Assembly (NCBI RefSeq): GCF_000255115.2
Contig: NC_018068.1
Coordinates: 2,575,977-2,639,976, forward strand
Length of the DNA stretch: 64,000 bases
Direction: 5' to 3'
Source: Desulfosporosinus acidiphilus SJ4
Lineage (GTDB): Bacteria; Bacillota; Desulfitobacteriia; Desulfitobacteriales; Desulfitobacteriaceae
Shown: positions 1-64,000 of the stretch, piece after piece
Position numbering within the stretch: position 1 is the first letter of the stretch
How the letters are laid out: each line of letters begins with the position of its first letter
The notes under the pieces: model-generated
What the model was told of the DNA's origin: nothing
Database searches by the model: none
Seen by the model: only the letters and a program-made list of their open reading frames with translations
Position numbers and translations under genes: made by a program

Positions 1-284
1 TTAGTACCGTTTCAATTACCTATTTTCTTTGAAGAGAGTTTTATCCACTAGCATTGAGGTTACAAGTAAAACAAAATATTGTCACATTAGAATATCCTAA
101 ATGATTTCTGATCGTGGCGGTTGATCTTGAGGTTAATTCGCCCTTTCTTTTGCACATAAATTAGAATGTATCGACACAATACTAAAATGACTACTTTTGG
201 GTTTGATAAATCCAATCGAAGTCACTTTGAATTGCAATTGGGTCAGCTTATTAATCACAAATTCAATCTTAGGAGTGATCAAAA

Positions 285-1646
285 ATGTTAAATGAACTGT
301 TATTGCGAATGGCTAACCCTATTACAGACGGTCTATTTGAGAAGATAGTTACTGAGGACTACGCAAAAAGCCCTCTGGTAATGATGACAATCATGGAAAA
401 ACTTACATTAAGAGCTATTGCCGAGACTGGAATCAGGGCTGAAACCGGTAAAGCCCTAAAACGTCCTATGGGCAGTCCCTTACGACTTTCGCCTTGGGAA
501 AAACTACTCCTCAATCCCCGTCAACTATTTCAATTACCGACAGCGAAACAGTCAAATATCAAAACGCAAGTAACTATTGGGCCAAATGCTAAAAGACCCC
601 TTCAAATTGACCTGCCGATTCTTATTACAGGCATGTCTTATGGAGGTTCACTTAATCTTAAAATGAAAGAAGCTTTGGCAAAAGGAGCAGCACTAGCCGG
701 TACCGCCACAAACACAGGAGAATCGGCTGTTTCATCTGAAGAAAGGAAAGCTGCTAAATTTCTTGTTGGTCAGTATAATCGTGGCGGATGGTTAAATACT
801 CCGGAGCAACTCAAACAATTAGATGCGATTGAAGTACAACTAGGACAAGGCGCTTGGGGCGGCGCAGTCGAATCTTCAATGAAATATGAAGAAATGGACG
901 AACACTTACGTGAGTTGTGGCATGTCAAACCAGGTGAAACTTCTGGGAAGAAGGCAAGGTTTAAGGGGGTCAATTCTCCTGAGGAAATTATCAATTTAGT
1001 CAATCAACTCCAAAAAACGTATGAAGTACCTATTGGGATAAAAATCGCAGCTACTCATTTCATAGAACGTGAACTGGAGATAATCGGCCAGACCAAGGCT
1101 GATTTCATTGTGATTGATGGACAGGAAGGAGGGACCGCTGCCGCCGCCCTAACATTAGAGGATGATATGGGATTGCCAACTCTCTTTGGAATAAGCCGCA
1201 CAGTTGATTGGCTTAGAAAACAAGGAAAAAGGGAACAATTTTCTCTTATAGCCGCAGGGGGATTGCGGACTCCTGGAGAATTTCTCAAGGCTTTGGCTCT
1301 TGGTGCCGATGCAGTTTACATCGGTTCAATCGCGATTATCGCTTCCTTGCAAAGTCAAATGATTAAAGCATTGCCTGAGAATCCTGCTCCTCAATTAGCA
1401 CTCTATAACGGGAGCTTGGCTGATCAATTTGATGTTGATGAAGGAAGCAGGCATTTGGCTAACTTTTTCCAATCATGCAGAGAGGAAATGATTATGGCCC
1501 TCCAGGCAATGGGGAAAAATAATATTCGCGATTTGGGGAGAGAGGACTTAGTTTGTATTGATCGGGAAATAGCCGCCGCTTTAAAAATTGGTTATGCAGG
1601 AGAACCCGTATTCCGTAGGGGTACAGTTCATCTGGCAGCGAAGTAA
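285..1646 (+). CDS. FMN-binding glutamate synthase-family protein (GltB central/FMN domain only)
   Basis: The 453-residue protein matches the stand-alone FMN-binding domain of glutamate synthase large subunits. It lacks the N-terminal glutaminase domain and the C-terminal GXGXG repeat domain. Visible family segments are ITGMSYGGSLN (about residue 113), NTGESAVSSEER (about 143), IEVQLGQGAWGG (about 181), DFIVIDGQEGGTAAA (about 275) and LIAAGGLRTPGEFLKALALGADAVYIGS (split across about 325-350), which are the FMN phosphate-binding barrel strands. A good AGGAG site lies before the ATG (cttaggagtgatcaaaaATG). It is probably a cytosolic flavoprotein oxidoreductase; the true substrate is unknown, since such orphan domains are not proven glutamate synthases. 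No partner gene is adjacent. The 284 bases upstream show no gene. Confidence 0.85.
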   Translation: MLNELLLRMANPITDGLFEKIVTEDYAKSPLVMMTIMEKLTLRAIAETGIRAETGKALKRPMGSPLRLSPWEKLLLNPRQLFQLPTAKQSNIKTQVTIGPNAKRPLQIDLPILITGMSYGGSLNLKMKEALAKGAALAGTATNTGESAVSSEERKAAKFLVGQYNRGGWLNTPEQLKQLDAIEVQLGQGAWGGAVESSMKYEEMDEHLRELWHVKPGETSGKKARFKGVNSPEEIINLVNQLQKTYEVPIGIKIAATHFIERELEIIGQTKADFIVIDGQEGGTAAAALTLEDDMGLPTLFGISRTVDWLRKQGKREQFSLIAAGGLRTPGEFLKALALGADAVYIGSIAIIASLQSQMIKALPENPAPQLALYNGSLADQFDVDEGSRHLANFFQSCREEMIMALQAMGKNNIRDLGREDLVCIDREIAAALKIGYAGEPVFRRGTVHLAAK

Positions 1647-1676
1647 GAATTTCCGATAAGCATTTTATCTGGAGGA

Positions 1677-1889
1677 ATGAACCGTCATAACCGGGAGATC
1701 CTGGACTCGGTTGGTTACCCCGAGGCTTTCGACTATAACAAGATCGAGGTCATGACCGGGACTCTTTTGGAACGCCTGTTTGAGAAGGAGAGGCGCCTCA
1801 CCAAGCCAAAGCCATGGATTTGTCATTACATGTTTGACAACTCGACAGACCATAAAGGCTTTGCCGTCTTCTTTACGTTCCCGCGATGA
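1677..1889 (+). CDS. Small hypothetical protein (70 aa), doubtful
   Basis: A short ORF follows the flavoprotein gene by 30 bases. A GGAGG lies only one base before its ATG, which is too close for a good start, and its 3' end overlaps the 3' end of the convergent SGNH hydrolase gene by 17 bases. The product is charged and soluble (ERLFEKERRLTKPKPW) with no motif I recognise. It may be a remnant of a longer gene, because the composition looks coding but both ends look abrupt. Confidence 0.3.
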   Translation: MNRHNREILDSVGYPEAFDYNKIEVMTGTLLERLFEKERRLTKPKPWICHYMFDNSTDHKGFAVFFTFPR

Positions 1890-2685
1890 CGCTTTCAAGC
1901 GACTTGCGGATTCTGTCGGATAGAGCCAGATATCCGGCGGAATTAGGATGGAGGCCGTCGGGAGCGAGATATTTGCCGAGATTGAATTTCATCAAGTCAT
2001 CACTTGGAATGTAGATGGCTTTGTGATCGCTTTCGATGAGCAGCTCTGTGTTATAATTCCACTCTTGCCAAAGGCTGACCTCTTCCGCGGTGGTCGTTTT
2101 TTCATAGGGATTATAAAGACCGAGAAAAACGATATAGGCGTTAGGATTTGAACTTCGGAGAATCCTGAGCGCCTGTTTTAAGTTGCTGAGGTAACTGTCC
2201 TCTTTGATTTTGAATTCATCCTCTTGGGCCTGGGGATTTAAGGAGAGAATCGTTCTTAAATCATTGCCGCCGATGGAGAGCAAAATAAAATTCGCTCCCG
2301 CAACGGGTTTGTTCAGTCTCCCGTTCTGAAGCTGTCCTAGCAGTCCCTGGCTTTCCAACCCGTTTATTCCTGCATCAGTGACGAGGATATCTTTGGAAGT
2401 GTCAGTTTTAATTGCTTGTGGCAGATCAGCGGAGAAGCCTTTGCCTTTTTCATCACCGGTTCCCTTGGCGATAGAGTCACCAAGAATGAGGAGTTGGAGT
2501 GTATTGGTGTTCTTAAGCTCTGATTTGGCTGGGCTTCCTGAAGTTTGGGTCATGGCGACTTTTGCAGGCCGAAAGGGGCTATTTTCCGTTGTGACCTTGA
2601 GTGCTTGATAGAACCCTCCTGCCAATACGACAATACCGGCGATGGCTATTGTGAAAACGGAGTACCAGATCGTCTTCTTAAGCAT
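1873..2685 (-). CDS. SGNH/GDSL-type lipase or esterase, membrane-anchored or secreted
   Basis: This is an SGNH-fold hydrolase. Block I appears as ILGDSIAKGTGDEKGKG with the nucleophile Ser, block II Gly as AGINGLES, block III as LLSIGGNDLR and block V as APDGLHPNSAGY with the catalytic Asp-x-x-His. An N-terminal hydrophobic stretch after MLKKTIWY (about residues 5-23) is a signal peptide or membrane anchor, so it acts outside the membrane. I chose the ATG at 2685 (MLKKT) because agggaga lies about 8 bases upstream; the ORF can extend 8 codons further, to 2709, without a better site. It follows an ABC exporter pair on the same strand with 30 bases between, so it is probably their last operon gene. 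The substrate (lipid, acyl ester or glycan acetyl group) cannot be told. Confidence 0.85.
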   Translation of the reverse strand: MLKKTIWYSVFTIAIAGIVVLAGGFYQALKVTTENSPFRPAKVAMTQTSGSPAKSELKNTNTLQLLILGDSIAKGTGDEKGKGFSADLPQAIKTDTSKDILVTDAGINGLESQGLLGQLQNGRLNKPVAGANFILLSIGGNDLRTILSLNPQAQEDEFKIKEDSYLSNLKQALRILRSSNPNAYIVFLGLYNPYEKTTTAEEVSLWQEWNYNTELLIESDHKAIYIPSDDLMKFNLGKYLAPDGLHPNSAGYLALSDRIRKSLESVIAGT

Positions 2686-2715
2686 GCTAATTTCTCCCTG
2701 CATCTGCAATTTGGA

Positions 2716-3729
2716 CTAAACAAGGATGTCTTTTTTAGTAAAGTAAAGAAAACTAACGAAAGTTGCCACCAAGGCCCAGACGAAGAGCACCGTGACTGAG
2801 AAGAGCATGTTCATGCCATCAACCGGCTGGACCGCTCCTGACAAATAATCGGTAAGTCGCAGATTAACCATGAACAGGTAATGTGTAAGGGTCCAGTCGG
2901 AAAGAAAGAAGCTAATGAAATTCCCAGCGATAAGGGTGGCCAAGATAATCCCAATTGAAGCAGCCGTGCTCTTGACAAGGACAGAAATCATAAAGGAGAT
3001 GCTGCCCACAACGACGGCTACAAAGAAAGCCAAAGAGTAGACCATGAGAGAAAACTGCCACTCCTGAACATTGAAAACTCCGGAAGCGTCCAATTTCCCG
3101 GCCAGGACCTTAAACCCGGTTGCGACCGGCGCCATCCAGCCGCCAAAACCGAAGAAGAAGCCGGAGATAAGAGCGGATAGCAAAAAGGCACAGAAGACCA
3201 CTACCACTTCCAGAATGATCAAAGCCAGATATTTGCTTAGGAGGATTTTCCACCTGGGAACATTCCGAACAAGGAGAAGCTTAATCGTCCCGCTGGAGGA
3301 TTCTCCAGACACCATATCTGCGGCCAATATGACAACAAGCAAGGGCAGGAATAAGAAGATGGACTGTTCCATGAAAGTCGCCGTAAATTTTGCGGCGGAC
3401 TGATCCAAGGGGTTGATGTTGTTGTTGAGATCATATTGCAGCTGCTGCATTCTTACCGTTAGAGACGATTGGCTTTTAGCATCCATGTAGGGGCTGTCCA
3501 GCCTGCCTTTCATGTCAATCAACTGCTGTTCCGCCAGTTTGCGCCAGTCAACCGTTGCCGTAATCCCCATGCGCTGTGTGAGCTGCGCCTTGGTCCTTGC
3601 CAAAGTTCGGTTTTGACCATAGGCGAAGACGGAGATCAAGATAACCAAAATGATCAAGACAAACATAAGCCGCTTCTTAGCAATCATTTTAGTGACTTCG
3701 TTTTCAATCAGGCTAAACAATTTGATCAC
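2716..3729 (-). CDS. ABC-2 type transporter permease
   Basis: The 337-residue membrane protein belongs to the ABC-2 permease type. A first transmembrane helix is at about residues 20-37 (LMFVLIILVILISVFAYG), then a long extracytoplasmic stretch of about 70 residues, then further helices near 118-137, 165-190, 238-262, 266-285 and 310-330. It follows the ATPase with a 17-base overlap when read from the GTG at 3729, where AGAAGG abuts the start; the ATG of residue 15 (MIAKKRL) is an alternative. The two together form an exporter or membrane-modifying pump of the bacitracin/lantibiotic-resistance style. No substrate is indicated by the neighbours except the downstream SGNH hydrolase. Confidence 0.85.
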   Translation of the reverse strand: MIKLFSLIENEVTKMIAKKRLMFVLIILVILISVFAYGQNRTLARTKAQLTQRMGITATVDWRKLAEQQLIDMKGRLDSPYMDAKSQSSLTVRMQQLQYDLNNNINPLDQSAAKFTATFMEQSIFLFLPLLVVILAADMVSGESSSGTIKLLLVRNVPRWKILLSKYLALIILEVVVVFCAFLLSALISGFFFGFGGWMAPVATGFKVLAGKLDASGVFNVQEWQFSLMVYSLAFFVAVVVGSISFMISVLVKSTAASIGIILATLIAGNFISFFLSDWTLTHYLFMVNLRLTDYLSGAVQPVDGMNMLFSVTVLFVWALVATFVSFLYFTKKDILV

Positions 3730-4630
3730 CTTCTGTAAGGCCGAGGAACAGCTCTTCGAGAGTATTCTGCTTTGATGAGCAGTAGGTAAGTTCCAGGCCT
3801 TCTTTTATTAAGAGTTCATTAATCTCGGCAAGGGATGGTTCGCCGAGACGGGCGCTGACAGTGTTCTTTTTCAATTGAACCGCCTTGATGTTCCAATGTT
3901 CATCAAGGAGTGCGATCGCTTTTTGTGGATCATTCAGCTGCCACTCGATCTTGTCCTCGTGAAGGAGTTCCTGGACTGCGCCGGTTTTGATGACTGTTCC
4001 TTGCTTAATAATTGAGACCGTATCGCAGATTTCCTGTATTTCCAAGAGCAGATGACTGGAGACAAAGACCGTCATGCTCTCTTCGTAAGCAAGTCTGCGG
4101 ATCAGATTTCTGAACTCCGTGATGCCGGCCGGATCCAACCCGTTTGTGGGTTCGTCAAGAATTAAGAGTTTAGGTCGGGAAAGCAGGGCCTGAGCAATGC
4201 CCAAACGTTGGCGCATGCCTAGAGAATAGGTGCTGATTTTGTCATTGATCCGATGTTGGAGTCCAACCATCTCCACCGCATCGCGGACACGCTGCTTGCC
4301 TATTGTTTTGTTCATGGCGGCATATTGAAGCAAATTTTCCATCCCGGTCAAGTATTTGTACATATCAGGGCTTTCAATGATACATCCGACGTTGGACATT
4401 GCTTTAACAAAATCGTGGGCGACAGAATGGCCACAGATCGTCACAGAACCCTCCGTCGGTCGGATCAAGCCAACAATCATGCGGATTGTCGTCGTCTTCC
4501 CGGCACCATTCGGCCCGAGAAAACCAAAGATTTGAGAAGGATAAAGGGTGAGATCAATATGTTTTATGATCTCTTTTCCCTTGATAGTTTTTTTTATGTT
4601 TTTCAATTCCAGTACCGGAGTTTGTTGCAT
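3713..4630 (-). CDS. ABC transporter ATP-binding protein
   Basis: The 305-residue ATPase has all the nucleotide-binding motifs: Walker A GPNGAGKTTT (about residue 38), signature LGMRQRLGIAQALL (about 137), Walker B LLILDEPTNGLDP (about 157) and the switch His in VSSHLLLEIQEI (about 190). The C-terminal 80 residues form the extension common in BcrA-like, DRI-type ATPases. agagga lies 8 bases before the ATG. It is the first gene of a three-gene minus-strand unit (ATPase, permease, SGNH hydrolase). The 240 bases between it and the next gene upstream hold no convincing gene. Confidence 0.92.
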   Translation of the reverse strand: MQQTPVLELKNIKKTIKGKEIIKHIDLTLYPSQIFGFLGPNGAGKTTTIRMIVGLIRPTEGSVTICGHSVAHDFVKAMSNVGCIIESPDMYKYLTGMENLLQYAAMNKTIGKQRVRDAVEMVGLQHRINDKISTYSLGMRQRLGIAQALLSRPKLLILDEPTNGLDPAGITEFRNLIRRLAYEESMTVFVSSHLLLEIQEICDTVSIIKQGTVIKTGAVQELLHEDKIEWQLNDPQKAIALLDEHWNIKAVQLKKNTVSARLGEPSLAEINELLIKEGLELTYCSSKQNTLEELFLGLTEGDQIV

Positions 4631-4870
4631 TCTTTTTTCCTCTTTACATTTTCACTCGAAATAACTATGCATTTTCGGACTAATTCGTGCGACTGGGGCG
4701 GAGAATACTCTTATATACTAATTCTTATGGTATCAATAAGCAACTCATTGCAGGGAAATATTAAAGAGGAAATAGCCGCCGAGCATCACAAACCAGAGGT
4801 TTTGAGGAAGCTAGTAAAAGATGATGGAGACCTTATTTGTAGGAAATTATCAGCGAACAAGTTGGTGTTG

Positions 4871-5817
4871 TTACAAACGCAGGAGTAGTTCAGCATTGCC
4901 ATGAGCGATTTTTTCCCTATCAGTGGCGCTGACAGGCAGCTGAGAAAGGAAAGCTCGCCCTTTTTCCATTGAGCCGTAAGGATAGTCTGCCGAGAACATG
5001 ATGCGGTCGCTGCCGACTTCCGACAACAGATTCAGGAAAGCAGCGTTAAAATTGAAACCACTAAACGTGTAATGGACATTCTCTCTTAGGTAGGCTGCCA
5101 TAGGGCGCTGTAATTAGTTAGATTCGGCTGCAGAACTTGATCGATCCTTGGCATCATGAAAGGCAGAGCTTCGCCCAAGTGGCCTATAATGATCTGCAGC
5201 TTGGGATAGCGGTCGAATACTCCGCTGAGAATAAGACGCAGGATATGGACAGCAGTTTCGATATGCCATCCCCAGCCTGCCGACGAAAGTATACGGGTTA
5301 CCTCAGATGAGAAGTTGCCTGTATAGTAGGCGTCGATTACCGGCTGCGGCGGTGGCGCTGGATGCAGGTAAATGGGTACCTGGAGCGTTTCTGCCCGTTC
5401 CATGATGGGCCAAAAGAAACTGTCGTCCAGATAGCGGCCCTGTATGTGACCATTGATCACCGCACCTTTGAAACTATATTGGCAAACCATACGTTCCAGT
5501 TCATCGGCAGCGAGGTCGGGAGCAGCTGCCGGCAGGGCTGCAAAGCCCGCAAAACGGCTGGGATGACGTTCTATCGCCGCTGCCAGAAGGTCATTGGCGC
5601 TGCCGGAGATTTTCAACGCCTCCTCCGCCGTTAACGACTCAGTACCGGGAGAGGTCAGCGAGAGCACCTGCATGTCGATACCGGCGGCGTCCATTTCAGC
5701 GATTCGACGTTCGTCTAGGTCGCACAGTTGCTCATCTTTGTTATGAAAGGATTGTCTGCCAAATCTGTCAATATATCCCTGAAAAGTAAAATGCTCTTCA
5801 AGAGTAATAATGCGCAT
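4871..5817 (-). pseudogene. Amidohydrolase 2 / ACMSD-like metal-dependent hydrolase, broken by one frameshift
   Basis: Residues 1-235 of the first part (MRIITLEEHF...) and the 76 residues of a second frame (AAYLRENVHYTFSGF...) together make one amidohydrolase-2 TIM barrel of about 320 residues. The first part has EEHF at the N-terminus, YLHPAPPP with a metal His, IIIGHLGEALPF, and the second has MFSADYPYGSME with the catalytic Asp. Reading in the minus direction, the frame changes near 5105-5115: a single extra base before TACAG would give LQRPMAAYL and rejoin the frames. This is either a real loss of function or a sequencing error. gggaggtaata before the ATG is a strong ribosome binding site. 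A MerR regulator is divergent 250 bases away and probably controls it. The family includes decarboxylases and hydrolases of aromatic acids; the substrate is unknown. Confidence 0.85.
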
Positions 5818-6067
5818 TATTATTACCTCCCTTAATTTATCTGATAAATATTCTTCATCTTTCCGGCTCGCCAGGGGAGTTTCTTCCTGACTCTAACTGC
5901 TCTTCTACATATAGATACTATTGATTTTTCAAATCTTCCTCAATCCAGCGCAAAAGATACTACGGGGGGAGAAGATACTTTACTTCGCCTCCTTTTCTTG
6001 ATATGTTTACTTTATCGCCTTCGAGTAACTCGAAGTCAAGCGTTTTTACAGAGAAGAGGCAGAGTAA

Positions 6068-6454
6068 TTGTACACAGTCAAAGAAATAGCTCAAAAAACT
6101 AATCTCACAGAGCATACAATCAGATACTATACTGACAAGGGCTTGGTACCGAACATACATCGTGACAACTATAATCATCGCATATTTGACGAGGAATCTC
6201 TTAATTGGCTGATCAGGGTGAAGTATCTCAAGGATTGCGGTATGTCAATAAAGGATATCAAACACTTTGTTGATCTATACCTAGAAGGAGATTCTTCAAT
6301 TCCTCTCCGTTATGAAATTATTTTAAAATACAAGGAGATTGCACGGGAGCAATTGGAGGAGGCAACGAGAAGAGTTGAATTTATGGAAGAAAAGGCGAAA
6401 CGCTATCATAAAGTCATAAATCAAGTGATTTCGGATGATTCAAATCCAAGGTAG
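6068..6454 (+). CDS. MerR-family transcriptional regulator
   Basis: This is a 128-residue DNA-binding regulator. The winged helix-turn-helix is at residues 1-70 (YTVKEIAQKTNLTEHTIRYY, then YNHRIFDEESLNWL and LKDCGMSIKDIKHFVDL), followed by a coiled-coil dimerisation helix (about 85-118, EEATRRVEFMEEKAKRY). There is no Cys-rich metal site at the C-terminus, so it is probably of the short effector-independent or small-ligand type. The start is TTG at 6068, with agagg about 10 bases before. It is divergent from the frameshifted amidohydrolase, the usual arrangement for a MerR protein and its target; the shared gap is 5818-6067. Confidence 0.85.
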   Translation: MYTVKEIAQKTNLTEHTIRYYTDKGLVPNIHRDNYNHRIFDEESLNWLIRVKYLKDCGMSIKDIKHFVDLYLEGDSSIPLRYEIILKYKEIAREQLEEATRRVEFMEEKAKRYHKVINQVISDDSNPR

Positions 6455-6528
6455 CTACAACCCATCACATTGCCAGGGGGCTGGCCCGGAAATACTTCTT
6501 CTATAAAAGTGTTACATCGGAGGATTAT

Positions 6529-7092
6529 ATGGCTAACACTGCAATTACGCAAACGGCACTTGCTAATTCGTTAAAAAAGCTTATGTTGTCCCACTCTATT
6601 AACCAGATTCATGTCAGGATGATTACTGATGATTGTGGATTTACAAGGCATACATTCTACAATCATTTTCACGATGTGTATGAACTGCTGGGCTGGATCT
6701 TTAGCCGTGAAGTAATCGACGGTGTTGATCAATACTGCACGCTCGACCAATGGCAGCAAGGTCTGCAGTTGATCTTAGAATATACGGCAGACAATCGCAT
6801 GATCTGCCTTAACACTTACCGTTCCTTGGGAAGAGACCATTTAGAAGCATTTCTGCAACGTGTGTTTTATCGATTTTTGTTCAGGATAATAGAAGATATT
6901 TCTAAAAGCATGGTGTTGGCTGAAGAGATTAAGCTTGAATGTTGTGAATTTTATTCAAATGCCCTCATGGGTGTGTTTATTTCCTGGCTAAAGAGGGATT
7001 TACGGGAAACTCCTGAGCAAATGTTAAAGCAAATCGATCAAATGATGAGTGGGAACATTGTAAATACATTAAAAAAATTCGATAGAAGCTGA
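6529..7092 (+). CDS. TetR/AcrR-family regulator (DhaS-like C-terminal domain)
   Basis: The 187-residue protein has a TetR-type helix-turn-helix at about residues 10-55 (TALANSLKKLMLSHSINQI, DDCGFTRHTFYNHFHDVYEL). Its C-terminal region, ending SNALMGVFISWLKRDLRETPEQM, resembles the regulatory domain found in DhaS-like regulators. The ribosome binding site is catcggaggattatATG. It is transcribed toward the oleate hydratase gene 160 bases downstream, so a fatty-acid- or membrane-stress-responsive control of that gene is likely. I see no clear palindromic operator in the 160-base gap. Confidence 0.82.
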   Translation: MANTAITQTALANSLKKLMLSHSINQIHVRMITDDCGFTRHTFYNHFHDVYELLGWIFSREVIDGVDQYCTLDQWQQGLQLILEYTADNRMICLNTYRSLGRDHLEAFLQRVFYRFLFRIIEDISKSMVLAEEIKLECCEFYSNALMGVFISWLKRDLRETPEQMLKQIDQMMSGNIVNTLKKFDRS

Positions 7093-7253
7093 AATTACAC
7101 AATTTCTATAATGTGTGTAATTATTGCACACGTATCCCGTTTTGTTCATTGAGCACTCTTTTGATTTGTACTATCTTTTTTATAGCAAGACTTTCGGATC
7201 GGTTAAGTAAGTCTGCATCCAAAGATATCTTGCGTGAAAGGAGAGTGCTTTTT

Positions 7254-8942
7254 ATGTATAACTATGAAAGAATCAATCCAAAGGCTCCAAAGAACATTGA
7301 AAAAAGGCATGCTTACCTTATCGGAGGCGGAATCGGTTCTCTCTCTGCGGCAGCATTTCTGATTCATGATGCCCATATGCCGGGAGAAAATATTCATATA
7401 TTGGAATCACTGGATCGTCTCGGAGGGTCAATGGATGGTGCAGGAACGGCTGAAAAGGGGTATACTGCACGCGGGGGACGCGAAATCGAATCGCATTTTG
7501 AGTGTTTCAGCGAACTGTTTAGTTTTATTCCCTCGCTTTCCGACCCGAAGGTCAGTGTACTTGATGAATTTCATCAACTAAATATCGATGAGCCGATTGA
7601 ATCCCACTGCCGTTTGGTAGAGAAGCAGGGTACTCCGGCGGATTTCTCTTCTTTCGGTCTCAGCACAAAAAATGCTCTGGAATTGGCGAAGCTTCACATG
7701 CTGACAGAAGAGGCGCTGGGAGCAACTACCATTGAACAATACTTTACTCCCGAATTTTTCAAGACTAACTTCTGGTATTTTTGGGTTACAATGTTTGCCT
7801 TTGAGCCGTGGCACAGTGTCGTTGAAGTTAAACGATACATGGAACGTTTCATGCACCTGATTGATGGAATGAACCGATTGAAAGGCATCCTGCACACGGA
7901 TTATAACCAGTACGATTCACTAATTTTGCCATTAATTACATGGCTGAAACAGAACGGGGTGCAGTTTGCATACGGCTATACAGTAACCGACATTGATTTC
8001 GATTTTTCCAACGATACGAAGACTGCAACCGGCGTCCATTATTCCAAGGACGGTAAAACCGGCAAGATTTCAGTCACCGAAGATGATCTTGTTCTCTTCA
8101 CAAACGGTTCAATGACTCAGAATACTGAGCGTGGGGATTTCAATACTCCCGCTCCGCTTAACCGATCGGACGATAAGGGCTGCTTTTCCGTTTGGGAGAA
8201 AATAGCCGTAAAGTCACCGGATTTCGGTCATCCGGAAGCATTCTGTTCAAATATTGACAAAACAAAGTGGATGAGCTTTACAATAACCTTAAAAGACGAT
8301 GATATCGTGTTCCCGCATATTCTGAATTTGACAGGTGACAAACCGGGTATGGGGGGGCTGGTTACAATCAAGGATTCCAGCTGGCTGATGAGCTGGGTTG
8401 TGCCAAAACATCCGCATTTTATCGGTCAACCTGACAATGTTAAGGTTCTATGGGCATATGCACTAAACATGGATGTACCAGGTGACTATATCAGGAAAAC
8501 TTATTCCGAGTGTACCGGACGTGAGATGTTTGAGGAACTGCTTTATCACATGGGACTCAAAGACAGTATTTCCGAAATTTTGTCGCACACGGTCAATGTT
8601 ATTCCGGCAATGATGCCTTATATCACGTCTCAGTTTATGCCGCGTGTGGCAGGCGACAGGCCGAATGTGATTCCATCAGGCAGTAGGAATTTCGGTTTCC
8701 TCGGACAGTTTGCGGAAATTCCGCATGATTGTGTATTCACCGTTGAATACTCGGTCCGCAGTGCAATGATGGCCGTATATGGGCTGCTTGGCTTAGAAAA
8801 ACCTGTCGAACCGGTTTACCCCGGATGGTATGATCTACGGGTACTAACCAAAGCGGCAAAGACCTGTCTTGGTGTGAGTTCGCTTAAAGATATCCCTCTT
8901 GGGCTTCTTTTAAAGAACCTTGAAATCGGAAATTTGTTATAG
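7254..8942 (+). CDS. ohyA: Oleate hydratase (myosin-cross-reactive antigen family)
   Basis: This 562-residue flavoenzyme adds water to the cis-9 double bond of unsaturated fatty acids, giving 10-hydroxy acids. The FAD-binding motif is YLIGGGIGSLSAAAFLI (about residue 20), followed by HILESLDRLGGSMDG. Later family segments include FWVTMFAFEPWHSVVE, YDSLILPLITWLKQNGV, GDKPGMGGLVTIKDSSW and FGFLGQFAEIPHDCVFTVEYSVR near the C-terminus. I chose the ATG at 7254 because gaaaggagagtg lies 8-9 bases upstream; the open frame extends 47 codons further (to 7113) through hydrophobic sequence with no ribosome site. A TetR regulator precedes it. Its known role in other Firmicutes is detoxification of host or environmental fatty acids. 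Confidence 0.93.
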   Translation: MYNYERINPKAPKNIEKRHAYLIGGGIGSLSAAAFLIHDAHMPGENIHILESLDRLGGSMDGAGTAEKGYTARGGREIESHFECFSELFSFIPSLSDPKVSVLDEFHQLNIDEPIESHCRLVEKQGTPADFSSFGLSTKNALELAKLHMLTEEALGATTIEQYFTPEFFKTNFWYFWVTMFAFEPWHSVVEVKRYMERFMHLIDGMNRLKGILHTDYNQYDSLILPLITWLKQNGVQFAYGYTVTDIDFDFSNDTKTATGVHYSKDGKTGKISVTEDDLVLFTNGSMTQNTERGDFNTPAPLNRSDDKGCFSVWEKIAVKSPDFGHPEAFCSNIDKTKWMSFTITLKDDDIVFPHILNLTGDKPGMGGLVTIKDSSWLMSWVVPKHPHFIGQPDNVKVLWAYALNMDVPGDYIRKTYSECTGREMFEELLYHMGLKDSISEILSHTVNVIPAMMPYITSQFMPRVAGDRPNVIPSGSRNFGFLGQFAEIPHDCVFTVEYSVRSAMMAVYGLLGLEKPVEPVYPGWYDLRVLTKAAKTCLGVSSLKDIPLGLLLKNLEIGNLL

Positions 8943-8962
8943 AATCCAATTTCCGATTTCAA
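8920..8962 (+). terminator. Perfect hairpin across the ohyA stop codon
   Basis: TTGAAATCGGAAATT (8920-8934) is an exact 15-base inverted repeat of 8948-8962, with a 13-base loop. The stop codon of ohyA lies in the loop. There is no T-run, so it may act as an mRNA-stabilising 3' structure or a weak terminator. Confidence 0.6.
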
Positions 8963-9080
8963 AATGCATATGATTCCTCGCTCTAACTAGTGTATTAATT
9001 TCATAATATCCTTGGAATCTCTTGACACCCGCTGAACGACTCAATGATGAAACAGTAGAAAGAAATAGAAGACTATACAA

Positions 9081-9119
9081 AGAGGGCACTTGCAATGATT
9101 GATGCAGTGTCCTCTTTAT
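9081..9119 (+). terminator. Hairpin upstream of the DUF3231 pair
   Basis: GAGGGCACTTGCA and TGCAGTGTCCTC form a stem with one mismatch, followed by TTTATATAT. It lies 70 bases before the first DUF3231 gene, so it could be the terminator of the preceding unit or a leader attenuator. Confidence 0.5.
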
Positions 9120-9186
9120 ATATAAGTATAAATGATAAGAATCGGGTAACAATAAGATGAAGAGGATATAAAAGGGAGTATAAAAA

Positions 9187-9714
9187 ATGGTAGATATTAT
9201 GGATAAAATCCAAAAAGTCGCTGATATCGGTAAATCAGTCAGTGAAAAACAGGAAATTATCAATGTGGTTGAAGTTTTTTATATTTGGGATGTTTTAGTC
9301 ACTAAGCTGGATGCTTTAGAAAGCATTCAGATTTTTGAGCATATGATTGAAGATAATGATTTGAAGATCATCAAAAGCAAGGTAAAAGATGGCATTCTCA
9401 AAGGGATTGAGGATATGGAAATAATAATGCGCGATTACGATTTGCCCTTTCCCATGAGGCCGCCGGCAGATGTTAGTTCAATAGTTTATATGGAATCAGT
9501 TAAGGATAGGGATATTTTTCAAATGTTTTATGAGATAATTGCTGCTTTCTTCCCGGTTCTGGGCATAGGTTTTATGCAAAGTACCACTCCAGATGTTAGA
9601 AAAAGCCTAAAGAATCACTTGCTCTTAACCATTGAATTACAGGAAATGCTAGTGGAATACGGTAAGTTAAAAGGCTTTTTAAACCATCCACCTGCCTATC
9701 GTACATATAATTAG
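9187..9714 (+). CDS. DUF3231-family protein, copy 1
   Basis: The 175-residue, mainly helical protein resembles DUF3231 proteins, which are common in endospore formers; the link to spores is only by phyletic pattern. Segments shared with the next gene are KSVSEKQEIINVVEVFYIWD at the N-terminus, LPFPMRPP in the middle, FFPVLGIGFMQSTTPDVR and the end GKLKGFLNHPPAYR. The start ATG has gggag about 11 bases before it. It is the first gene of a tandem pair with 19 bases between, so the two are co-transcribed. No catalytic motif is visible; function is unknown. Confidence 0.75.
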   Translation: MVDIMDKIQKVADIGKSVSEKQEIINVVEVFYIWDVLVTKLDALESIQIFEHMIEDNDLKIIKSKVKDGILKGIEDMEIIMRDYDLPFPMRPPADVSSIVYMESVKDRDIFQMFYEIIAAFFPVLGIGFMQSTTPDVRKSLKNHLLLTIELQEMLVEYGKLKGFLNHPPAYRTYN

Positions 9715-9733
9715 AATAAATGAGGTTGAGACT

Positions 9734-10252
9734 ATGGAGATATTAAAGTCCCTTGAAAAAGTTTCCGAAATGAACAAATCTCTTCGAGAAAAACAAAGAA
9801 CTATCAATGTAAGCGAGGTCTATCATCTCTGGAATCATTTGATGCAGAGATACAATGTCATGTATATTACTAACCTTTTAAACAGCTCAGTACAAGATAC
9901 TGATTTTAAGTTAGTCATTAATCACGGAAGCAAAATTCTGATGAAACATATAGAGGCATTAGAAAAGGAGCTTTTGAATTACGGTATACCTTTGCCACTT
10001 AGACCACCAAAACAAGTCCAAGAGACGTCAAGTTCCGAATTGATATCAGACAGATATATTTACAGGCGGATATTAAGTGGTATTCAGGCATTTTTACCGG
10101 TACATAATATGGCTTTTATTCACAGTACTTCACCAAAAATCAGGGATTTGTTTATGTCGTTTATGAATGAAGAAATGAAAGTATATGATAAATTTCTTGA
10201 ATATGGAAAAATGAAGGATTATTTAATAAAACCACCTATGTACAGACCTTAG
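9734..10252 (+). CDS. DUF3231-family protein, copy 2
   Basis: This 172-residue protein is a diverged tandem copy of the preceding gene. Aligned parts are KSLREKQRTINVSEVYHLW, IPLPLRPPKQ, FLPVHNMAFIHSTSPKIR and the terminal GKMKDYLIKPPMYRP. Only roughly a third of positions match, so the duplication is old and the two may form a hetero-oligomer. gaggttgagact precedes the ATG. Function is unknown. Confidence 0.75.
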   Translation: MEILKSLEKVSEMNKSLREKQRTINVSEVYHLWNHLMQRYNVMYITNLLNSSVQDTDFKLVINHGSKILMKHIEALEKELLNYGIPLPLRPPKQVQETSSSELISDRYIYRRILSGIQAFLPVHNMAFIHSTSPKIRDLFMSFMNEEMKVYDKFLEYGKMKDYLIKPPMYRP

Positions 10253-10812
10253 TTGTTAAACTTGATGACAATCTGTCGAGGATTACCATACATGCCGATC
10301 CCCGGCAGATAGTACCGTAGTCATCTGGAAAATAATCTGGCAGCCGAGTCACTGCAAAAGGGGTTGTGTAAAAACTTAACTCAGAAAACCAAAAGTGGGG
10401 CAAAATAGCCAAAGGCGTTATCATTTCACTGCTATAGTGAAGTGACAACGCCTTTCTTTAGTGATTAGGGAGGCAAAAGTGAGATTGCAATGCGAGGGGA
10501 ACAAGTTTTGGCACAGTCCCGATTATTTACATTTGAAGAAGAACCTTAAGGTTGAACCAGTCTGATCGGAGATGTTCAAATGTTTTTATCTGAATTCCAG
10601 GAAAGGTCATTATCTTTTTATGCCGATATTACTTGGTTGAGATATAATTAAAAAGTTATAATATATAAGTATTTTCGCCTTAAAATGATGATTATTAAGT
10701 GCGATACTGGTAGTTAAGTAGTTATATCCGTATTAATTCCCTAATTCCCAAAAGAAAGGTTTGTGAGAGGGAGGAGCTATTCCTCAAACATCATTTAGGA
10801 GGCAGAATTATA
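10253..10812. other. 560-base gap with one strong hairpin
   Basis: Apart from the hairpin at 10411-10455 I see no gene here. The T+A-rich part near 10637-10662 holds promoter-like words (TTGAGA and TATAAT) but with a spacing of only 14-16 bases, so I do not call a promoter. Confidence 0.5.
10411..10460 (+). terminator. 20-bp stem hairpin
   Basis: 10411-10430 (AAAGGCGTTATCATTTCACT) pairs with 10436-10455 over 20 positions with two G-U pairs and a 5-base loop. It is followed by only a short CTTTAG, so it is a bidirectional terminator or the end of a small lost mobile element. Confidence 0.6.
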
Positions 10813-11268
10813 ATGAATGCAGAAAGAGTTGTCGCGTTGCTTAACGAGTTGTCTGCGACAATCACAACGGTTGAGAGCTGTACAGGAGGACATATTATTT
10901 CCTCGATTACAGATGTAGAAGGAGCATCGAATGTCACACCAGGGGGGTATGTTACTTATTCAAACCGGCAAAAACTTGCTATTGGAGTTCCTGAAGTTAT
11001 TATTGAGAAATACGGCGTGTATAGCTTAGAGTGTGCAAAGGCCATGGCTATAGCAGGTCAGAAGAATACTCAAGCTGATTTTAGTATTGGGGTAACAGGG
11101 ACTTTCACAACTATTGATTTACATAATGAAGACAGCGAGCCAGGAGTTGTCTATTTCGCCGTAGTATTTAAAGCGGAGCAAGCAATAGCTGAAAAAATAA
11201 ATGTACCGGTCATGAGGAGGACTGATCAAAAACAATTTATTACCGAAATCATACTTAGATTCCCCTGA
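10813..11268 (+). CDS. CinA C-terminal-like protein (PncC-type NMN amidohydrolase), 3' end replaced by an insertion sequence
   Basis: The 151-residue product is a stand-alone CinA C-terminal domain, the family of nicotinamide-nucleotide deamidases. Motifs are TTVESCTGGHIIS (catalytic Ser/Thr region, about residue 18), GGYVTYSNRQKLAIGVP (about 51) and ADFSIGVTGTF (about 86). aggaggcag lies about 9 bases before the ATG. The insertion sequence starts at 11258, inside codon 149: the last residues RFP and the TGA come from the element. Without the insertion the frame continues at 12909 for 21 more residues (KRVLDVLESIQKALLNFNL...), ending at 12974 and giving a 169-residue protein. The loss removes the C-terminal helix; activity is therefore uncertain. 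Confidence 0.85.
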   Translation: MNAERVVALLNELSATITTVESCTGGHIISSITDVEGASNVTPGGYVTYSNRQKLAIGVPEVIIEKYGVYSLECAKAMAIAGQKNTQADFSIGVTGTFTTIDLHNEDSEPGVVYFAVVFKAEQAIAEKINVPVMRRTDQKQFITEIILRFP

Positions 11269-11272
11269 AAAA
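11252..11272 (+). repeat. Left target duplication (TACTTA) and left terminal inverted repeat
   Basis: TACTTA at 11252-11257 is repeated at 12904-12909. The 15 bases GATTCCCCTGAAAAA (11258-11272) are the exact reverse complement of 12889-12903. Confidence 0.9.
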
Positions 11273-12903
11273 CTAACCGATATTTTCAAAATGGCCAAAA
11301 TAAAAGGAATTCCCAAGGATTTGGTAGAAATTTAGAAGTGACAAGCAACCAAATTCTACTACCCTTTTGGAGAATTCCTAGTTTTTAGATTCTCCAAGAG
11401 GGTGAAAAAATCCTTTCAGGGGGTCAAAAAATGTTACGTCTTCACAATGAGCAACTTACTATTTGGGATTTTGCTTTACCTGAGCAAGTTCTAGAACTAA
11501 GCAAGGAATTAAAGACTATCGATGAACTTCTGGATGATGAGAAATTTATGCGGCCTTTCCTTTCTCGTTGGAATATACGTATTGGCCGACCGACAGTTCC
11601 TGTCGAAACCTTTCTTCGTCTCATGTACCTTAAGTTCCGTTATGAGTTTGGTTATGAAACTCTCGTTGCAGAGGTTAGTGACAGCATTAAATGGCGTCGC
11701 TTTTGTCGAATTAACTTAGATGCGACAGTTCCTCATAGTACGACCTTGATTAAACTGACTCAAAAGTATGGAGAAGACATCGTTGAACAGCTTAATGAAG
11801 CTCTCGTTGTTAAGGCTTCTCAAGACAAGATTACTCGGAGCCGGAGACTTCGCACGGACACAACGGTGACGGAATCCAATATTCATTACCCTACGGATGC
11901 TCAGCTCTTGGCCGATGCTATTAAATCGATAACACGCCAAGCTCAAAGCCTTCGAGAAACTGCGGGTTCGACGATGCCCAAGATGATTGAACGCTGTCGT
12001 TCAGCGAAGAAGCGAATTTTGGAAATCGGTAAAACACTTAAGCGGCGTAATCATCAGGCTGTTGAAGAAGTTCGTAAGATTACCGATAAATTAGTTGATA
12101 AAGCCATTGAAACTATGACTAACGCCCATCAGATTATGGATAAAGCCGAAGAAGCTCTAGGCGAGCAGATGAGCAACACTACAAAACGCAAGATTGAGAA
12201 ACTCGATAAGGTCATAGTCACCGCCGACAAAATTGTGAATCAAACACTAAAAGTCAACGGCGGAAACACCCACATTTCGAATCGAGTGATTAGTCTTCAT
12301 GATCCAGATGCACGGCCGATTCAAAAAGGGAAATTAAAGAGTCCGACAGAGTTTGGCTATAAAACAGAGATCACAGAAAATGAAGACCGCATTATAACCG
12401 ATTATAAAGTTCATGTTGGAAATCCTAGTGATGACAGTCTTTTGGTAGAAACTGTTAAACGTCATATTTCTAAAACAGGAAAAGTGCCATATTCAATCGC
12501 TACCGACAGAGGTTACAGCAGCGGTAAGAACCAAAAAGAACTGACTGACCTAGGAATCAAACGAATATCGATGCCTAAAAAGGGCAAGAAGAGTAAAGCA
12601 CAGGCATCTCACGAAAAGCAGAGATGGTTCCGACGATTGCAAGCTTGGAGAGCTGGCGGAGAAGGTACCATAAGCATTTTGAAACGGAAATATGGTCTAG
12701 GGAGAAGTCTGTCCCGAGGCCACCAAGGTGTAAGTACCTGGGTGGGATTTGGGATATTAACCTACAATTTGAGACGAATAGCGGCCCTGATTTAGAGGAA
12801 ACCGAGAAATGGCAAGGGGTATTTGAGTATAAAGCTTAAAAACTATGTTGTTTCCAGACGAGTTTAAAACGAGTATTTTTTAACCGACTTTTTCAGGGGA
12901 ATC
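11258..12903 (+). mobile_element. Complete insertion sequence, 1,646 bp, inserted in the cinA-like gene
   Basis: The element is bounded by 15-bp perfect inverted repeats and a 6-bp target duplication. It contains one intact DDE transposase gene. It lies in the same direction as the broken gene. Intact ends and an intact transposase suggest a recent insertion that may still be mobile. By transposase type it is near the IS5/IS1182/ISNCY assemblage; I cannot settle the family by eye. Confidence 0.92.
11431..12795 (+). CDS. DDE transposase of the insertion sequence
   Basis: The 454-residue transposase starts with a helix-rich DNA-binding part (LPEQVLELSKELKTIDELL, then YLKFRYEFGYETLVAEVSDS). The first catalytic Asp is in LRTDTTVTESNIHYPTD (about residue 147), the second in SIATDRGYSSG (about 355) and the Glu in GGEGTISILKRKYGLGRS (about 410). 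Between the first two lies a long helical insert of about 130 residues (LKRRNHQAVEEVRKITDKL...). The ribosome site is tttcaggggg before the ATG. It fills most of the element and has no visible frameshift. Confidence 0.92.
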   Translation: MLRLHNEQLTIWDFALPEQVLELSKELKTIDELLDDEKFMRPFLSRWNIRIGRPTVPVETFLRLMYLKFRYEFGYETLVAEVSDSIKWRRFCRINLDATVPHSTTLIKLTQKYGEDIVEQLNEALVVKASQDKITRSRRLRTDTTVTESNIHYPTDAQLLADAIKSITRQAQSLRETAGSTMPKMIERCRSAKKRILEIGKTLKRRNHQAVEEVRKITDKLVDKAIETMTNAHQIMDKAEEALGEQMSNTTKRKIEKLDKVIVTADKIVNQTLKVNGGNTHISNRVISLHDPDARPIQKGKLKSPTEFGYKTEITENEDRIITDYKVHVGNPSDDSLLVETVKRHISKTGKVPYSIATDRGYSSGKNQKELTDLGIKRISMPKKGKKSKAQASHEKQRWFRRLQAWRAGGEGTISILKRKYGLGRSLSRGHQGVSTWVGFGILTYNLRRIAALI

Positions 12904-12909
12904 TACTTA
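12889..12909 (+). repeat. Right terminal inverted repeat and right target duplication
   Basis: TTTTTCAGGGGAATC (12889-12903) mirrors the left end exactly, and TACTTA (12904-12909) repeats the left flank. Confidence 0.9.
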
Positions 12910-12974
12910 AAAGAGTCTTGGATGTTCTTGAATCTATACAGAAGGCACTCTTAAATTTTAACCTCAAAGAGTAA
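12909..12974 (+). pseudogene. Detached 3' end of the cinA-like gene
   Basis: Joining 11257 to 12910 (the element plus one copy of TACTTA removed) gives an uninterrupted frame: ATA CTT AAA AGA GTC TTG GAT and so on to the TAA at 12972-12974. The 21 residues are an amphipathic helix typical of the end of the domain. It has no start of its own and is not expected to be translated. Confidence 0.85.
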
Positions 12975-13092
12975 ACTCACCACCGGAATGTTTGGGAAGA
13001 AGAAATTTGATGAACAAAACAGCGGCAAGCCGAACAGGAGAAGGCTAATTGATTCCAATTAATAATACTTAGTTGAGGAAAGGTGAAACGAT

Positions 13093-13785
13093 ATGAATGG
13101 GATAGAAGAAAAAATCCGACGACGGTTATTCGAGCTGCAGGATCTGAAATACAAAGAGTTTGCCAGCAAACTCATGCCGACGGTAAACCCGGATACAGTA
13201 ATCGGCGTCCGTACGCCGGATCTACGGAAGTTAGCCCGGGAATTTTCCAAAACGCCGGAGGCTTTGGAGTTTCTTAAAATCCTACCGCACGCGTATTATG
13301 AAGAAAATAACCTGCATGGCTTCCTCATCGAAACGATCAAGGAATATGAGGGTGCCGTTGCCGCCGTTGAAGAGTTTCTGCCGTACATAGACAACTGGGC
13401 AACCTGTGATTTAATTTCTCCAAAGATATTTAAAAAGCATCTGCCTGAGCTCTACGAAAAAATCAATGTCTGGCTGATATCCGGCCGAACCTATACAGTG
13501 CGCTTCGGGATTGGAATGCTGATGAGCTTTTATCTCGATGATTCTTTCCGGACGGAGATGCTTGAGCTTGTGGCGGCTACCCGGTCGGATGAATACTATG
13601 TCAACATGATGATCGCCTGGTATTTCGCAACGGCATTGGCTAAGCAGTACGAAGCATCTTTGCCATATATTCAAGAACAACGCTTGGAGAAGTGGACACA
13701 TAACAAAACTATTCAGAAAGCGATTGAGAGCTACCGAATCAGTGACGAAGCAAAGGCGTACCTGCGGACACTGAAAGTAAAATGA
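13093..13785 (+). CDS. DNA alkylation repair enzyme, AlkD-like HEAT-repeat glycosylase
   Basis: This 230-residue protein is all helical and belongs to the AlkC/AlkD family, which removes positively charged alkylated bases such as N3- and N7-alkylpurines. Typical segments are VIGVRTPDLRKLAREF (about residue 36), the family signature YIDNWATCDLISPK (about 96-109) with the catalytic-site Asp, and RFGIGMLMSFYLDD. The ATG has gaggaaaggtg about 7 bases upstream. The next gene follows after 10 bases, so they are probably co-transcribed. Confidence 0.88.
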   Translation: MNGIEEKIRRRLFELQDLKYKEFASKLMPTVNPDTVIGVRTPDLRKLAREFSKTPEALEFLKILPHAYYEENNLHGFLIETIKEYEGAVAAVEEFLPYIDNWATCDLISPKIFKKHLPELYEKINVWLISGRTYTVRFGIGMLMSFYLDDSFRTEMLELVAATRSDEYYVNMMIAWYFATALAKQYEASLPYIQEQRLEKWTHNKTIQKAIESYRISDEAKAYLRTLKVK

Positions 13786-13795
13786 GGAATAAGAA

Positions 13796-14203
13796 ATGTT
13801 GGATAAACTTGAAGATGATGAACTGAATAATTTCATAAAAGAATATGATAAGTGCTTTCTAGAAAGAAATATAGAAAGATTAAAGTTATTTTATCCTGAT
13901 GATGACAGCGAATTAGTATATTATGATAATCACAAAAATAATGATACATATTCTGTAGATGAACATCTAAAATTATTGCGAGATTTTTTTCAAAATGGTA
14001 AGAAAACCGAATCAGGAGCAGTTGAAGAACTGATAATGGAAAACATTCATTATTTTAAAACAGAAAGAGCTGCGTGTGTATGTTTTTATGCAAGGTATAA
14101 AAGTTTTCCTAAACCAGCAGTAAGAACAACAATGTATTTGGAAAGGAACATAGAGGCATGGAAGATCAAGCATGTGCATTGTTCATTCGAGCCAGAAAAA
14201 TAA
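13796..14203 (+). CDS. NTF2/SnoaL-like small protein
   Basis: The 135-residue protein has the length and pattern of a SnoaL/DUF4440-like cone fold: an N-terminal helix with FIKEYDKCFLERNIERLKLFY, an acidic turn (YPDDDSELVYYDN), a central helix (SVDEHLKLLRDFF), then strands ending NIEAWKIKHVHCSFEPE. Such proteins are small-molecule binding or isomerase-like; nothing here fixes a substrate. It follows alkD by 10 bases with gaggaataag before the ATG. Confidence 0.65.
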   Translation: MLDKLEDDELNNFIKEYDKCFLERNIERLKLFYPDDDSELVYYDNHKNNDTYSVDEHLKLLRDFFQNGKKTESGAVEELIMENIHYFKTERAACVCFYARYKSFPKPAVRTTMYLERNIEAWKIKHVHCSFEPEK

Positions 14204-14260
14204 TCTGCCATTTTCCTCAAAATCCTATCTCTTAACTCTTTAATGATATATACGTTTACA

Positions 14261-14289
14261 TTTACTTCTTAAGTATGACGTTGTATAAT
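14261..14289 (+). promoter_or_regulatory. Promoter for the first TPP-riboswitch transcript
   Basis: TTTACT (14261-14266) and a perfect TATAAT (14284-14289) are 17 bases apart, and the riboswitch begins 14 bases later, as expected for the leader start. Confidence 0.6.
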
Positions 14290-14302
14290 AAAACAAAATT
14301 AA

Positions 14303-14394
14303 TTGCTAGGGGTGCCCAAAAGTGGCTGAGATAGAGCTATTGCTCTTGTCCCTTCGAACCTGATCTGGTTAATACCAGCGTAGGAAAGCAAATC
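14303..14394 (+). promoter_or_regulatory. TPP riboswitch 1 (THI element) before purF
   Basis: The conserved THI-box parts are present in order: CTAGGGGTGCC, GGCTGAGA, then CCTTCGAACCTGATCTGG and TTAATACCAGCGTAGGAAAGCAA. These form the P1/P2/P4/P5 arms of the thiamin pyrophosphate aptamer. A terminator follows at 14446-14475, so binding of TPP should stop transcription before the purF paralogue. Confidence 0.96.
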
Positions 14395-14445
14395 GTTTAA
14401 TATTGACTTACATTCATTGAAGCATAGTTTACATGAGTCAAAACG

Positions 14446-14475
14446 ACAGCTTACCAACGGGTAAGCTGTTTTTTA
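14446..14475 (+). terminator. Riboswitch-linked intrinsic terminator
   Basis: ACAGCTTACC (14446-14455) pairs with GGTAAGCTGT (14460-14469), loop AACG, followed by a run of T. It ends just before the purF ribosome binding site. Confidence 0.92.
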
Positions 14476-14497
14476 TTTGGTCTGGGAGGATTTCCAC

Positions 14498-15871
14498 ATG
14501 AATTGCGAACATGATAAACCAAAGGAAGAATGCGGAGTATTTGGCATTTTGGGGTCTGAAGATAATGCTGCACGTTTGGCTTTTTCTGGATTAAGGGCTT
14601 TACAACATCGAGGACAAGAATCCTGTGGAATAACCATATCTAACAAAATTTCAATGAAAACCTATAAAGCTTTAGGACTCGTTACCAGTGTCTTTAACGA
14701 TGGAATTCTCGACAGCCTACATGGAAGTAGTGCAATTGGCCATGTGCGTTATTCGACAACCGGCTCGAATCACATCAAAAATGCCCAGCCGTTAACTCTT
14801 TCCACACAATTTGGAGAAATCGCTTTGGCTCATAACGGCAATATCATGAATGCCCAAGAATTGCGTTTATCTCTGACCCGGGCCGGTCATCGTTTTGAGA
14901 GTACAGCAGACAGTGAAGTAATTCTACATTTAATAAATCAACAAGCTTCTTCCTTGGAAAATGCAATTAGCAACGCATTAAATAAATTATACGGGGCCTA
15001 TTCTTTAGTTGTCATGACGAACAATGCCTTAATTGGCATTAGAGATCCTTTTGGACTCCGGCCGCTCTGCTTAGGTCGCTTAGGAAAGGCTTACTGTTTA
15101 GCCTCTGAAAGCTTTGCCCTTCAATCAATTAACGCAACTTTTATCAGAGATATCGCTCCCGGAGAGATGATAATTATTAATGAAACCGGGATACAATCAC
15201 ATCAAGTAGTTAACACGTCAAAAACATGTTGTTGTGCATTTGAGTATATTTATTTCGCTCACCCAGCCAGCACAATTGATAGTATTAATGTCGAAAAAAG
15301 CCGCTTTTGGATGGGGCAAGAATTAGCCAGAGAATATCCCATAGATGCTGATGTAGTGATTCCCGTTCCCCGTTCCGGGCGTCATGCGGCATTAGGCTAT
15401 GCTTCTGCAAGGCGGCTTCCTTTAGAAGAGGCTTTACTAAAAACTACCCAATATGATCGATCGTTTATACAACCTGCTCAACCGTTAAGAGAACTGGTAG
15501 TGACTAAGACCATAAAAGTTCAACCTGAGGTTATCCGTTCTAAACGTGTCATATTAATTGATGATTCCCTGGTACGGGGAACTACTGCTGTCAAGTTAGT
15601 TAAACTTATCCGTGAGGCTGGCGCTAGAGAAGTGCATTTGCTTATTGCTTCTCCTCGAGTACAATTCCCCTGTTATTACGGTATCGATATTGCTGAAAAG
15701 GCAGAATTAATCGCGGCACAAATGTCAGTGGATAAAATTCGTGAATATTTAAACGCTGATACACTATATTACTTATCACAAGCCGGTTTACTTCGTTCCG
15801 TGTTTTCTCAAGACGTTTGTTTAGCTTGTTTTAATAAAAGATATCCGCTGAAACCAAGGATTCCGTACTAG
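14498..15871 (+). CDS. purF: Amidophosphoribosyltransferase (PurF), thiamin-regulated copy
   Basis: PurF makes 5-phosphoribosylamine from PRPP and glutamine, the first step towards AIR, which ThiC turns into the thiamin pyrimidine. The 457-residue protein has a short propeptide before the catalytic Cys in KEECGVFGI (residue 12), the glutaminase motifs LQHRGQESCGI and IGHVRYSTTG, and the PRPP loop VILIDDSLVRGTT (about residue 350). Cys residues in the KTCCCAFEYIYFAHP, FPCYYGID and DVCLACFNK segments match the [4Fe-4S] sites of the Bacillus-type enzyme. I chose the ATG at 14498 with gggagga before it; the frame opens at 14477 inside the terminator T-run. It sits behind TPP riboswitch 1 rather than in a purine operon, so I infer a dedicated role in thiamin supply. 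Confidence 0.93.
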   Translation: MNCEHDKPKEECGVFGILGSEDNAARLAFSGLRALQHRGQESCGITISNKISMKTYKALGLVTSVFNDGILDSLHGSSAIGHVRYSTTGSNHIKNAQPLTLSTQFGEIALAHNGNIMNAQELRLSLTRAGHRFESTADSEVILHLINQQASSLENAISNALNKLYGAYSLVVMTNNALIGIRDPFGLRPLCLGRLGKAYCLASESFALQSINATFIRDIAPGEMIIINETGIQSHQVVNTSKTCCCAFEYIYFAHPASTIDSINVEKSRFWMGQELAREYPIDADVVIPVPRSGRHAALGYASARRLPLEEALLKTTQYDRSFIQPAQPLRELVVTKTIKVQPEVIRSKRVILIDDSLVRGTTAVKLVKLIREAGAREVHLLIASPRVQFPCYYGIDIAEKAELIAAQMSVDKIREYLNADTLYYLSQAGLLRSVFSQDVCLACFNKRYPLKPRIPY

Positions 15872-15901
15872 TCAATTTACCATTTACCCAATTTATAAAT
15901 T

Positions 15902-15990
15902 AACTGCTAGGGGTGCCGTAACAGGCTGAGATTGAGAGTTCTCTTAACCCTTCAAACCTGATCCGGGTAATACCGGCGTAGGGAAGCAAT
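15902..15990 (+). promoter_or_regulatory. TPP riboswitch 2 before thiC
   Basis: A second complete THI element: CTAGGGGTGCC, GGCTGAGATTGAGAG, CCCTTCAAACCTGATCCGG and TAATACCGGCGTAGGGAAGCAA. It starts 30 bases after the purF stop. It differs from the first copy in the variable arms, so it is not a recent duplication. Confidence 0.96.
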
Positions 15991-16014
15991 GTGCGTCTAA
16001 TGTTGTATTTAGAT

Positions 16015-16060
16015 GAAGGCGGCTTCCACAAGGAAAGTCGCTTTCTTCTTTGTACTTTTA
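16015..16060 (+). terminator. Likely terminator of TPP riboswitch 2
   Basis: GAAGGCGGCTTCC and GGAAAGTCGCTTTC form an imperfect stem with an ACAA loop, followed by T-rich TTCTTTGTACTTTT. The thiC start lies about 95 bases beyond. Confidence 0.6.
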
Positions 16061-16155
16061 GAATCTTAAAGGAGAGGAGGGCATGCATTTAAGTAAAGCT
16101 TAACGTTATTTAATTCTTCAAACAGAGTAAAAAATATTTGAGGAGGCACTTAGAT

Positions 16156-17427
16156 ATGACAACACAAATGGCGGCCGCTAAACGAGGCGAAATTACCGAA
16201 GCGATGAGAATTGTTGCTCAGAAAGAGAATCAATCCCCTGAAGATATACGGGCACGTGTTGCCCAAGGAACTGTGGTCATTCCGGCAAATATTAATCACC
16301 AATCTTTAAGCCCTGAAGGCGTAGGGCAAGGCCTAAAAACGAAAATCAATGTCAACTTAGGGATTTCCAAAGATTGTGCGAATATTAATCTTGAACTGGA
16401 AAAGGTACAAACAGCCATTAATATGAAGGCTGAAGCTATTATGGATTTGAGCAACTATGGAAAAACAGCAGAATTTCGTTCCCGTCTAATTAACATGTCA
16501 ACAGCAATGATCGGCACAGTTCCTATGTATGATGCCATTGGTTATTTGGATAAAAAACTCGAAGATATCACTGTAGAAGAGTTTTTAGCAGTTGTAGAAA
16601 AGCATGCCCAAGATGGGGTAGATTTCATGACGATCCATGCTGGACTTAATCGTCAAACAGTGGCCCATTTTCGAAAAAATAAACGCGTCACAAATATAGT
16701 TTCCCGTGGAGGTTCGCTTTTGTTTGCCTGGATGGAATTAAATAATCGCGAGAATCCATTTTACGAGTATTTTGACGATCTATTGGATATCTGTGCCAAG
16801 TACGATGTAACCCTGAGCTTGGGGGATGGCTGTCGTCCGGGATCCCTTGCGGATGCTACTGATCCTGCGCAGATTGAAGAACTTATCGTGTTAGGCGAAT
16901 TAACCCTGCGCGCTTGGGAAAAGAATGTTCAAGTTATGATTGAAGGCCCAGGTCATGTCCCTCTCAATGAAATTCAAGCCAATATGTTATTAGAAAAGAA
17001 ATTATGCCACAACGCTCCTTTTTACGTATTAGGCCCAGTAGTAACAGATATTGCTCCAGGATATGATCACATTACCAGTGCCATTGGCGGTGCCATAGCT
17101 GCCGCATCAGGAGCGGACTTCTTATGTTATGTAACCCCGGCAGAACATCTTCGCCTTCCCTCCCTGGAAGATATGAAAGAAGGAATCATAGCTACTAAAA
17201 TAGCGGCTCATGCCGCAGATATTGCCAAAGGAATCCCAGGGGCTGCCGATTGGGATCTTAAAATGAGTAAAGCAAGACAAGCGTTGGATTGGTCAACTAT
17301 GTTTGATTTAGCGATTGATCGGGAAAAAGCCGAACGTTATCGGAGAGAATCTTCTCCAACTCACGAAGATAGCTGTACAATGTGCGGAGAAATGTGTCCG
17401 ATGAGACTGATGAATAAAATTCTGTAA
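16156..17427 (+). CDS. thiC: Phosphomethylpyrimidine synthase ThiC
   Basis: ThiC is a radical-SAM enzyme that rearranges AIR to HMP-P, the thiamin pyrimidine. The 423-residue protein shows [80 protein letters not shown] and the C-terminal cluster motif [10 protein letters not shown] (Cys at spacing CX2CX3C). I chose the ATG at 16156 after aggaggcacttagat; the frame opens at a TTG 18 bases earlier inside the ribosome site. It leads the operon thiC-thiS-thiG-thiH-thiF-thiE and lies behind TPP riboswitch 2, which marks it as the true thiamin enzyme among the three ThiC homologues in the window. Confidence 0.96.
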
Positions 17428-17449
17428 TTCTTACCCAGGAGGGCCAACT

Positions 17450-17650
17450 ATGAAGATAACGATTAATGGAGAAATGGTGGAATTAACAGGAAGCCTCAGC
17501 CTGCAAAAGTGGGTTGAAGAGCAAAGCATTCCCACGAGAACAGTGATTATTGAGTACAATGGGGAAATTGTTCCCGAGGAACTGTGGAGAAACACTGTCT
17601 TAAAACAGGGGGACAAATTAGAGATTTTGAAGTTTGTGGGCGGGGGCTGA
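17450..17650 (+). CDS. thiS: Sulfur carrier protein ThiS
   Basis: The 66-residue ubiquitin-like protein carries sulfur as a C-terminal thiocarboxylate for thiazole formation. It starts KITINGEMVEL and ends LEILKFVGGG; the family normally ends in Gly-Gly, and here there is one extra Gly. The ribosome site is aggagggccaactATG. It lies 22 bases after thiC and 62 before thiG. Confidence 0.93.
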   Translation: MKITINGEMVELTGSLSLQKWVEEQSIPTRTVIIEYNGEIVPEELWRNTVLKQGDKLEILKFVGGG

Positions 17651-17712
17651 TTTCGACTCTGCCCGTATTCAAATGGATAGTGAACGGTAATGAAAGTGGA
17701 AGGTGAATGATT

Positions 17713-18513
17713 ATGCAGCGAGCAGTCAAACCTGAACAGACAACAGATATATTTGCGATTGGCGGAACGAAACTCAACAGCCGGTTGTTTACAGGAACGG
17801 GCAAGTTTTCTAGTCACGAGATTGTTCCCAAAGTCATTGAAGCCTCTGGAACACAAGTTGTAACCATGGCTTTGCGCAGGGTGGACTGGAAAAATTCCCA
17901 AGAAAATATTTTGAATTACATACCCGAAGGCATAATCTTGCTTCCGAATACTTCCGGAGCCCGCACAGCGGAGGAAGCAATACGAATTGCACGTCTGGCA
18001 AAAGCTGCCGGTTGTGGTCATTGGATTAAGATTGAGGTTATTCAGGATCAACGTTATTTATTGCCTGATAACCAGGAAACCTTGATCGCTACGGAACAGC
18101 TTGTCAAAGAAGGGTTTGTAGTTCTTCCCTACATGTGCCCTGATCTGGGGACAGCAAGACGGTTGCAAAGCGTAGGAGCCGCCGCAGTGATGCCTTTAGG
18201 GGCTCCGATAGGCAGTAACCGCGGCCTGCAAACGCGGGAACTTATAAGGATACTGATTGAAGAAATCTCGGTACCCATCATTGTTGATGCAGGTATCGGG
18301 CGTCCTTCGGAAGCTGCGGAAGCCATGGAAATGGGAGCAGCAGCAGTTCTTGTCAACACAGCCATTGCTACGGCTTATCAGCCCGTGGACATGGCCAAGG
18401 CTTTCCGGTTAGCCGTCGAGGCCGGCAGGACTGCTTATCTTGCAGGTCTTGGCGCCCGTCGCCAGGAGGCGGAAGCTTCATCTCCCTTGACAGGGTTTTT
18501 AAGGGAGGAATAA
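17713..18513 (+). CDS. thiG: Thiazole synthase ThiG
   Basis: ThiG condenses DXP, dehydroglycine and ThiS thiocarboxylate to the thiazole phosphate. The TIM barrel begins [16 protein letters not shown]; the Schiff-base Lys is in WIKIEVIQD; later parts are [35 protein letters not shown] and [10 protein letters not shown]. Two start codons are possible: ATG 17707 directly abuts ggaaggtga, while ATG 17713 has normal spacing, so I chose the latter (266 residues). Operon position is between thiS and thiH, with two bases to thiH. Confidence 0.95.
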
Positions 18514-18515
18514 TT

Positions 18516-19637
18516 ATGTTTTTTGACGAGTTTAAAGCTTGGCAGAAAGAATTAACTCGTTACCCCTTTGATCAGTTCTCTGAGATCCATGTTGAGCGAG
18601 CCCTGAGTCACCACCGGCTTGATGAATTTGATTTTTTAGCCTTGCTATCACCCGCTGCCAGGCCCTATTTGGAGCAAATGGCTCTGAAAGCGCATCGGCT
18701 GACCCTCCAAAACTTCGGCAAATCGATTCTTCTCTTTACCCCATTATACCTGGCCAACTTCTGCTCCAATCAGTGTATATACTGCAGCTACAATATCAAG
18801 AATGAAATTGTGCGGCGCAAATTAAGTTTTACTGAGGTGGAGGTAGAAGGTAAAGCCATAGCGGCGATGGGACTCCAGCATTTGCTGCTTTTAACAGGCG
18901 AATCCCGCAAGGCCAGCAGCCCAGAGTATATCGCAGATTGTGCCAAGGTTCTCAGACCCTATTTTGCATCGCTGGGTATTGAAGTTTATCCTCTTGAAAT
19001 CAAAGAATATCACACTCTTTATGAAGCAGGAATTGACACTTTGACCATTTATCAAGAGGTTTATGATGAGGACATTTATGCCTCTGTTCACTTGGCCGGC
19101 CCCAAACGTGTCCATCGCTACCGCTTGGAGGCCCCTGAACGGGCCTGTGAGGCAGGCTTTAGTGGGGTAACAATCGGAGCTCTGCTTGGTTTAGGTGAGT
19201 GGAGAAAAGAGGCGTTTTTTACAGGCTTACACGCCGCCTATTTGCAAAGAACCTATCCGGAAGTAGAAGTCGCGGTATCTGCGCCACGAATGCGACCCCA
19301 TGTCGGTTCTTATCAACCGTTATATCCCATTGGGGATGCAGAACTTGTACAAATTCTTTTGGCATATCGTTTATTCTTGCAACGAGCAGGCATTACCCTT
19401 TCCACCAGAGAAAGCGCCGCCATGCGAGATTCTCTGTTACCCTTGGGAATCACCAAACTCTCAGCCGGTTCATTGACCTCTGTAGGAGGCTATGCGGAGA
19501 CAACGGAAACAGGCAGTGCTCAATTTGAGATATCCGATGAGCGATCCGTGGAAGACGTTGTGAAGATGCTGCGGACTAAGGGCTACCAACCCGTCTTTTG
19601 TGACTGGGTTAACCTTCGAGATAAGAGAGATGCTTAA
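18516..19637 (+). CDS. thiH: 2-iminoacetate synthase ThiH (radical SAM tyrosine lyase)
   Basis: ThiH cleaves tyrosine to dehydroglycine and p-cresol under anoxic conditions and supplies ThiG. The 373-residue protein has the radical-SAM cluster motif ANFCSNQCIYCSYN (CX3CX2C, about residue 85), LLLTGESRKASSPEYI and the BATS-domain end SAGSLTSVGGY and DERSVEDVVKMLR. The anaerobic ThiH rather than the oxygen-using ThiO fits an anaerobe. gaggaataatt precedes the ATG. Confidence 0.94.
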   Translation: MFFDEFKAWQKELTRYPFDQFSEIHVERALSHHRLDEFDFLALLSPAARPYLEQMALKAHRLTLQNFGKSILLFTPLYLANFCSNQCIYCSYNIKNEIVRRKLSFTEVEVEGKAIAAMGLQHLLLLTGESRKASSPEYIADCAKVLRPYFASLGIEVYPLEIKEYHTLYEAGIDTLTIYQEVYDEDIYASVHLAGPKRVHRYRLEAPERACEAGFSGVTIGALLGLGEWRKEAFFTGLHAAYLQRTYPEVEVAVSAPRMRPHVGSYQPLYPIGDAELVQILLAYRLFLQRAGITLSTRESAAMRDSLLPLGITKLSAGSLTSVGGYAETTETGSAQFEISDERSVEDVVKMLRTKGYQPVFCDWVNLRDKRDA

Positions 19638-19639
19638 AC

Positions 19640-20254
19640 ATGAACCCACTTATTGAAAGCTTAAATAAAACGTTTAGCGAAGAACGTCTATCCCGGCTTA
19701 CATCAGTTAAGATAGGTATCGGTGGCGCCGGGGGCTTAGGCTCAAATGCTGCCATGCATCTCGTTCGTTCCGGATGCCAGAACCTGACGATTATAGATTT
19801 TGACCGGATCGAACCCAGCAATCTTAACCGGCAATTTTACTTTGCCGATCAGGTTGGACAGTTTAAAGTAGAAGCATTAGCCGACAACTTAAAACGAATT
19901 AATCCTGATTTACAGCTCAACATCGGCATCGAGAAAATAACTAAGAAAAATGTAGAATCACTCTTTGCGGATTGTGATGTTTGGATTGAAGCCTTTGATT
20001 CAGCTGAGACAAAGAAACTGTTCGTTGAAGCCGCTTTCAAACAGGGTAAATATATAGTAAGCGCCTCAGGGCTTGCGGGTTGGGGAAATTCTGATGCCCT
20101 GGCAACCCATCAAATTAATACTAAGTTCGTGATGATCGGCGACTTGGAATCGGAAGTGTCGAAGCATAAGCCGCCTATGTCCCCAAGGGTTGGCATAGCT
20201 GCAGCTAAAGAGGCTGATACCGTATTAACTTGGATATTAGGACGGGAGGCTTAG
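19640..20254 (+). CDS. thiF: ThiS adenylyltransferase ThiF (short form)
   Basis: ThiF adenylates the ThiS C-terminus. The 204-residue E1-like protein has the nucleotide loop GIGGAGGLGSNAAMHLVRSG (split: GAGGLGSN at about residue 32), the IIDFDRIEPSNLNRQFY motif with Asp-x-x-x-x-x-x-Asn-Arg-Gln, and DVWIEAFDSAETK. It is about 45 residues shorter than the enterobacterial protein and has no CXXC zinc pairs, as is usual for the clostridial short type. It overlaps none of its neighbours; thiH ends two bases before. Confidence 0.92.
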   Translation: MNPLIESLNKTFSEERLSRLTSVKIGIGGAGGLGSNAAMHLVRSGCQNLTIIDFDRIEPSNLNRQFYFADQVGQFKVEALADNLKRINPDLQLNIGIEKITKKNVESLFADCDVWIEAFDSAETKKLFVEAAFKQGKYIVSASGLAGWGNSDALATHQINTKFVMIGDLESEVSKHKPPMSPRVGIAAAKEADTVLTWILGREA

Positions 20255-20259
20255 GTTTT

Positions 20260-20883
20260 ATGATACTGCCTGAGGGAATTTATGCACTCACTTCAGCCCC
20301 GCATTCTTTGGGAAGAAGCAATATAGAGGTATCGAAACAAATCCTAAAAAGCGGGGTTAAAATTCTTCAATATCGAGAAAAGGCAAAAAAACCTAAGGCT
20401 ATGTACGAAGAATGTCTAATACTAAGGAAATTGACTCAGGAGGCTGATGCAATCTTTATTGTCAATGATTTCCTTGATTTGGCTTTGGCTGTGGATGCCG
20501 ATGGAGTCCATGTTGGCCAAGATGATCTTCCGATAGATGTTGTACGAAAGATTGTTGGCCCCAAACGTATGATTGGTTTATCGACTCATTCTCCTCATCA
20601 AGCACAGGCTGCGGTAAAGAATGGAGCGGACTATATCGGTGTCGGTCCGCTCTATAAGACTCAGACCAAAACTGATGTCTGTGATCCGGTAGGTCTTGAG
20701 TATTTACGTTATGTTGTTGAAAACTTGGATATTCCATTCGTCGCGATTGGCGGAATCAAAGAGCATAACTTAGCTGAAGTGATTAGAAATGGAGCCAAAA
20801 CAGTGGCCCTAGTCACTGAGATTGTAGGAAGTGAGGATATCCAAGGCACGATTTCGAGGATAAATAACATCTTCAATAAATAA
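20260..20883 (+). CDS. thiE: Thiamin phosphate synthase ThiE
   Basis: ThiE joins HMP-PP and the thiazole phosphate. The 207-residue barrel shows ILQYREKAKKPK, IFIVNDFLDLALAVDADGVHVGQ (in parts), GLSTHSPHQAQAA, YIGVGPLYKTQTK and FVAIGGIKEHNL. The ATG at 20260 follows gggaggcttaggtttt; the frame opens 30 bases earlier inside thiF. It is the last gene of the operon. No thiD or thiM is present, so the HMP-P kinase must lie elsewhere. Confidence 0.94.
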   Translation: MILPEGIYALTSAPHSLGRSNIEVSKQILKSGVKILQYREKAKKPKAMYEECLILRKLTQEADAIFIVNDFLDLALAVDADGVHVGQDDLPIDVVRKIVGPKRMIGLSTHSPHQAQAAVKNGADYIGVGPLYKTQTKTDVCDPVGLEYLRYVVENLDIPFVAIGGIKEHNLAEVIRNGAKTVALVTEIVGSEDIQGTISRINNIFNK

Positions 20884-20901
20884 ATTTAAACTGCTCAAAA
20901 T

Positions 20902-20940
20902 TTTTGACCCCTTACTGAATAGTGAGGGGTCAAAAGTTTA
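20902..20940 (+). terminator. Terminator of the thi operon
   Basis: TTTTGACCCCTTACT (20902-20916) pairs exactly with AGTGAGGGGTCAAAA (20921-20935), loop GAAT. It is symmetrical and could work in both directions. Confidence 0.88.
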
Positions 20941-21123
20941 CTTTTTAGTTATTCAGTTTCGACATGATGGAAACATTATTAAGGTTGTGAGGAGGATTAG
21001 AATATCGGAAGAGAAAATCGGAAACAGTATGAAAACTTACAAATGAGAGATATTACACAAGCACCAGACAATTATTTATTACCATAATATGGATAGAGAA
21101 TAATTTATATGGAGTGAATGAGC

Positions 21124-21291
21124 ATGGATCATTTTGGTATTGGATATGGACACCCAGGTTACTGGGGGCATGGCGGTTATTTTGGTCATGGTTGGGGTCA
21201 TATGGGATACCCCGGTTTTAGGGGGCATCATCGTTACCCTTGGAGCGGATACGGTCATCCCTACGGTTGGGGTCATTATCACCGCTGGTAA
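21124..21291 (+). CDS. His/Gly/Tyr/Trp-rich 55-residue protein
   Basis: A short ORF (MDHFGIGYGHPGYWGHGG...GHYHRW) is built almost wholly of Gly, His, Tyr, Trp, Phe and Pro, with repeated GH, GYG and WGH units and no Leu, Val, Lys or Cys. ggagtgaatgagc precedes the ATG at 21124, where an upstream ATG at 21109 stops after two codons. A strong terminator follows at 21394. The His-rich make-up suggests metal binding or a cross-linked surface or spore-coat component; this is inference only. Confidence 0.7.
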   Translation: MDHFGIGYGHPGYWGHGGYFGHGWGHMGYPGFRGHHRYPWSGYGHPYGWGHYHRW

Positions 21292-21393
21292 TTAATTACC
21301 AAAATAACCATTTGAAGAGCACAGAAAATCTAAGCATTTCTGGTATTAGGCAGATTGGTTTTTTTATGCTAAACACGTTTTTGGCTAAACATC

Positions 21394-21434
21394 AAAACAC
21401 GAAAATTGGCCCTTAAGCCCGTTTTCGTGTTTTT
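21394..21434 (+). terminator. Terminator after the His/Gly-rich gene
   Basis: AAAACACGAAAA (21394-21405) pairs with TTTTCGTGTTTT (21422-21433), with a GGC/GCC inner pair and a T-run. The rest of 21292-21612 shows no gene. Confidence 0.8.
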
Positions 21435-21612
21435 GGTTAATGGTAACCGGAGGTAGGTGGCCTTTCTGATATTTTGTTATTCTTGATAGCAAATTGCAGG
21501 TAAATAAAGGCAGTTCGTGGAATGGGTTTTGAGTCAGAACATTTTTGGGGCCTGATTATCAATTGCACTTAAGCCAAAACTATCTGTAAAGAAGTTGTTT
21601 AGGAGGATGTTT

Positions 21613-22131
21613 ATGAAAGACCTTCATGTCATTAGATCATCTTGTCGAATGTGTCACGGAGTATGCCAGGTGTTGGTACATATGGATGGAGATAGAGTCA
21701 TTAAGGTTACGGGGGATCCTGAGAGCCCAACAAGTAAAGGATACATTTGTCCTAAAGGTATGGCATCTCCGGAACTTCTATATCATCCTGAAAGACTAAC
21801 CTATCCAATGAAACGTATGGGTGACCGTGGAGAAAATAAGTGGACTCAGATTTCCTGGGAGGAAGCAATTAATGAAATTGTTGAAAAGCTTGATAATGTA
21901 AGGGAGGAATATGGTCCGGAGTATTTTGCAATGATGCAAGGTACGGGTCGGCCGTATACCTTGTTTAATGGACGATTTGCCAATGCTTTTGGCACACCCA
22001 ATTTTGTATCTCCGGGTCATATTTGTTTTTTTTCACGTGTTTCTGCCTCCGGAGTTACCATGGGCGGACTTCCTATAAGTGATATTTACGGATTCGGCGG
22101 TAAAACGCCCAAGTGTGTTCAGAGTCTTTGA
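21613..22131 (+). pseudogene. Molybdopterin oxidoreductase, 5' quarter only
   Basis: The 172 residues are the N-terminus of a bis-MGD (Mo/W) oxidoreductase of the DMSO reductase superfamily. They contain the [4Fe-4S] motif SSCRMCHGVCQV with the fourth Cys in KGYICPKG, then SWEEAINEIVEKL, and GHICFFSR at the expected cofactor-binding position. The frame ends after TPKCVQSL, where family members (normally 650-800 residues) continue into the first MGD-binding strand. The ribosome site aggaggatgttt is intact. No later part of the gene is visible, so a deletion of the 3' three quarters is likely. The electron-transfer subunits are also absent. Confidence 0.88.
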
Positions 22132-22228
22132 GGAGTTCAATTAGCAGGGTAAAAAAGTGTTAATCATTTCTTAAACGAGCCCTCAGATAATGAACAATTC
22201 GGAACTATTCCGAAAGGAGAGTGACTCT

Positions 22229-23278
22229 GTGAAACAATTAAATATCGGTTTATTAATAAAGGCAATTATTACATTATCTGTAATCCTTATTTTACTGGGT
22301 GCTTTTCTTTTTTACGGTTGGCAAACTTATATTCAGCGACAGGCACGCAGTGCTTATGAAAGTTGGCTTAGTTACATTGTACCAGCGGGTACTAATAGGG
22401 ACAGAGTTATAAATCCTCAAATGGAAAATAGCACTGTTAGTGAAGGTATAGGATATGGCATGCTTTTTTCTGTGGCGTTCGATGATATTTACCACTTTGA
22501 TCGTCTTTGGTCCTACGCGAATCATAATCTAGATGCAAAGGGTTTGATGAATTGGAAAATTGGGAAGAATGGTGAGATCCTTGGGCAAGGATCAGCAACG
22601 GATGCCGATCAAGATATTGCTTATGCCTTAATTTTAGCTGAGGAGAAATGGCCGGGACGCGGTTATGTTCAAGCGGCAAAACAAATACTCAATTCTATTG
22701 TCACCTATGAATCAGATCAAGAAGGATTATTGTTGCCTGGAGACAATTGGGGTAATCCGGAAATTTATAACCCATCCTATATTGCTCCGGCATATTATGA
22801 ACTATTTTATAAAATAACCGGAAATTTAGTCTGGGAGAAAATAGCTCAAGCCAATTCAAATTGGCTAGTAAAGACCCTTAATAATACAACAGGACTCGCT
22901 CCCGACTGGGCTGATCACTTAGGGTATCCTAAAGATAACAATTATGGTTATGATGCAATTAGAGTGCCTATTCGATGGATTTGTTATTATCGACAGAATC
23001 ATAATGTTAATGCCCGTAATATTTTGGGAAAGGAACTAGGTACCCTGAAACTTTTGGCAAAACGCGGACTCAAGTCTGGATATACTCTCGAGGGCGTCCC
23101 GACTGTCAATTTTCTCAATACTGATTATCTGGCATCATTTACAGCGCTGAGCCTTTATAAACCGTACTCCCCATTATCAATTTCTCTAATCTGGAGACTT
23201 AGTCATAGCCAAAGTCCAACTTATTATGGTAATGCAATGAAGGTTTGGGTGATGAGTCTAGCCGCTAATAAATTTTAA
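22229..23278 (+). CDS. Glycoside hydrolase family 8 endoglucanase (BcsZ-like), membrane-anchored
   Basis: The 349-residue protein has one N-terminal transmembrane helix (about residues 8-30, LLIKAIITLSVILILLGAF) and an extracellular GH8 (alpha/alpha)6 domain. Motifs are NSTVSEGIGYGMLFSV with the catalytic Glu, GSATDADQDIAYAL with the conserved Asp, and the NNYGYDAIRVPIRW segment. I chose GTG at 22229 because aaaggagagtgac lies 8 bases before; the frame opens at ATG 22190 without a site. Its partner is the cellulose-type synthase 262 bases downstream. BcsZ-type enzymes trim nascent glucan during export. Confidence 0.88.
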   Translation: MKQLNIGLLIKAIITLSVILILLGAFLFYGWQTYIQRQARSAYESWLSYIVPAGTNRDRVINPQMENSTVSEGIGYGMLFSVAFDDIYHFDRLWSYANHNLDAKGLMNWKIGKNGEILGQGSATDADQDIAYALILAEEKWPGRGYVQAAKQILNSIVTYESDQEGLLLPGDNWGNPEIYNPSYIAPAYYELFYKITGNLVWEKIAQANSNWLVKTLNNTTGLAPDWADHLGYPKDNNYGYDAIRVPIRWICYYRQNHNVNARNILGKELGTLKLLAKRGLKSGYTLEGVPTVNFLNTDYLASFTALSLYKPYSPLSISLIWRLSHSQSPTYYGNAMKVWVMSLAANKF

Positions 23279-23540
23279 GTTAGTTTCGGAACAAGAATAA
23301 ATCTTCCTACTAACTTGTTGAATCAAAATAATGTCTTAATACTTTTTTAGTTATCTATGTATACTTGTTATCTTAGGTGATATTTCGCCTCTTTTAACTA
23401 TATGGCTTTGTAGTTGAAGGTAATTGAGTGAGAAATGCCGAATATTAGAGTATAAACAGTAATGTTATCATTTTGTGACTTCTTTAGGCATTTAAAATTA
23501 TCCCAAACAAGTCAGGTGCGTTGAAAGAGGGGAAAAATTC

Positions 23541-25793
23541 TTGGCAAGAATGTTTATTCTTGTGTTGTTTTTAGTCTTTAATCTTGTCTATTTAGTTTGG
23601 CGTACTTTTTGGACTCTTCCTCTAAATGATGGTTTTGTGGCTATTGTCGGAGGATTGGCATTATTGTGGGCTGAAATAGTGGGTTTCTTCGAAATGATTC
23701 TGTTTTATCTTACCATCTACAGGATTGACACACTATCTCCATCGTCTTGGGAGGGAGAATACCCGGATGTCGATATTTTTATTGCAACATATAACGAACC
23801 TCTCGATCTTTTGTATAAGACTATTGTGGGATGTTTAAATTTAAAGTATCCTAGGCCAGAAGGCGTATTTATTTACGTCTGTGATGATGGCGAACGTGAC
23901 GAACTGAAACGAATGTGTTCAAGATTGGGTGTTCACTATATTACGCGTACCGAACATGAGCATGCCAAGGCAGGGAATTTAAACAATGCATTAAAGTACT
24001 CTAAATCCCCCTACTTAGTCACATTAGATGCCGATATGATACCGCTCCAGGATTTTTTAACACGCACTATTCCTTTTTTTCTCAATGATAAGAAGATGGG
24101 TTTCGTGCAAACCCCACAGAGTTTTTATAATCCTGATCCGTTTCAATATAACTTATTTCAGGAACATAGGACTCCAAACGAACAGGATATGTTTTTTCGC
24201 TTGATTCAACCCGGAAGGTCCCGATTCAATGCTACAATCTATGCAGGATCGAATACCGTAATTTCCCGTAAAGCCCTTGAAGAAATTGGAGGGTTTGTAA
24301 CCGGTACTATAACCGAGGATATTGCAACAGGAATGATTATTCAGAGTAGAGGTTATCGTGGCATATACCTTAACGAAGTATTGGCTTCCGGTCTTTCCCC
24401 GGAAAATCTGGCTGACCTCTATCAGCAGAGAATTCGGTGGGGAAGAGGTGTTATACAAACTTTTAAATTTCACCATCCTTGGAGTCAATCAGGCTTAACC
24501 ATATTCCAAAAACTAATGTACACAAGTACCTTAACGTATTGGTATTTTGGCTTCGGTCGTGCGATTTACCTACTTGCTCCTATAGCTTATTCTGTATTTG
24601 GGGTTGTGGTTCTGCAGGCAACTGTTAAAGCCGTGCTTGAGATCTGGCTTCCAATGTTTGCACTGTCCACTCTTGTTTTCCGGCTTTTCACTAGAGGCAT
24701 ACGGACTACATTTTGGAGCCATATTTACGATACGATTCTATTTCCCCATGTCTTTCGTGGGGTGATCCTGGAAACTCTGGGGTTTACTATGGCGAAGTTT
24801 AAAGTTACCCCTAAAGATAGTGTAACGCGTTCTGAGTTTACTGGGCAATGGCGTCTGGTTAGAGTACAGATCATATTAGCATTATTATCACTCATAGGAA
24901 TTGGGCGAATCATTGTTGATTTTTTGATTCATGGTTTTACGGCAGCCTATGCTATAAATTTCTTTTGGCTTTCCTACAACTTCATTGTTTTAACGATAGC
25001 AATTATCTTTGCCTCAGAGCGTCCAAAGTTTCGTCAAACTGAAAGATTTCCCATCAAGACGGCCGTCAAGGTTTGCGCTGGTGAAAAATACCGGATAGCC
25101 TATTCCTATGATATTTCTGAAACGGGTATATCTCTGCTTTTTTCCGAACCTGTGTATTTTGAACCCGATAAACCGCTCATACTGAAAGTTTCAGATCGGA
25201 ATTACTTTGCAGAATTTCAGGCCATTGTGGTTCATGTTGCCCGACAAACATCATCCTGTTATAAATACGCCTGCCAAATAACAGCTTATGACGAATCAAA
25301 CTATCAGAACTTACTCCATATTTTATATGATCGCAAGCCAATGCTGCCTGAACATCATCAAGGGCGGAGTTGGAGACTTATCGGAAGCAACATTAAGTAT
25401 CGAAAGAGTAAATTTTCAGCAATGAACCGTAAGTTACCGCGAATTCCAATCAATAATCGCTTAATTGCTTATGTGAAGGGAAACCTTAAATTTATAGAGG
25501 TATTGGATTTTAACTATCACTATGTCACGATTAGATCTGACAAGAATTATCCGGAATTTGATCTCGTCTTAAACACGACTCAGCGTATCCTATTGTATTG
25601 CAGATTTGTAAAAAGTATGAAGGAACGTTCACGACGCCAAAATATTCATCTTTACAAGGTTCTCAATTACCGTGAAGTAGCCAAATGTTCATTGCAATGG
25701 ATCGAATCAAGCCGACGAAGAAAGTTTAGCCGGTGGAGCGTGCCAAAGCCGCCAATTGTTAGAGACAATCAGATCAAACTAATAGGTAAATGA
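23541..25793 (+). CDS. Cellulose synthase-type GT2 glycosyltransferase with PilZ domain (BcsA-like)
   Basis: The 750-residue membrane enzyme polymerises a beta-glucan and moves it across the membrane. N-terminal helices (residues 4-55) are followed by the GT2 domain with IATYNEP, VCDDGE, TLDADMIPL (DXD), FVQTPQSFYNP, GTITEDIATGM (TED) and QQRIRWGRG (QXXRW). C-terminal helices lie at about 335-410 and 435-495. The PilZ domain has RQTER (RXXXR, about residue 497) and YDISETGISL (DXSXXG, about 524), so c-di-GMP should activate it. A second RXXXR (RKLPR, about 632) opens a PilZ-like C-terminal extension without DXSXXG. The start is TTG with gagggg about 8 bases before. No bcsB gene is adjacent. 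Confidence 0.9.
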   Translation: MARMFILVLFLVFNLVYLVWRTFWTLPLNDGFVAIVGGLALLWAEIVGFFEMILFYLTIYRIDTLSPSSWEGEYPDVDIFIATYNEPLDLLYKTIVGCLNLKYPRPEGVFIYVCDDGERDELKRMCSRLGVHYITRTEHEHAKAGNLNNALKYSKSPYLVTLDADMIPLQDFLTRTIPFFLNDKKMGFVQTPQSFYNPDPFQYNLFQEHRTPNEQDMFFRLIQPGRSRFNATIYAGSNTVISRKALEEIGGFVTGTITEDIATGMIIQSRGYRGIYLNEVLASGLSPENLADLYQQRIRWGRGVIQTFKFHHPWSQSGLTIFQKLMYTSTLTYWYFGFGRAIYLLAPIAYSVFGVVVLQATVKAVLEIWLPMFALSTLVFRLFTRGIRTTFWSHIYDTILFPHVFRGVILETLGFTMAKFKVTPKDSVTRSEFTGQWRLVRVQIILALLSLIGIGRIIVDFLIHGFTAAYAINFFWLSYNFIVLTIAIIFASERPKFRQTERFPIKTAVKVCAGEKYRIAYSYDISETGISLLFSEPVYFEPDKPLILKVSDRNYFAEFQAIVVHVARQTSSCYKYACQITAYDESNYQNLLHILYDRKPMLPEHHQGRSWRLIGSNIKYRKSKFSAMNRKLPRIPINNRLIAYVKGNLKFIEVLDFNYHYVTIRSDKNYPEFDLVLNTTQRILLYCRFVKSMKERSRRQNIHLYKVLNYREVAKCSLQWIESSRRRKFSRWSVPKPPIVRDNQIKLIGK

Positions 25794-26143
25794 ATACTCA
25801 ACACAGTCTTTTTACTCCGGATGATCTAATATTCCAAGATGACATCTTGGGGTAATTACATCATACATATTGTAGGCTTCTGCTATACTGGCGGGGGTCT
25901 TTTTTCTGTCTGGATGTTGTGATGGAAACTAACAAGAGCCGCGCAATTCTAGAGGCTAAGGACGGATCTGTAACAGGCTTGAGATAAAATACCCCTATTC
26001 TTCCTCATGTTGTATGTATTAATCATGTTACTAAGGAAGGAAAATGAGTGAAAAATGTAGAATTTATCAAATAATTACATGAATCCTATGTAACTACATG
26101 AATGCAGCCCATGAGAAATCAAGTTTGATTTTGGGTAAAAGGG
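25794..26143. other. 350-base gap
   Basis: It holds one short palindrome, CCAAGATG-A-CATCTTGG (about 25833-25850), and a T-run at about 25900 without a matching stem. I see no gene. Confidence 0.4.
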
Positions 26144-27403
26144 GTGGCGAGTTTGCATACAATATCAAAAATTCATCCTATTAGTTTTATTAAAGGAATG
26201 TCAACGGCTCTCGAATTAACAAATAAAGGTATATCAAAGCATCACCTTGAAACTGCAATAATTTCATATTCCATAGCTCAACAACTTCAACTATCTCAGA
26301 CTTCCTTACAAACTCTATTGTATGCAGCCTTATTACATGATATTGGAGCCGCTTCAAATTGGGAAGAAAAACATCTAATTATGCATAATGATCATCAAGA
26401 TTCTATCTTTAATCACGCTGAATCAGGGTATAGAATTTTGAAAGATTGCAGACATTTAAATGTACTTTCTATTCCTATAAGATACCATCATGATCGAATT
26501 GCAGGGGGAAATCCTAGTGGCTTAAGAGGGCAGGATATTCCGCTTTTAAGTAGAATAATCCATATTGCAGACAGAATTGATGTACTGATTGATGCAAACG
26601 ATCACATATTTAATCAACGTAATAAAATATTGGATTACATTTCAGATTCAAATATTTTTGATATAGACCTTATAAAAGTGGTCAAGCATCTTGCAAAAAC
26701 AGAAAGCTTTTGGTTAGACATTGTAAATTCAAGTTATCAAAACGAATTCTTAAGCGATCTAGATTTTTTAGGCAAGTTAATGTTTAATAACGATGAACTT
26801 ATAGAAATTGCTGAAGTATTTTCCAAAATCGTGGATGAGACATCCCCTTATACGGCAAGCCATTCGAAAAATGTAGCTGTTGTATCAAGCTCCTTAGCTA
26901 AAATCTATGGCTATAATGACGAAGAAATTAAAATGTTTTATCTAGCTGGTTTACTGCATGATTTGGGAAAATTAGCAGTACCTAATGAGATCTTGACTAT
27001 ACCTGGAAAGCTTACGGAAAAGGAATTTGATCTTATCAAGCAACACCCCTACTATAGTTTTCGAATACTTAAACAAATTGAAGGATTTACCACTATTGCA
27101 ACGTGGGTTTCCCAGCACCATGAATTATTAGATGCCAGCGGTTATCCATTCGGGCTCAAAAACGATAAAATTAGTTTAGGGGCACGAATTATTACGGTAG
27201 CGGATATTTTTTGTGCATTATCAGAGGATAGACCCTACAGAAATGGATTAAGTGTTGAACAAATTCTGCAAACCATGACCATGATGGCCCTGGAAAATAA
27301 AATTGATTCGAAATTGGTTAATTATATTTGCTTAAATGCTGATATGATCCTTAATTTAATTACGAAGAAAGTAATTCCACCGTTTCTTAAGAAACAATGT
27401 TAA
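26144..27403 (+). CDS. Tandem HD / HD-GYP phosphohydrolase (probable c-di-GMP phosphodiesterase)
   Basis: The 419-residue cytosolic protein has two HD-type domains. The N-terminal one has ALLHDIGAAS (about residue 63), FNHAESGYRIL, IRYHHDR and IIHIADRID, but GNPSG in place of GYP. The C-terminal one is a full HD-GYP: GLLHDLGKLAVPNEIL (about 275), IKQHPYYSFRIL, SQHHELLDASGYPFG and ADIFCALSEDRPYR. HD-GYP domains hydrolyse c-di-GMP. There is no receiver or sensor domain, so the N-terminal half may be regulatory. The start is uncertain: GTG 26144 lies inside the purine-rich site aaaaggggtgg, and TTG 26153 is better spaced. The diguanylate cyclase and PilZ synthase nearby fit a c-di-GMP role. Confidence 0.87.
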   Translation: MASLHTISKIHPISFIKGMSTALELTNKGISKHHLETAIISYSIAQQLQLSQTSLQTLLYAALLHDIGAASNWEEKHLIMHNDHQDSIFNHAESGYRILKDCRHLNVLSIPIRYHHDRIAGGNPSGLRGQDIPLLSRIIHIADRIDVLIDANDHIFNQRNKILDYISDSNIFDIDLIKVVKHLAKTESFWLDIVNSSYQNEFLSDLDFLGKLMFNNDELIEIAEVFSKIVDETSPYTASHSKNVAVVSSSLAKIYGYNDEEIKMFYLAGLLHDLGKLAVPNEILTIPGKLTEKEFDLIKQHPYYSFRILKQIEGFTTIATWVSQHHELLDASGYPFGLKNDKISLGARIITVADIFCALSEDRPYRNGLSVEQILQTMTMMALENKIDSKLVNYICLNADMILNLITKKVIPPFLKKQC

Positions 27404-27581
27404 GAACTTTAAAATGACGGGGCAGACACAACGAACAATGACCTATGGTTTAGTCAAGTCTGGCAGCCCATCGGATGGGGAGTGTTGTGTACAATTCTTT
27501 TACGATCTTTACAAAGTAAACAGATAAGAATAAAATGATTTTCGGTAGGATATCGATACGCAAAAGAAAAAGGAGAACCCC

Positions 27582-28256
27582 ATGCAAAAACCTGAGATTA
27601 AAATTACACAAGATGGTCCTTATATCGTCACGGGCAACGTACCATTATCTGAGAAAATCATTGTCCCTCAAGGCAGAAAATACGAACTGTTTGAGGGACG
27701 GGAATTGCCACAAACCGAAACCTATGCTTTGTGCCGCTGCGGAAAGTCAAAAAACACTCCATTTTGTGACGGTTCCCATGAAAAGGTTGGGTTTGTAGGA
27801 ACTGAAACTGCGTCAAAGGCTAAATATGAAGACCGAGCGGAATTAATAGGAGGACCAGAGATCGATCTATTAGATGATAACCGGTGCGCTTTTGCCCGTT
27901 TTTGCCACAGGGATAATGGTAACGTTTGGGAACTGACTCAAAAATCGGATTGGGGCGACAACAGGAGTGAAGCGATCATTGCAGCGAGCGAATGTTTGGC
28001 GGGAAGACTTGTCGCAGTGGATAAAGATGGAAATGAAATTGAACCTGAACTTCAGCCCTCCATCGATATCATCCAAGATCCTGAAAAAAGGGTAAGTGCC
28101 GGTATTTTCGTAAAAGGAAATATTCCTATCGTAGGGGCAAATGGTGAAACCTATGAAGTTAGAAACAGAGTGGCGTTGTGCCGCTGTGGGAATTCCGAAA
28201 ATAAACCTTTCTGCGATGCTACACACGTGCTGACAAAGTTTTTGGATAAGAAATAA
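27582..28256 (+). CDS. Two-motif CDGSH iron-sulfur protein
   Basis: The 224-residue protein has an N-terminal CDGSH motif, LCRCGKSKNTPFCDGSH (about residues 50-66), and a C-terminal variant, LCRCGNSENKPFCDATH (about 199-215). Each would hold a [2Fe-2S] cluster through three Cys and one His. The middle (DNRCAFARFCHRDNGNVW, then IAASECLAGRLVA) has three more Cys and resembles the small mono-cluster domain often fused to CDGSH in bacteria. It is probably a redox or Fe-S handling protein. aaaaggagaacccc precedes the ATG. It is a single gene. Confidence 0.87.
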   Translation: MQKPEIKITQDGPYIVTGNVPLSEKIIVPQGRKYELFEGRELPQTETYALCRCGKSKNTPFCDGSHEKVGFVGTETASKAKYEDRAELIGGPEIDLLDDNRCAFARFCHRDNGNVWELTQKSDWGDNRSEAIIAASECLAGRLVAVDKDGNEIEPELQPSIDIIQDPEKRVSAGIFVKGNIPIVGANGETYEVRNRVALCRCGNSENKPFCDATHVLTKFLDKK

Positions 28257-28351
28257 GGATTTGGCAACTTCGGTATATTATTTGTTATTTCATTGTACTT
28301 TAATAAAGTACAGTTCATACTAACACCAAGGATTTGTGTGGGCGATGAGGG

Positions 28352-28376
28352 AGCGTTTTGACGCTTCTTTTTATTT
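28352..28376 (+). terminator. Terminator-like hairpin
   Basis: AGCGT-TTTG-ACGCT is followed by TCTTTTTATTTT. It lies about 100 bases after the CDGSH gene. Confidence 0.65.
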
Positions 28377-28544
28377 TCTTGATTTTAGTTATCATGAAGA
28401 AGGTATAATTAATAAAACGAAGATTGAGTTTCGCGTTGTTCAAGAGACACTGATGAAAATCAGCGTGTAGCGTTATTTGGACAACTGCATAAGATATGAT
28501 ATACAAGCCTTCATGAATAATTGGATTAAATAGGGGGTGTCATT

Positions 28545-28697
28545 ATGGCTTTAGGTTCAGGCGCTTTATGGGCTGCATTAGGAAATGTTTGGGCTGCTCT
28601 GGGGACTTTTTGGACAGCGTTTGCTGTTTTGTGGGCCGCTATAGGAGATTTGTGGGCCGCTCTGATTGCATTGGTTGCTGCTCCGTCAGCTGCATAA
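28545..28697 (+). CDS. Trp/Ala-rich heptad-repeat microprotein (50 aa)
   Basis: This short hydrophobic ORF is built from five near-identical seven-residue units: GALWAAL, GNVWAAL, GTFWTAF, AVLWAAI and GDLWAAL, followed by IALVAAPSAA. Trp sits at the same place in each unit, and only one charged residue (Asp) occurs. gggggtgtcatt precedes the ATG and a strong intrinsic terminator follows 19 bases after the stop, so it is a complete single-gene unit. A Trp-lined amphipathic or membrane-lying helix is expected. I do not recognise the family. A membrane-active peptide, a signalling peptide or a self-assembling protein are all possible. Confidence 0.75.
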   Translation: MALGSGALWAALGNVWAALGTFWTAFAVLWAAIGDLWAALIALVAAPSAA

Positions 28698-28715
28698 AGG
28701 AAGATCGACTAGCTT

Positions 28716-28756
28716 GCAAAGAGCCTCTGAATCCTGGGGTTCTTTGCACCTTTTTT
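28716..28756 (+). terminator. Terminator of the microprotein gene
   Basis: GCAAAGAGCC pairs with GGTTCTTTGC (one G-U) across a 12-base loop and is followed by ACC and six T. Confidence 0.88.
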
Positions 28757-28899
28757 ACATACTTGATCCCATGTTGTTCATTTTCTGTCCAATACTCCAG
28801 CCCAAGATAGGGGTAAGGTCCTAAAAATTATTGTTGAAAATGAGGCTATTTGGTAATATATTAAAAGGAATTGGTTTGTTTTTAGAGGACTAATTTCCT

Positions 28900-28985
28900 A
28901 AGCAATACGGCAGACCGTCCGAAAGAGCGGGACGCAAAATCATAGGGTCTAAATTCCTTACACAGAACATGAATGCCTAATTGCT
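28900..28985 (+). promoter_or_regulatory. c-di-GMP-I riboswitch (GEMM class)
   Basis: The core matches the GEMM consensus: ACGGCAGACC, the GAAA-containing loop in CCGTCCGAAAGAGCGGG, then GGGACGCAAAA and GGGTCTAAA, and a closing stem AAGCAAT (28900-28906) with ATTGCTT (28979-28985). A terminator-like hairpin lies at 29008-29040. The next gene is the MFS transporter at 29235. Confidence 0.87.
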
Positions 28986-29007
28986 TTAATATTGATCGTA
29001 CATTTAA

Positions 29008-29040
29008 GTAACCTTTTAATTGTAGGTTGCTTATTTTATT
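29008..29040 (+). terminator. Expression-platform terminator of the c-di-GMP riboswitch
   Basis: GTAACCT (29008-29014) pairs with AGGTTGC (29024-29030) and is followed by TTATTTTATT. It starts about 23 bases after the aptamer closes. Confidence 0.7.
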
Positions 29041-29234
29041 CATTTAAGTAGTTTAGATAACTGTGATAAGTAAATTATTCCTTAGAATATGAAGAAGGAG
29101 ATAACGTTTTACTACTTTCCTTAAGTAAGTCATCACGACGGAGCATGGTAGAAATAAGAAGTAAAATGGTTTTCCTGACATAGGGACAGACAACAGGCAC
29201 AATGATTTTAATACCAAAGGAGATGCAGTTATTA

Positions 29235-30422
29235 TTGAACTGGAGACGAACGCTTTGGATTTTATGGGTGACCAACTTTCTAGTCACGGCCGGTATGAGT
29301 TTGGTGATTCCATTCCTTCCTTTATATATTGAAAAGCTCGGAGTACATCAATTAAAGGACATAGAACAATGGTCGGGGTGGATTTTTTCAGCCCAATTTG
29401 TCACATCCGTTATTTTCCAACCCATCTGGGGAAGATTTGCCGACAAGCATGGACGCAAAATCATGCTTTTACGTGCCGGCCTAGGTATGGGCGTCGTAAC
29501 AGCGTTAATGGGCGCAGTTGCGTCTGTGTGGCAATTGCTTTTATTCCGATTATTCAACGGGATCTTTTCCGGATTTATCTCCATGTCCGTTTCATTGCAA
29601 GCCTCAATAACGCCTAATGAGCATTCAGGCCAGGCACTTGGCATGCTTCAAACGGGAGCAATTGCAGGAAATCTCATCGGCCCTTTGATAGGTGGTGTTT
29701 TAGCCGAAACTATTGGTTTCCGTGCTGTGTTCTTTTTAACAGGAGGGTTTCTTATCGTTGCCGGTATTATTGTTTTGATATTTGTACATGAAAATCATGA
29801 GCCAAAAATATATTCGAAAAATAATAAAAAAGGTGAACTTATTCAATTAAAACCACTTTTGCCAGTCTTTATGGCCTCTACATTCACCCAAGTCGGTATG
29901 ATGAGCATTGAACCAATCGTCTCAATCTATGCAGAAACATTATATTCTGGCGGGCATTTGGCCTTGATTGCTGGTCTAGTTGTTGCAATGAGTGGGTTTG
30001 CAAATCTTATTGGCGCACCTACATTAGGTAGATTGGGTGATAATATCGGTCAGCGCAAGGTTTTGATGATTGCCTTATGTTCAGCAGCATGTATGTATTT
30101 TCCTCAAGCCTTAGCCACTAATATCTACGTTTTACTTGTGGGTCGGTTCCTTTTAGGATTATTTATCGGAGGTATGATACCATCGTTAAATGTACTCGTT
30201 AAAAAGAAGGCTCCTAAAGAGCTGCAAGCTACAGCGTTCGGGTTCAACTCTGCTTCCACTTTCTTAGGCAATCTTATAGGTCCACTAGTTGGGAGTACCG
30301 TAGCAGCCACTTATGGTATTAAAAATGTTTTTTATGTTACAATGTTTATTTTGCTTGTTAACGCCGTAATGGTCTATTTTAATCGAAACTTAGATGCAGA
30401 ACCTAGAGCTGCAGCCAGGTAA
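29235..30422 (+). CDS. MFS multidrug-type efflux transporter
   Basis: The roughly 395-residue protein has twelve transmembrane helices in two halves. Motif A appears as GRFADKHGRKIMLLRAGLG after helix 2 and as GRLGDNIGQRKVLM in the second half; the helix 5 motif C-like stretch is GNLIGPLIGGVLAE. This is the drug:H+ antiporter-1 pattern. I prefer the TTG at 29235 (LNWRRTLWILW), which has aaaggag 12 bases before and matches where relatives begin; ATG 29202 is the longest frame. It lies behind the c-di-GMP riboswitch, so export may be tied to the motile/sessile switch. The substrate is unknown. Confidence 0.85.
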   Translation: MNWRRTLWILWVTNFLVTAGMSLVIPFLPLYIEKLGVHQLKDIEQWSGWIFSAQFVTSVIFQPIWGRFADKHGRKIMLLRAGLGMGVVTALMGAVASVWQLLLFRLFNGIFSGFISMSVSLQASITPNEHSGQALGMLQTGAIAGNLIGPLIGGVLAETIGFRAVFFLTGGFLIVAGIIVLIFVHENHEPKIYSKNNKKGELIQLKPLLPVFMASTFTQVGMMSIEPIVSIYAETLYSGGHLALIAGLVVAMSGFANLIGAPTLGRLGDNIGQRKVLMIALCSAACMYFPQALATNIYVLLVGRFLLGLFIGGMIPSLNVLVKKKAPKELQATAFGFNSASTFLGNLIGPLVGSTVAATYGIKNVFYVTMFILLVNAVMVYFNRNLDAEPRAAAR

Positions 30423-30551
30423 AACATTAACTAGTAAACTGCCCTTGATTGTACTATAAGTGAATTATATCTTAACATAAGGAATGGTCTTGGCATCCAT
30501 TACAAGGTGAAAGGTAAACACTTAATGAGCTAAAAGAATAAATTCAGTCAA

Positions 30552-30638
30552 GGTCAAAGAAAAAGGTCAGAAATGGTCAAATTTGACGCTTGAGTATGAA
30601 GAATAGAGAGAGTATACTAAATGTCAGGAAAGGTCAGG
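30552..30638 (+). promoter_or_regulatory. Promoter with CtsR-like operators before hsp20
   Basis: TTGAGT (30590-30595) and TATACT (30613-30618) are spaced by 17 bases. A CtsR-type direct repeat, GGTCAGA-AAT-GGTCAAA (30565-30581), lies just upstream, with an extra GGTCAAA at 30552. A second weaker one, TGTCAGG-AAA-GGTCAGG (30622-30638), covers the transcription start. The known CtsR site is GGTCAAA-NAN-GGTCAAA. Confidence 0.8.
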
Positions 30639-30671
30639 AAGTAAAAAGACCCCTGATGGAGGTATAAAATC

Positions 30672-31103
30672 ATGTATGATTTAATTTCTAGTCCAAGACG
30701 GTTGCAGCATTATAATGAGATTGAAAATATTTTTCGAAACTTCTTCAACGAGCCATTTTTTTCCGGGATTACACAAAACACCAACAATCTCAAGGTTGAT
30801 ATCAGAGATAACAGCAACGAGTATGTTCTGGAGGCAGATCTTCCTAACGTGAGTAAGGAAAATTTGAATGTATCATTTGAAGATAATGTGCTAACAATTT
30901 CGGTAGAACAAGATAAACAAGTCAAGGAAGAGGAAGAAAACTATATCCGTCGCGAACGTTATCAGCAATCTATCTCTCGCAAATTCGCGTTTGATGGTAT
31001 TGAAAGTGATAGTATCGAAGCCAGATATGAAAATGGTGTTTTGATAGTGACTTTACCGAAGAAAGTAATTCAAAATACTAATCGAAAAATTGAAATTCAA
31101 TAA
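30672..31103 (+). CDS. Small heat shock protein, Hsp20/alpha-crystallin family
   Basis: The 143-residue holdase has a Phe-rich N-terminus (ENIFRNFFNEPFFSGI), an alpha-crystallin domain from about residue 38 (LKVDIRDNSNEYVLEADLP, ENLNVSFEDNVLTI) and the conserved ENGVLIVTLPK strand near the end. It lacks a long C-terminal tail, but RKIEIQ carries the I-X-I motif that links dimers. tggaggtataaaatc precedes the ATG. The CtsR-like sites upstream suggest heat-shock control. Confidence 0.93.
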   Translation: MYDLISSPRRLQHYNEIENIFRNFFNEPFFSGITQNTNNLKVDIRDNSNEYVLEADLPNVSKENLNVSFEDNVLTISVEQDKQVKEEEENYIRRERYQQSISRKFAFDGIESDSIEARYENGVLIVTLPKKVIQNTNRKIEIQ

Positions 31104-31110
31104 AATAGCA

Positions 31111-31145
31111 AGGATGAGTGCCCTTAATAAATGGGCGCTCGTCCT
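31111..31145 (+). terminator. Hairpin after hsp20
   Basis: AGGATGAGTGCCC pairs with GGGCGCTCGTCCT (two G-U), loop of 9 bases, no T-run. Confidence 0.7.
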
Positions 31146-31217
31146 GATACATAAATGTATACTCCCGCTAAATGCGGTTAACATACATTCTTTTATGGCA
31201 TTGCTCCTACTCTATTT

Positions 31218-31244
31218 ACCCCTCCAAGTGAGGGGTTATTTTTT
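31218..31244 (+). terminator. Second terminator after hsp20
   Basis: ACCCCTC-CAAGT-GAGGGGT is followed by TATTTTTTT. The rest of 31104-31560 shows no gene. Confidence 0.85.
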
Positions 31245-31560
31245 TAGATGGTGTTCTATTTCAATCTTACCTTATTCAAGTGTCAAGATCTTCCACGTAA
31301 TTATAATTCAGAAGTTTTGTAAATACTTTCGGAAAAGGAGACTTTTGTTTGAATTCTTCGTTTCCTAGTTTATACTAATGATTTAAAAAAGTTACCCAAA
31401 CTATTCTGCTATAAATTACTACAGGGATGTTCTTTCTGAAAAAGATCGGTATGATAGAAAATGAATTCACTCAGGAATAGGGATATTGATAGCCAAATTT
31501 GTCCATCGAATATATAATTAAATGAAACATACATATAACTAGCGCAGAAGGAGAGTCATT

Positions 31561-32340
31561 ATGTGGAACAAATTACGAACTGATGAGTATGAAGGGATGC
31601 TGGCTGAGACCATCACTATGCCCGGGTATAAAGGTGATCAAATACACGCCTACTTTTCACGGCCTCTTGGGAAAGGACCATTCCCAGGAATAATCTTGAT
31701 TCCGCACATGCCCGGGTGGGATGAGTTTTGCCGCGAAACCGCCCGCCGCTTCTCACAGCATGGCTACATGGCTCTTTGCCCCGACATATACTGTCGGTTT
31801 GGGCACGGGACTCCTGATGAGATAGCGACAAAAGCTCGTGATGCTGGCGGTGTCGCCGATGACAGCGTAATAGGTGATTGTGAGGGATCTTTAGAATACC
31901 TAAATTCTTTGCCTTATTCCAATGGAAAAGCAGGCGTTATCGGTATGTGTTCCGGGGGACGCCACGCCTTTCTTGCGGCGTGCAAGGTCAGTGGACTTGA
32001 TGCGGCAGTCGATTGCTGGGGGGGACGCGTAGTCGCTTCCAAAGAAGAACTGACTCCAGCCCGCCCTGTTGCCCCCATTGACTATACGCCTGAGTTAGGC
32101 TGCCCTCTGTTGGGTCTGTTTGGAAATGACGATAAATTTCCCACACCGGAACAAGTTGACTTGCAGGAAGAAGAGCTCAAAAAATACGGGAAGAATTATA
32201 AATTCTATCGGTATGATGACGCGGGACACGGGTTTATGTATTATCATACTCAAATGTATCGGCCGCGGCAGGCCATGGATGCCTGGGAGAAAGTATTTGA
32301 CTTTTTCGGTGAACATCTAAGTCTGAAGGAAAGAGATTAA
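31561..32340 (+). CDS. Dienelactone hydrolase-family protein
   Basis: The 259-residue alpha/beta hydrolase has the family triad: nucleophile Cys in VIGMCSGGRHAF (about residue 130), Asp in LFGNDDKFPTPEQ (about 190) and His in DDAGHGFMYY (about 222). The N-terminus IHAYFSRPLGKGPFPGIILI gives the first strands. Known members cleave dienelactone in aromatic degradation, but most relatives have unknown esters as substrates. aggagagtcatt precedes the ATG. The next gene starts two bases after the stop, so the two are translationally coupled. Confidence 0.9.
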   Translation: MWNKLRTDEYEGMLAETITMPGYKGDQIHAYFSRPLGKGPFPGIILIPHMPGWDEFCRETARRFSQHGYMALCPDIYCRFGHGTPDEIATKARDAGGVADDSVIGDCEGSLEYLNSLPYSNGKAGVIGMCSGGRHAFLAACKVSGLDAAVDCWGGRVVASKEELTPARPVAPIDYTPELGCPLLGLFGNDDKFPTPEQVDLQEEELKKYGKNYKFYRYDDAGHGFMYYHTQMYRPRQAMDAWEKVFDFFGEHLSLKERD

Positions 32341-32341
32341 G

Positions 32342-33595
32342 ATGCAGCCATTTGTTGTTATGGCGAAGCCGGTTGGGTCGCTGTGTAACTTGGAATGCAG
32401 TTACTGTTACTATTTAGAGACAGGACGTTTATTTTCAGGCCAGCATCAACAAGTCCGCATGTCGGACAGCTTGCTTGAAACGTATATCCATCAATATATA
32501 GCATCAAGCCCGGGGCCTGTCGTGCAGTTTACGTGGCACGGCGGGGAACCAACCTTAGCAGGATTGGACTTTTACCGGCTGGTAGTAAAATTGCAGAAAC
32601 GCTATCTCCCGGAAGGATGGAGCTGCTGGAATAATCTTCAGACCAACGGGATTCTGCTGGATGACGAGTGGTGTTCGTTTTTAGCTGACGCCCAATTTGA
32701 TGTGGGGCTGAGTATAGACGGTACACAATGGCTGCATGACAAAAACCGCAAAGATCATAGAGGCAGCGGCTCTTATGAACGGGCGGTGGCTGCAGTCCGA
32801 TGCTTGCAGTCTCACGGGATTCAGCCTGATTTGCTGTGCACCGTAACATCCGACAGTGCCAAAGAACCGCTCGCTGTTTACCGGGCGCTCAAAGAGCTTA
32901 ATACAGGGTGGATTCAATTCATACCAATCGTGCGGCTTGCAGCAGACGGAAACCCGACATCGGACTCCGTGACGGGAGAAGAATACGGAAATTTTCTGTG
33001 TGCGATTTTCGACGACTGGATCAGTCACGATCTTGGACAGCTGAATGTCCAACTGTTCGCGGAAATGGCATTAGTATGGTCTGGAGGGAATGCCAGCTTA
33101 TGCTGGATGGCTCCAACCTGCGGGCAAGTACTCATCGTCGAGCATGACGGCGGTGTATACTCGTGCGATCACTTTGTTAATCCTGACCACCGCATCGGTG
33201 ACATTGAATCTTCCCACCTGAATACACTAGTTGACTCACCAGTACAACGACGTTTCGGTAACGATAAACAGACGAAACTCCCCCTACAATGCCGTTCTTG
33301 TTCATGGCTTTCGATATGCAATGGGGGATGCCCTAAAGACAGGTTCGCTTTAGCGGAGAACGGAGAACAAGGTCTTAATTATTTATGTACCGGTTTACGG
33401 CAGATTTTTGCTCATGCAGAACAACCGTTGAGGCATGTCATGAAACTCAGGAAACAAGGGTTGACTTCCGAAGCGATTATAGCTGAACTGCTTGCCGAAT
33501 TACAGGTCCGGTGGCAAGGTGTGGGACGAAATGATCCCTGTCCCTGTGGTAGTGGTCGCAAAGCAAAGCATTGCTGCTGGTCCAAGCGGTTATAG
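32342..33595 (+). CDS. Radical-SAM/SPASM protein of the anaerobic sulfatase maturase type, with C-terminal SEC-C motif
   Basis: The 417-residue enzyme begins MAKPVGSLCNLECSYCYYLE with the radical-SAM cluster motif (CX3CX2C, about residue 15). FTWHGGEPTL is the SAM-binding GGE motif. The SPASM region has CWMAPTCGQ, YSCDHFVNP and CRSCSWLSICNGGCPKDR, for two auxiliary clusters, as in enzymes that turn Cys or Ser into formylglycine. The last 20 residues, NDPCPCGSGRKAKHCCW, are a SEC-C zinc motif, not part of standard maturases. No sulfatase gene is near, so the substrate is open. It is coupled to the dienelactone hydrolase gene. Confidence 0.87.
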   Translation: MQPFVVMAKPVGSLCNLECSYCYYLETGRLFSGQHQQVRMSDSLLETYIHQYIASSPGPVVQFTWHGGEPTLAGLDFYRLVVKLQKRYLPEGWSCWNNLQTNGILLDDEWCSFLADAQFDVGLSIDGTQWLHDKNRKDHRGSGSYERAVAAVRCLQSHGIQPDLLCTVTSDSAKEPLAVYRALKELNTGWIQFIPIVRLAADGNPTSDSVTGEEYGNFLCAIFDDWISHDLGQLNVQLFAEMALVWSGGNASLCWMAPTCGQVLIVEHDGGVYSCDHFVNPDHRIGDIESSHLNTLVDSPVQRRFGNDKQTKLPLQCRSCSWLSICNGGCPKDRFALAENGEQGLNYLCTGLRQIFAHAEQPLRHVMKLRKQGLTSEAIIAELLAELQVRWQGVGRNDPCPCGSGRKAKHCCWSKRL

Positions 33596-33693
33596 AAGAC
33601 TAAGACCAAGAGAATTGTTTTCTATATTCACTAATTCAAACACTTAATCTGTTAACCCGACAAGTTCTCACATGAGGTTAACCGATTTGAAGA

Positions 33694-33726
33694 GGCATCT
33701 TCTGATAAAGAAGGTGCTTTTTTTTA
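33694..33726 (+). terminator. Terminator of the hydrolase/radical-SAM unit
   Basis: GCATCTTCT-GATA-AAGAAGGTGC (one mismatch) is followed by eight T. Confidence 0.88.
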
Positions 33727-33838
33727 GATTTTGCACTTTACATAATTCTTAATCTTCCAATGACCTTGCCGAGTAATGGAATTCATAGCATTAATAATGG
33801 GGCCTGAGCATGCTAAGCAGAACCCGAAGGCTTACATT

Positions 33839-33879
33839 AAAAAAACAGCTCCATCAGCATCAGTGGAGCTGTTTTTTTA
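33839..33879 (+). terminator. Bidirectional terminator hairpin
   Basis: AAAAAAACAGCTCCA pairs with TGGAGCTGTTTTTTT around a 10-base loop. It has A and T runs on both sides. No gene lies between it and 33726; a lost gene or a small transcript may have been here. The rest of 33596-34104 shows nothing. Confidence 0.85.
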
Positions 33880-34104
33880 ATTCCGTAGGATATGTATCGC
33901 CTTTTCTCATATAGTTCTGTGGTAATCAAATCCGAAAAAATGTTTATGTCTTTGCATTTTTACAGAGAGGATATTTCATTTAAAATGCAGAATATGTTGA
34001 AATAACTAAATTTCACTCGAATAAACGCCAGGTGATAAGGATTATAATAAATTTCAAATATGACCATTATTCAAGTTTTAGGACAAAATGACGGGAGAAT
34101 TGAT

Positions 34105-35580
34105 ATGAAATCAGATGAGGAAGAAGAACTAAGAAAAATCAAGATGAGATTAGAGGAGGCCCAGGAATTTGCTCATTTAGGCTTCTGGGAATTCGATAGA
34201 ATCACTGGAGAAAATACTTGGTCTGATGAGCTCTTTCGTATATGTGGTTTCGAGCCGCAAGAATTTATACCAACCATACATGATTTTATAAGTTTAGTAC
34301 ATCCTGACGATAAAGAATTAATAATAAAAATTATGCGAAACCCTATAATTGATACAAGCCCTGAAATAGATTTTAGGATAATTAGAAGGGATGCCGAAAA
34401 TAGATGGGTCCATGTAAAAATCAAATATGGGCAAGATTTGTCCGGGAAATTAATTCGCACTTACGGAATTGTTCAAGATATAACAGAGCGAAAGCTGGGC
34501 GAAATTGACCTGAAAGAAAGTGAGTTAAAGTTTAAGGAGCTTGCTGAAAATCTTGGCGAAGTGGTTTGGGTTCGTCAGAACGAACGGCTTGTTTATATTA
34601 ATCCGGCATACGAGAGAGTGTGGGGGAAAACATGTCAAAGTTTATATGATGATCCCGATTCTTTTATTGATGCCATACATCCTGAAGATAAAGAAAGAAT
34701 TATCCAAGTATATTCGGGAGAAATGCGCACTGTAAAAGGTTTATTAAATGAGCAGTATAAAATTATCAGGCCAAATGGTGAGATCCGATGGATTTGGGAT
34801 AGATCAATGCCTATCCTTGACAAAAACGGAAGAATGATTCGATGTATAGGAATCGCAGATGATATAACAAAAATTAAAGAGTATGAAGAAACATCCCTAA
34901 AAAGCAAGATGCAAAAGGAAATGGCCCACCTCGATCGATTGAACTTGGTTGGTCAGATGGCCGCAGGTATCGGTCATGAAGTCCGGAACCCAATGACTAC
35001 TGTAAGGGGATTTTTGCAATTACTATCTCGCAAAGAGGAGTGTTCCAAATATCTGGAGTTTTTCACCCTGATGATCGATGAATTGGACAGAGCAAATTCT
35101 ATTATCACGAACTTCCTTTCATTGGCCAAAGACAGGGTTGTTGAATTAGAAATACAAAGCATAAAAGAAATAGTTGAAAACTTATTTCCATTAATCAAAG
35201 CGGATGGATTGCTTAACAACAAGTACATAATCCTAGAACTAGAAGAGGTCGAGAAGATCCCTTTAGACAAAAAAGAAATGCGGCAGTTAATTCTAAATCT
35301 TGTTCTTAACGGTACGCAGGCGATGTCACCCGGTGGGACTTTGAAGATAAGAACATTTATGGAGAAAGAAGAAGTTGTATTATCCGTTACTGACGATGGT
35401 GAAGGGATAGAGCCAGAAGTGCTCGAGAAAATCGGCACTCCATTCTTCACTACCAAAAAAGATGGAACTGGGTTAGGATTAGCAGTTTGCTACAGCATTG
35501 CGGCTAAGCATAACGCAAAAATTGATATTGAAACATCCGCAGAAGGAACTACTTTTTTTGTACGGTTTAGACGGAGCTAA
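34105..35580 (+). CDS. Soluble PAS-PAS sensor histidine kinase
   Basis: The 491-residue kinase has two PAS domains with PAC ends (about residues 15-135, ending IVQDITERKLGE, and 140-265, ending IADDITKIKEYEE), a HisKA dimerisation region with GIGHEVRNPMTTVRGFLQLL (phospho-acceptor His about residue 292) and a HATPase domain with NLVLNGTQAMS (N box), VTDDGEGIEP (G1), FFTTKKDGTGLGLAV (F/G2). There is no transmembrane helix, so it senses an internal signal. It resembles sporulation kinases of Firmicutes. Start ATG 34105 follows gggagaattgat; the frame opens 45 bases earlier. There is no response regulator beside it. Confidence 0.9.
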   Translation: MKSDEEEELRKIKMRLEEAQEFAHLGFWEFDRITGENTWSDELFRICGFEPQEFIPTIHDFISLVHPDDKELIIKIMRNPIIDTSPEIDFRIIRRDAENRWVHVKIKYGQDLSGKLIRTYGIVQDITERKLGEIDLKESELKFKELAENLGEVVWVRQNERLVYINPAYERVWGKTCQSLYDDPDSFIDAIHPEDKERIIQVYSGEMRTVKGLLNEQYKIIRPNGEIRWIWDRSMPILDKNGRMIRCIGIADDITKIKEYEETSLKSKMQKEMAHLDRLNLVGQMAAGIGHEVRNPMTTVRGFLQLLSRKEECSKYLEFFTLMIDELDRANSIITNFLSLAKDRVVELEIQSIKEIVENLFPLIKADGLLNNKYIILELEEVEKIPLDKKEMRQLILNLVLNGTQAMSPGGTLKIRTFMEKEEVVLSVTDDGEGIEPEVLEKIGTPFFTTKKDGTGLGLAVCYSIAAKHNAKIDIETSAEGTTFFVRFRRS

Positions 35581-35862
35581 TTTTTTCTGGAAATTTATGT
35601 GCTCCAATAGACTTCGTCTTTCCCCCAAGCGATACACTTTTGCAATGGTGCTTTTAATGAATAAGGTCGGCTCATTCGTCCGATTATGAATGCGACTTTG
35701 GGGAAAGGGGCGCATTTCCGCGACAAAGTGCTGGGTTTGACCGGCTTAGGCCGCTTTTGATTTTCTAACATAGTTTTGTTGATTTTCCGAGACTAGGTGC
35801 TGAGTATAGAACCAAAGTGGTATATATAAAAGCAACACACCCAGTCCTACAAGCGTGGATGA

Positions 35863-36270
35863 TCAGCCGGAATCCAAGGCATTCAGATACGTGATCCCAA
35901 CTAGATATAACGGAATATTGATCAGTGCGCAAATCAGCGCGATGAGCTTCCATCCGGAAGGAGCCTTGAATTCTCTGGGCAGCGAACGAAACTTTTTGTC
36001 GGAGTATACTTTTACATAGGCGACAGGCTGATGCCGTTAGCGCAAATGTAGCCAATTGCCGAAGCAGCGAGAACGGCCGCAGGAGATTTTAGCGTGATCA
36101 GCGCTATATTGAAAAGCGCCGTGACTATCATAGCAATTACCGGAGTTCCATAGGTATTCGTTTTTCCGAAAATCGCCGGAAGATTCTCTTCCTTCGCCAT
36201 GGACTCCATTGCTCTGGCAGAGCCGAAAAATGCAGTCTGGATGATCAGAACCATAGAAGCGATCAGTCAT
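35863..36270 (-). pseudogene. APC-family amino acid permease fragment
   Basis: Two frames on the minus strand together give the C-terminal part of an amino acid-polyamine-organocation permease: TAFFGSARAMESMAKEENLP (after IIQ), KTNTYGTPVIAMIVTALFNI, AASAIGYICANGIS, then after a frame change AYVKVYSDKKFRSLPREFKA and GWKLIALICALINIPLYLVG, ending LNALDSG. The frame changes near 36020. The 5' half is missing beyond about 36270. No start or ribosome site remains, so it is a decayed gene. Flanking stretches 35581-35862 and 36271-36741 show no genes. Confidence 0.8.
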
Positions 36271-36448
36271 TTTTAAATTATAAGGCCTCAGTTTAAAACT
36301 GTGAATTTCAAGATAGTTATAGGGGATATAGTTATCTGAGATTTCTACGACTCTTCGAGCAGATTGCATCTACTGCTGTCAATATGAATTCAATGCTTAT
36401 TAACGTGAAATAACTATATATTGAATGATTTAATGTTGGCTATAAATT

Positions 36449-36478
36449 AAGCCCTTCAATCTTTCTGTTGAAGGGCTT
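36449..36478 (+). terminator. Hairpin in the gap before the GGDEF gene
   Basis: AAGCCCTTCAA pairs exactly with TTGAAGGGCTT with an 8-base loop; no clear T-run. Confidence 0.5.
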
Positions 36479-36741
36479 ACAACTATATTGAAGAAGAAAC
36501 GTCGGCTATAAACCGAGCAAATAGTCAGTATAACTGCTCATTAACTCAGTGATTGAATTTATTTTATATATTTCGCGAATACAAAAGGAATATAAGGTAT
36601 TATGTCGAATTTTAGGTTGATTAGATTTTGTACGATATGTTTGCTAGGTATTAGGGATGATATAGAATTTAGAAACTGCTCATAAGCATATAAAATAAGT
36701 TCTAGCCGAAAATACAACTAGATGAATAAGGACTGATAAAT

Positions 36742-37887
36742 ATGTTACGAATGATCAGCGATTTATTTATTAACTTTACCATTTTGGCGTCTTTAATTGT
36801 TTTTGGAAATCAAATATATAGGGAAGTAGACTCGAGGGTCACCTCAAAATTTTTAAAAGAAGTAATTATTGCCGGAACTCTTGCCGGTATTATTGGGTCA
36901 GTTTTAATAGTTTACAGTTCTCAGACCATCAAGGGATTTCTTATCGATTTTTCAAACATAGCCATAATAATTTCTGGAATTTATTTTTCTCTGCCTACAG
37001 CAATATTAGCTTCTATTATTATTTACGGTGTTAAAATACTTACTTTGCCAGTCCATGAATTTGGATATTTAGGGCATTTTATAACTGGATTATCTGTTGC
37101 AGTTGGTTGTGGGGTAATTGGAAAATTAAAGATAGAACGCTGGAAAAAATGGGTTTTAGAATGTTTCTGGGTATGCTTTGTCTTTGTCGCGAATTTAATC
37201 ATAACACCACTCCCTCCTCTACCTGCGAAATTAGCACATTCAACAAATGAACCCAATTTAATTTTAATGATAGTAATTTATTGCAGCGGAACAATCTTAG
37301 TTTGTTCAATTGTCTTTTATTTAATGGATTATATTATCCTTACGAATCATCGGTACATGGAAATAAAAGAAGCCGCCCTAAAAGACTCTTTGACAGGTTT
37401 AAACAATATACGAGAATTTGATAGACTTTTGAATAATGCCCTTGAACATTCCAAAGAAAAGAATGAAAATCTTTCGATGCTATTTTTAGATGTTGATTAC
37501 TTTAAAAGAATTAATGACACCTACGGACATCCGGTAGGTGATAAAATTTTAAAAGAAATAAGTTCTCTTTTGCAAGAAAACTCCAGACCGGGAGACGTTA
37601 TTTCCCGAAATGGCGGTGAGGAATTTTCCATTATATTATTAAATTGTTCATTACAACAAGCCGTAAATGTTGCTGAGCGGATTAGAACTTGCGTGGCTCA
37701 GTACGATTTTATAATCGATTCAGATGAAACAATCCATGTAACAGTTTCTATAGGCATTTCCTCATTTCCTGAAACTACAAATCAAGTTGATCAGCTGGTA
37801 AGACTATCGGATAGAGCGTTGTATGAGGCCAAAAATAATGGAAGAAATAAAGTAGTTGTAGCAAATGACGTAAGGAAAGCCAATTAA
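36742..37887 (+). CDS. Membrane diguanylate cyclase (5TMR-LYT-type sensor + GGDEF)
   Basis: The 381-residue protein has about six N-terminal transmembrane helices (residues 8-205), including the stretch FLIDFSNIAIIISGIYFSLP that fits the 5TMR-LYT sensor type. The GGDEF domain spans about 215-375: DSLTGLNNIREFD, LFLDVDYFKRINDTYGH, active site RNGGEEFSI, and ALYEAKNNGRN. RPGD lies five residues before GGEEF, which is the product-inhibition I-site RXXD. It should make c-di-GMP from two GTP. It is a single gene with no close partner on the same strand. Confidence 0.92.
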   Translation: MLRMISDLFINFTILASLIVFGNQIYREVDSRVTSKFLKEVIIAGTLAGIIGSVLIVYSSQTIKGFLIDFSNIAIIISGIYFSLPTAILASIIIYGVKILTLPVHEFGYLGHFITGLSVAVGCGVIGKLKIERWKKWVLECFWVCFVFVANLIITPLPPLPAKLAHSTNEPNLILMIVIYCSGTILVCSIVFYLMDYIILTNHRYMEIKEAALKDSLTGLNNIREFDRLLNNALEHSKEKNENLSMLFLDVDYFKRINDTYGHPVGDKILKEISSLLQENSRPGDVISRNGGEEFSIILLNCSLQQAVNVAERIRTCVAQYDFIIDSDETIHVTVSIGISSFPETTNQVDQLVRLSDRALYEAKNNGRNKVVVANDVRKAN

Positions 37888-38032
37888 AGACACCTTAGAT
37901 GATGGTCTCGTAGGGGGTTTGTGTGATGGGTTTTAGACACATCAGGATGAACTCCTTTATGGAATTGCCAAAGCGAACTTGGGGCAAATTAGAGTCATGT
38001 TATTGGAAAATGCAAATAGAGGAGAGTTTTCC

Positions 38033-38989
38033 ATGAATGCTGAAATCAAGCATATCCATCATATTGGTCATGTCGTTAAAGATATGGGTGTCGCGTTGGA
38101 ATTGTATCAAAAACTTGGTTTTGATTGTCTAATACCTGCATATCCAATGATGGCAGAAAATGAAGGCGAGAAACCTAAGCCACTTGGCATGGCGAACACA
38201 CATATTACATTTTTGCGCAACTTCATAGAGATTGCTACTGTAGTAAAAGATGCAGGACTGATTCCCGAAAATGCTAACCTCGTTCCCATTCAGGTTCCAC
38301 CAGCAGTGCTTCCTAAAGTTCTTGAGAATATCAAACGCACCATAGAAACTGTTTCCAAGTGTCTGGCTCGCTACGAAGGCACCCATATTCTTTGTTTTTT
38401 TACACCTGATGTAAACGCTTCGGCGGACAGGTTTGCGAAATGTAATATTGGACATAGCGGAGTCAACGCTGTCCAGCGCCTTGTTGAAACTACTGACGGC
38501 GTACAGATAATGCCTGTCAAAGTCTTGGAGATTGATGGAGAAGATGTACCTGAAGGTCGACTCGCCATTGCGGATCTTCCGCCATTAGAAATTTTACAGA
38601 AACAAGTCCAAATGGATCATCCGAACGGGGCGATTGAACTTGTTGAAGTTATCCTTTGTGTTACTGATCAAGAAATTGATAATTTTATCAATCGATATCA
38701 GCAATATCTAGGCCGCGCTGTGCAGGGAGATGGAGTTACACGTTTTATCGATTTAGAAAGTGCGCGAATAACAATTGTTTCCGAATCTCAGTTGTCCAAT
38801 TTATTTCCAGGTGAAGTGGCACCGGCTTTGCCGGGATTTGTAGGATATGTTGTTAAAGTACGCGACATATCGGCTACCAGGAAATATATTGAAGGAAACG
38901 GATTCCCGGTGATGGAAACAACTAAGGATATTTTTGTACCATCTTCCTCTGCGCTTGGTACTGTCATAGTCTTTAGACAGATAGAGTAA
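38033..38989 (+). CDS. VOC-superfamily protein with two glyoxalase-like modules
   Basis: The 318-residue protein begins IKHIHHIGHVVKDMGVALEL, with a metal-ligand His in the first beta-alpha-beta-beta-beta module. A second module starts near residue 205 (AIELVEVILCVTDQEIDNFI) and ends VGYVVKVRDISATRKYIEGN. Such proteins include dioxygenases, isomerases, epimerases and lyases, and nothing here narrows the choice. ATG 38033 follows aggagagttttcc; the frame opens 18 codons earlier. Confidence 0.78.
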   Translation: MNAEIKHIHHIGHVVKDMGVALELYQKLGFDCLIPAYPMMAENEGEKPKPLGMANTHITFLRNFIEIATVVKDAGLIPENANLVPIQVPPAVLPKVLENIKRTIETVSKCLARYEGTHILCFFTPDVNASADRFAKCNIGHSGVNAVQRLVETTDGVQIMPVKVLEIDGEDVPEGRLAIADLPPLEILQKQVQMDHPNGAIELVEVILCVTDQEIDNFINRYQQYLGRAVQGDGVTRFIDLESARITIVSESQLSNLFPGEVAPALPGFVGYVVKVRDISATRKYIEGNGFPVMETTKDIFVPSSSALGTVIVFRQIE

Positions 38990-39094
38990 ACACAAAATTT
39001 TTACTTTAGTCAAAAATTAGTGGATGAATCGCCACTAGTAGAAAATTCACATTATGCCTATGAGCATGCCTCAAAAAATCAACTTTTAACGAAT

Positions 39095-39120
39095 AAAAAC
39101 GCACCGAGGTGCGTTTTTAT
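39095..39120 (+). terminator. Convergent bidirectional terminator
   Basis: AAAAACGCACC pairs with GGTGCGTTTTT. It lies between the convergent VOC and NmrA-like genes and can serve both. Confidence 0.88.
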
Positions 39121-39153
39121 ATTTGTGGATTAAAAAAATGTCTTCCAATCTAT

Positions 39154-40041
39154 TTATATTGATTTTTTATATGTCTCCGCAAAAACTTTCGCAAAATCAC
39201 CGAGTTTGACTTTGCCGAGATGGTAATCCGTGGCGCGGAGGCTTGCGTAGAATTCGTCAGCGTTTTCTCCGGCACGATTCATTTGCACGAAGCGGTTGGC
39301 TGTGTCTTCATGGAAGCCGATTTTTCTCATATTTGTAGCAATGGCTTCGGCAGGGATTTTTTGGTATTTGGCTTCAATACCATTTTCAGCAAGAGCCTTG
39401 AGCCAATCGTTGCCAGTGCCCCAGTCGCTCACGACGAATTTCACGCTTTTTCCCGCTGGGGTGTTGGAAATCAGTGCGTAAACTACATCCGCAATATCAA
39501 CGGGGCTAACCCAGCCGCGCATGATGTCAGCTGAAACTTGACTGAAGATGGTTTGCTGAGTTTTAAGGCTTTGCATGTCGGCAAAAAGGTTGTTAAAAAA
39601 GCCGACTGGGCGGATGTGAACAACGTTCACACCATCAAGTGAGTTGAGCGCGTCTTCTCCAAAATGGTAGCAATAAAGAATGCCGGCGTTGGGGTTGTCA
39701 GCGCCGATCGAGCTGAGGTTTACGACATTTTTAACGCCTGAGCTTTGCACGGCGGTCTTATAATTTTCAGAAAGCTCTATGGCGGCCTGCCACATGTCAG
39801 CGCCTGACATCGGGTTGATGCCTGAAATCATGAGGTAAACAACGTCGCTGCCTTGGAATGTTGTGGTGAGGAAGTCGACGTCGCGGTTTGAACCGACAGC
39901 AGCTTCGGCTCCGAGGGCATGGATAGCGGCGATTCGGTCTTGCGAGCTAGTAATGACGGTGACATCATGTCCGTCAGCGATCAGGCGTGGAAGATAGTTG
40001 CGATTGATATTGCCGAGTGAGCCCAGAACTGTAATTTTCAT
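39154..40041 (-). CDS. NmrA-like NAD(P)-binding SDR protein
   Basis: The 295-residue atypical short-chain dehydrogenase has the N-terminal nucleotide strand MKITVLGSLGNINRNYLPRL, where the usual GXXGXXG is altered to GSLGNIN. It continues with HDVTVITSSQDR (adenosine-binding) and VVYLMISGINP; VVNLSSIGADNP and VHIRPVGFFNNLF follow the NmrA/QOR2 pattern. It may be a quinone or small-aldehyde reductase or a redox sensor. aagaaggttaaaacaca precedes the ATG. A perfect promoter with two TetR-type operators lies upstream, and the divergent TetR gene is its likely repressor. Confidence 0.85.
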   Translation of the reverse strand: MKITVLGSLGNINRNYLPRLIADGHDVTVITSSQDRIAAIHALGAEAAVGSNRDVDFLTTTFQGSDVVYLMISGINPMSGADMWQAAIELSENYKTAVQSSGVKNVVNLSSIGADNPNAGILYCYHFGEDALNSLDGVNVVHIRPVGFFNNLFADMQSLKTQQTIFSQVSADIMRGWVSPVDIADVVYALISNTPAGKSVKFVVSDWGTGNDWLKALAENGIEAKYQKIPAEAIATNMRKIGFHEDTANRFVQMNRAGENADEFYASLRATDYHLGKVKLGDFAKVFAETYKKSI

Positions 40042-40071
40042 TGTGTTTTAACCTTCTTTTTGATAAAATAA

Positions 40072-40145
40072 TGTCACAAACTGACATTGAAATCATTATA
40101 CCTTTGCAGAATTTTGTTGTCAATAAAAAATGTCAGACACTGACA
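40072..40145. promoter_or_regulatory. Divergent control region: consensus promoter flanked by twin palindromic operators
   Basis: On the minus strand TTGACA (40123-40118) and TATAAT (40100-40095) are 17 bases apart, an exact consensus. TGTCA-CAAAC-TGACA (40072-40086) lies over the start region and TGTCA-GACAC-TGACA (40131-40145) lies above the -35 box. Both are perfect 5+5 palindromes with a 5-base spacer, and their starts are 59 bases apart, so a looping or double-block repressor is suggested. Confidence 0.88.
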
Positions 40146-40178
40146 AATATGTGGTGCTATCAAATTTAAAAAATAGGA

Positions 40179-40748
40179 ATGAGCAAAATGAAAAGTAAAG
40201 AGAAATTGCAGTTAGCAGCCGCACAATTATTTATGAAAAATGGCTATGAAAACACGACAGTGCAGGAGATTGCGAGTCTAGCAGGTGTGACGGAGCGAAC
40301 ATTTTTTCGGCAGTTTAAGGACAAATCGGACGTGCTTTTTGACTCGAGCAATACGTTGGGGCAACGGGTCGCGGCTTTTATCACTGACAATTTTGAGGTC
40401 GAGCGAAAGCCCCTGAAGCTTGCAGTTGGCGGTTTTGCGACGATTTCTGAGTTTTTTGATGGTTCGCGGGAGCGTGTATTGGCACGGAATCAAATTATTC
40501 AAAGCAACCCTGATTTGCAGGAACGTGAGCTGTTGAAAAGGCAGGTGCTAATTGAGTCTGTCATAAACGCTTTGTCTGTCAAATATGATATTGAACTGTC
40601 AGAGCTTGCCGCACGATTTTCGGTTGAAATATTTCACATCGCATTTAAAAAATGGATCAAAAGTGACGAGAAAAGCTTTGCCGAGCAAGTACTCGATGTT
40701 TATGCGCTGTATGAAAAACTAATCACCTCACCTGTTTCGCTTGGCTAA
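40179..40748 (+). CDS. TetR-family repressor
   Basis: The 189-residue protein has the canonical TetR helix-turn-helix in residues 8-52 (QLAAAQLFMKNGYENTTVQE, then AGVTERTFFRQFKDKSD). The C-terminal ligand domain (about 65-185) resembles the MftR/ SCO4008-like group only loosely. It is divergent from the NmrA-like gene, and the twin TGTCA-N5-TGACA sites in between are its likely operators, giving autoregulation as well as control of the reductase. The start is ATG 40179; ATG 40188 is also possible. Confidence 0.87.
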   Translation: MSKMKSKEKLQLAAAQLFMKNGYENTTVQEIASLAGVTERTFFRQFKDKSDVLFDSSNTLGQRVAAFITDNFEVERKPLKLAVGGFATISEFFDGSRERVLARNQIIQSNPDLQERELLKRQVLIESVINALSVKYDIELSELAARFSVEIFHIAFKKWIKSDEKSFAEQVLDVYALYEKLITSPVSLG

Positions 40749-40837
40749 CCTTCAAGAGGAAATAGCCGCTTTTGGAGATGGAGTTCGAGTGAGTAGATTA
40801 CGAGGAAGGGATGAAAGCAACATTTTGAGCTTGTTGC

Positions 40838-40866
40838 TTGACATATTCTATATTCTCAAGTAATAT
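40838..40866 (+). promoter_or_regulatory. Promoter of the cobalamin riboswitch transcript
   Basis: TTGACA (40838-40843) and TAATAT (40861-40866) are 17 bases apart; the aptamer begins about 20 bases later. Confidence 0.75.
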
Positions 40867-40885
40867 TAGCTTAATTTAACAAGAT

Positions 40886-41040
40886 TTTACAGGTGCCCAA
40901 TGTGGGAGAATAGGGAACCGGGTGAAAGTCCCGGACGGACCCGCCACTGTAAAGGGGAGCTATTGTCATTACCACTCTGTAAGGAGGAAGGAGGCAAGGA
41001 GGCTATGAACCTAAGTCAGGAGACCTGCCTGTAAAATACT
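40886..41040 (+). promoter_or_regulatory. Cobalamin riboswitch
   Basis: The conserved parts follow in order: ACAGGTGCCC, GGGAGAATAGGGAACCGGGT, GAAAGTCCCGGACGGACCCG, CCACTGTAAAGGGGAGC, and the B12 box AAGTCAGGAGACCTGCCTGT. A stem CGACTT/AAGTCG and a terminator follow, so cobalamin should switch off the downstream pair of ThiC-like genes. Confidence 0.96.
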
Positions 41041-41090
41041 TAGTATCGACTTCGTGTCTAAGTCGATTTAGGTGAGGATGATGGAAAAAT

Positions 41091-41120
41091 CCGCACTCAT
41101 AATGAGTTGCGGGTTTTTTG
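41091..41120 (+). terminator. Cobalamin riboswitch terminator
   Basis: CCGCACTCAT pairs with ATGAGTTGCGG (one bulged T) and is followed by GTTTTTTG and further T. The stretch 41121-41391 holds no gene. Confidence 0.88.
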
Positions 41121-41391
41121 TTTTTATTTTAAGTTACTAGTTTCGTGGGAGGAGGGGGCAGATGTTCCCATGGGAATTTCCTGAGGGAGATGTAGCTATA
41201 GGTCAGTCGCAGAAGTTCATAATGGGAGCATAACCAATGTATGTCAATTGAAAAAGCGTTTGCACAAAATGGACTTTAGTAAACCCGGATGGCCATGAAG
41301 TCTATTTATAACAAGATACACAAGGAGCTAGCAATTCTATAAAAACAAGAGGAAAACCAAGAGAAATTAAATTCATATAGGGAGGATAATG

Positions 41392-42690
41392 ATGAGTTTG
41401 TTAACGAAAGCATTGGAAGGAATAATTACACCTGAAATGGATCAGGTGGCAGCCCAGGAGAACGTCTCACCGGAATTTATTAGGCAGGGAGTTGCCGCTG
41501 GCAGAATAGTAATCCCTTGTAATTTTCATCATAAGACTATTGTTCCTATAGGGATAGGAAATGGGCTGCGTACAAAGGTCAGTGCCAGTATCGGTCTTTA
41601 CGGTAATAATGCTGTAATCGACGAAGAAGTTAAAAAGATCAAAACAGCGTTAACAGCAGGCACGGATGCTCTAATGGATTTAAGCGTTAGCGGTGATATC
41701 GACACGATGCGTAAAGAGACACTAAATTCTGCTTCCGTTCCAGTTGGTACACTGCCGGTTTATCAGGCAATCGCTGAAGCAGGAGAAAAGTACGGTTCGA
41801 GTGTGAAAATGGATGCCGAGGAAATGTTTGAGGTCATTGAACGTCATGCTGCCGATGGTGTTGACTTCTTAGCTTTACACTGTGCAACAACCATGGATGT
41901 TGTGGAACGAGCAAAGAAAGAAGGGCGTATTGACCCACTAGTAAGTTATGGAGGTGTTCACCTAATTGGTTGGATGATCGCCAATCAATGTGAAAATCCC
42001 CTTTACGAACAATATGATCGGGTATTGGAAATTGCCAGAAAATATAACGTTACCCTAAGCCTGGCAGACGGGATGAGGCCGGGTTGTCTGGCTGATTCTT
42101 TGGACGGAGCGCAGGTTCAGGAACTGGTAATCCTGGGAGAACTGGTCAGACGGGCTCGGGAAGGGGGGGTTCAAATCATGATTAAAGGACCTGGACATAT
42201 GCCCCTTGATCATGTAAAGGCGACGGTTACTTTGCAAAAGAGCCTTTGTAAGGGGGCCCCATATTTTGTTTTCGGGCCTTTGCTTACGGATATTGCTGCC
42301 GGTTATGACCATATTAATGCTGCAATCGGGGGTGCCATCAGTGCCTGGGCCGGTGCGGAATTTCTCTGCTATGTAACTCCTGCTGAACATATTGGCGTTC
42401 CCAGTATTGATCAGGTACGGGAGGGAGTCATAGCTGCCCGTATCGCTGCACATGCCGGAGACCTGGCCAAAGGGATGAAAGAAGCCCATCAATGGGATTT
42501 AGAAATGTCTATGGCTCGGAAAAACCTGAACTGGAAAAGACAACTGGAATTGGCCCTTGATCCGCAGAGAGCAAAAGAGATCAGGAAAACACGAAATAGC
42601 GGCGAATCTTCAGCTTGTGCCATGTGTGGAAAGTATTGTGCTATGGAAATTGTCGCAAAGTATCTGAACACAACAAAACATAGCTGTTAA
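41392..42690 (+). CDS. bzaA: ThiC paralogue, probable 5-hydroxybenzimidazole synthase subunit BzaA
   Basis: This 432-residue radical-SAM protein is homologous to ThiC: DALMDLSVSGD, GVDFLALHCATTMD, YGGVHLIGWM, NVTLSLADGMRPGCLADS, KGPGHMPLDHVKA, GPLLTDIAAGYDHI and the C-terminal cluster motif CAMCGKYCAM. It differs from ThiC at usually fixed places (LSLADGMRP for [16 protein letters not shown] for EGPGHVP). It lies behind a cobalamin riboswitch and directly before a second such gene. In anaerobes BzaA and BzaB turn AIR into 5-hydroxybenzimidazole, the precursor of the B12 lower ligand. I therefore assign bzaA by context; the A/B order is inference. Two ATGs are adjacent; 41392 has better spacing from ggagg. 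Confidence 0.87.
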   Translation: MSLLTKALEGIITPEMDQVAAQENVSPEFIRQGVAAGRIVIPCNFHHKTIVPIGIGNGLRTKVSASIGLYGNNAVIDEEVKKIKTALTAGTDALMDLSVSGDIDTMRKETLNSASVPVGTLPVYQAIAEAGEKYGSSVKMDAEEMFEVIERHAADGVDFLALHCATTMDVVERAKKEGRIDPLVSYGGVHLIGWMIANQCENPLYEQYDRVLEIARKYNVTLSLADGMRPGCLADSLDGAQVQELVILGELVRRAREGGVQIMIKGPGHMPLDHVKATVTLQKSLCKGAPYFVFGPLLTDIAAGYDHINAAIGGAISAWAGAEFLCYVTPAEHIGVPSIDQVREGVIAARIAAHAGDLAKGMKEAHQWDLEMSMARKNLNWKRQLELALDPQRAKEIRKTRNSGESSACAMCGKYCAMEIVAKYLNTTKHSC

Positions 42691-42709
42691 GAAGGGAAAG
42701 GTAGATAAG

Positions 42710-44011
42710 ATGACCCAGGTTTTAAAAGCACGTTCAGGAATCATTACTGAGGAAATGGAGGCCGTGGCAGCTGATGAGAATCTTGATGTAGAGTTTATCC
42801 GGCAGGGAATCGCAGAAGGGAGAATAGTTATTCCCAGAAACAAAAAACGGAAGGAATTTAAATACTGTGGGATTGGGGAAGGTTTAAGGATTAAGGTTAA
42901 TGCCTTGATCGGTACCTCGAGCGACCGTGATGACATGGAAATAGAAGCACGCAAGGTTGCGATTGCGGAAGAAGCCGGCTGCGACAGTTTTATGGACTTA
43001 AGTACGGGAAAAGATATAGATGGGATGAGGAAGCAGTCCTTGTCCCTAGCTCATGTAGCGGTAGGCAGCACGATGATTTACCAAGCAGGTATCGAAGCGA
43101 TTGAAAAATACGGCAGTGTTGTCAACATGAGAGAAGAGGATATTTTTGAGGTCGTTGAACGACAAGCGGCTGAAGGTCTGGATTTTATGGCGATTCATTG
43201 TGCTCTGAATATGGACGTTATCAAAAGAATGCAGACAGTCGGGCGCGTAACCGACGTGGTCAGCCGGGGCGGAGCTTTTCTTACCGGATGGATGCTGCAC
43301 AATCAGAAAGAAAATCCGCTGTATGAAAAATTCGATCGTGTGCTGGAGATATTAAAGGCCTATGACGTAACCTTAAGCCTGGGGGATGCCATCCGACCCG
43401 GCAGTATCGCCGATTCGTTGGATGGTGCGCAACTTCAAGGAATGATCATTCAGGGAGAACTAACCAGGAGAGCACAGGAGGCCGGTGTACAGGTCATGGT
43501 GGAAGGACCGGGACATGTTCCCCTTAATCATGTCGAAGCTACTATGCGCGTGCAGAAAAGACTATGCAACAATGCCCCATATTATATTCTTGGAACTTTG
43601 GCTACGGATGTAACTCCAGGTTATGATCATATCAGCGGAGCGATCGGAGGCGCATTGATCGGAGCATGCGGTGCGGATTTTCTATGTTATCTGACTCCTG
43701 CCGAACACCTGGGGCTACCAACTGAGGAAGACGTCAGAACCGGAGTAATCACCACCAGAATGGCAGCCCATATTGCTGATATCACCAAAGGCAATAAACA
43801 AGCCTGGGCTAGAGATTTGGAAATGGCCAAGGCCCGTGTTGCCCTGAACATTGACGGGCAGATTACGGCGGCCCTTTATCCCGAACAACTGAAAGCTTCC
43901 GCAGCAACTACCACAAACGATCACGTTTGTGTGGTATGCGGAACCGGATGTGCCGCCCAGGTCGCTGCCGAATATTTTGGCCAGCCGGACGACAGTATGT
44001 CGAATTCATGA
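42710..44011 (+). CDS. bzaB: ThiC paralogue, probable 5-hydroxybenzimidazole synthase subunit BzaB
   Basis: The 433-residue protein is a diverged neighbour of the preceding gene, 19 bases downstream. Shared segments are [102 protein letters not shown] and the cluster motif CVVCGTGCAAQ, in which the Pro-Met after the last Cys is lost. Both ThiC-type halves retain CX2CX3C. Together with the gene before it and the cobalamin riboswitch it fits bzaAB. No bzaC, bzaD, bzaE or cobT gene is in the window, so the predicted product is the unmethylated 5-hydroxybenzimidazole unless the tailoring genes lie elsewhere. Confidence 0.87.
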   Translation: MTQVLKARSGIITEEMEAVAADENLDVEFIRQGIAEGRIVIPRNKKRKEFKYCGIGEGLRIKVNALIGTSSDRDDMEIEARKVAIAEEAGCDSFMDLSTGKDIDGMRKQSLSLAHVAVGSTMIYQAGIEAIEKYGSVVNMREEDIFEVVERQAAEGLDFMAIHCALNMDVIKRMQTVGRVTDVVSRGGAFLTGWMLHNQKENPLYEKFDRVLEILKAYDVTLSLGDAIRPGSIADSLDGAQLQGMIIQGELTRRAQEAGVQVMVEGPGHVPLNHVEATMRVQKRLCNNAPYYILGTLATDVTPGYDHISGAIGGALIGACGADFLCYLTPAEHLGLPTEEDVRTGVITTRMAAHIADITKGNKQAWARDLEMAKARVALNIDGQITAALYPEQLKASAATTTNDHVCVVCGTGCAAQVAAEYFGQPDDSMSNS

Positions 44012-44057
44012 GGAACCGACTTTGAAATTGGTATAGTGATTGTTTATATAAAAGTAG

Positions 44058-44083
44058 ACGACCGACGCATGCCGGTCGTTTTT
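44058..44083 (+). terminator. Terminator of the bzaAB unit
   Basis: ACGACCG pairs with CGGTCGT around ACGCATGC and is followed by TTTT. Confidence 0.85.
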
Positions 44084-44643
44084 CATTAACTTTATCAGCG
44101 GTATATTTTTATTTTTTGGTTTTAGAATAACTCATAATTATGAAGTCCAGGCAATGGGCTTTGCCGGCATTCTATTACTTACTTACTACTCTAGACGAAT
44201 CTAAATAATCACTCTTGAGCGATTATTTTGGTATTGGCCATAATATTAAATGAGCTTTTTCCTAGAATGTTAGGGTTTAGCTTGTATTAACGGTCAAACG
44301 GAAAACAACTTAAAAATTATAGTTGCTAACCTACCTGTCATGCGGCTCTTAGAACAAACATAAGCCTAAAACAACTGCTAAATTTCCTTATTTAATGGAA
44401 GGAAAAGGTAATAAATAATATTTATTACCTTAAATAATAGAAAAGTGTCAGTACAAATGTGTCAATGTATAATTAAGTTCATATTGCTATGTCATCTCTA
44501 ACGTTTATAATAAATGTTAGATAATTTAACTACTAAATATTAAAGAATTAAATTATAAATCAAATTCTAAATTGATTTTTAGAAGTAAATAAATATATTT
44601 CTTAATAAGTACTTTAAATATTTGGGTAAGGGGGGGAAACATT
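44084..44643. other. Very A+T-rich gap before the PTS locus
   Basis: This 560-base stretch has no gene. It is extremely A+T-rich towards its end (only 6 of 60 bases are G or C in 44521-44580). It probably holds the promoter and any activator sites of the PRD regulator gene, but I see no clear -24/-12 or -35/-10 pair. Confidence 0.5.
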
Positions 44644-46746
44644 ATGATTAAGCTTAGTTCGCGACAACTCGATTTGTTCCGAAAGCTTATTAACCGAGAA
44701 AATATAAAGGTTAAGGATTTTGCCCAAAAATATAATATAAGTGTCCGAACAGTTTACCGAGAAATTGACAATATCAATAAAGAAATTCAGACTTTTGGAG
44801 TTAAAGTCGCAAACGCGGATGGAGGGCTTGTCTTAAATGGAGATTCTGAACAACTTATTCATCTTAAATTGAATATTCCTGGTATTGATTCAGTTATGAA
44901 GGTTCAGAACAAGAAAAATCTAATCCTCTTAGATCTCCTACAAGGTAAAGGACCTATTAAAATACAATATTTCGCCAAAAAATTTAATGTATCTAGTGCT
45001 ACCATCAGTTACTACCTTAAAGATATTAAAGAATGGCTGGAGAGTAAAAATATTATTCTAGTTTCTAAGCCGGGGGTCGGAATATATATAGAATCTGATG
45101 AAGGGAATATTCGACATGCTATCATAGATTTGTTATATCAAACTTACAGTGCTGATGAATTAGTTAGCTTTTTACAAGAAGGTTATGAACATCAAGCAAA
45201 TCCTACAAGCAACAAGCTTAATAATGAGTTAAATGATAGATTATTAAACATGATGGATCATAATACCTTAAAAGTAATTGAAAAGGCTCTAACAAACTTG
45301 GCCACTGAAATGAATTACCAGATTGAAGATAGACTCTATATTGAGTTAGCGATTCATTTAGCTTTAGCAATTAAAAGGCTTCTTAACGGAGAAACTATTG
45401 ATATTCAAAATTCAACTTTAGAAAAATTAAAAGAATCGGGAGATTATATTTACGCTGAAAAAATAGCCCGTTCTATTACGAGTGACCTTCCTATTGAAAT
45501 CCCAGAAGCCGAAATCGGGTATATTACAATTCACCTTCAAGGGGTAAGAATTGGCACACAGGCCCTTCAGGTCGATGATCAGTTCTTGACTACCATGACT
45601 AACAAAATTATTCAAAAGGCTTCAGTGGTATTCGGAATAAATTTTAGAGAAGATCAAACCTTGTACAAGGACTTAAAATCTCATCTACTATATTCAGTCT
45701 ATCGCTTGAAAAACGGTTTTAAGATCCGTAACCCTCTCATACAGCAAATAAAAAATCAGTATAAAACCGTTTTTAAACAGTGCAAATTAACCCTGGATAA
45801 AACTCTCAGAGAAGATTTGAATCTCGAGATTAATGACGATGAAATTGGCTATATTACAATGCACTTTCTCGCATCGCTAGAACGTTTAAAAAATAAGACT
45901 AGAAAGATAAATGCTCTTTTGGTCTGTGCGAGCGGAATAGGAACTTCTAGAATGTTAATGGCCAAACTGAAGAAGATCCCCCAATTAAATGTTGTGACAA
46001 CGGCGTCTGTGCTAAAGATCAACGAAATGAAAGAGACGTTTGATTTAGATGTTATTATATCGACTGTTCCTATTCAAAGAGATGACATTAAGGTCGTTAT
46101 TGTTAATCCACTTTTTACGGAAAGTGATTTAGAAAAGTTGGAAGGTGAATTAAATGTAAGGATAAGTGTTCAACCCCAGGAGCGAAAAATCGAGTTTGAG
46201 AAAGACCAGTTGAGCCAATTAAAATATATCAAAGATTACAGTTCACAAATTAGTGTTCTAACCAAGAATGTCTGTTTTACAACGATGAGTTCTACCCAAG
46301 TCAATTGTATTATTAAGGGACTTTTAAACGAGCTTGTTGAGAAGAAATTATTGAATCGACAGCAAGCCTTAAGTTTAAGACAGACACTGTTGGATAGGGA
46401 AAAACTTGGGGCTATTATAATCCCGAAAAAAAACTTCGCCATTTATCATTGTGCCAGCTCTGAAATAACGGAGCCGATGATAGCCGTCGCTCGATTGGAC
46501 AAGCCTGCCAATCTAATAAATTTACTTGGTAAAAATGAAAAGGTGACAACGGCTTTTCTAATGCTTGCACCACTATATGTTAAAGAAAGCTTGGAGATCA
46601 TCGGGGATATTTCTAGTTCCATTATCGAGAGTTCGGACTTTGTCACCGAAATTAATCGAAGTTCAAACGTAGAGGACTGTCGCGCTCTATTAGAAGAAAC
46701 TCTTCTTAAAAAGCTTTATGTTCAAATAGAAAGAATCTTTTCTTAG
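44644..46746 (+). CDS. PRD-containing PTS-controlled transcriptional activator (MtlR/LicR type)
   Basis: The 700-residue protein has an N-terminal HTH_11 domain (residues 5-60, VKDFAQKYNISVRTVYREID), a second HTH (about 95-150, QYFAKKFNVSSATISYYLKD), two PRD domains with all four usual His (IELAIHLALAI, YITIHLQGVR, LKSHLLYSVY, YITMHFLASLE), an EIIB-like domain with Cys in LLVCASGIGTSRML (about 425) and an EIIA-like domain with His in FAIYHCASSEITEP (about 600). Phosphorylation at the PRDs and EIIA/EIIB sites would tune activity to sugar uptake. ggggggaaacatt precedes the ATG. It leads the PTS locus and should activate the genes downstream. Confidence 0.92.
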   Translation: MIKLSSRQLDLFRKLINRENIKVKDFAQKYNISVRTVYREIDNINKEIQTFGVKVANADGGLVLNGDSEQLIHLKLNIPGIDSVMKVQNKKNLILLDLLQGKGPIKIQYFAKKFNVSSATISYYLKDIKEWLESKNIILVSKPGVGIYIESDEGNIRHAIIDLLYQTYSADELVSFLQEGYEHQANPTSNKLNNELNDRLLNMMDHNTLKVIEKALTNLATEMNYQIEDRLYIELAIHLALAIKRLLNGETIDIQNSTLEKLKESGDYIYAEKIARSITSDLPIEIPEAEIGYITIHLQGVRIGTQALQVDDQFLTTMTNKIIQKASVVFGINFREDQTLYKDLKSHLLYSVYRLKNGFKIRNPLIQQIKNQYKTVFKQCKLTLDKTLREDLNLEINDDEIGYITMHFLASLERLKNKTRKINALLVCASGIGTSRMLMAKLKKIPQLNVVTTASVLKINEMKETFDLDVIISTVPIQRDDIKVVIVNPLFTESDLEKLEGELNVRISVQPQERKIEFEKDQLSQLKYIKDYSSQISVLTKNVCFTTMSSTQVNCIIKGLLNELVEKKLLNRQQALSLRQTLLDREKLGAIIIPKKNFAIYHCASSEITEPMIAVARLDKPANLINLLGKNEKVTTAFLMLAPLYVKESLEIIGDISSSIIESSDFVTEINRSSNVEDCRALLEETLLKKLYVQIERIFS

Positions 46747-46761
46747 AAGGAGGTGAGTAAA

Positions 46762-47019
46762 TTGACATCAGAAGGAAATTTAATTTCAGTTTCTAAAAAA
46801 CAATTAGGGTTATTCTATATTCTCTTAGCAACAGTTTGGTTCGGGGAATCTATCAATGAAATTATTCACTACCATTTCTCTGCGGGTTTAAGCTTGTTTG
46901 TCTTTGGGAGTCTATTCCTTATTGCTCTCTATCTGATTCAGAGTTATTTCACGAGAATGCTTCTGCTTTACCAGAAGAATTTAAATAGTTCTAGACAGGC
47001 ATTAAAAAATAGGAGGTAG
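46762..47019 (+). CDS. Small two-helix membrane protein in the PTS locus
   Basis: This 85-residue protein has two transmembrane helices (about residues 17-34, GLFYILLATVWFGESI, and 43-65, LSLFVFGSLFLIALYLIQSY) and a basic C-terminus (SSRQALKNRR). TTG 46762 has aaggaggtga 6 bases before, whereas GTG 46753 lies inside that site. It is placed between the regulator (15 bases) and EIIB (6 bases), so it is translated with them. I do not recognise the family; a helper of the transporter or a membrane anchor for the regulator is possible. Confidence 0.72.
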   Translation: MTSEGNLISVSKKQLGLFYILLATVWFGESINEIIHYHFSAGLSLFVFGSLFLIALYLIQSYFTRMLLLYQKNLNSSRQALKNRR

Positions 47020-47025
47020 TTAATT

Positions 47026-47346
47026 ATGAAAGCGATTATTTTATGCAGTTGGGGTGCCACATCAAGTTCACTGGCTAAGAGTGTAACCGACGAGGCCAAG
47101 AAGAGGAATCTGGACATTACTGTTGATGCCGGGGGTACAGGTGAATTCAAGAAAAAAGCGGCAGATTACACCGTTGCTTTACTTGAGCCTCAGGTTAGGC
47201 ATCTCAAGAAGGAGATCGAAGAGGCGGCAAGTAAATACGGGATTCCGGTAGATCTCGTCGATATGCAGGCCTTTGCCATGATGAACGGAAGCAAAGTCCT
47301 CGACCAGATCCTTGAGTTAGCAAAAAAAGCAAAGTCAAACAGTTAA
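47026..47346 (+). CDS. PTS EIIB component, lactose/cellobiose (Lac) family
   Basis: The 106-residue EIIB has its phospho-acceptor Cys at residue 7 in IILCSWGATSSSLAKSV and the family pattern DITVDAGGTGEFKKKAADY and DYTVALLEPQVRHLKKEI. It passes phosphate from EIIA to the sugar bound by EIIC. aggaggtagttaatt precedes the ATG. A hairpin AGTAAGG/CCTTACT follows the stop (47346-47371), and 180 bases separate it from EIIC. Confidence 0.9.
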   Translation: MKAIILCSWGATSSSLAKSVTDEAKKRNLDITVDAGGTGEFKKKAADYTVALLEPQVRHLKKEIEEAASKYGIPVDLVDMQAFAMMNGSKVLDQILELAKKAKSNS

Positions 47347-47525
47347 AGTAAGGACTTTTGAAGACCTTACTAGGTTACGGAATTTTCCAACCAAGATGAA
47401 TAAGACTGAAGGAGAGCGAGGTGGTAAACGAATTAGTCTTCACCCCTTGGGGGTAATGAGTCTTTGCCAAATTGTAAGGACATTATAATCCCGATTTTAA
47501 CAATAAATATTTGGGGGGCTAAATT

Positions 47526-48833
47526 ATGAAAAACAGCCGATTTATGCAGTGGATGGATGAGCATTTTATGCCTGTCCTAGCAAGAATTGCTCAAAACATC
47601 TATTTGCAATCCATTCGTGATGCATTTTGCATCTTTGCATTACCACTTATTATTACGGGTTCTGTTTTCTTGATTATCTCTAATCCACCTGTAGCCCTTC
47701 ACTGGGGAATTATCACAGCTTGGAATAATGCTATTACACCGATCCAAGGCCAAATCATGACCGCGTTTAATTTAAGCTTTGGCATCATGGCTTTGATGGT
47801 TGCCTTTGGGACAGCTTATAGCCTCGCTACAAGGTGGGACTTAGATGATGCTTTGGCCGGTATCCTCTCGATGGTCAGTTTCCTCATTCTCTGCTTTCCC
47901 GCAACAGATGTAAGCAAAGTCTCCTTTGGAGATGTTCTAAACTATCTCGGAGGTCAAGGATTATTTGTTGCGATTATGATTGGAATTATGACTGCTAAAA
48001 TAATGAAGTTTTTCACTCAGAAAGGTCTCGTTATTAAGATGCCCGCCGGGGTCCCTCCTTATGTCGTGAGAACTTTTACAGCTCTTGTTCCGTTCTTTTT
48101 CATGATCACATTTTCTTGGGCTCTTGAATGGATTGTGTGGTCCCATATGCACATCACTGTTCCGCAATTAGTACTTGAGGTCTTTAAACCATTAGTTGCT
48201 GTGTCTGACAGCTATCCGGCTGCACTGGCCGAAATCATTCTCATGATGCTGTTATGGTCACTGGGCATCCATGGTATGAACGTTGTGTCTTCAGTAGCCT
48301 ATCCGTTCTGGATGACCCAATTGGCAGCCAATGATGCTGCTCTGAAAGCCGGTCAGCCGCTTCCTGGAATTGTTACTGAACCTTTCTTCCATATGTTTAC
48401 GCACATAGGTGGTTCAGGTTTGACATGGCCATTAACGATTATGTTCTTAATGTCCGCTTCCAAACAGCTTAAGGGTATTGGCAGAACAGAAATTATTCCA
48501 GCTATCTTTAATATTAACGAGCCTCTTCTTTTCGGTGCCCCGCTTGTTTTAAATCCAATTATGTTTATTCCCTTAATCCTAGCCCCAGTTGCGGCTGTTA
48601 CTATTAACTATGCAGCCTTTGCTTTTCATCTTGTACCAAGAATTGTTACCCAGCCCTCATTTACGACTCCGGTATTTCTAGGTGGTATCATTGCTACAGG
48701 TGGGTATTGGCAGGGTGCTGCTCTTCAGTTAGTTAACTTGATTGTCGCTGCAATTATCTACTATCCTTTCTTCAAAATGTTCGAAAAAGAATTGGTAGAA
48801 AACGAAAAAGCAGCTGAACAAGAAACTGCTTAG
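47526..48833 (+). CDS. PTS EIIC component, cellobiose/diacetylchitobiose type
   Basis: The 435-residue integral membrane permease has about ten helices. Family segments are IYLQSIRDAFCIFALPLIITGS, EIILMMLLWSLGIHGMNVV, GGSGLTWPLTIMFLMSASKQ (in parts) and the substrate-site NINEPLLFGAPLVLNP, which contains the NEP motif. It imports a beta-linked disaccharide or similar sugar with phosphorylation. ggggggctaaatt precedes the ATG. It is flanked by EIIB and EIIA. Confidence 0.92.
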   Translation: MKNSRFMQWMDEHFMPVLARIAQNIYLQSIRDAFCIFALPLIITGSVFLIISNPPVALHWGIITAWNNAITPIQGQIMTAFNLSFGIMALMVAFGTAYSLATRWDLDDALAGILSMVSFLILCFPATDVSKVSFGDVLNYLGGQGLFVAIMIGIMTAKIMKFFTQKGLVIKMPAGVPPYVVRTFTALVPFFFMITFSWALEWIVWSHMHITVPQLVLEVFKPLVAVSDSYPAALAEIILMMLLWSLGIHGMNVVSSVAYPFWMTQLAANDAALKAGQPLPGIVTEPFFHMFTHIGGSGLTWPLTIMFLMSASKQLKGIGRTEIIPAIFNINEPLLFGAPLVLNPIMFIPLILAPVAAVTINYAAFAFHLVPRIVTQPSFTTPVFLGGIIATGGYWQGAALQLVNLIVAAIIYYPFFKMFEKELVENEKAAEQETA

Positions 48834-48901
48834 TAGATGAATTTTTCAGAATCCGTTTTAAGTATCTACAATCTAGAATTAACAATAGGGGAGGCTTAAA
48901 A

Positions 48902-49243
48902 GTGAACGTCGAAAATAAACTTGACCTCGAACAAATCATTTTGAATCTAGTCCTGCACGGCGGCAATGCCCGCGGCAAAGCTTACGAAGCTCTGGATGCC
49001 GCTGAAGAAGGCAATTTTGAGCAAGCGGAAAAAAACCTTGAAGAAGCTGATCAGGAATTTTATGAGGGTCATAAATACCAGAATCAACTTATACAAGGTC
49101 AATTAGAAAAGGACACTGTACCAAATTTCCTAGTCATTCACGCCCAAGATCAGCTCATGACTGCTCTTGCTGAAAAGAACCTTATAAAAAGACAAATCGC
49201 TCTTTATAAACGTGTCCATGAATTAGAAAAGAAAATTCGATAA
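48902..49243 (+). CDS. PTS EIIA component, lactose/cellobiose (Lac) family
   Basis: The 113-residue trimeric helical protein has the family start LDLEQIILNLVLHGGNARG, then EALDAAEEGNFEQAEKNLEEA (in parts), and the phospho-acceptor His in FLVIHAQDQLMTA (about residue 79). The start is GTG 48902 with ggggaggcttaaaa before it. It accepts phosphate from HPr and gives it to EIIB. Confidence 0.92.
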   Translation: MNVENKLDLEQIILNLVLHGGNARGKAYEALDAAEEGNFEQAEKNLEEADQEFYEGHKYQNQLIQGQLEKDTVPNFLVIHAQDQLMTALAEKNLIKRQIALYKRVHELEKKIR

Positions 49244-49325
49244 GTGTTCGGCAAATTAAGTATAAATTAGATTAGATAAAAAGGCAATTAAGCAAATTCA
49301 CGGGAAACGCAGTATTCTATTTTAT

Positions 49326-49375
49326 GGGGTGATTCTTTGTACGCTTATTACTAAGTAATGAACAGAGAATACCCC
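49326..49375 (+). promoter_or_regulatory. Nested hairpin in the leader of ptsH
   Basis: GGGGTGATTCTTTGT pairs with ACAGAGAATACCCC (one bulge, one G-U), and its loop holds a smaller palindrome, ATTACT-A-AGTAAT. It lies in the 313-base gap between EIIA and HPr, about 180 bases before the HPr start. No T-run follows, so it is more likely a regulatory or processing site than a terminator. Confidence 0.5.
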
Positions 49376-49556
49376 TTTCAACAATCCAAAGCTGCACAAG
49401 TATTTGCGGTTACTTTCAAAAGCGTTTTGGTTGAGAGGTGACAATATTGGGTGAGATAAAAAAGATTGGCGTTTTTGTATGATCTAGCTAACGAATTAGC
49501 AATCTAAGAAATATCGTTACAACTTGATTAATAATTACTTTAAAGGAGACAGTCCA

Positions 49557-49820
49557 ATGATTGAAAAAGGATATACTTTAACGAATCCGCAAGGCCTTCA
49601 TGCCAGACCAGCTAGTCTATTGGTACAAGCGGCTACCCAAAGTAAGTCGGCCGTTACGCTTATTAAAAATGGCAACGAATATAATCTTAAAAGTATTCTG
49701 GGAGTTCTGAGTGTGGGAGCCCAGAAAGGAGATATTCTTGTAATTAGAATCGATGGTCCGGACGAATTGGAGACGGAAAACAAGATCCAAGCTTTATTTG
49801 CTGGGAATTTTGGTGAATAA
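49557..49820 (+). CDS. ptsH: Phosphocarrier protein HPr
   Basis: The 87-residue HPr has the active-site His in PQGLHARPASLLVQAA (residue 15 region) and the regulatory Ser in YNLKSILGVLSVGAQKGD (residue 46 region). Both the catabolite-control Ser context and the EI-dependent His are kept, so it can take part in carbon catabolite signalling. ATG 49557 follows aaaggagacagtcca; the frame opens 33 bases earlier. It lies between EIIA and EI. Confidence 0.94.
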   Translation: MIEKGYTLTNPQGLHARPASLLVQAATQSKSAVTLIKNGNEYNLKSILGVLSVGAQKGDILVIRIDGPDELETENKIQALFAGNFGE

Positions 49821-49898
49821 ATCAATAGGGTATTAGAATCCAAGAAACTATTCGGTGGAAAAAATAATGCTGCCAAGTTCAAAAATGGAGGATCAAAA

Positions 49899-51602
49899 AT
49901 GATGGGAATAGGGGTATCACCCGGAATTGCCATTGGGAAAGCCTTTGTGCTCAAAGAGATTCCCACAAATTCACCAAAACAAAGCTACTTTAACTATCAG
50001 GAAGAAAACCAACGTCTGGAAAAATGCCTGAGTACGGTGCGTCTTCAACTGGAAAATATCCGGGCGAAAGCTGAAGCTAAATTGGGAGATAAGGCCCAAA
50101 TTCTCGATGCGCAAATCTTGATCACTCAGGATGAAGAACTCCTGACGTTCGTGAGGGGTAAATTAAAAGAAGGTTTGTCTGCTGAAGCGGCTGTTCATGA
50201 TGGTGTGGAATTTTACGCCGAACTTTTGGCTAGTATGGATAATGACTATATGCGTGAACGGGCTGCCGATATTAGGGACGTGGGCCAGAGGATGATACGT
50301 CATCTCTTAGGAGTTGAACAATCTGATTTAGCTCATTTACCTGAAAGTTATATTATCGTTGCCCATGACCTTACTCCGTCCGATACGGCGACGATGGACC
50401 AGGAACGTGTCCTGGGTTTCGTCACTGAGATTGGAGGCCGAACATCCCATACTGCGATTATGGCAAGAACGCTGGAGATACCAGCGGTAGTCGGTATGGT
50501 TGACGGGACGAGCATTATCAAAACCGGAGATCTGGTGGTTTTTGATGGTGAAAGCGGGGAATTAGTCCTGAACCCCAGCGAAGAAACCTTAATGGTTTAT
50601 TCTGCTAAACAGAAAAAGGAGCGGGAAAGCAGGGCAAGGCTGCAGGCGCTCAAGGAACAGCCCTCAATGACTCAGGATGGGCGGCAAGTGCTTATTGCTG
50701 CTAACATCGGAACACCTAAAGACTGTGAAGGAGCACTGAAGCATGGAGCCGAAGGAGTGGGATTGTTTCGGACAGAATTTTTGTATTTAAATCGGGATAC
50801 ACTGCCAAGTGAAGATGAACAGTTTCAAGCGTACAAGGCAGCCCTGGAAGAAATGGCCCCAAACTCAGTAATAATAAGAACCTTAGACGTGGGCGGTGAT
50901 AAGGAGATTCCGTATTTGGGCTTGGGCAAAGAGAGTAATCCGTTTTTGGGATATCGGGCGATCCGTGTCTGTTTGCGCCAGACCGAAATCTTTAAAACCC
51001 AGCTGCGTGCCCTTTTGCGGGCAAGTGTCTACGGCAAGCTCGGGATAATGTATCCGATGATCTCCAGCTTGGATGAAGTGCGTCAGGCCAATGCGATTCT
51101 TGCCGATACCAAAGCAGAATTGGCTACTGAAGGAATTGCTGTTAGTCCGGATGTCGAGGTAGGCATTATGATAGAGATTCCTTCAGCCGCTTTGATCTCG
51201 GACATTTTGGCTAAAGAAGTGGATTTTTTTAGTATTGGAACAAATGATTTGATCCAGTATACGACAGCTGTGGACCGTTTAAACGAAAATATCGCTTCTC
51301 TCTATACACCTTATCATCCCGGGGTGTTGCGTCTAGTGCAAAAGGTTATCGAAAACGGACACAACTCCGGAATCTGGGTCGGGATGTGCGGCGAAGCTGC
51401 CGGAGAAACTGCTTTAATCCCCTTGCTGCTGGGCATGGGACTGGATGAATTCAGTATGAGTGCTATATCTGTCCTGGAAGCAAGGGAACTCATCGGAAAG
51501 CTGAATTATGCTGAAATTCAGGCGTGGGTGCCTGAAGTATTGGCCATTGGGACGGCAGAGGGGATCAAAGAAGCTTTGAGATTAAAGTCGATCAGAGGAT
51601 AG
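49899..51602 (+). CDS. ptsI: PTS enzyme I (phosphoenolpyruvate-protein phosphotransferase)
   Basis: EI passes phosphate from PEP to HPr. The 567-residue protein starts GIGVSPGIAIGKAFVL, has the phospho-His in TEIGGRTSHTAIMAR (about residue 185), and the PEP-binding barrel with GVGLFRTEFLYL, RTLDVGGDKEIPYL, MYPMISSLDEV, EVGIMIEIPSAAL, FFSIGTNDLIQYTTA and the Cys in GMCGEAAG. tggaggatcaaaa precedes the ATG. With HPr and the three EII parts it completes the phosphorelay in one locus. Confidence 0.95.
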   Translation: MMGIGVSPGIAIGKAFVLKEIPTNSPKQSYFNYQEENQRLEKCLSTVRLQLENIRAKAEAKLGDKAQILDAQILITQDEELLTFVRGKLKEGLSAEAAVHDGVEFYAELLASMDNDYMRERAADIRDVGQRMIRHLLGVEQSDLAHLPESYIIVAHDLTPSDTATMDQERVLGFVTEIGGRTSHTAIMARTLEIPAVVGMVDGTSIIKTGDLVVFDGESGELVLNPSEETLMVYSAKQKKERESRARLQALKEQPSMTQDGRQVLIAANIGTPKDCEGALKHGAEGVGLFRTEFLYLNRDTLPSEDEQFQAYKAALEEMAPNSVIIRTLDVGGDKEIPYLGLGKESNPFLGYRAIRVCLRQTEIFKTQLRALLRASVYGKLGIMYPMISSLDEVRQANAILADTKAELATEGIAVSPDVEVGIMIEIPSAALISDILAKEVDFFSIGTNDLIQYTTAVDRLNENIASLYTPYHPGVLRLVQKVIENGHNSGIWVGMCGEAAGETALIPLLLGMGLDEFSMSAISVLEARELIGKLNYAEIQAWVPEVLAIGTAEGIKEALRLKSIRG

Positions 51603-51781
51603 TAGAATTTCGAGTTTTTTTGTCTTTTGTCAAACTTCTCTATCCGTTAAAATCAGTAGGGAAGAGAGTTTATATTAGGAAGAACTACTTTGGAAAACTA
51701 GTAAACTGTTATAGGAAGAATGTTTACCACATCGAACGTAGGTTGAAAAAACTTTCTGACGGAAAAGTTAACCCCATTTAT

Positions 51782-51815
51782 AGCACAGGCCAAGTTATTC
51801 GGCCTGTGCTTTTAG
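51782..51815 (+). terminator. Terminator after ptsI
   Basis: AGCACAGGCC pairs exactly with GGCCTGTGCT around AAGTTATTC and is followed by TTTAGGTTTTTT. Confidence 0.9.
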
Positions 51816-51949
51816 GTTTTTTAAGGTTTTTCAAGGCGGAACAATTGACGGATATACTGTGGCTGCAATTGACGGAACAAATTTCTTCGGGAGCAATAAA
51901 AAAAGTTATCCATAATGCTTGAAAACACTAAAATCAATATACCCGTCCC

Positions 51950-52068
51950 CTTCTAAGAGGCGCTGTAATGTCAACAGTAGGGAATGGAGTCCTAAGAACT
52001 GCCAGTAGACTCTACAATCAAGATAACGCCTAAGTATTGGGTCCAACAGGAGAGTTGGATTTTTTTTT
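51950..52068 (+). ncRNA. Candidate structured RNA with its own terminator
   Basis: GGCG (51959-51962) can close with CGCC (52027-52030) around a branched region. Inside, TGGAGTC pairs with GACTCTA and CTGT with ACAG. A textbook terminator follows: TCCAAC-AGGAGA-GTTGGA (52042-52059) with nine T. This could be a riboswitch-like leader or a small RNA. It does not match the riboswitch classes I can recall (T-box, TPP, SAM, lysine, cobalamin, GEMM, M-box, glycine, ZTP). Confidence 0.45.
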
Positions 52069-52073
52069 CGGGC

Positions 52074-52106
52074 AATGTGCCTATTTGACATTTAAATAGG
52101 CACATT
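52074..52106 (+). repeat. Perfect 13-bp inverted repeat after the RNA candidate
   Basis: AATGTGCCTATTT (52074-52086) pairs exactly with 52094-52106 across a 7-base loop. It begins 5 bases after the T-run of the preceding terminator and ends 69 bases before the FolD-like gene, where a control site would be expected. Confidence 0.7.
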
Positions 52107-52174
52107 TCATGGTACTTATTCAGAATATTCAAAATATACTATACTAATTAAAAATATATAAGGGGGAAGCTACT

Positions 52175-52681
52175 TTGGATATTGATATGAATGGATTAGG
52201 ATCTCAGTATATTAAAAGAAGCTTCGAGTCTCTTACTGATGATTTAGAATTCTTATTTGAACGATTAAACGAGCCGGTCTGTTTAGCTGCGGTGTTGATT
52301 GACGGACCTAATACTGCGATTTCCAGAGATCTCCTGCGGAAAACCTGTGACTCATTGCCCATTCGATACTCAGAGTATTTGCTACCTCAAAATATTGGGT
52401 TAGAAAAGGTAGTGACATTAATCGAATCGCTAAATCGTGAAAAATCTATTCATGGGCTGATCGTCGTAGTGCCATCCACTCTTAAGTCCGTGTTAAATCT
52501 ATTATATGACCATATAAGTCCACAAAAAAATATTCAATTGAACGATGAAGATTACCACAAAATAGAAAAGTTTGGCCTTGATCCGCATGAAAAGGATATT
52601 TTAAGCATTCTCATGATGCTCGAAAAAACCTTTTATACTGCCGTCGATCAGATCGCCAAGCAAAAGGGGCATATAAAATAA
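52175..52681 (+). CDS. Orphan protein resembling the N-terminal half of FolD
   Basis: The 168-residue protein resembles the catalytic domain of methylene-tetrahydrofolate dehydrogenase/cyclohydrolase: LAAVLIDGPNTAISRDLLRK, IRYSEYLLPQNIGLEKVVTL (strand-helix with the PxN turn) and LNREKSIHGLIVVVPSTL, matching the usual HGILVQLPL. The catalytic YXXXK Lys and the NADP-binding C-terminal half are absent, so it is unlikely to be an active FolD. It starts at TTG with aagggggaag before. It lies 170 bases before the MetF-Hdr operon, but its A+T-rich composition differs from that operon. A regulatory or folate-binding role is conceivable; the resemblance is weak. Confidence 0.5.
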   Translation: MDIDMNGLGSQYIKRSFESLTDDLEFLFERLNEPVCLAAVLIDGPNTAISRDLLRKTCDSLPIRYSEYLLPQNIGLEKVVTLIESLNREKSIHGLIVVVPSTLKSVLNLLYDHISPQKNIQLNDEDYHKIEKFGLDPHEKDILSILMMLEKTFYTAVDQIAKQKGHIK

Positions 52682-52850
52682 ATTCGCCGGTATCGTTACA
52701 ACAGTTTTGAAAGATTATGGTCATCCAGTTATTGCGCAAGCCAAACTATCTTTGTCTTAATTGGCAGATTTACGGCCTTTTTAGTGTTGGCACGAACCTT
52801 ACTTGGTCAAGATGTCAAGAAGAATTAATAATTGTTTGGGGGTAAAGGAT

Positions 52851-53402
52851 GTGAACGATTTCCTAGAGCTGCTGGAAACGGAGAGCGGTCAGCCTATCAG
52901 ACGCTGTTATCAATGCAAGAAGTGCAGCGGCGGCTGTCCGGTAAGCTCCTACACAGACATCAGACCCCACCAGATGGTGAGGCTGGCCCAGCTGGGGAAG
53001 CAGGAGGAGTTGCTTGCTTCGCCGGGAATCTGGTACTGTACGGGCTGCATGACTTGCCACGCGCGCTGCCCTAATGGCATCAACATATCGGCAATCCTTG
53101 ACGTAGTCAAGGCCCGTGCCTTAAGGGCCGGGGATTTGACCGCTGAAAGCTTACCCTTTTTCCACGACTGCTTCCTGGCTTCAGTTAGACACCACGGCAG
53201 AGTATTTGAGCTGGGCATGGTGGCCGGTTACAAATGGCGCTCCAAGAGATGGACGGACGATAAAGGATTGGGAGCCAGGATGTTCCTTAAAGGGAAGTTG
53301 GCGCTTCTCCCCAACCGCTGCAGCAACAGCCGGCAAATCCGTGAGATTTTCCAGATAGAAGTAGCACTCCGAAAGAAGGAAGGGGGTAAAGACAATGGGT
53401 GA
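52851..53402 (+). CDS. hdrC: HdrC-like iron-sulfur subunit
   Basis: The 183-residue protein has two [4Fe-4S] motifs: CYQCKKCSGGCP (about residue 19) and CTGCMTCHARCP (about 62), the pattern of heterodisulfide reductase subunit C. It carries electrons between HdrA and HdrB. The start is uncertain: GTG 52851 (VNDFLELLETESGQ) matches where relatives begin and has gggggtaaagg before it, whereas ATG 52812 and TTG 52803 lack a site. It is the first gene of hdrC-hdrB-hdrA-mvhD-metV-metF, and its end overlaps hdrB by 8 bases. Confidence 0.9.
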   Translation: MNDFLELLETESGQPIRRCYQCKKCSGGCPVSSYTDIRPHQMVRLAQLGKQEELLASPGIWYCTGCMTCHARCPNGINISAILDVVKARALRAGDLTAESLPFFHDCFLASVRHHGRVFELGMVAGYKWRSKRWTDDKGLGARMFLKGKLALLPNRCSNSRQIREIFQIEVALRKKEGGKDNG

Positions 53403-54267
53403 GCGACTCGGTTACTATCCCGGATGTTCTCTACATACCAGCGCCAGGGAATACGACCTTTCCTGCCGTGCGGTACTTAGAGCCCTTGGCGTGGACTATG
53501 CAGAAATTCCGGACTGGAACTGCTGCGGCGCGAGTTCAGCCCACGGTGCCGGGCATGCCCTCAGCCGGGCCCTACCCCTGCGCAACCTAATGATCGCCGA
53601 GGATGTGGGAGAAGACCTGATTGTACCCTGTGCGGCTTGCTACAGCATCTTGCGCTCCACCTCCGGCTATCTGCAGAAAAAGTCAGCAGAGGCCAGGGAG
53701 CTGCAGGCTAAAGTGGAGCAGGTTCTGGGCAAACCCTACCGGGAAAAGGTCCGGGTAAGCCATCCTTTAGACTTGCTAACCAAGCCGGAAATGCTCAACA
53801 AGATCAAAGGACAGCTGAGTACTTCGCTGAACGGCATTAAACTCGCCCCCTATTACGGCTGTTTCCTGGTCCGGCCGGAAATTGCCGCTTTCGATGACCA
53901 GGAACAGCCTCAGAAGATGGATATTCTACTGCGGGAATTGGGTGCCGAAGTGGTCCGCTGGTCCTATAAAACCGAATGCTGCGGCGGCGGAGTGGGGATT
54001 ACCGAGGGATCAGTGGCGTCTTCCCTGGTGGAGAAGCTGGTCCGCGAGGCCAAGAAGGCGGGCGCGGAAGCTGTGGTTACAGCCTGCCCCCTGTGCCAGG
54101 CTAATCTGGAAGGCAGGCAGACCCAGGGTTTACCTGCTTTCTATTTCACAGAACTGGTGGGCCTGGCTCTGGGGATTTCCGCCAGCAAGCGGTGGTTCAA
54201 GTCCCATCTGGTAGATACAACCCCGGTGTTAAGCAAAGTGCAAGGGGGGATATCCGGTGGCAGATAA
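53395..54267 (+). CDS. hdrB: HdrB-like subunit with two CCG domains
   Basis: The 290-residue protein has two Cys-rich CCG domains: YYPGCSLHTSAREYD with DWNCCGASSAH and CAACYSI, and YYGCFLVRPE with KTECCGGGVGI and CPLCQANLE. In heterodisulfide reductase these bind two noncubane [4Fe-4S] clusters at the active site. In this operon no methanogenic disulfide is expected, so HdrB probably hands electrons to another acceptor or plays a structural role, as proposed for the Moorella MetFV complex. It overlaps hdrC by 8 and hdrA by 11 bases. Confidence 0.93.
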   Translation: MGERLGYYPGCSLHTSAREYDLSCRAVLRALGVDYAEIPDWNCCGASSAHGAGHALSRALPLRNLMIAEDVGEDLIVPCAACYSILRSTSGYLQKKSAEARELQAKVEQVLGKPYREKVRVSHPLDLLTKPEMLNKIKGQLSTSLNGIKLAPYYGCFLVRPEIAAFDDQEQPQKMDILLRELGAEVVRWSYKTECCGGGVGITEGSVASSLVEKLVREAKKAGAEAVVTACPLCQANLEGRQTQGLPAFYFTELVGLALGISASKRWFKSHLVDTTPVLSKVQGGISGGR

Positions 54268-57200
54268 CGTGGTTGGCGCGGTAATGGTGGTTGGAGGAGG
54301 AATTGCCGGCATGCAGTCCGCGCTGGATCTGGCCAATGGGGGATTCTTGGTGCATTTGGTGACTGACGAATCCTCAATCGGCGGCAAAATGGCCCAGTTG
54401 GACAAAACCTTTCCCACCAATGAATGCGCCATGTGTCTCTTAGGACCGAAAATGTCCGACACCTTAAGCCACCCTAATATTCAAATCCATACCTGTTCAA
54501 CTTTGACCAAAGTCGATGGTGACGCAGGTAACTTTAAGGCCACGGTAGCAGAGGCCCCGCGCTACGTCAATATGGCCGAATGTACGGCCTGCGGGGATTG
54601 TGAGCAGGTCTGCCCGGTTGAGGTAGGGGATCGCTTCAACGAGGACTCCATGCAGCGCAAAGCAATTTATAAGCTGTTTCCCCAGGCGGTGCCCAACAAG
54701 TACCTAGTGGAAAAACGCGGCACACCTCCCTGTCGGGGCGCTTGCCCGGCAGGCTGCAACGCCCAGGGTTATGTAGCATTGCTTTCCAAAGGAAAGTTCG
54801 GCGAGGCCTTGGAGGTTATCAGGAGGCGCATGCCCTTTGCCGGGGTTTGCGGACGAATCTGTCACCATCCCTGTGAAGGAGAATGCAACCGCAAGCAGTT
54901 CGATCAGCCCATAGCCATTGCCCAGTTGAAACGCTCTGCGGCGGATTACGGTTGGGCTGAAGCGGCGGAACAGAACCTGTTGGTCAAACCGCCCGCAGAA
55001 TTCTTGGTGGATGAACGAGGAAATCCCTTAAAAACAGCGGTCATCGGGGCAGGTCCCGGCGGCCTGGCAGCAGCCAAGGACCTGGCTGAGCTGGGTTACC
55101 AGGTGACTGTCATTGATGCCCTGCCGGAAGCCGGCGGAATGCTGCGGGCCGGAATTCCCCGCTACCGTCTGCCCGGGGAGATTGTCAGCCGTGAAACCCA
55201 GGCAATCCTAGACCTGGGAGTGACCTTTAGGCCCAATACCAGGGTCGGGGTAGACGTACGCTTTAAGGACTTGCAATCAGAATTTAACGCAGTGCTTGTT
55301 GCAACAGGTTTTCAAAAGGGCCGTTCGCTGCCCATCCCGGGGTGCGAACTCAAGGGAGTAGAACTGGGGGTCGAGTTCCTCCGGGCGGCTGCCTTGGGTG
55401 AAACTCCGGCAGTAGGCAGGAAAACAGTGATTATCGGCGGGGGCAATGTAGCTATAGATACGGCCCGCACCGCACTACGGCTGGGGGCAGAGGAAGTTCA
55501 CCTCTACTGCCTGGAAGATTATGAGCATATGCCGGCTCACCGATGGGAGATCGATGAAGCCGAGGAAGAAGAGGTGCGCGTTCATGCCGGCTGGGGACCC
55601 AAAGAAATCCTTGGCAAAAACGGCGGAGTGATGGGGGCCGTTTTCAAACGCTGTACCCGGGTCTTCGATGAAAATGGACAATTCAATCCGACCTATGATG
55701 AACTGCAAACGGAAACAATCAGTGCCGACTGCGTTGTCCTTTCCATTGGCCAGGCCAGCGACCTGTCCTTCCTGGACGGAACAGGGGTGGAAACCAACCG
55801 GGGCGTGATTAAGGTTGATCAACTGACCTACGCTGCCAATCAAGCAGGGGTGTTCGCCTGCGGGGATATCGTCAGCGGGCCTGCTTCTGTGGTGGCTGCC
55901 GTCGGCGCTGCCCATGAAGCGGCTGAATCCATCCACCGTTTCCTCCAAGGTCAGGATCTCAGGCAGGGCAGGAGTCTGGCGAAATCGGAACCGGTGGGAG
56001 TACCTGAAGGTTTGAAGGTGACGCATGCTGCCCGGCAAAACCAGGCCCAGGCGGATCCCGCCCGGCGGGTCAGGGATTTCACTGAAGTCTATGAAGGCCT
56101 GACCCGGGAGCAGGTCATCAAGGAGGCTAAACGCTGCCTAAACTGCGGGATTTGCTCTGAATGCCTGCAGTGCGTCAAGGCCTGCAAGAAAAGGGCTATT
56201 GACCATTCGGCAGAACCCCAAGTTTATGAATTGGCCGTGGGAGCCGTAATCCTCTCTCCCGGTTACCAGCTGGAATCGGGAAACCTGAGAGGTGAGTACG
56301 GCTACGGCATCTATGAAAACGTTATGACCTCCCTGGAGTATGAACGATTGCTTAGTTCCACCGGGCCTACCCAAGGCCATGTGCTGCGGCCTTCGGATCG
56401 CAAAGCGCCGCAGAAAGTCGCCTTTATCCAATGCGTAGGATCGCGGACCTGTGATAAGGGAACTGAATACTGCTCTTCCATCTGTTGTATGTATTCGACC
56501 AAAGAAGCCATCATCTCCCGTGAACACGATGCCAACATCCAGCCGTCGATTTTCTACCTGGACATGAGGTCCTACGGCAAGAACTTTGACAAGTACGTTA
56601 AATCAGCCAAGAAAAACGGGGTGCGTTATGTGCGCACCATGATCTCCAGCGTCAAGGAAGATCCGGTGAGCGGTAACCTGATCATCAAATACTACCAGGA
56701 TAGTAATATCGTGGAGGAAGAGTTCGAATTGGTGGTTCTGGCTATGGGGGTTAAACCGCCGAAGGCTGCCGGGGAACTGGCCCGTGTCACGGGGATAACC
56801 TTGAATGAATACGGCTTCGCCCATACCAAACCCCTCGACCCAATTCAGACATCAAGACCTGGGATTTTCGTGGCGGGAGCTTTCCAGGGTCCCAGAGATA
56901 TTCCCGAGACCGTGATGAACGCCAGCGCTGCTGCCGCTGCTGCCGGTGCTCTTCTGGCTGACGGACGAAACCAGCTGGTTACTCCCAAGGTCTATCCTCC
57001 GGAACGCGATGTCAGCGAGGAAGAAGCCAAAGTAGGAGTGTTTGTCTGCCACTGCGGCATCAACATCGGTTCCATCGTCGATGTTCCTGGCACTGTAGCC
57101 TATGCCAGGACCCTGCCCGGAGTGGTCCACGCCGAGGAGTTCCTCTACACCTGTTCTCAGGATTCCGTCAAACACATTGAAGACGTAATCAACGAGCAAG

Positions 57201-58726
57201 GGCTTAACCGGGTCGTGGTGGCTTCCTGCACCATCAGGACGCATCAGCCCCTGTTCCGAGAGGCTTTAAGGGAGGCCGGATTAAACCAGTTCCTTTTCGA
57301 AATGGCCAATATTCGGGACCAGTGCTCATGGGTGCACAGGGCCGAACCAAAACGGGCTACGGTTAAAGCCAGGGATTTGGTCCGGGCGGCAGTGGCCAAG
57401 GTCAAGGGCCATGTGCCCCTGCACCTGGAACCGGTTCCGGTAGTCCCCAGGGCTTTGGTTATCGGAGGCGGGATAGCCGGAATGACGGCCTGTCTGACCT
57501 TTGCCGAGCAGGGATTCGAGTCTTACCTGGTGGAACGGGAGCAGATCCTGGGCGGCAGCCTGCGCAGCCTGCGCTTTGGGGAAGACGGCCGGGACGCACA
57601 GGAATATATGCTTGAAATGATCGATAAAGTCCGGTCCAACCCCTTAATTCATGTGTTTACTCAAACGGAACTCCAGGATATTACCGGTCACCAGGGACAC
57701 TTTGTCAGCTCTATGAAGACTGGTGACCTACGCCGGGAGGTGCACCACGGAGTGGTTGTCGTGGCCACCGGCGGGAGGTTGTCGGAAGCAAACCCGGTTT
57801 ACGGAATCAATAAAGACCCCAGAATCATCACCCTGTCAGAGCTGGAAGAAAAACTCCACGCCCTGCAGCAGGTACAGGAAGGTAAGCTGTGGTCAGCCTA
57901 TCAAGAGCAGTTGGGCAAATGGCACGAAGCGGCCATTATCCTCTGCGCCAGCGCCGGGGAGGAGATGCCCTACTGCAGCAGGAGCTGCTGCACCCAAGGC
58001 ATCTCCAACGCCATCAGGCTGAAGCAGCAAAATCCTCAGGGCACGGTCTATGTGCTGCACCGCGAAATCCGCACCTACGGTTTCCTGGAGAGCTACTATA
58101 AGCTAGCCCGAGAAATGGGGATAGTCTTCGTCCGCTACTCCCCGGATAATCTGCCTGCGCCGAATATTGGCACCGAGCTGTCGATTAGGGTGGCAGACCT
58201 GGATTCAGAATTAGAATTTCTGATCAAACCGGACCTCTTGGTCTTGGCGCAGGGTTTTGAAGCGGCCGAGGGCGCTAGGGAACTGGGCACCCTGCTCAAA
58301 GTACCGCTGAATGAAGACAGCTTCTTCATGGAAACCCACGCCAAGCTGGGACCGATGGATTTTCCGGGCTCTGGAATGTTCCTCTGTGGAGCCGCCCACT
58401 CGCCCAAGTTTGTCAGTGAGGCCATCTATCAGGCCCAGGGGGCAGTGGCCCGAGCAGTGACCATCTTGGCTAAGCCCCACCTGATGGTGGGTGGGGTGGT
58501 TGCAAAAGTGGAAGCGGAAAAATGCGCCGCCTGTCTAACCTGCGTCCGAGTTTGCCCCTACAGCGTACCGAAGATCGGGCCTAAAATGGTCGCAGAAATC
58601 GAAACTGTCCAGTGCCACGGTTGCGGCACCTGCGTCGGCGAGTGCCCGGCTAAAGCCATTCAACTCCAGCACTATACCGACGAACAAATGTTGGCCAAAA
58701 TCTCTGCGGTTGGGAGGACTGAGTAA
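54257..58726 (+). CDS. hdrA: Giant HdrA: HdrA split by a GltD/NfnB-like module and fused to a second HdrA
   Basis: This 1,489-residue flavoprotein would be the bifurcating core. Residues 1-150 are an HdrA start (VVGGGIAGMQSALDLA, CTACGDCEQVCP). Residues about 155-600 are a complete NAD(P)H:acceptor module of the GltD/NfnB type: GTPPCRGACPAGCN, CGRICHHPCEGECNR, FAD site AVIGAGPGGLAAA (about 260), NAD(P) site IIGGGNVAIDTARTA (about 393) and FACGDIVSGP. Residues 626-925 resume HdrA (CLNCGICSECLQCVKAC, IQCVGSRTC, CSSICCMYSTKEA). From about 930 a second HdrA begins (VCHCGINIGSIVDV, VIGGGIAGMTACLTFA about 1069, YCSRSCCTQG about 1239) and ends in two clusters (CAACLTCVRVCP about 1423, CHGCGTCVGECP about 1453). 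The start is GTG with ggggggatatcc before it. There is no frameshift. Confidence 0.93.
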   Translation: MADNVVGAVMVVGGGIAGMQSALDLANGGFLVHLVTDESSIGGKMAQLDKTFPTNECAMCLLGPKMSDTLSHPNIQIHTCSTLTKVDGDAGNFKATVAEAPRYVNMAECTACGDCEQVCPVEVGDRFNEDSMQRKAIYKLFPQAVPNKYLVEKRGTPPCRGACPAGCNAQGYVALLSKGKFGEALEVIRRRMPFAGVCGRICHHPCEGECNRKQFDQPIAIAQLKRSAADYGWAEAAEQNLLVKPPAEFLVDERGNPLKTAVIGAGPGGLAAAKDLAELGYQVTVIDALPEAGGMLRAGIPRYRLPGEIVSRETQAILDLGVTFRPNTRVGVDVRFKDLQSEFNAVLVATGFQKGRSLPIPGCELKGVELGVEFLRAAALGETPAVGRKTVIIGGGNVAIDTARTALRLGAEEVHLYCLEDYEHMPAHRWEIDEAEEEEVRVHAGWGPKEILGKNGGVMGAVFKRCTRVFDENGQFNPTYDELQTETISADCVVLSIGQASDLSFLDGTGVETNRGVIKVDQLTYAANQAGVFACGDIVSGPASVVAAVGAAHEAAESIHRFLQGQDLRQGRSLAKSEPVGVPEGLKVTHAARQNQAQADPARRVRDFTEVYEGLTREQVIKEAKRCLNCGICSECLQCVKACKKRAIDHSAEPQVYELAVGAVILSPGYQLESGNLRGEYGYGIYENVMTSLEYERLLSSTGPTQGHVLRPSDRKAPQKVAFIQCVGSRTCDKGTEYCSSICCMYSTKEAIISREHDANIQPSIFYLDMRSYGKNFDKYVKSAKKNGVRYVRTMISSVKEDPVSGNLIIKYYQDSNIVEEEFELVVLAMGVKPPKAAGELARVTGITLNEYGFAHTKPLDPIQTSRPGIFVAGAFQGPRDIPETVMNASAAAAAAGALLADGRNQLVTPKVYPPERDVSEEEAKVGVFVCHCGINIGSIVDVPGTVAYARTLPGVVHAEEFLYTCSQDSVKHIEDVINEQGLNRVVVASCTIRTHQPLFREALREAGLNQFLFEMANIRDQCSWVHRAEPKRATVKARDLVRAAVAKVKGHVPLHLEPVPVVPRALVIGGGIAGMTACLTFAEQGFESYLVEREQILGGSLRSLRFGEDGRDAQEYMLEMIDKVRSNPLIHVFTQTELQDITGHQGHFVSSMKTGDLRREVHHGVVVVATGGRLSEANPVYGINKDPRIITLSELEEKLHALQQVQEGKLWSAYQEQLGKWHEAAIILCASAGEEMPYCSRSCCTQGISNAIRLKQQNPQGTVYVLHREIRTYGFLESYYKLAREMGIVFVRYSPDNLPAPNIGTELSIRVADLDSELEFLIKPDLLVLAQGFEAAEGARELGTLLKVPLNEDSFFMETHAKLGPMDFPGSGMFLCGAAHSPKFVSEAIYQAQGAVARAVTILAKPHLMVGGVVAKVEAEKCAACLTCVRVCPYSVPKIGPKMVAEIETVQCHGCGTCVGECPAKAIQLQHYTDEQMLAKISAVGRTE

Positions 58727-59205
58727 TGGAAAAGCGCGAGAGTGGAAATAAGGAAAGTTTCTATCCCAAAATCATTGCCTTCTGTTGTTACTACTGCGCC
58801 TATTCGGCCGCCGACCTGGCAGGATCGCTGCGCCTGCAGTACCCGCCAACGGTGCGGATGATCGAACAGCCCTGTTCCGGCAAAGTGGATATCCGTCTCC
58901 TGCTGCAGGCCTTTGAGGACGGAGCGGACGGGGTGTATGTGGCGGGTTGCATGGAGGGGGATTGCCATTTTCTCAAAGGCAACATCAGGGCCAAAAAAAG
59001 GGTTAACGCCGCCAAAATAATCCTCGACAAGGTCGGGGTCGGCGGTGAGAGGCTGGAAATGTTCAATCTGTCGGGCTCCATGGGCCCCAGATTTGCTGAA
59101 ATAGCCAATGAGATGACGGAAAGAATTTTAAAGCTCGGTCCCAACCCGCTGAACACAGCCAGGGCTGAGCAGGCTACAAGGGGAGAGGAGGGTGAACCTA
59201 TATGA
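58726..59205 (+). CDS. mvhD: MvhD-like [2Fe-2S] subunit
   Basis: The 159-residue protein has the MvhD/FrhD-type Cys set: FCCYYCAYSAADLAG (about residue 19), EQPCSGKVDIRLL (about 48) and VAGCMEGDCHFLKGN (about 72). In methanogens MvhD links hydrogenase to HdrA; in acetogens it links other oxidoreductases. Its start overlaps the hdrA stop by one base (TAATG), so translation is coupled. The next gene, metV, overlaps its end by 4 bases. Confidence 0.94.
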   Translation: MEKRESGNKESFYPKIIAFCCYYCAYSAADLAGSLRLQYPPTVRMIEQPCSGKVDIRLLLQAFEDGADGVYVAGCMEGDCHFLKGNIRAKKRVNAAKIILDKVGVGGERLEMFNLSGSMGPRFAEIANEMTERILKLGPNPLNTARAEQATRGEEGEPI

Positions 59206-59873
59206 TCGTAGCGGAAGCAAAACCGTTGGAGGAAATCCTGGAGACCCTGCAGGGAATGTCAAAGGTTTTGGTAGTGGGCTGCGGCGGCTGCGTGTCGGTC
59301 TGCCTGGCCGGCGGAGAAAAGGAAGTGGGAATTCTGGCCAGTACCCTGCGCATGAAGCGCGAGCTTATGGGCGACTCACTAGAAACTGTGGAGGAAACCC
59401 TGACCCGCCAGTGCGATCCCGAATACGTGCAGCAGTTGGCCAAAAAGCTGGAAGGTATAGACTGCATCCTTTCTCTGGCCTGCGGAGTGGGTGTACAGTT
59501 TCTAGTGGAACAATTCCCCCAAACCTGGGTGGTTCCGGCTCTGAATACCAAGTTTGCCGGTGCGACCATGGAGCACGGAGTTTGGGAAGAACGCTGCGGG
59601 TTGTGCGGGGAATGTGTGCTAGCCCGGACCGGCGGGGTATGTCCGGTAATCCGCTGCGCCAAGAGCCTCTTAAATGGTCCATGCGGCGGTTCGCAGAATG
59701 GCAAATGCGAAGTGAAGCCCAACGAATGCGCCTGGCAGTTGATTTACAACAGGATGAGCGAGCTGGGCAGGTTGGAATTGCTTCTGGACGTGGCTGGGGC
59801 CAAGGACTGGTCTAAGTCCAGGGACGGCGGTCCCCGCAAAATGGTCAGAGAGGATGTGAAGATCGATGGCTGA
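59202..59873 (+). CDS. metV: MetV-like zinc/iron-sulfur subunit of methylene-THF reductase
   Basis: The 223-residue protein has an N-terminal alpha/beta part with LVVGCGGCVSVCLAGG and DCILSLACGVGVQF, and a C-terminal Cys-rich part with RCGLCGECVLARTGGVCPV, GPCGGSQNGKCEVKP and ECAW. This is the MetF C-terminal-like (MetV) family, required with MetF in acetogens. Start ATG 59202 overlaps mvhD by 4 bases (ATGA), and the end overlaps metF by 8 bases. Confidence 0.92.
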   Translation: MIVAEAKPLEEILETLQGMSKVLVVGCGGCVSVCLAGGEKEVGILASTLRMKRELMGDSLETVEETLTRQCDPEYVQQLAKKLEGIDCILSLACGVGVQFLVEQFPQTWVVPALNTKFAGATMEHGVWEERCGLCGECVLARTGGVCPVIRCAKSLLNGPCGGSQNGKCEVKPNECAWQLIYNRMSELGRLELLLDVAGAKDWSKSRDGGPRKMVREDVKIDG

Positions 59874-60783
59874 GGAAAAGAGCAAACTGCAGAGCCTTTT
59901 TGAACAGGGTGAATTTGCAGTAACCTGCGAGATTGGCCCCCCTAAAAACGCTCAGGGAGATGGCATCCGTAATCACTCCGAACATCTAAAGCCATTTGTG
60001 GACGCCGTAAACCTCACCGACAACCAGACAGCCATCGTCAGACTTTCCAGCATCGGGGCCGGTGTGCATGTCCTGGCGGCAGGCGGCGAACCCATTATCC
60101 AGATGACAACCCGCGACCGCAACCGCATAGCCTTGCAGAGCGATTTGCTGGGGGCCTACAGCCTGGGCGTGCGCAATGTGCTCTGTCTTTCGGGGGATCA
60201 CCAGACTTTTGGCAACCATCAAGGAGCGAAAAACGTCTATGATCTGGATTCCATCCAGTTAATCCAAACGGTAAAAGACATGCGGGACGCCAAAGTGTTC
60301 CAATCCGGGGAAGTAATCAAGCAGGGCGAACCACGGTTTTTCATCGGGGCGGTGGCCAATCCCTTCGCCGACCCCTTCGAGTTCCGGGTGCTGCGGCTGG
60401 AAAAGAAAATCCGGGCTGGCGCCCAGTTCATTCAAACCCAGTGCATCTTCGACATGGAGCGCTTTGAAGCCTTCATGGATCTGGCCTGCAAGCGGGGCCT
60501 CCACCAGCAAGCTTATATTATGGCCGGGGTAATGCCCATCAAGTCCGCTAAAGCGGCTAAGTATATGCAGAAAAATGTTTCCGGCATGCTGGTCCCCGAT
60601 GGGATTGTGGAAAGAATGAGCAAGGCTGAGGACCAACCCGCCGAGGGCATCAAACTTTGCATCGAGCAGATCAAACATTTGCGGACCGTTCCCGGAGTAC
60701 GGGGGGTTCATATCATGGCAGTGGCCTGGGAAGAAATAGTGCCGGAAATCGTCAAAGGAGCGGGGCTGTTACCAAGGCCTTAA
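59866..60783 (+). CDS. metF: Methylenetetrahydrofolate reductase MetF
   Basis: MetF reduces 5,10-methylene-THF to 5-methyl-THF with FAD, a step of the Wood-Ljungdahl methyl branch. The 305-residue barrel begins FAVTCEIGPPKNAQGD with the catalytic Glu, and contains NLTDNQTAIVRLSS, NVLCLSGDHQTFGNH, GAQFIQTQCIFD and YIMAGVMPIKSAKAA. It is the last gene of the operon. With MetV, HdrABC and MvhD it matches the gene set of the complex described from Moorella thermoacetica, thought to use NADH. Which second acceptor is reduced here is unknown. Confidence 0.95.
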   Translation: MAEEKSKLQSLFEQGEFAVTCEIGPPKNAQGDGIRNHSEHLKPFVDAVNLTDNQTAIVRLSSIGAGVHVLAAGGEPIIQMTTRDRNRIALQSDLLGAYSLGVRNVLCLSGDHQTFGNHQGAKNVYDLDSIQLIQTVKDMRDAKVFQSGEVIKQGEPRFFIGAVANPFADPFEFRVLRLEKKIRAGAQFIQTQCIFDMERFEAFMDLACKRGLHQQAYIMAGVMPIKSAKAAKYMQKNVSGMLVPDGIVERMSKAEDQPAEGIKLCIEQIKHLRTVPGVRGVHIMAVAWEEIVPEIVKGAGLLPRP

Positions 60784-60788
60784 GAAAA

Positions 60789-60815
60789 GATCCGCCTCCC
60801 GAGCGGAGGCGGATC
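60789..60815 (+). terminator. Terminator of the hdr-met operon
   Basis: GATCCGCCTCC pairs exactly with GGAGGCGGATC; there is no T-run beyond ATTTAT, but the position directly after metF is right. Confidence 0.75.
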
Positions 60816-61053
60816 CGAATTTATCCCAGAGGTGAAGCACTAAATTAGAATTGGTGTATCATAAGGCTCTTAGTGAACCATAATAAAAATTATTTCGCAA
60901 GAATGGAATTCTTTATACCAGGCCGCTGTAGATTTTAACTCCCAGCATGTCGGAACCGGATGTATGATGAACACTTTTGGAAGCGTCAGATATAAAACAG
61001 ATTGAAGAATTAGGCTATCAGTGTCAAATGTATTGATGAAAGAGGTATTTGAC

Positions 61054-61686
61054 ATGAATGATTCTAAGTTTAAAGTACTTCTCTACTCCGATGGTTCACA
61101 CCAGGCGTTTTCTGCAGCTGTTTATACTGCCACGCTATTGAAGATTATGCCTAATATGCATTTGACCATCGTGCAGGTACATGAAGCTGATGGAAGTTTA
61201 ATGGGGACAGAATATAGTTGGAAAGAGTTGAGGACTAGATACAAAAGATATTCTTGGGGTTGTTCTAAAGGGAATGTATATAGTTGGATAGACACTTGGC
61301 CGGTTAGCCCTACCTATGACTGGATGAGGCGCGTGCTCGATGAAGGTGATTCGGACTCAAGAAAACAATATTCTCAAATACTTGCCAAAACTAACGAAAT
61401 ATTTTCAAAGAAAGGGGCCAACGTCAAGTATGAGGAATTATGTTCCGATTACAGTATTTCCAACACATTTGACATATCCGAAATGGCAGATGTAATTCTT
61501 GATTATGCAACAAAAGGTTCATTTGAATTAATAATTATGGGTACGCGGGGGCTTTCTACCTTAAATAGGCTGATTTTTGGTAGTTTAGCGTATACTGTGT
61601 TATACAAATCCCCTATACAAGTGTTGCTAATTAAGAAACTTCCTCAACACTTTATTGATAGTTACTTGGCAGACACTGAGCATTAA
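61054..61686 (+). CDS. Universal stress protein (UspA family)
   Basis: The 210-residue protein has the Usp fold: FKVLLYSDGSHQAFSAAVYT at the N-terminus and the nucleotide-binding end LIIMGTRGLSTLNRLIFGSL (GXXGXnG), YKSPIQVLLI. It is about 60 residues longer than typical, owing to an insert with WKELRTRYKRYSWG and WIDTWPVSPTYDWMR in the first half. ATG 61054 follows agaggtatttgac; other in-frame starts lie at 61021 and 61036. It is a single gene. Confidence 0.87.
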   Translation: MNDSKFKVLLYSDGSHQAFSAAVYTATLLKIMPNMHLTIVQVHEADGSLMGTEYSWKELRTRYKRYSWGCSKGNVYSWIDTWPVSPTYDWMRRVLDEGDSDSRKQYSQILAKTNEIFSKKGANVKYEELCSDYSISNTFDISEMADVILDYATKGSFELIIMGTRGLSTLNRLIFGSLAYTVLYKSPIQVLLIKKLPQHFIDSYLADTEH

Positions 61687-61702
61687 GAATAATCTTGATA
61701 GT

Positions 61703-61747
61703 AAGCACTAGAGGGCGATTACCCAGTGCTTTTTTTGTTGTCCAACA
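61703..61747 (+). terminator. Terminator after the usp gene
   Basis: AAGCACT and AGTGCTT close a stem around a loop with a GGG/CCC pair, followed by seven T. Confidence 0.82.
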
Positions 61748-61834
61748 AATATTTGGCGATTAGTGGAGGGAAAAGCGGGAAGTTCGGCGAAAAAGAAAAG
61801 TATGCGCAAACGTTGTCCGTAATGCCAGTTTTTC

Positions 61835-62056
61835 TTGTCTCACGCCGCCTATTGGCCTGCCAATCATAGGGTAAGGGTTTCGGAAACAAAGTACCCGGAC
61901 TTATTAAACGCAAAGGTAGGTGAAGAGCTTCAGGAGTATCCGGACAGCCAAAGCGATGAGGAACTGTCATATTTAGTTAAAGTAGTTTACGCTATATTGG
62001 ATTATAAAGGGATTTCTCGGCAGGAATTCGAGGGGATCAGGAAGCATGGTGGATGA
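61835..62056 (+). pseudogene. Fragment resembling a MazG/PRA-PH-type NTP pyrophosphohydrolase
   Basis: The last 55 residues (YPDLLNAKVGEELQEYPDS, then EELSYLVKVVYAILDYKGIS and EFEGIRK) match the C-terminal part of small phosphoribosyl-ATP pyrophosphohydrolase-like proteins, with the EExxE-type metal motif as EELQEY. The usual N-terminal KLVRDKIP part is not found upstream, and no ribosome site is present. I take it as a 5'-truncated remnant. Confidence 0.6.
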
Positions 62057-62109
62057 GAGCATACAGAAACCATTGAACGATACCTGCGTGAAGGAAAGGA
62101 TAGGATACT

Positions 62110-62715
62110 TTGGGAGAGTTAGAGAAACATGTCCGCATATTTAATCTGATTGCACCTGTTTACAATAGATTCTTTCGTTGGCAGGTCAAGAATTATGGCT
62201 CAATTTTAGATAAGTACACAGATTTTTTGAAGATTCCAGCAGGCGGTAAAGTGTTGGATATTGGTTGTGGCACAGGTGCTTTTACATATTGCTTAGCTGA
62301 GCGTGGGTATCAGGCCGTGGGGGTGGATTTTTCCTCATCCATGCTCAGAGCAGCCAGGAAGTCCACCCTGGGGGAGTCTATCGAATTTAAGCAGGGGGAC
62401 GTCACCAAGGGGTTAGATTTTCCGGACGCAAGTTTTGACCTAGTTCTCTCCTCATATGTTCTGCATGGCTTGAGTTCCAAATTGCGTCAAAGTATATATG
62501 CCGAGGCCAACAGACTTTCCCGCGGCCAAGTACTTTTTTACGATTATAACCAAAAGCGCAGATTATTTACGGATATCGTTGAATGGGCCGAAGGTGGAGA
62601 TTATTTTGGATTTGTACGCCAGGGGGAAAAGGAAATTAGAAGTAATTTCCATGATGTTCGGATAATAGATGTTGGTCCTCAGACTGCAATATATCTTTGC
62701 TCGCCCCGACGTTAG
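62110..62715 (+). CDS. Class I SAM-dependent methyltransferase
   Basis: The 201-residue protein has the SAM-binding motif I VLDIGCGTGAFTYCLAERG (about residue 47), motif post-I AVGVDFSSSML, IEFKQGDVTKGLDFPD and motif IV FDLVLSSYVLHGLS. It resembles UbiE/Methyltransf_11 members acting on small molecules. It starts at TTG with ggaaaggatagg before. The end (DVGPQTAIYLCSPRR) overlaps the next possible ORF in another frame. Confidence 0.87.
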   Translation: MGELEKHVRIFNLIAPVYNRFFRWQVKNYGSILDKYTDFLKIPAGGKVLDIGCGTGAFTYCLAERGYQAVGVDFSSSMLRAARKSTLGESIEFKQGDVTKGLDFPDASFDLVLSSYVLHGLSSKLRQSIYAEANRLSRGQVLFYDYNQKRRLFTDIVEWAEGGDYFGFVRQGEKEIRSNFHDVRIIDVGPQTAIYLCSPRR

Positions 62716-63037
62716 ATATGGTCGACGGGAGCCAATTGTCCTTGAAGAATCAGGAGTTAATGCAAGTGACATTCAGCGAGTAGCATTTTCAGTACTTGGG
62801 TTATTATTACTTGGCAATTCAATACCCAAGGTCGTCTCAGCATTTCTAAGTTTTTATACAATGAAAGTTCCGAATTCTACGGCAAGGCTATTTGGATCAC
62901 TTGGATTTGCCGGAACGATTGCCCAATTTATCATTGGATTAGGAATATTTTTGGGTTCACAGGGTTTGGTTAACCTGCTCGATGGTATTAGACATGCCGG
63001 ATTAAATAGAGAGAAGCATTTTGAGGATAATGACTAA
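62669..63037 (+). CDS. Partial small membrane protein
   Basis: From about 62750 the frame gives two hydrophobic helices (VAFSVLGLLLLGNSIPKVVS and GTIAQFIIGLGIFLGSQGLV) and the end LLDGIRHAGL. This looks like the C-terminal part of a small integral membrane protein, with the first helix missing. The first 25 residues overlap the methyltransferase gene and seem to be out-of-frame noise. It may be a 5'-truncated remnant. Confidence 0.45.
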   Translation: MLVLRLQYIFARPDVRYGRREPIVLEESGVNASDIQRVAFSVLGLLLLGNSIPKVVSAFLSFYTMKVPNSTARLFGSLGFAGTIAQFIIGLGIFLGSQGLVNLLDGIRHAGLNREKHFEDND

Positions 63038-63174
63038 TCCAATTTATTAAATTGTTTGAGAAGCCTGTTTAGATTTCCGTTGGTCTTATCATCAATTAGA
63101 TCATTGACAAAAGCATGTGTCCTATAGAACCAGCAGGAATATTATATACATGTATCGGGTTCCAATATTGTGAG

Positions 63175-63213
63175 CCGTTTGCGTATTAGATAGGGGACGC
63201 AAACGGTGTTTTT
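63175..63213 (+). terminator. Intrinsic terminator
   Basis: CCGTTTGCGT pairs exactly with ACGCAAACGG around a 12-base loop and is followed by TGTTTTTATG. Confidence 0.82.
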
Positions 63214-63302
63214 ATGACAAAGGAATTATGACTCCTTTTACCATTCAACAGTCGCAACGGCAAGCTTCCATGTTGAAACTGTAAAAGTAGGTGCGTTAAA
63301 AT

Positions 63303-63491
63303 TTGGAAAAGATAGTAGAAGAGAGACAGGAAATATGTTCAACCGTTTCAAAGATTGTTTCGTTAAAGATTTTCCGGCAAAAACCTAAGGAAATTACTGA
63401 GATCGGAGAAATTGTTGGATTTCAGTGTGAAAGTAGTAGTTCTAACTGTGAGTCACGCTGTACTTATAAAATGATGATGGAAGACTTTTAG
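63303..63491 (+). CDS. Small Cys-containing hypothetical protein (62 aa)
   Basis: A TTG-started ORF with aggtg about 9 bases before encodes a 62-residue protein with four Cys, three of them clustered near the C-terminus (FQCESSSSNCESRCTYKM). The cluster could hold a metal. The family is not recognised. The following 290 bases show no gene. Confidence 0.4.
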   Translation: MEKIVEERQEICSTVSKIVSLKIFRQKPKEITEIGEIVGFQCESSSSNCESRCTYKMMMEDF

Positions 63492-63781
63492 CTTGTTATT
63501 ACTTTGGATTAATTACATCCCTAATATCCAACCTATCACCTCGACACCTCCGCTGCAGGATTATTTGTTTAAGAAGTTGTTCGAAGTAGCCAATGTTTTG
63601 GCTTGAAGTAAACAATTCAGTTCGATTCCACGATCGAATGAAGAAGTACTAGAGGGGCTTACTCACAGTTATTTGCAAATAGACAAAGATATTAATTCGC
63701 GTCATTGCTTAGTTCAAGAAACCGCCTTGCGTAAAGATTAACTGGCAGTCAAGAACTGGTTCCCTCAAAGGCTCGTTTTGA

Positions 63782-64000
63782 AGGGGTTCGAAATATAAGG
63801 AAGGACAAGAGTTCATTTCAAAGAATTGTAATAAGCCAGAAGGATTTTGTAGTTGGGCTTGGGCAGGACTTCAAGATAAGGTTGTGTATTTAGTATTAGG
63901 ACATGATTATCCTTGGGTAAAGCAGAAAGGAACCGAAATTTTTGTTGCGCCGATGGACTTCATCCGGTTCTTTATAAATTGGAAAGAATTGAACTTAAAT
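63782..64000 (+). pseudogene. TIGR04076-like protein, 5'-truncated and running off the window end
   Basis: The frame reads YKEGQEFI, KPEGFCSWAWAGLQDKVVYL, GHDYPWVKQKGTEIFVAPMD and continues to the last base without a stop. KPEGFCSWAW and the following pattern match the small TIGR04076 family. A TGA lies just before (63779-63781) and there is no start codon with a ribosome site, so the N-terminal part is lost or shifted out of frame. Confidence 0.55.

Follow-up and report, generated by a model that had tools for sequence, protein, structure and literature searches.

The 1,489-residue protein encoded at positions 54257–58726 of the window (the whole 64,000-nucleotide stretch of Desulfosporosinus acidiphilus SJ4 DNA that was analyzed) is very probably, judging from its sequence and gene neighborhood, the HdrA subunit of a Moorella-type (Type IV, Hdr-type) methylene-THF reductase, MetFV-HdrCBA-MvhD; this was the best explanation of the locus as a whole. 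The architecture of the protein is already known, and what the family comparison adds is the lineage-specific loss of a flavin-site residue and a plausible exchange of the GltD cassette. All coordinates refer to the window, and all features lie on its + strand.

The gene content of a Type IV (Hdr-type) methylene-THF reductase, namely hdrCBA, mvhD, metV, and metF, was found in a single operon with the order hdrC-hdrB-hdrA-mvhD-metV-metF. The product of hdrC (52803–53402, 199 aa) carries two [4Fe-4S] motifs and matched PF13183 as well as, at 74.5 bits and under its cut-off, TIGR03290 (CoB_CoM_SS_C). The product of hdrB (53395–54267, 290 aa) has CCG domains, with PF02754 in two stretches and a TIGR03288 match of 143 bits, also under its cut-off. 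The start of hdrA overlaps the 3' end of hdrB, and hdrA extends to mvhD (58726–59205, 159 aa; PF02662 FlpD, 160.9 bits), which is followed by metV (59202–59873, 223 aa; PF12225, 117 bits) and the methylene-THF reductase gene metF (59866–60783, 305 aa; PF02219, 132 bits). In line with the first-pass annotation, this operon holds no separate NADH dehydrogenase gene; it also holds no gene for a quinone-binding subunit, and no NfnA gene adjoins the GltD-bearing hdrA.

The hdrA gene consists of 1,489 uninterrupted codons, starting with GTG at 54257 and with a stop codon ending at 58726, and encodes, in a single open frame, an HdrA unit 1 split by GltD, followed by an HdrA unit 2. Four Rossmann motifs, previously placed at about residues 8, 260, 393, and 1069, were located at residues 13–18 (GGGIAG), 264–269 (GAGPGG), 394–399 (GGGNVA), and 1069–1074 (GGGIAG). 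In searches with Pfam and NCBIfam profiles, HdrA2 (NF040770) matched in several stretches with 887 bits, under the model cut-off of 1100, GltD-like profiles covered residues 143–661 with Fer4_20 at 156–234, and a C-terminal dicluster was found at residues 1416–1470. The resulting domain order is the N-terminal half of an HdrA, a GltD/NfnB-like insert, the C-terminal half of the same HdrA, and a second HdrA. A chance or frameshift artefact was ruled out by the open frame and by the existence of full-length homologues.

When unit 1 was aligned to HdrA (5ODC, chain A), its N-terminal half (aa 1–153, 54257–54715) was found to contain the first FAD Rossmann motif, Cys60 (equivalent to archaeal Cys197), and the cysteines C109, C112, C115, and C119, which form the first cluster of the inserted ferredoxin domain. 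The C-terminal half (aa 644–906, 56186–56974) contains E696 and K749 (equivalent to E356 and K409) and the cluster ligands C726, C739, C743, and C744. The GltD/NfnB-like insert (aa 155–626, 54719–56134; Fer4_20 and Pyr_redox_2) lies between the first ferredoxin-domain motif (C109–C119) and the C-Xn-CC region (C726–C744) and comprises an N-terminal Cys cluster domain and the FAD and NAD(P)H Rossmann domains. Its NAD(P)H-binding motif (aa 392–425, 55430–55531) has EVHLYCLEDYEHM at its C-terminal end, with Cys-Leu-Glu in place of the Tyr-Arg-Arg of NADPH-using relatives. At the end of the insert, a six-Cys ferredoxin-like motif, CLNCGICSECLQCVKAC (aa 627–643, 56135–56185), occupies the site of the second cluster of the HdrA ferredoxin domain, where the alignment to 5ODC has a gap. 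Unit 2 (aa 917–1489, 57005–58723) is a full HdrA minus the inserted ferredoxin domain, with an N-terminal iron-sulfur domain (CHCGINIG; C931, C933, C966, and C991; 57032–57406) and a C-terminal double [4Fe-4S] ferredoxin domain (58523–58645; PF13237/PF14697).

Without the insert, unit 1 aligned end to end with residues 144–568 of HdrA 5ODC (417.7 bits), and the sole disturbed stretch was the second cluster of the inserted ferredoxin domain, the site of the six-Cys motif. Unit 2 aligned with HdrA residues 6–232 and 339–649, skipping the inserted ferredoxin domain. AlphaFold models of parts of the protein (mean pLDDT 77 and 75) gave a similar picture: the model of residues 1–903 matched HdrA, with the insert protruding as a loop (Z about 32 over ~400 residues, 35–40% identity), and the unit 2 model matched whole HdrA (8RVU/5ODC) with Z about 40. 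The insert itself (residues 152–641) matched chains of NfnABC (9BOV, 9N5V) and StnC (8OH5) with Z 44–47, the range for Nfn and Stn chains overall being Z 37–47, and shows the GltD fold, comprising an FAD and an NAD(P)H domain, that is typical of NfnB. The protein thus has the arrangement of a Moorella-type HdrA, with GltD within the ferredoxin domain of unit 1 and then a second HdrA lacking that domain. The structural description in the first-pass annotation was borne out by these analyses, including the uninterrupted frame, the Rossmann motifs, the placement of the GltD/NfnB-like part inside the first HdrA, the restriction of the CHCGINIG part and the C-terminal double cluster to the second copy, and the presence of an NAD(P)H-oxidizing GltD/NfnB-like unit with two HdrA flavin domains in one polypeptide.

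The same architecture has been described for Moorella thermoacetica HdrA (Kremp et al., 2022; PMC9430772), and in three Moorella-like rows of our alignment (L081, L102, and L104) E696, K750, E1204, and K1246 fell at exactly the published Moorella positions. Across the phylum we sampled 398 genomes and found the HdrA-GltD-HdrA fusion in about 46 of them, three of these being cut or partial matches, and all 18 Bacillota loci with enough flanking sequence had metV-metF downstream. One further fusion locus (L027) is broken by frameshifts. Outside Bacillota, the identical order occurred in one Hydrothermota and one Zixiibacteriota locus, neither with metF. For the family set we used 59 full-length rows, that is, the window protein and 58 other non-identical homologues, all 58 of which have the same domain order and keep nearly all cluster cysteines. 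A new architecture was therefore ruled out, as it is already published for M. thermoacetica and common in related Bacillota. The novelty seen in it by the first-pass annotation, which had itself named a domain-order search as the refuting test, does not hold, the order being standard among acetogens of the Moorella type and in many more Bacillota.

Residues E356 and K409 of M. thermolithotrophicus HdrA serve in the literature as marks of a bifurcating flavin. Their equivalents in unit 1, E696 and K749, were present in 59/59 rows. In unit 2, the FAD fold and the glutamate (E1197, 57845–57847; Glu in 56/59 rows) are retained, but Ser1250 (58004–58006) stands where bifurcating HdrA has Lys409. 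Across the 59 rows this column contained Lys in 44, Ser in 8, Gln in 4, Arg in 2, and Asn in 1, and the seven rows of the window protein's clade all had Ser. Two sites of the bifurcation type, with Glu and Lys in both flavin domains as read for M. thermoacetica, are therefore not found in the window protein. The loss of flavin-site residues in one unit, which the first-pass annotation had named as refuting its proposal of two HdrA flavins, was thus seen in part, in unit 2: by this signature only the unit 1 flavin looks bifurcation-competent in the window lineage, and the FAD of unit 2 is probably a relay or structural. The Glu/Lys pair is a literature criterion for bifurcation, not proof of it.

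The cluster cysteines were distributed between the units in a complementary manner. C60, the Cys197 equivalent, was present in unit 1 of 58/59 rows (as was C57), and in the alignment to 5ODC its counterpart in unit 2 is Tyr1117, not Cys; the N-terminal CHCG domain, with its cysteines in 59/59 rows, is confined to unit 2. One unit only thus carries Cys197 and only the other carries the N-terminal cluster domain, the distribution that Chadwick et al. (2022) proposed for self-heterodimeric HdrA. With the Glu/Lys pair and the Cys197 equivalent in unit 1, and the N-terminal domain and C-terminal double cluster in unit 2, the two units look, from alignments and models, like complementary halves of an internal HdrA-HdrA' pair with a division of labor, a pair that in the window lineage has a single flavin of the bifurcation type. 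The C109–C119 cysteines and all six cysteines of the CLNCGICSECLQCVKAC motif were invariant (59/59), and those of the C-terminal double cluster were 98% conserved. Both units kept all four ligands of the cluster that faces HdrC in 59/59 rows, and the invariance of those in unit 2 (C1230, C1240, C1244, and C1245) hints at a second docking site, for which the best overall explanation does not account.

The solved Nfn and Stn relatives carry YRR at the site of CLED in the insert. CLE is also found in the Moorella-like rows, and YRR in the Thermincola-type rows. R304 of the insert was invariant in 18 rows and by our own count corresponds to NfnB R201 and StnC R239; StnC keeps this arginine yet does not bifurcate. 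The NADH:benzyl viologen activity of the Moorella enzyme, whose HdrA has GltD, is 190 U/mg, versus 0.5 U/mg for the Sporomusa ovata enzyme, whose HdrA lacks it. By analogy, we infer from the CLE motif, this difference in activity, and the Flx pattern described below that GltD is the NADH site.

The GltD of the Thermincola-type rows shared only ~43% identity with its counterpart in the window's clade and was nearest to that of locus L117 (58–60%), whereas the HdrA flanks of these rows averaged 67–76% identity to the window's clade (57% in the C-terminal part of unit 2). In the HdrA-core tree, 6/7 Thermincola-type rows grouped with the window's clade (SH-aLRT 98); the GltD data rejected a Thermincola-plus-window clade (log-likelihood lower by 220.7, p-AU 1e-40). 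The GltD data did not reject holding the Thermincola, window, and Moorella types together (p-AU 0.103), and the HdrA-core data did not reject holding Thermincola with the deep rows (p-AU 0.159). As a compromise topology is rejected by neither part, topology alone gives no formal proof of exchange, which is favored by the identity pattern (flanks ~70%, GltD ~43%, and GltD 58–60% to L117). Taken together, the sequences strongly suggest that the GltD cassette was exchanged between lineages.

The distribution of separate Flx genes was counted over loci with metF nearby and enough flanking sequence, with L113 (truncated GltD, flxA only) set aside. Flx genes were absent from 20 of 23 metF loci with an intact GltD, and they were present in 6/7 or 6/8 metF loci with no GltD or a truncated one, depending on the scoring of the mixed locus L117. 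The association (Fisher p 0.0009–0.003) is indicative only, the rows being related by descent and most of the 20 belonging to one clade. Strict replacement of Flx by GltD was ruled out by six GltD-carrying loci that have Flx and no metF and by four metF loci that have both, three with an intact and one with a truncated GltD. The pattern supports the view that the insert may make a separate NADH dehydrogenase dispensable, although loci with both exist. With chances that we regard as even, the GltD of Type IV methylene-THF reductase HdrA would be a swappable pyridine-nucleotide cassette: the Thermincola-type module (YRR, NADPH-type, versus the NADH-type CLE of the window and Moorella-like rows) would have been swapped in from another HdrA lineage, Flx genes would substitute for it elsewhere, and with the second flavin of the window lineage demoted, one bifurcating or confurcating site would be fed by an exchangeable port.

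Among named genomes, the nearest is that of Desulfosporosinus sp. I2 (93% identity), so the host is akin to a sulfate reducer rather than a classical acetogen. The ACS beta-subunit domain was found in 30/30 genomes of the genus, and the fused HdrA together with its MetF in only 3/30. Most of the genus has another methylene-THF reductase-like protein of about 520–540 aa; that of the host is a MetF-like domain fused to a MetV C-terminal domain. The host also has further HdrA-like loci (L006 and L007) that resemble Qmo, a name that is our own reading of the matches, and a locus (positions 3880–11504 of the separate stretch L033) in which mvhD, three Flx-like genes, and a gene for a fused HdrBC accompany a tandem HdrA of 1,010 aa that lacks GltD.

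In the electron path that we propose, NADH would be oxidized at the GltD FAD, the clusters of the GltD module would pass the electrons to the unit 1 FAD, HdrC and HdrB would connect this flavin to MetV-MetF, and MvhD with unit 2 would link to a second redox partner. In archaeal complexes, MvhD feeds electrons via the C-terminal double cluster of HdrA, and the inserted ferredoxin domain is the port from which ferredoxin receives low-potential electrons. It is here that the GltD module is inserted, so by port homology NADH would be the low-potential partner. This would fit confurcation of NADH with a donor of higher potential, or the reverse reaction, no less well than NADH bifurcation, and we lean slightly toward confurcation. 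The Moorella enzyme has been shown to oxidize NADH, but a transfer of electrons from NADH to methylene-THF was not observed and the second partner was not ferredoxin; the current proposal for this enzyme is a confurcation with menaquinol. The bifurcation from NADH suggested in the first-pass annotation was accordingly overstated.

The joint reduction of methylene-THF by NADH and a quinol-derived pair (menaquinol via MvhD or a membrane partner) in a membrane-coupled enzyme is a tentative reading, to which we give somewhat less than an even chance. Such a mechanism has been suggested for both the S. ovata and the M. thermoacetica enzyme, 75% of S. ovata MvhD is membrane-associated, and the port homology of the GltD insertion would agree with it. 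However, the S. ovata H2:methylene-THF assay consumed no NADH, albeit with an HdrA without GltD, and the operon here lacks a quinone-binding subunit. Bifurcation, in which two NADH would be oxidized at GltD and the flavin of unit 1 (perhaps also of unit 2) would split the pairs to methylene-THF and a low-potential acceptor, was put forward by Mock/Thauer as well as in the first-pass annotation. It draws on the bifurcation-type Glu/Lys in unit 1, the NADH:viologen activity of the Moorella complex, and the thermodynamic room between NADH and methylene-THF, but the Moorella results on NADH transfer and ferredoxin argue against it, as does the archaeal low-potential delivery domain being interrupted by GltD in unit 1 and absent from unit 2, and we consider it rather unlikely. 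Less probable still is a plain NADH:methylene-THF reductase in which GltD would feed MetVF linearly via the Hdr clusters, with no bifurcating flavin. In StnC there is an example of a GltD module that serves as a mere electron input, and the loss of the unit 2 lysine in the window lineage would suit such an enzyme; the invariance of E696 and K749 (59/59) and, again, the fact that no NADH-dependent methylene-THF reduction was seen with the Moorella enzyme speak against it. Any of these mechanisms could be combined with operation in reverse in vivo, methyl-THF being oxidized with NAD+ and a second acceptor. A Desulfosporosinus host, the ACS domain throughout the genus, and the Qmo-like loci (so named from our own reading of the matches) are consistent with this direction, which is not readable from sequence and which we hold to be doubtful.

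In work on how acetogens conserve energy, the redox partner of Hdr-type methylene-THF reductases is a standing question, and the family comparison provides testable handles for it: an invariant flavin site, a site with a lineage-lost lysine, an apparently exchanged GltD with a differing nucleotide motif, and loci with Flx in its place.

Among known systems, the S. ovata HdrA (942 aa) of the Hdr-type methylene-THF reductase also has two HdrA flavin domains, with Glu/Lys in one domain only, and the gene set hdrCBA-mvhD-metVF; it differs in lacking the GltD insert and in its nearly absent NADH activity (0.5 vs 190 U/mg in Moorella). HdrA9-11 of ANME-1 and type III HdrA (PMC9012536, PMC12054007) are archaeal, have a single TrxR-like (flavin) domain, and belong to a gene cluster without metF. 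Type II HdrA and HdrA3-4, two fused HdrA, are tandem proteins with a complementary Cys197 and N-terminal domain as here, but they have no GltD, and in HdrA3-4 the N-terminal domain is in the first HdrA and Cys197 in the second, the reverse of the window protein. NfnABC (9BOV, 9N5V) and StnC (8OH5) share the fold of the insert, although there it is part of transhydrogenases and not of HdrA, StnC is fused to NuoG/FdhF-like parts, and the motif is YRR versus CLE here. The Hdr-Flx-like cluster L033 of the host has a tandem HdrA and MvhD as here, but it lacks GltD, its FlxABC-like genes are separate, and its HdrBC is a fusion. The closest match was the M. thermoacetica HdrA of MetFV-HdrABC-MvhD (about 1,487 aa, 162.8 kDa), which is like the window protein in operon content, domain order, and the almost identical positions of Glu/Lys in unit 1; its unit 2 has Glu and Lys, whereas that of the window lineage has Glu and Ser, in a host that is a relative of sulfate reducers.

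The HdrA protein of the window carries, in its second HdrA unit, four HdrC-facing cluster ligands (C1230, C1240, C1244, and C1245; window 57944-57991), all of which were kept in 59 of the 59 full-length family rows aligned. Despite the conservation of this cluster, the window operon contains a single hdrC-hdrB pair; a second docking partner at this site is possible. When the Thermincola-type HdrA proteins (L096-L101, L111, L130, and L133) were compared with the window HdrA, their GltD insert showed about 43% identity to the corresponding segment (window 54719-56134), whereas most flanks outside GltD averaged 67-76% identity, and the NADPH-type motif YRR was found in place of the NADH-type motif CLE. 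This combination of low insert identity, high flank identity, and a changed motif suggests, at the sequence level, that the GltD cassette of the Thermincola-type HdrA has been exchanged.

Split and shortened forms were also observed. In L046 and L134, the window-type HdrA occurs as two genes, encoding HdrA-GltD (~900 aa) and the second HdrA (~575 aa), and L043, L044, and L045 encode one HdrA of ~1,110 aa with the N-terminal domain and the GltD insert, without the second HdrA and accompanied by hdrCB and mvhD. Two fused HdrA proteins near metF have a truncated GltD: that of L114 (4998-8960) is missing the NAD(P)H-binding motif and lies near all three Flx genes, and that of L113 (5507-9586), in which the GltD match is in two pieces, has only flxA nearby. 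At six loci (L041, L042, L125, L128, L129, and L030), the GltD-bearing fused HdrA adjoins FlxABC and MvhD, with fused HdrBC in five of them, and metF is absent from all six. The Hdr-based complex encoded there may have two sites for pyridine nucleotides, one in the YRR-type GltD and one in FlxA.

Hdr-type MTHFR was present in only 3 of the 30 genus genomes. The window's own genome also encodes a 524-aa protein (L157 4465-6039) in which an MTHFR-like domain (PF02219, weak match) is fused to the MetV C-terminal domain (PF12225), and PF02219-matching proteins of similar length were found in most genus genomes. Upstream of hdrC lies a FolD-like ORF of 168 aa (window 52175-52681; PF00763, 36.7 bits), comprising the catalytic domain only, whose Desulfosporosinus I2 counterpart shares 90% identity. 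Two ThiC paralogues are located in tandem at window 41389-44011; because the second scored above the BzaB model cut-off (789.7 versus 700 bits), the pair probably corresponds to bzaA-bzaB, genes that serve the formation of the lower ligand of B12.
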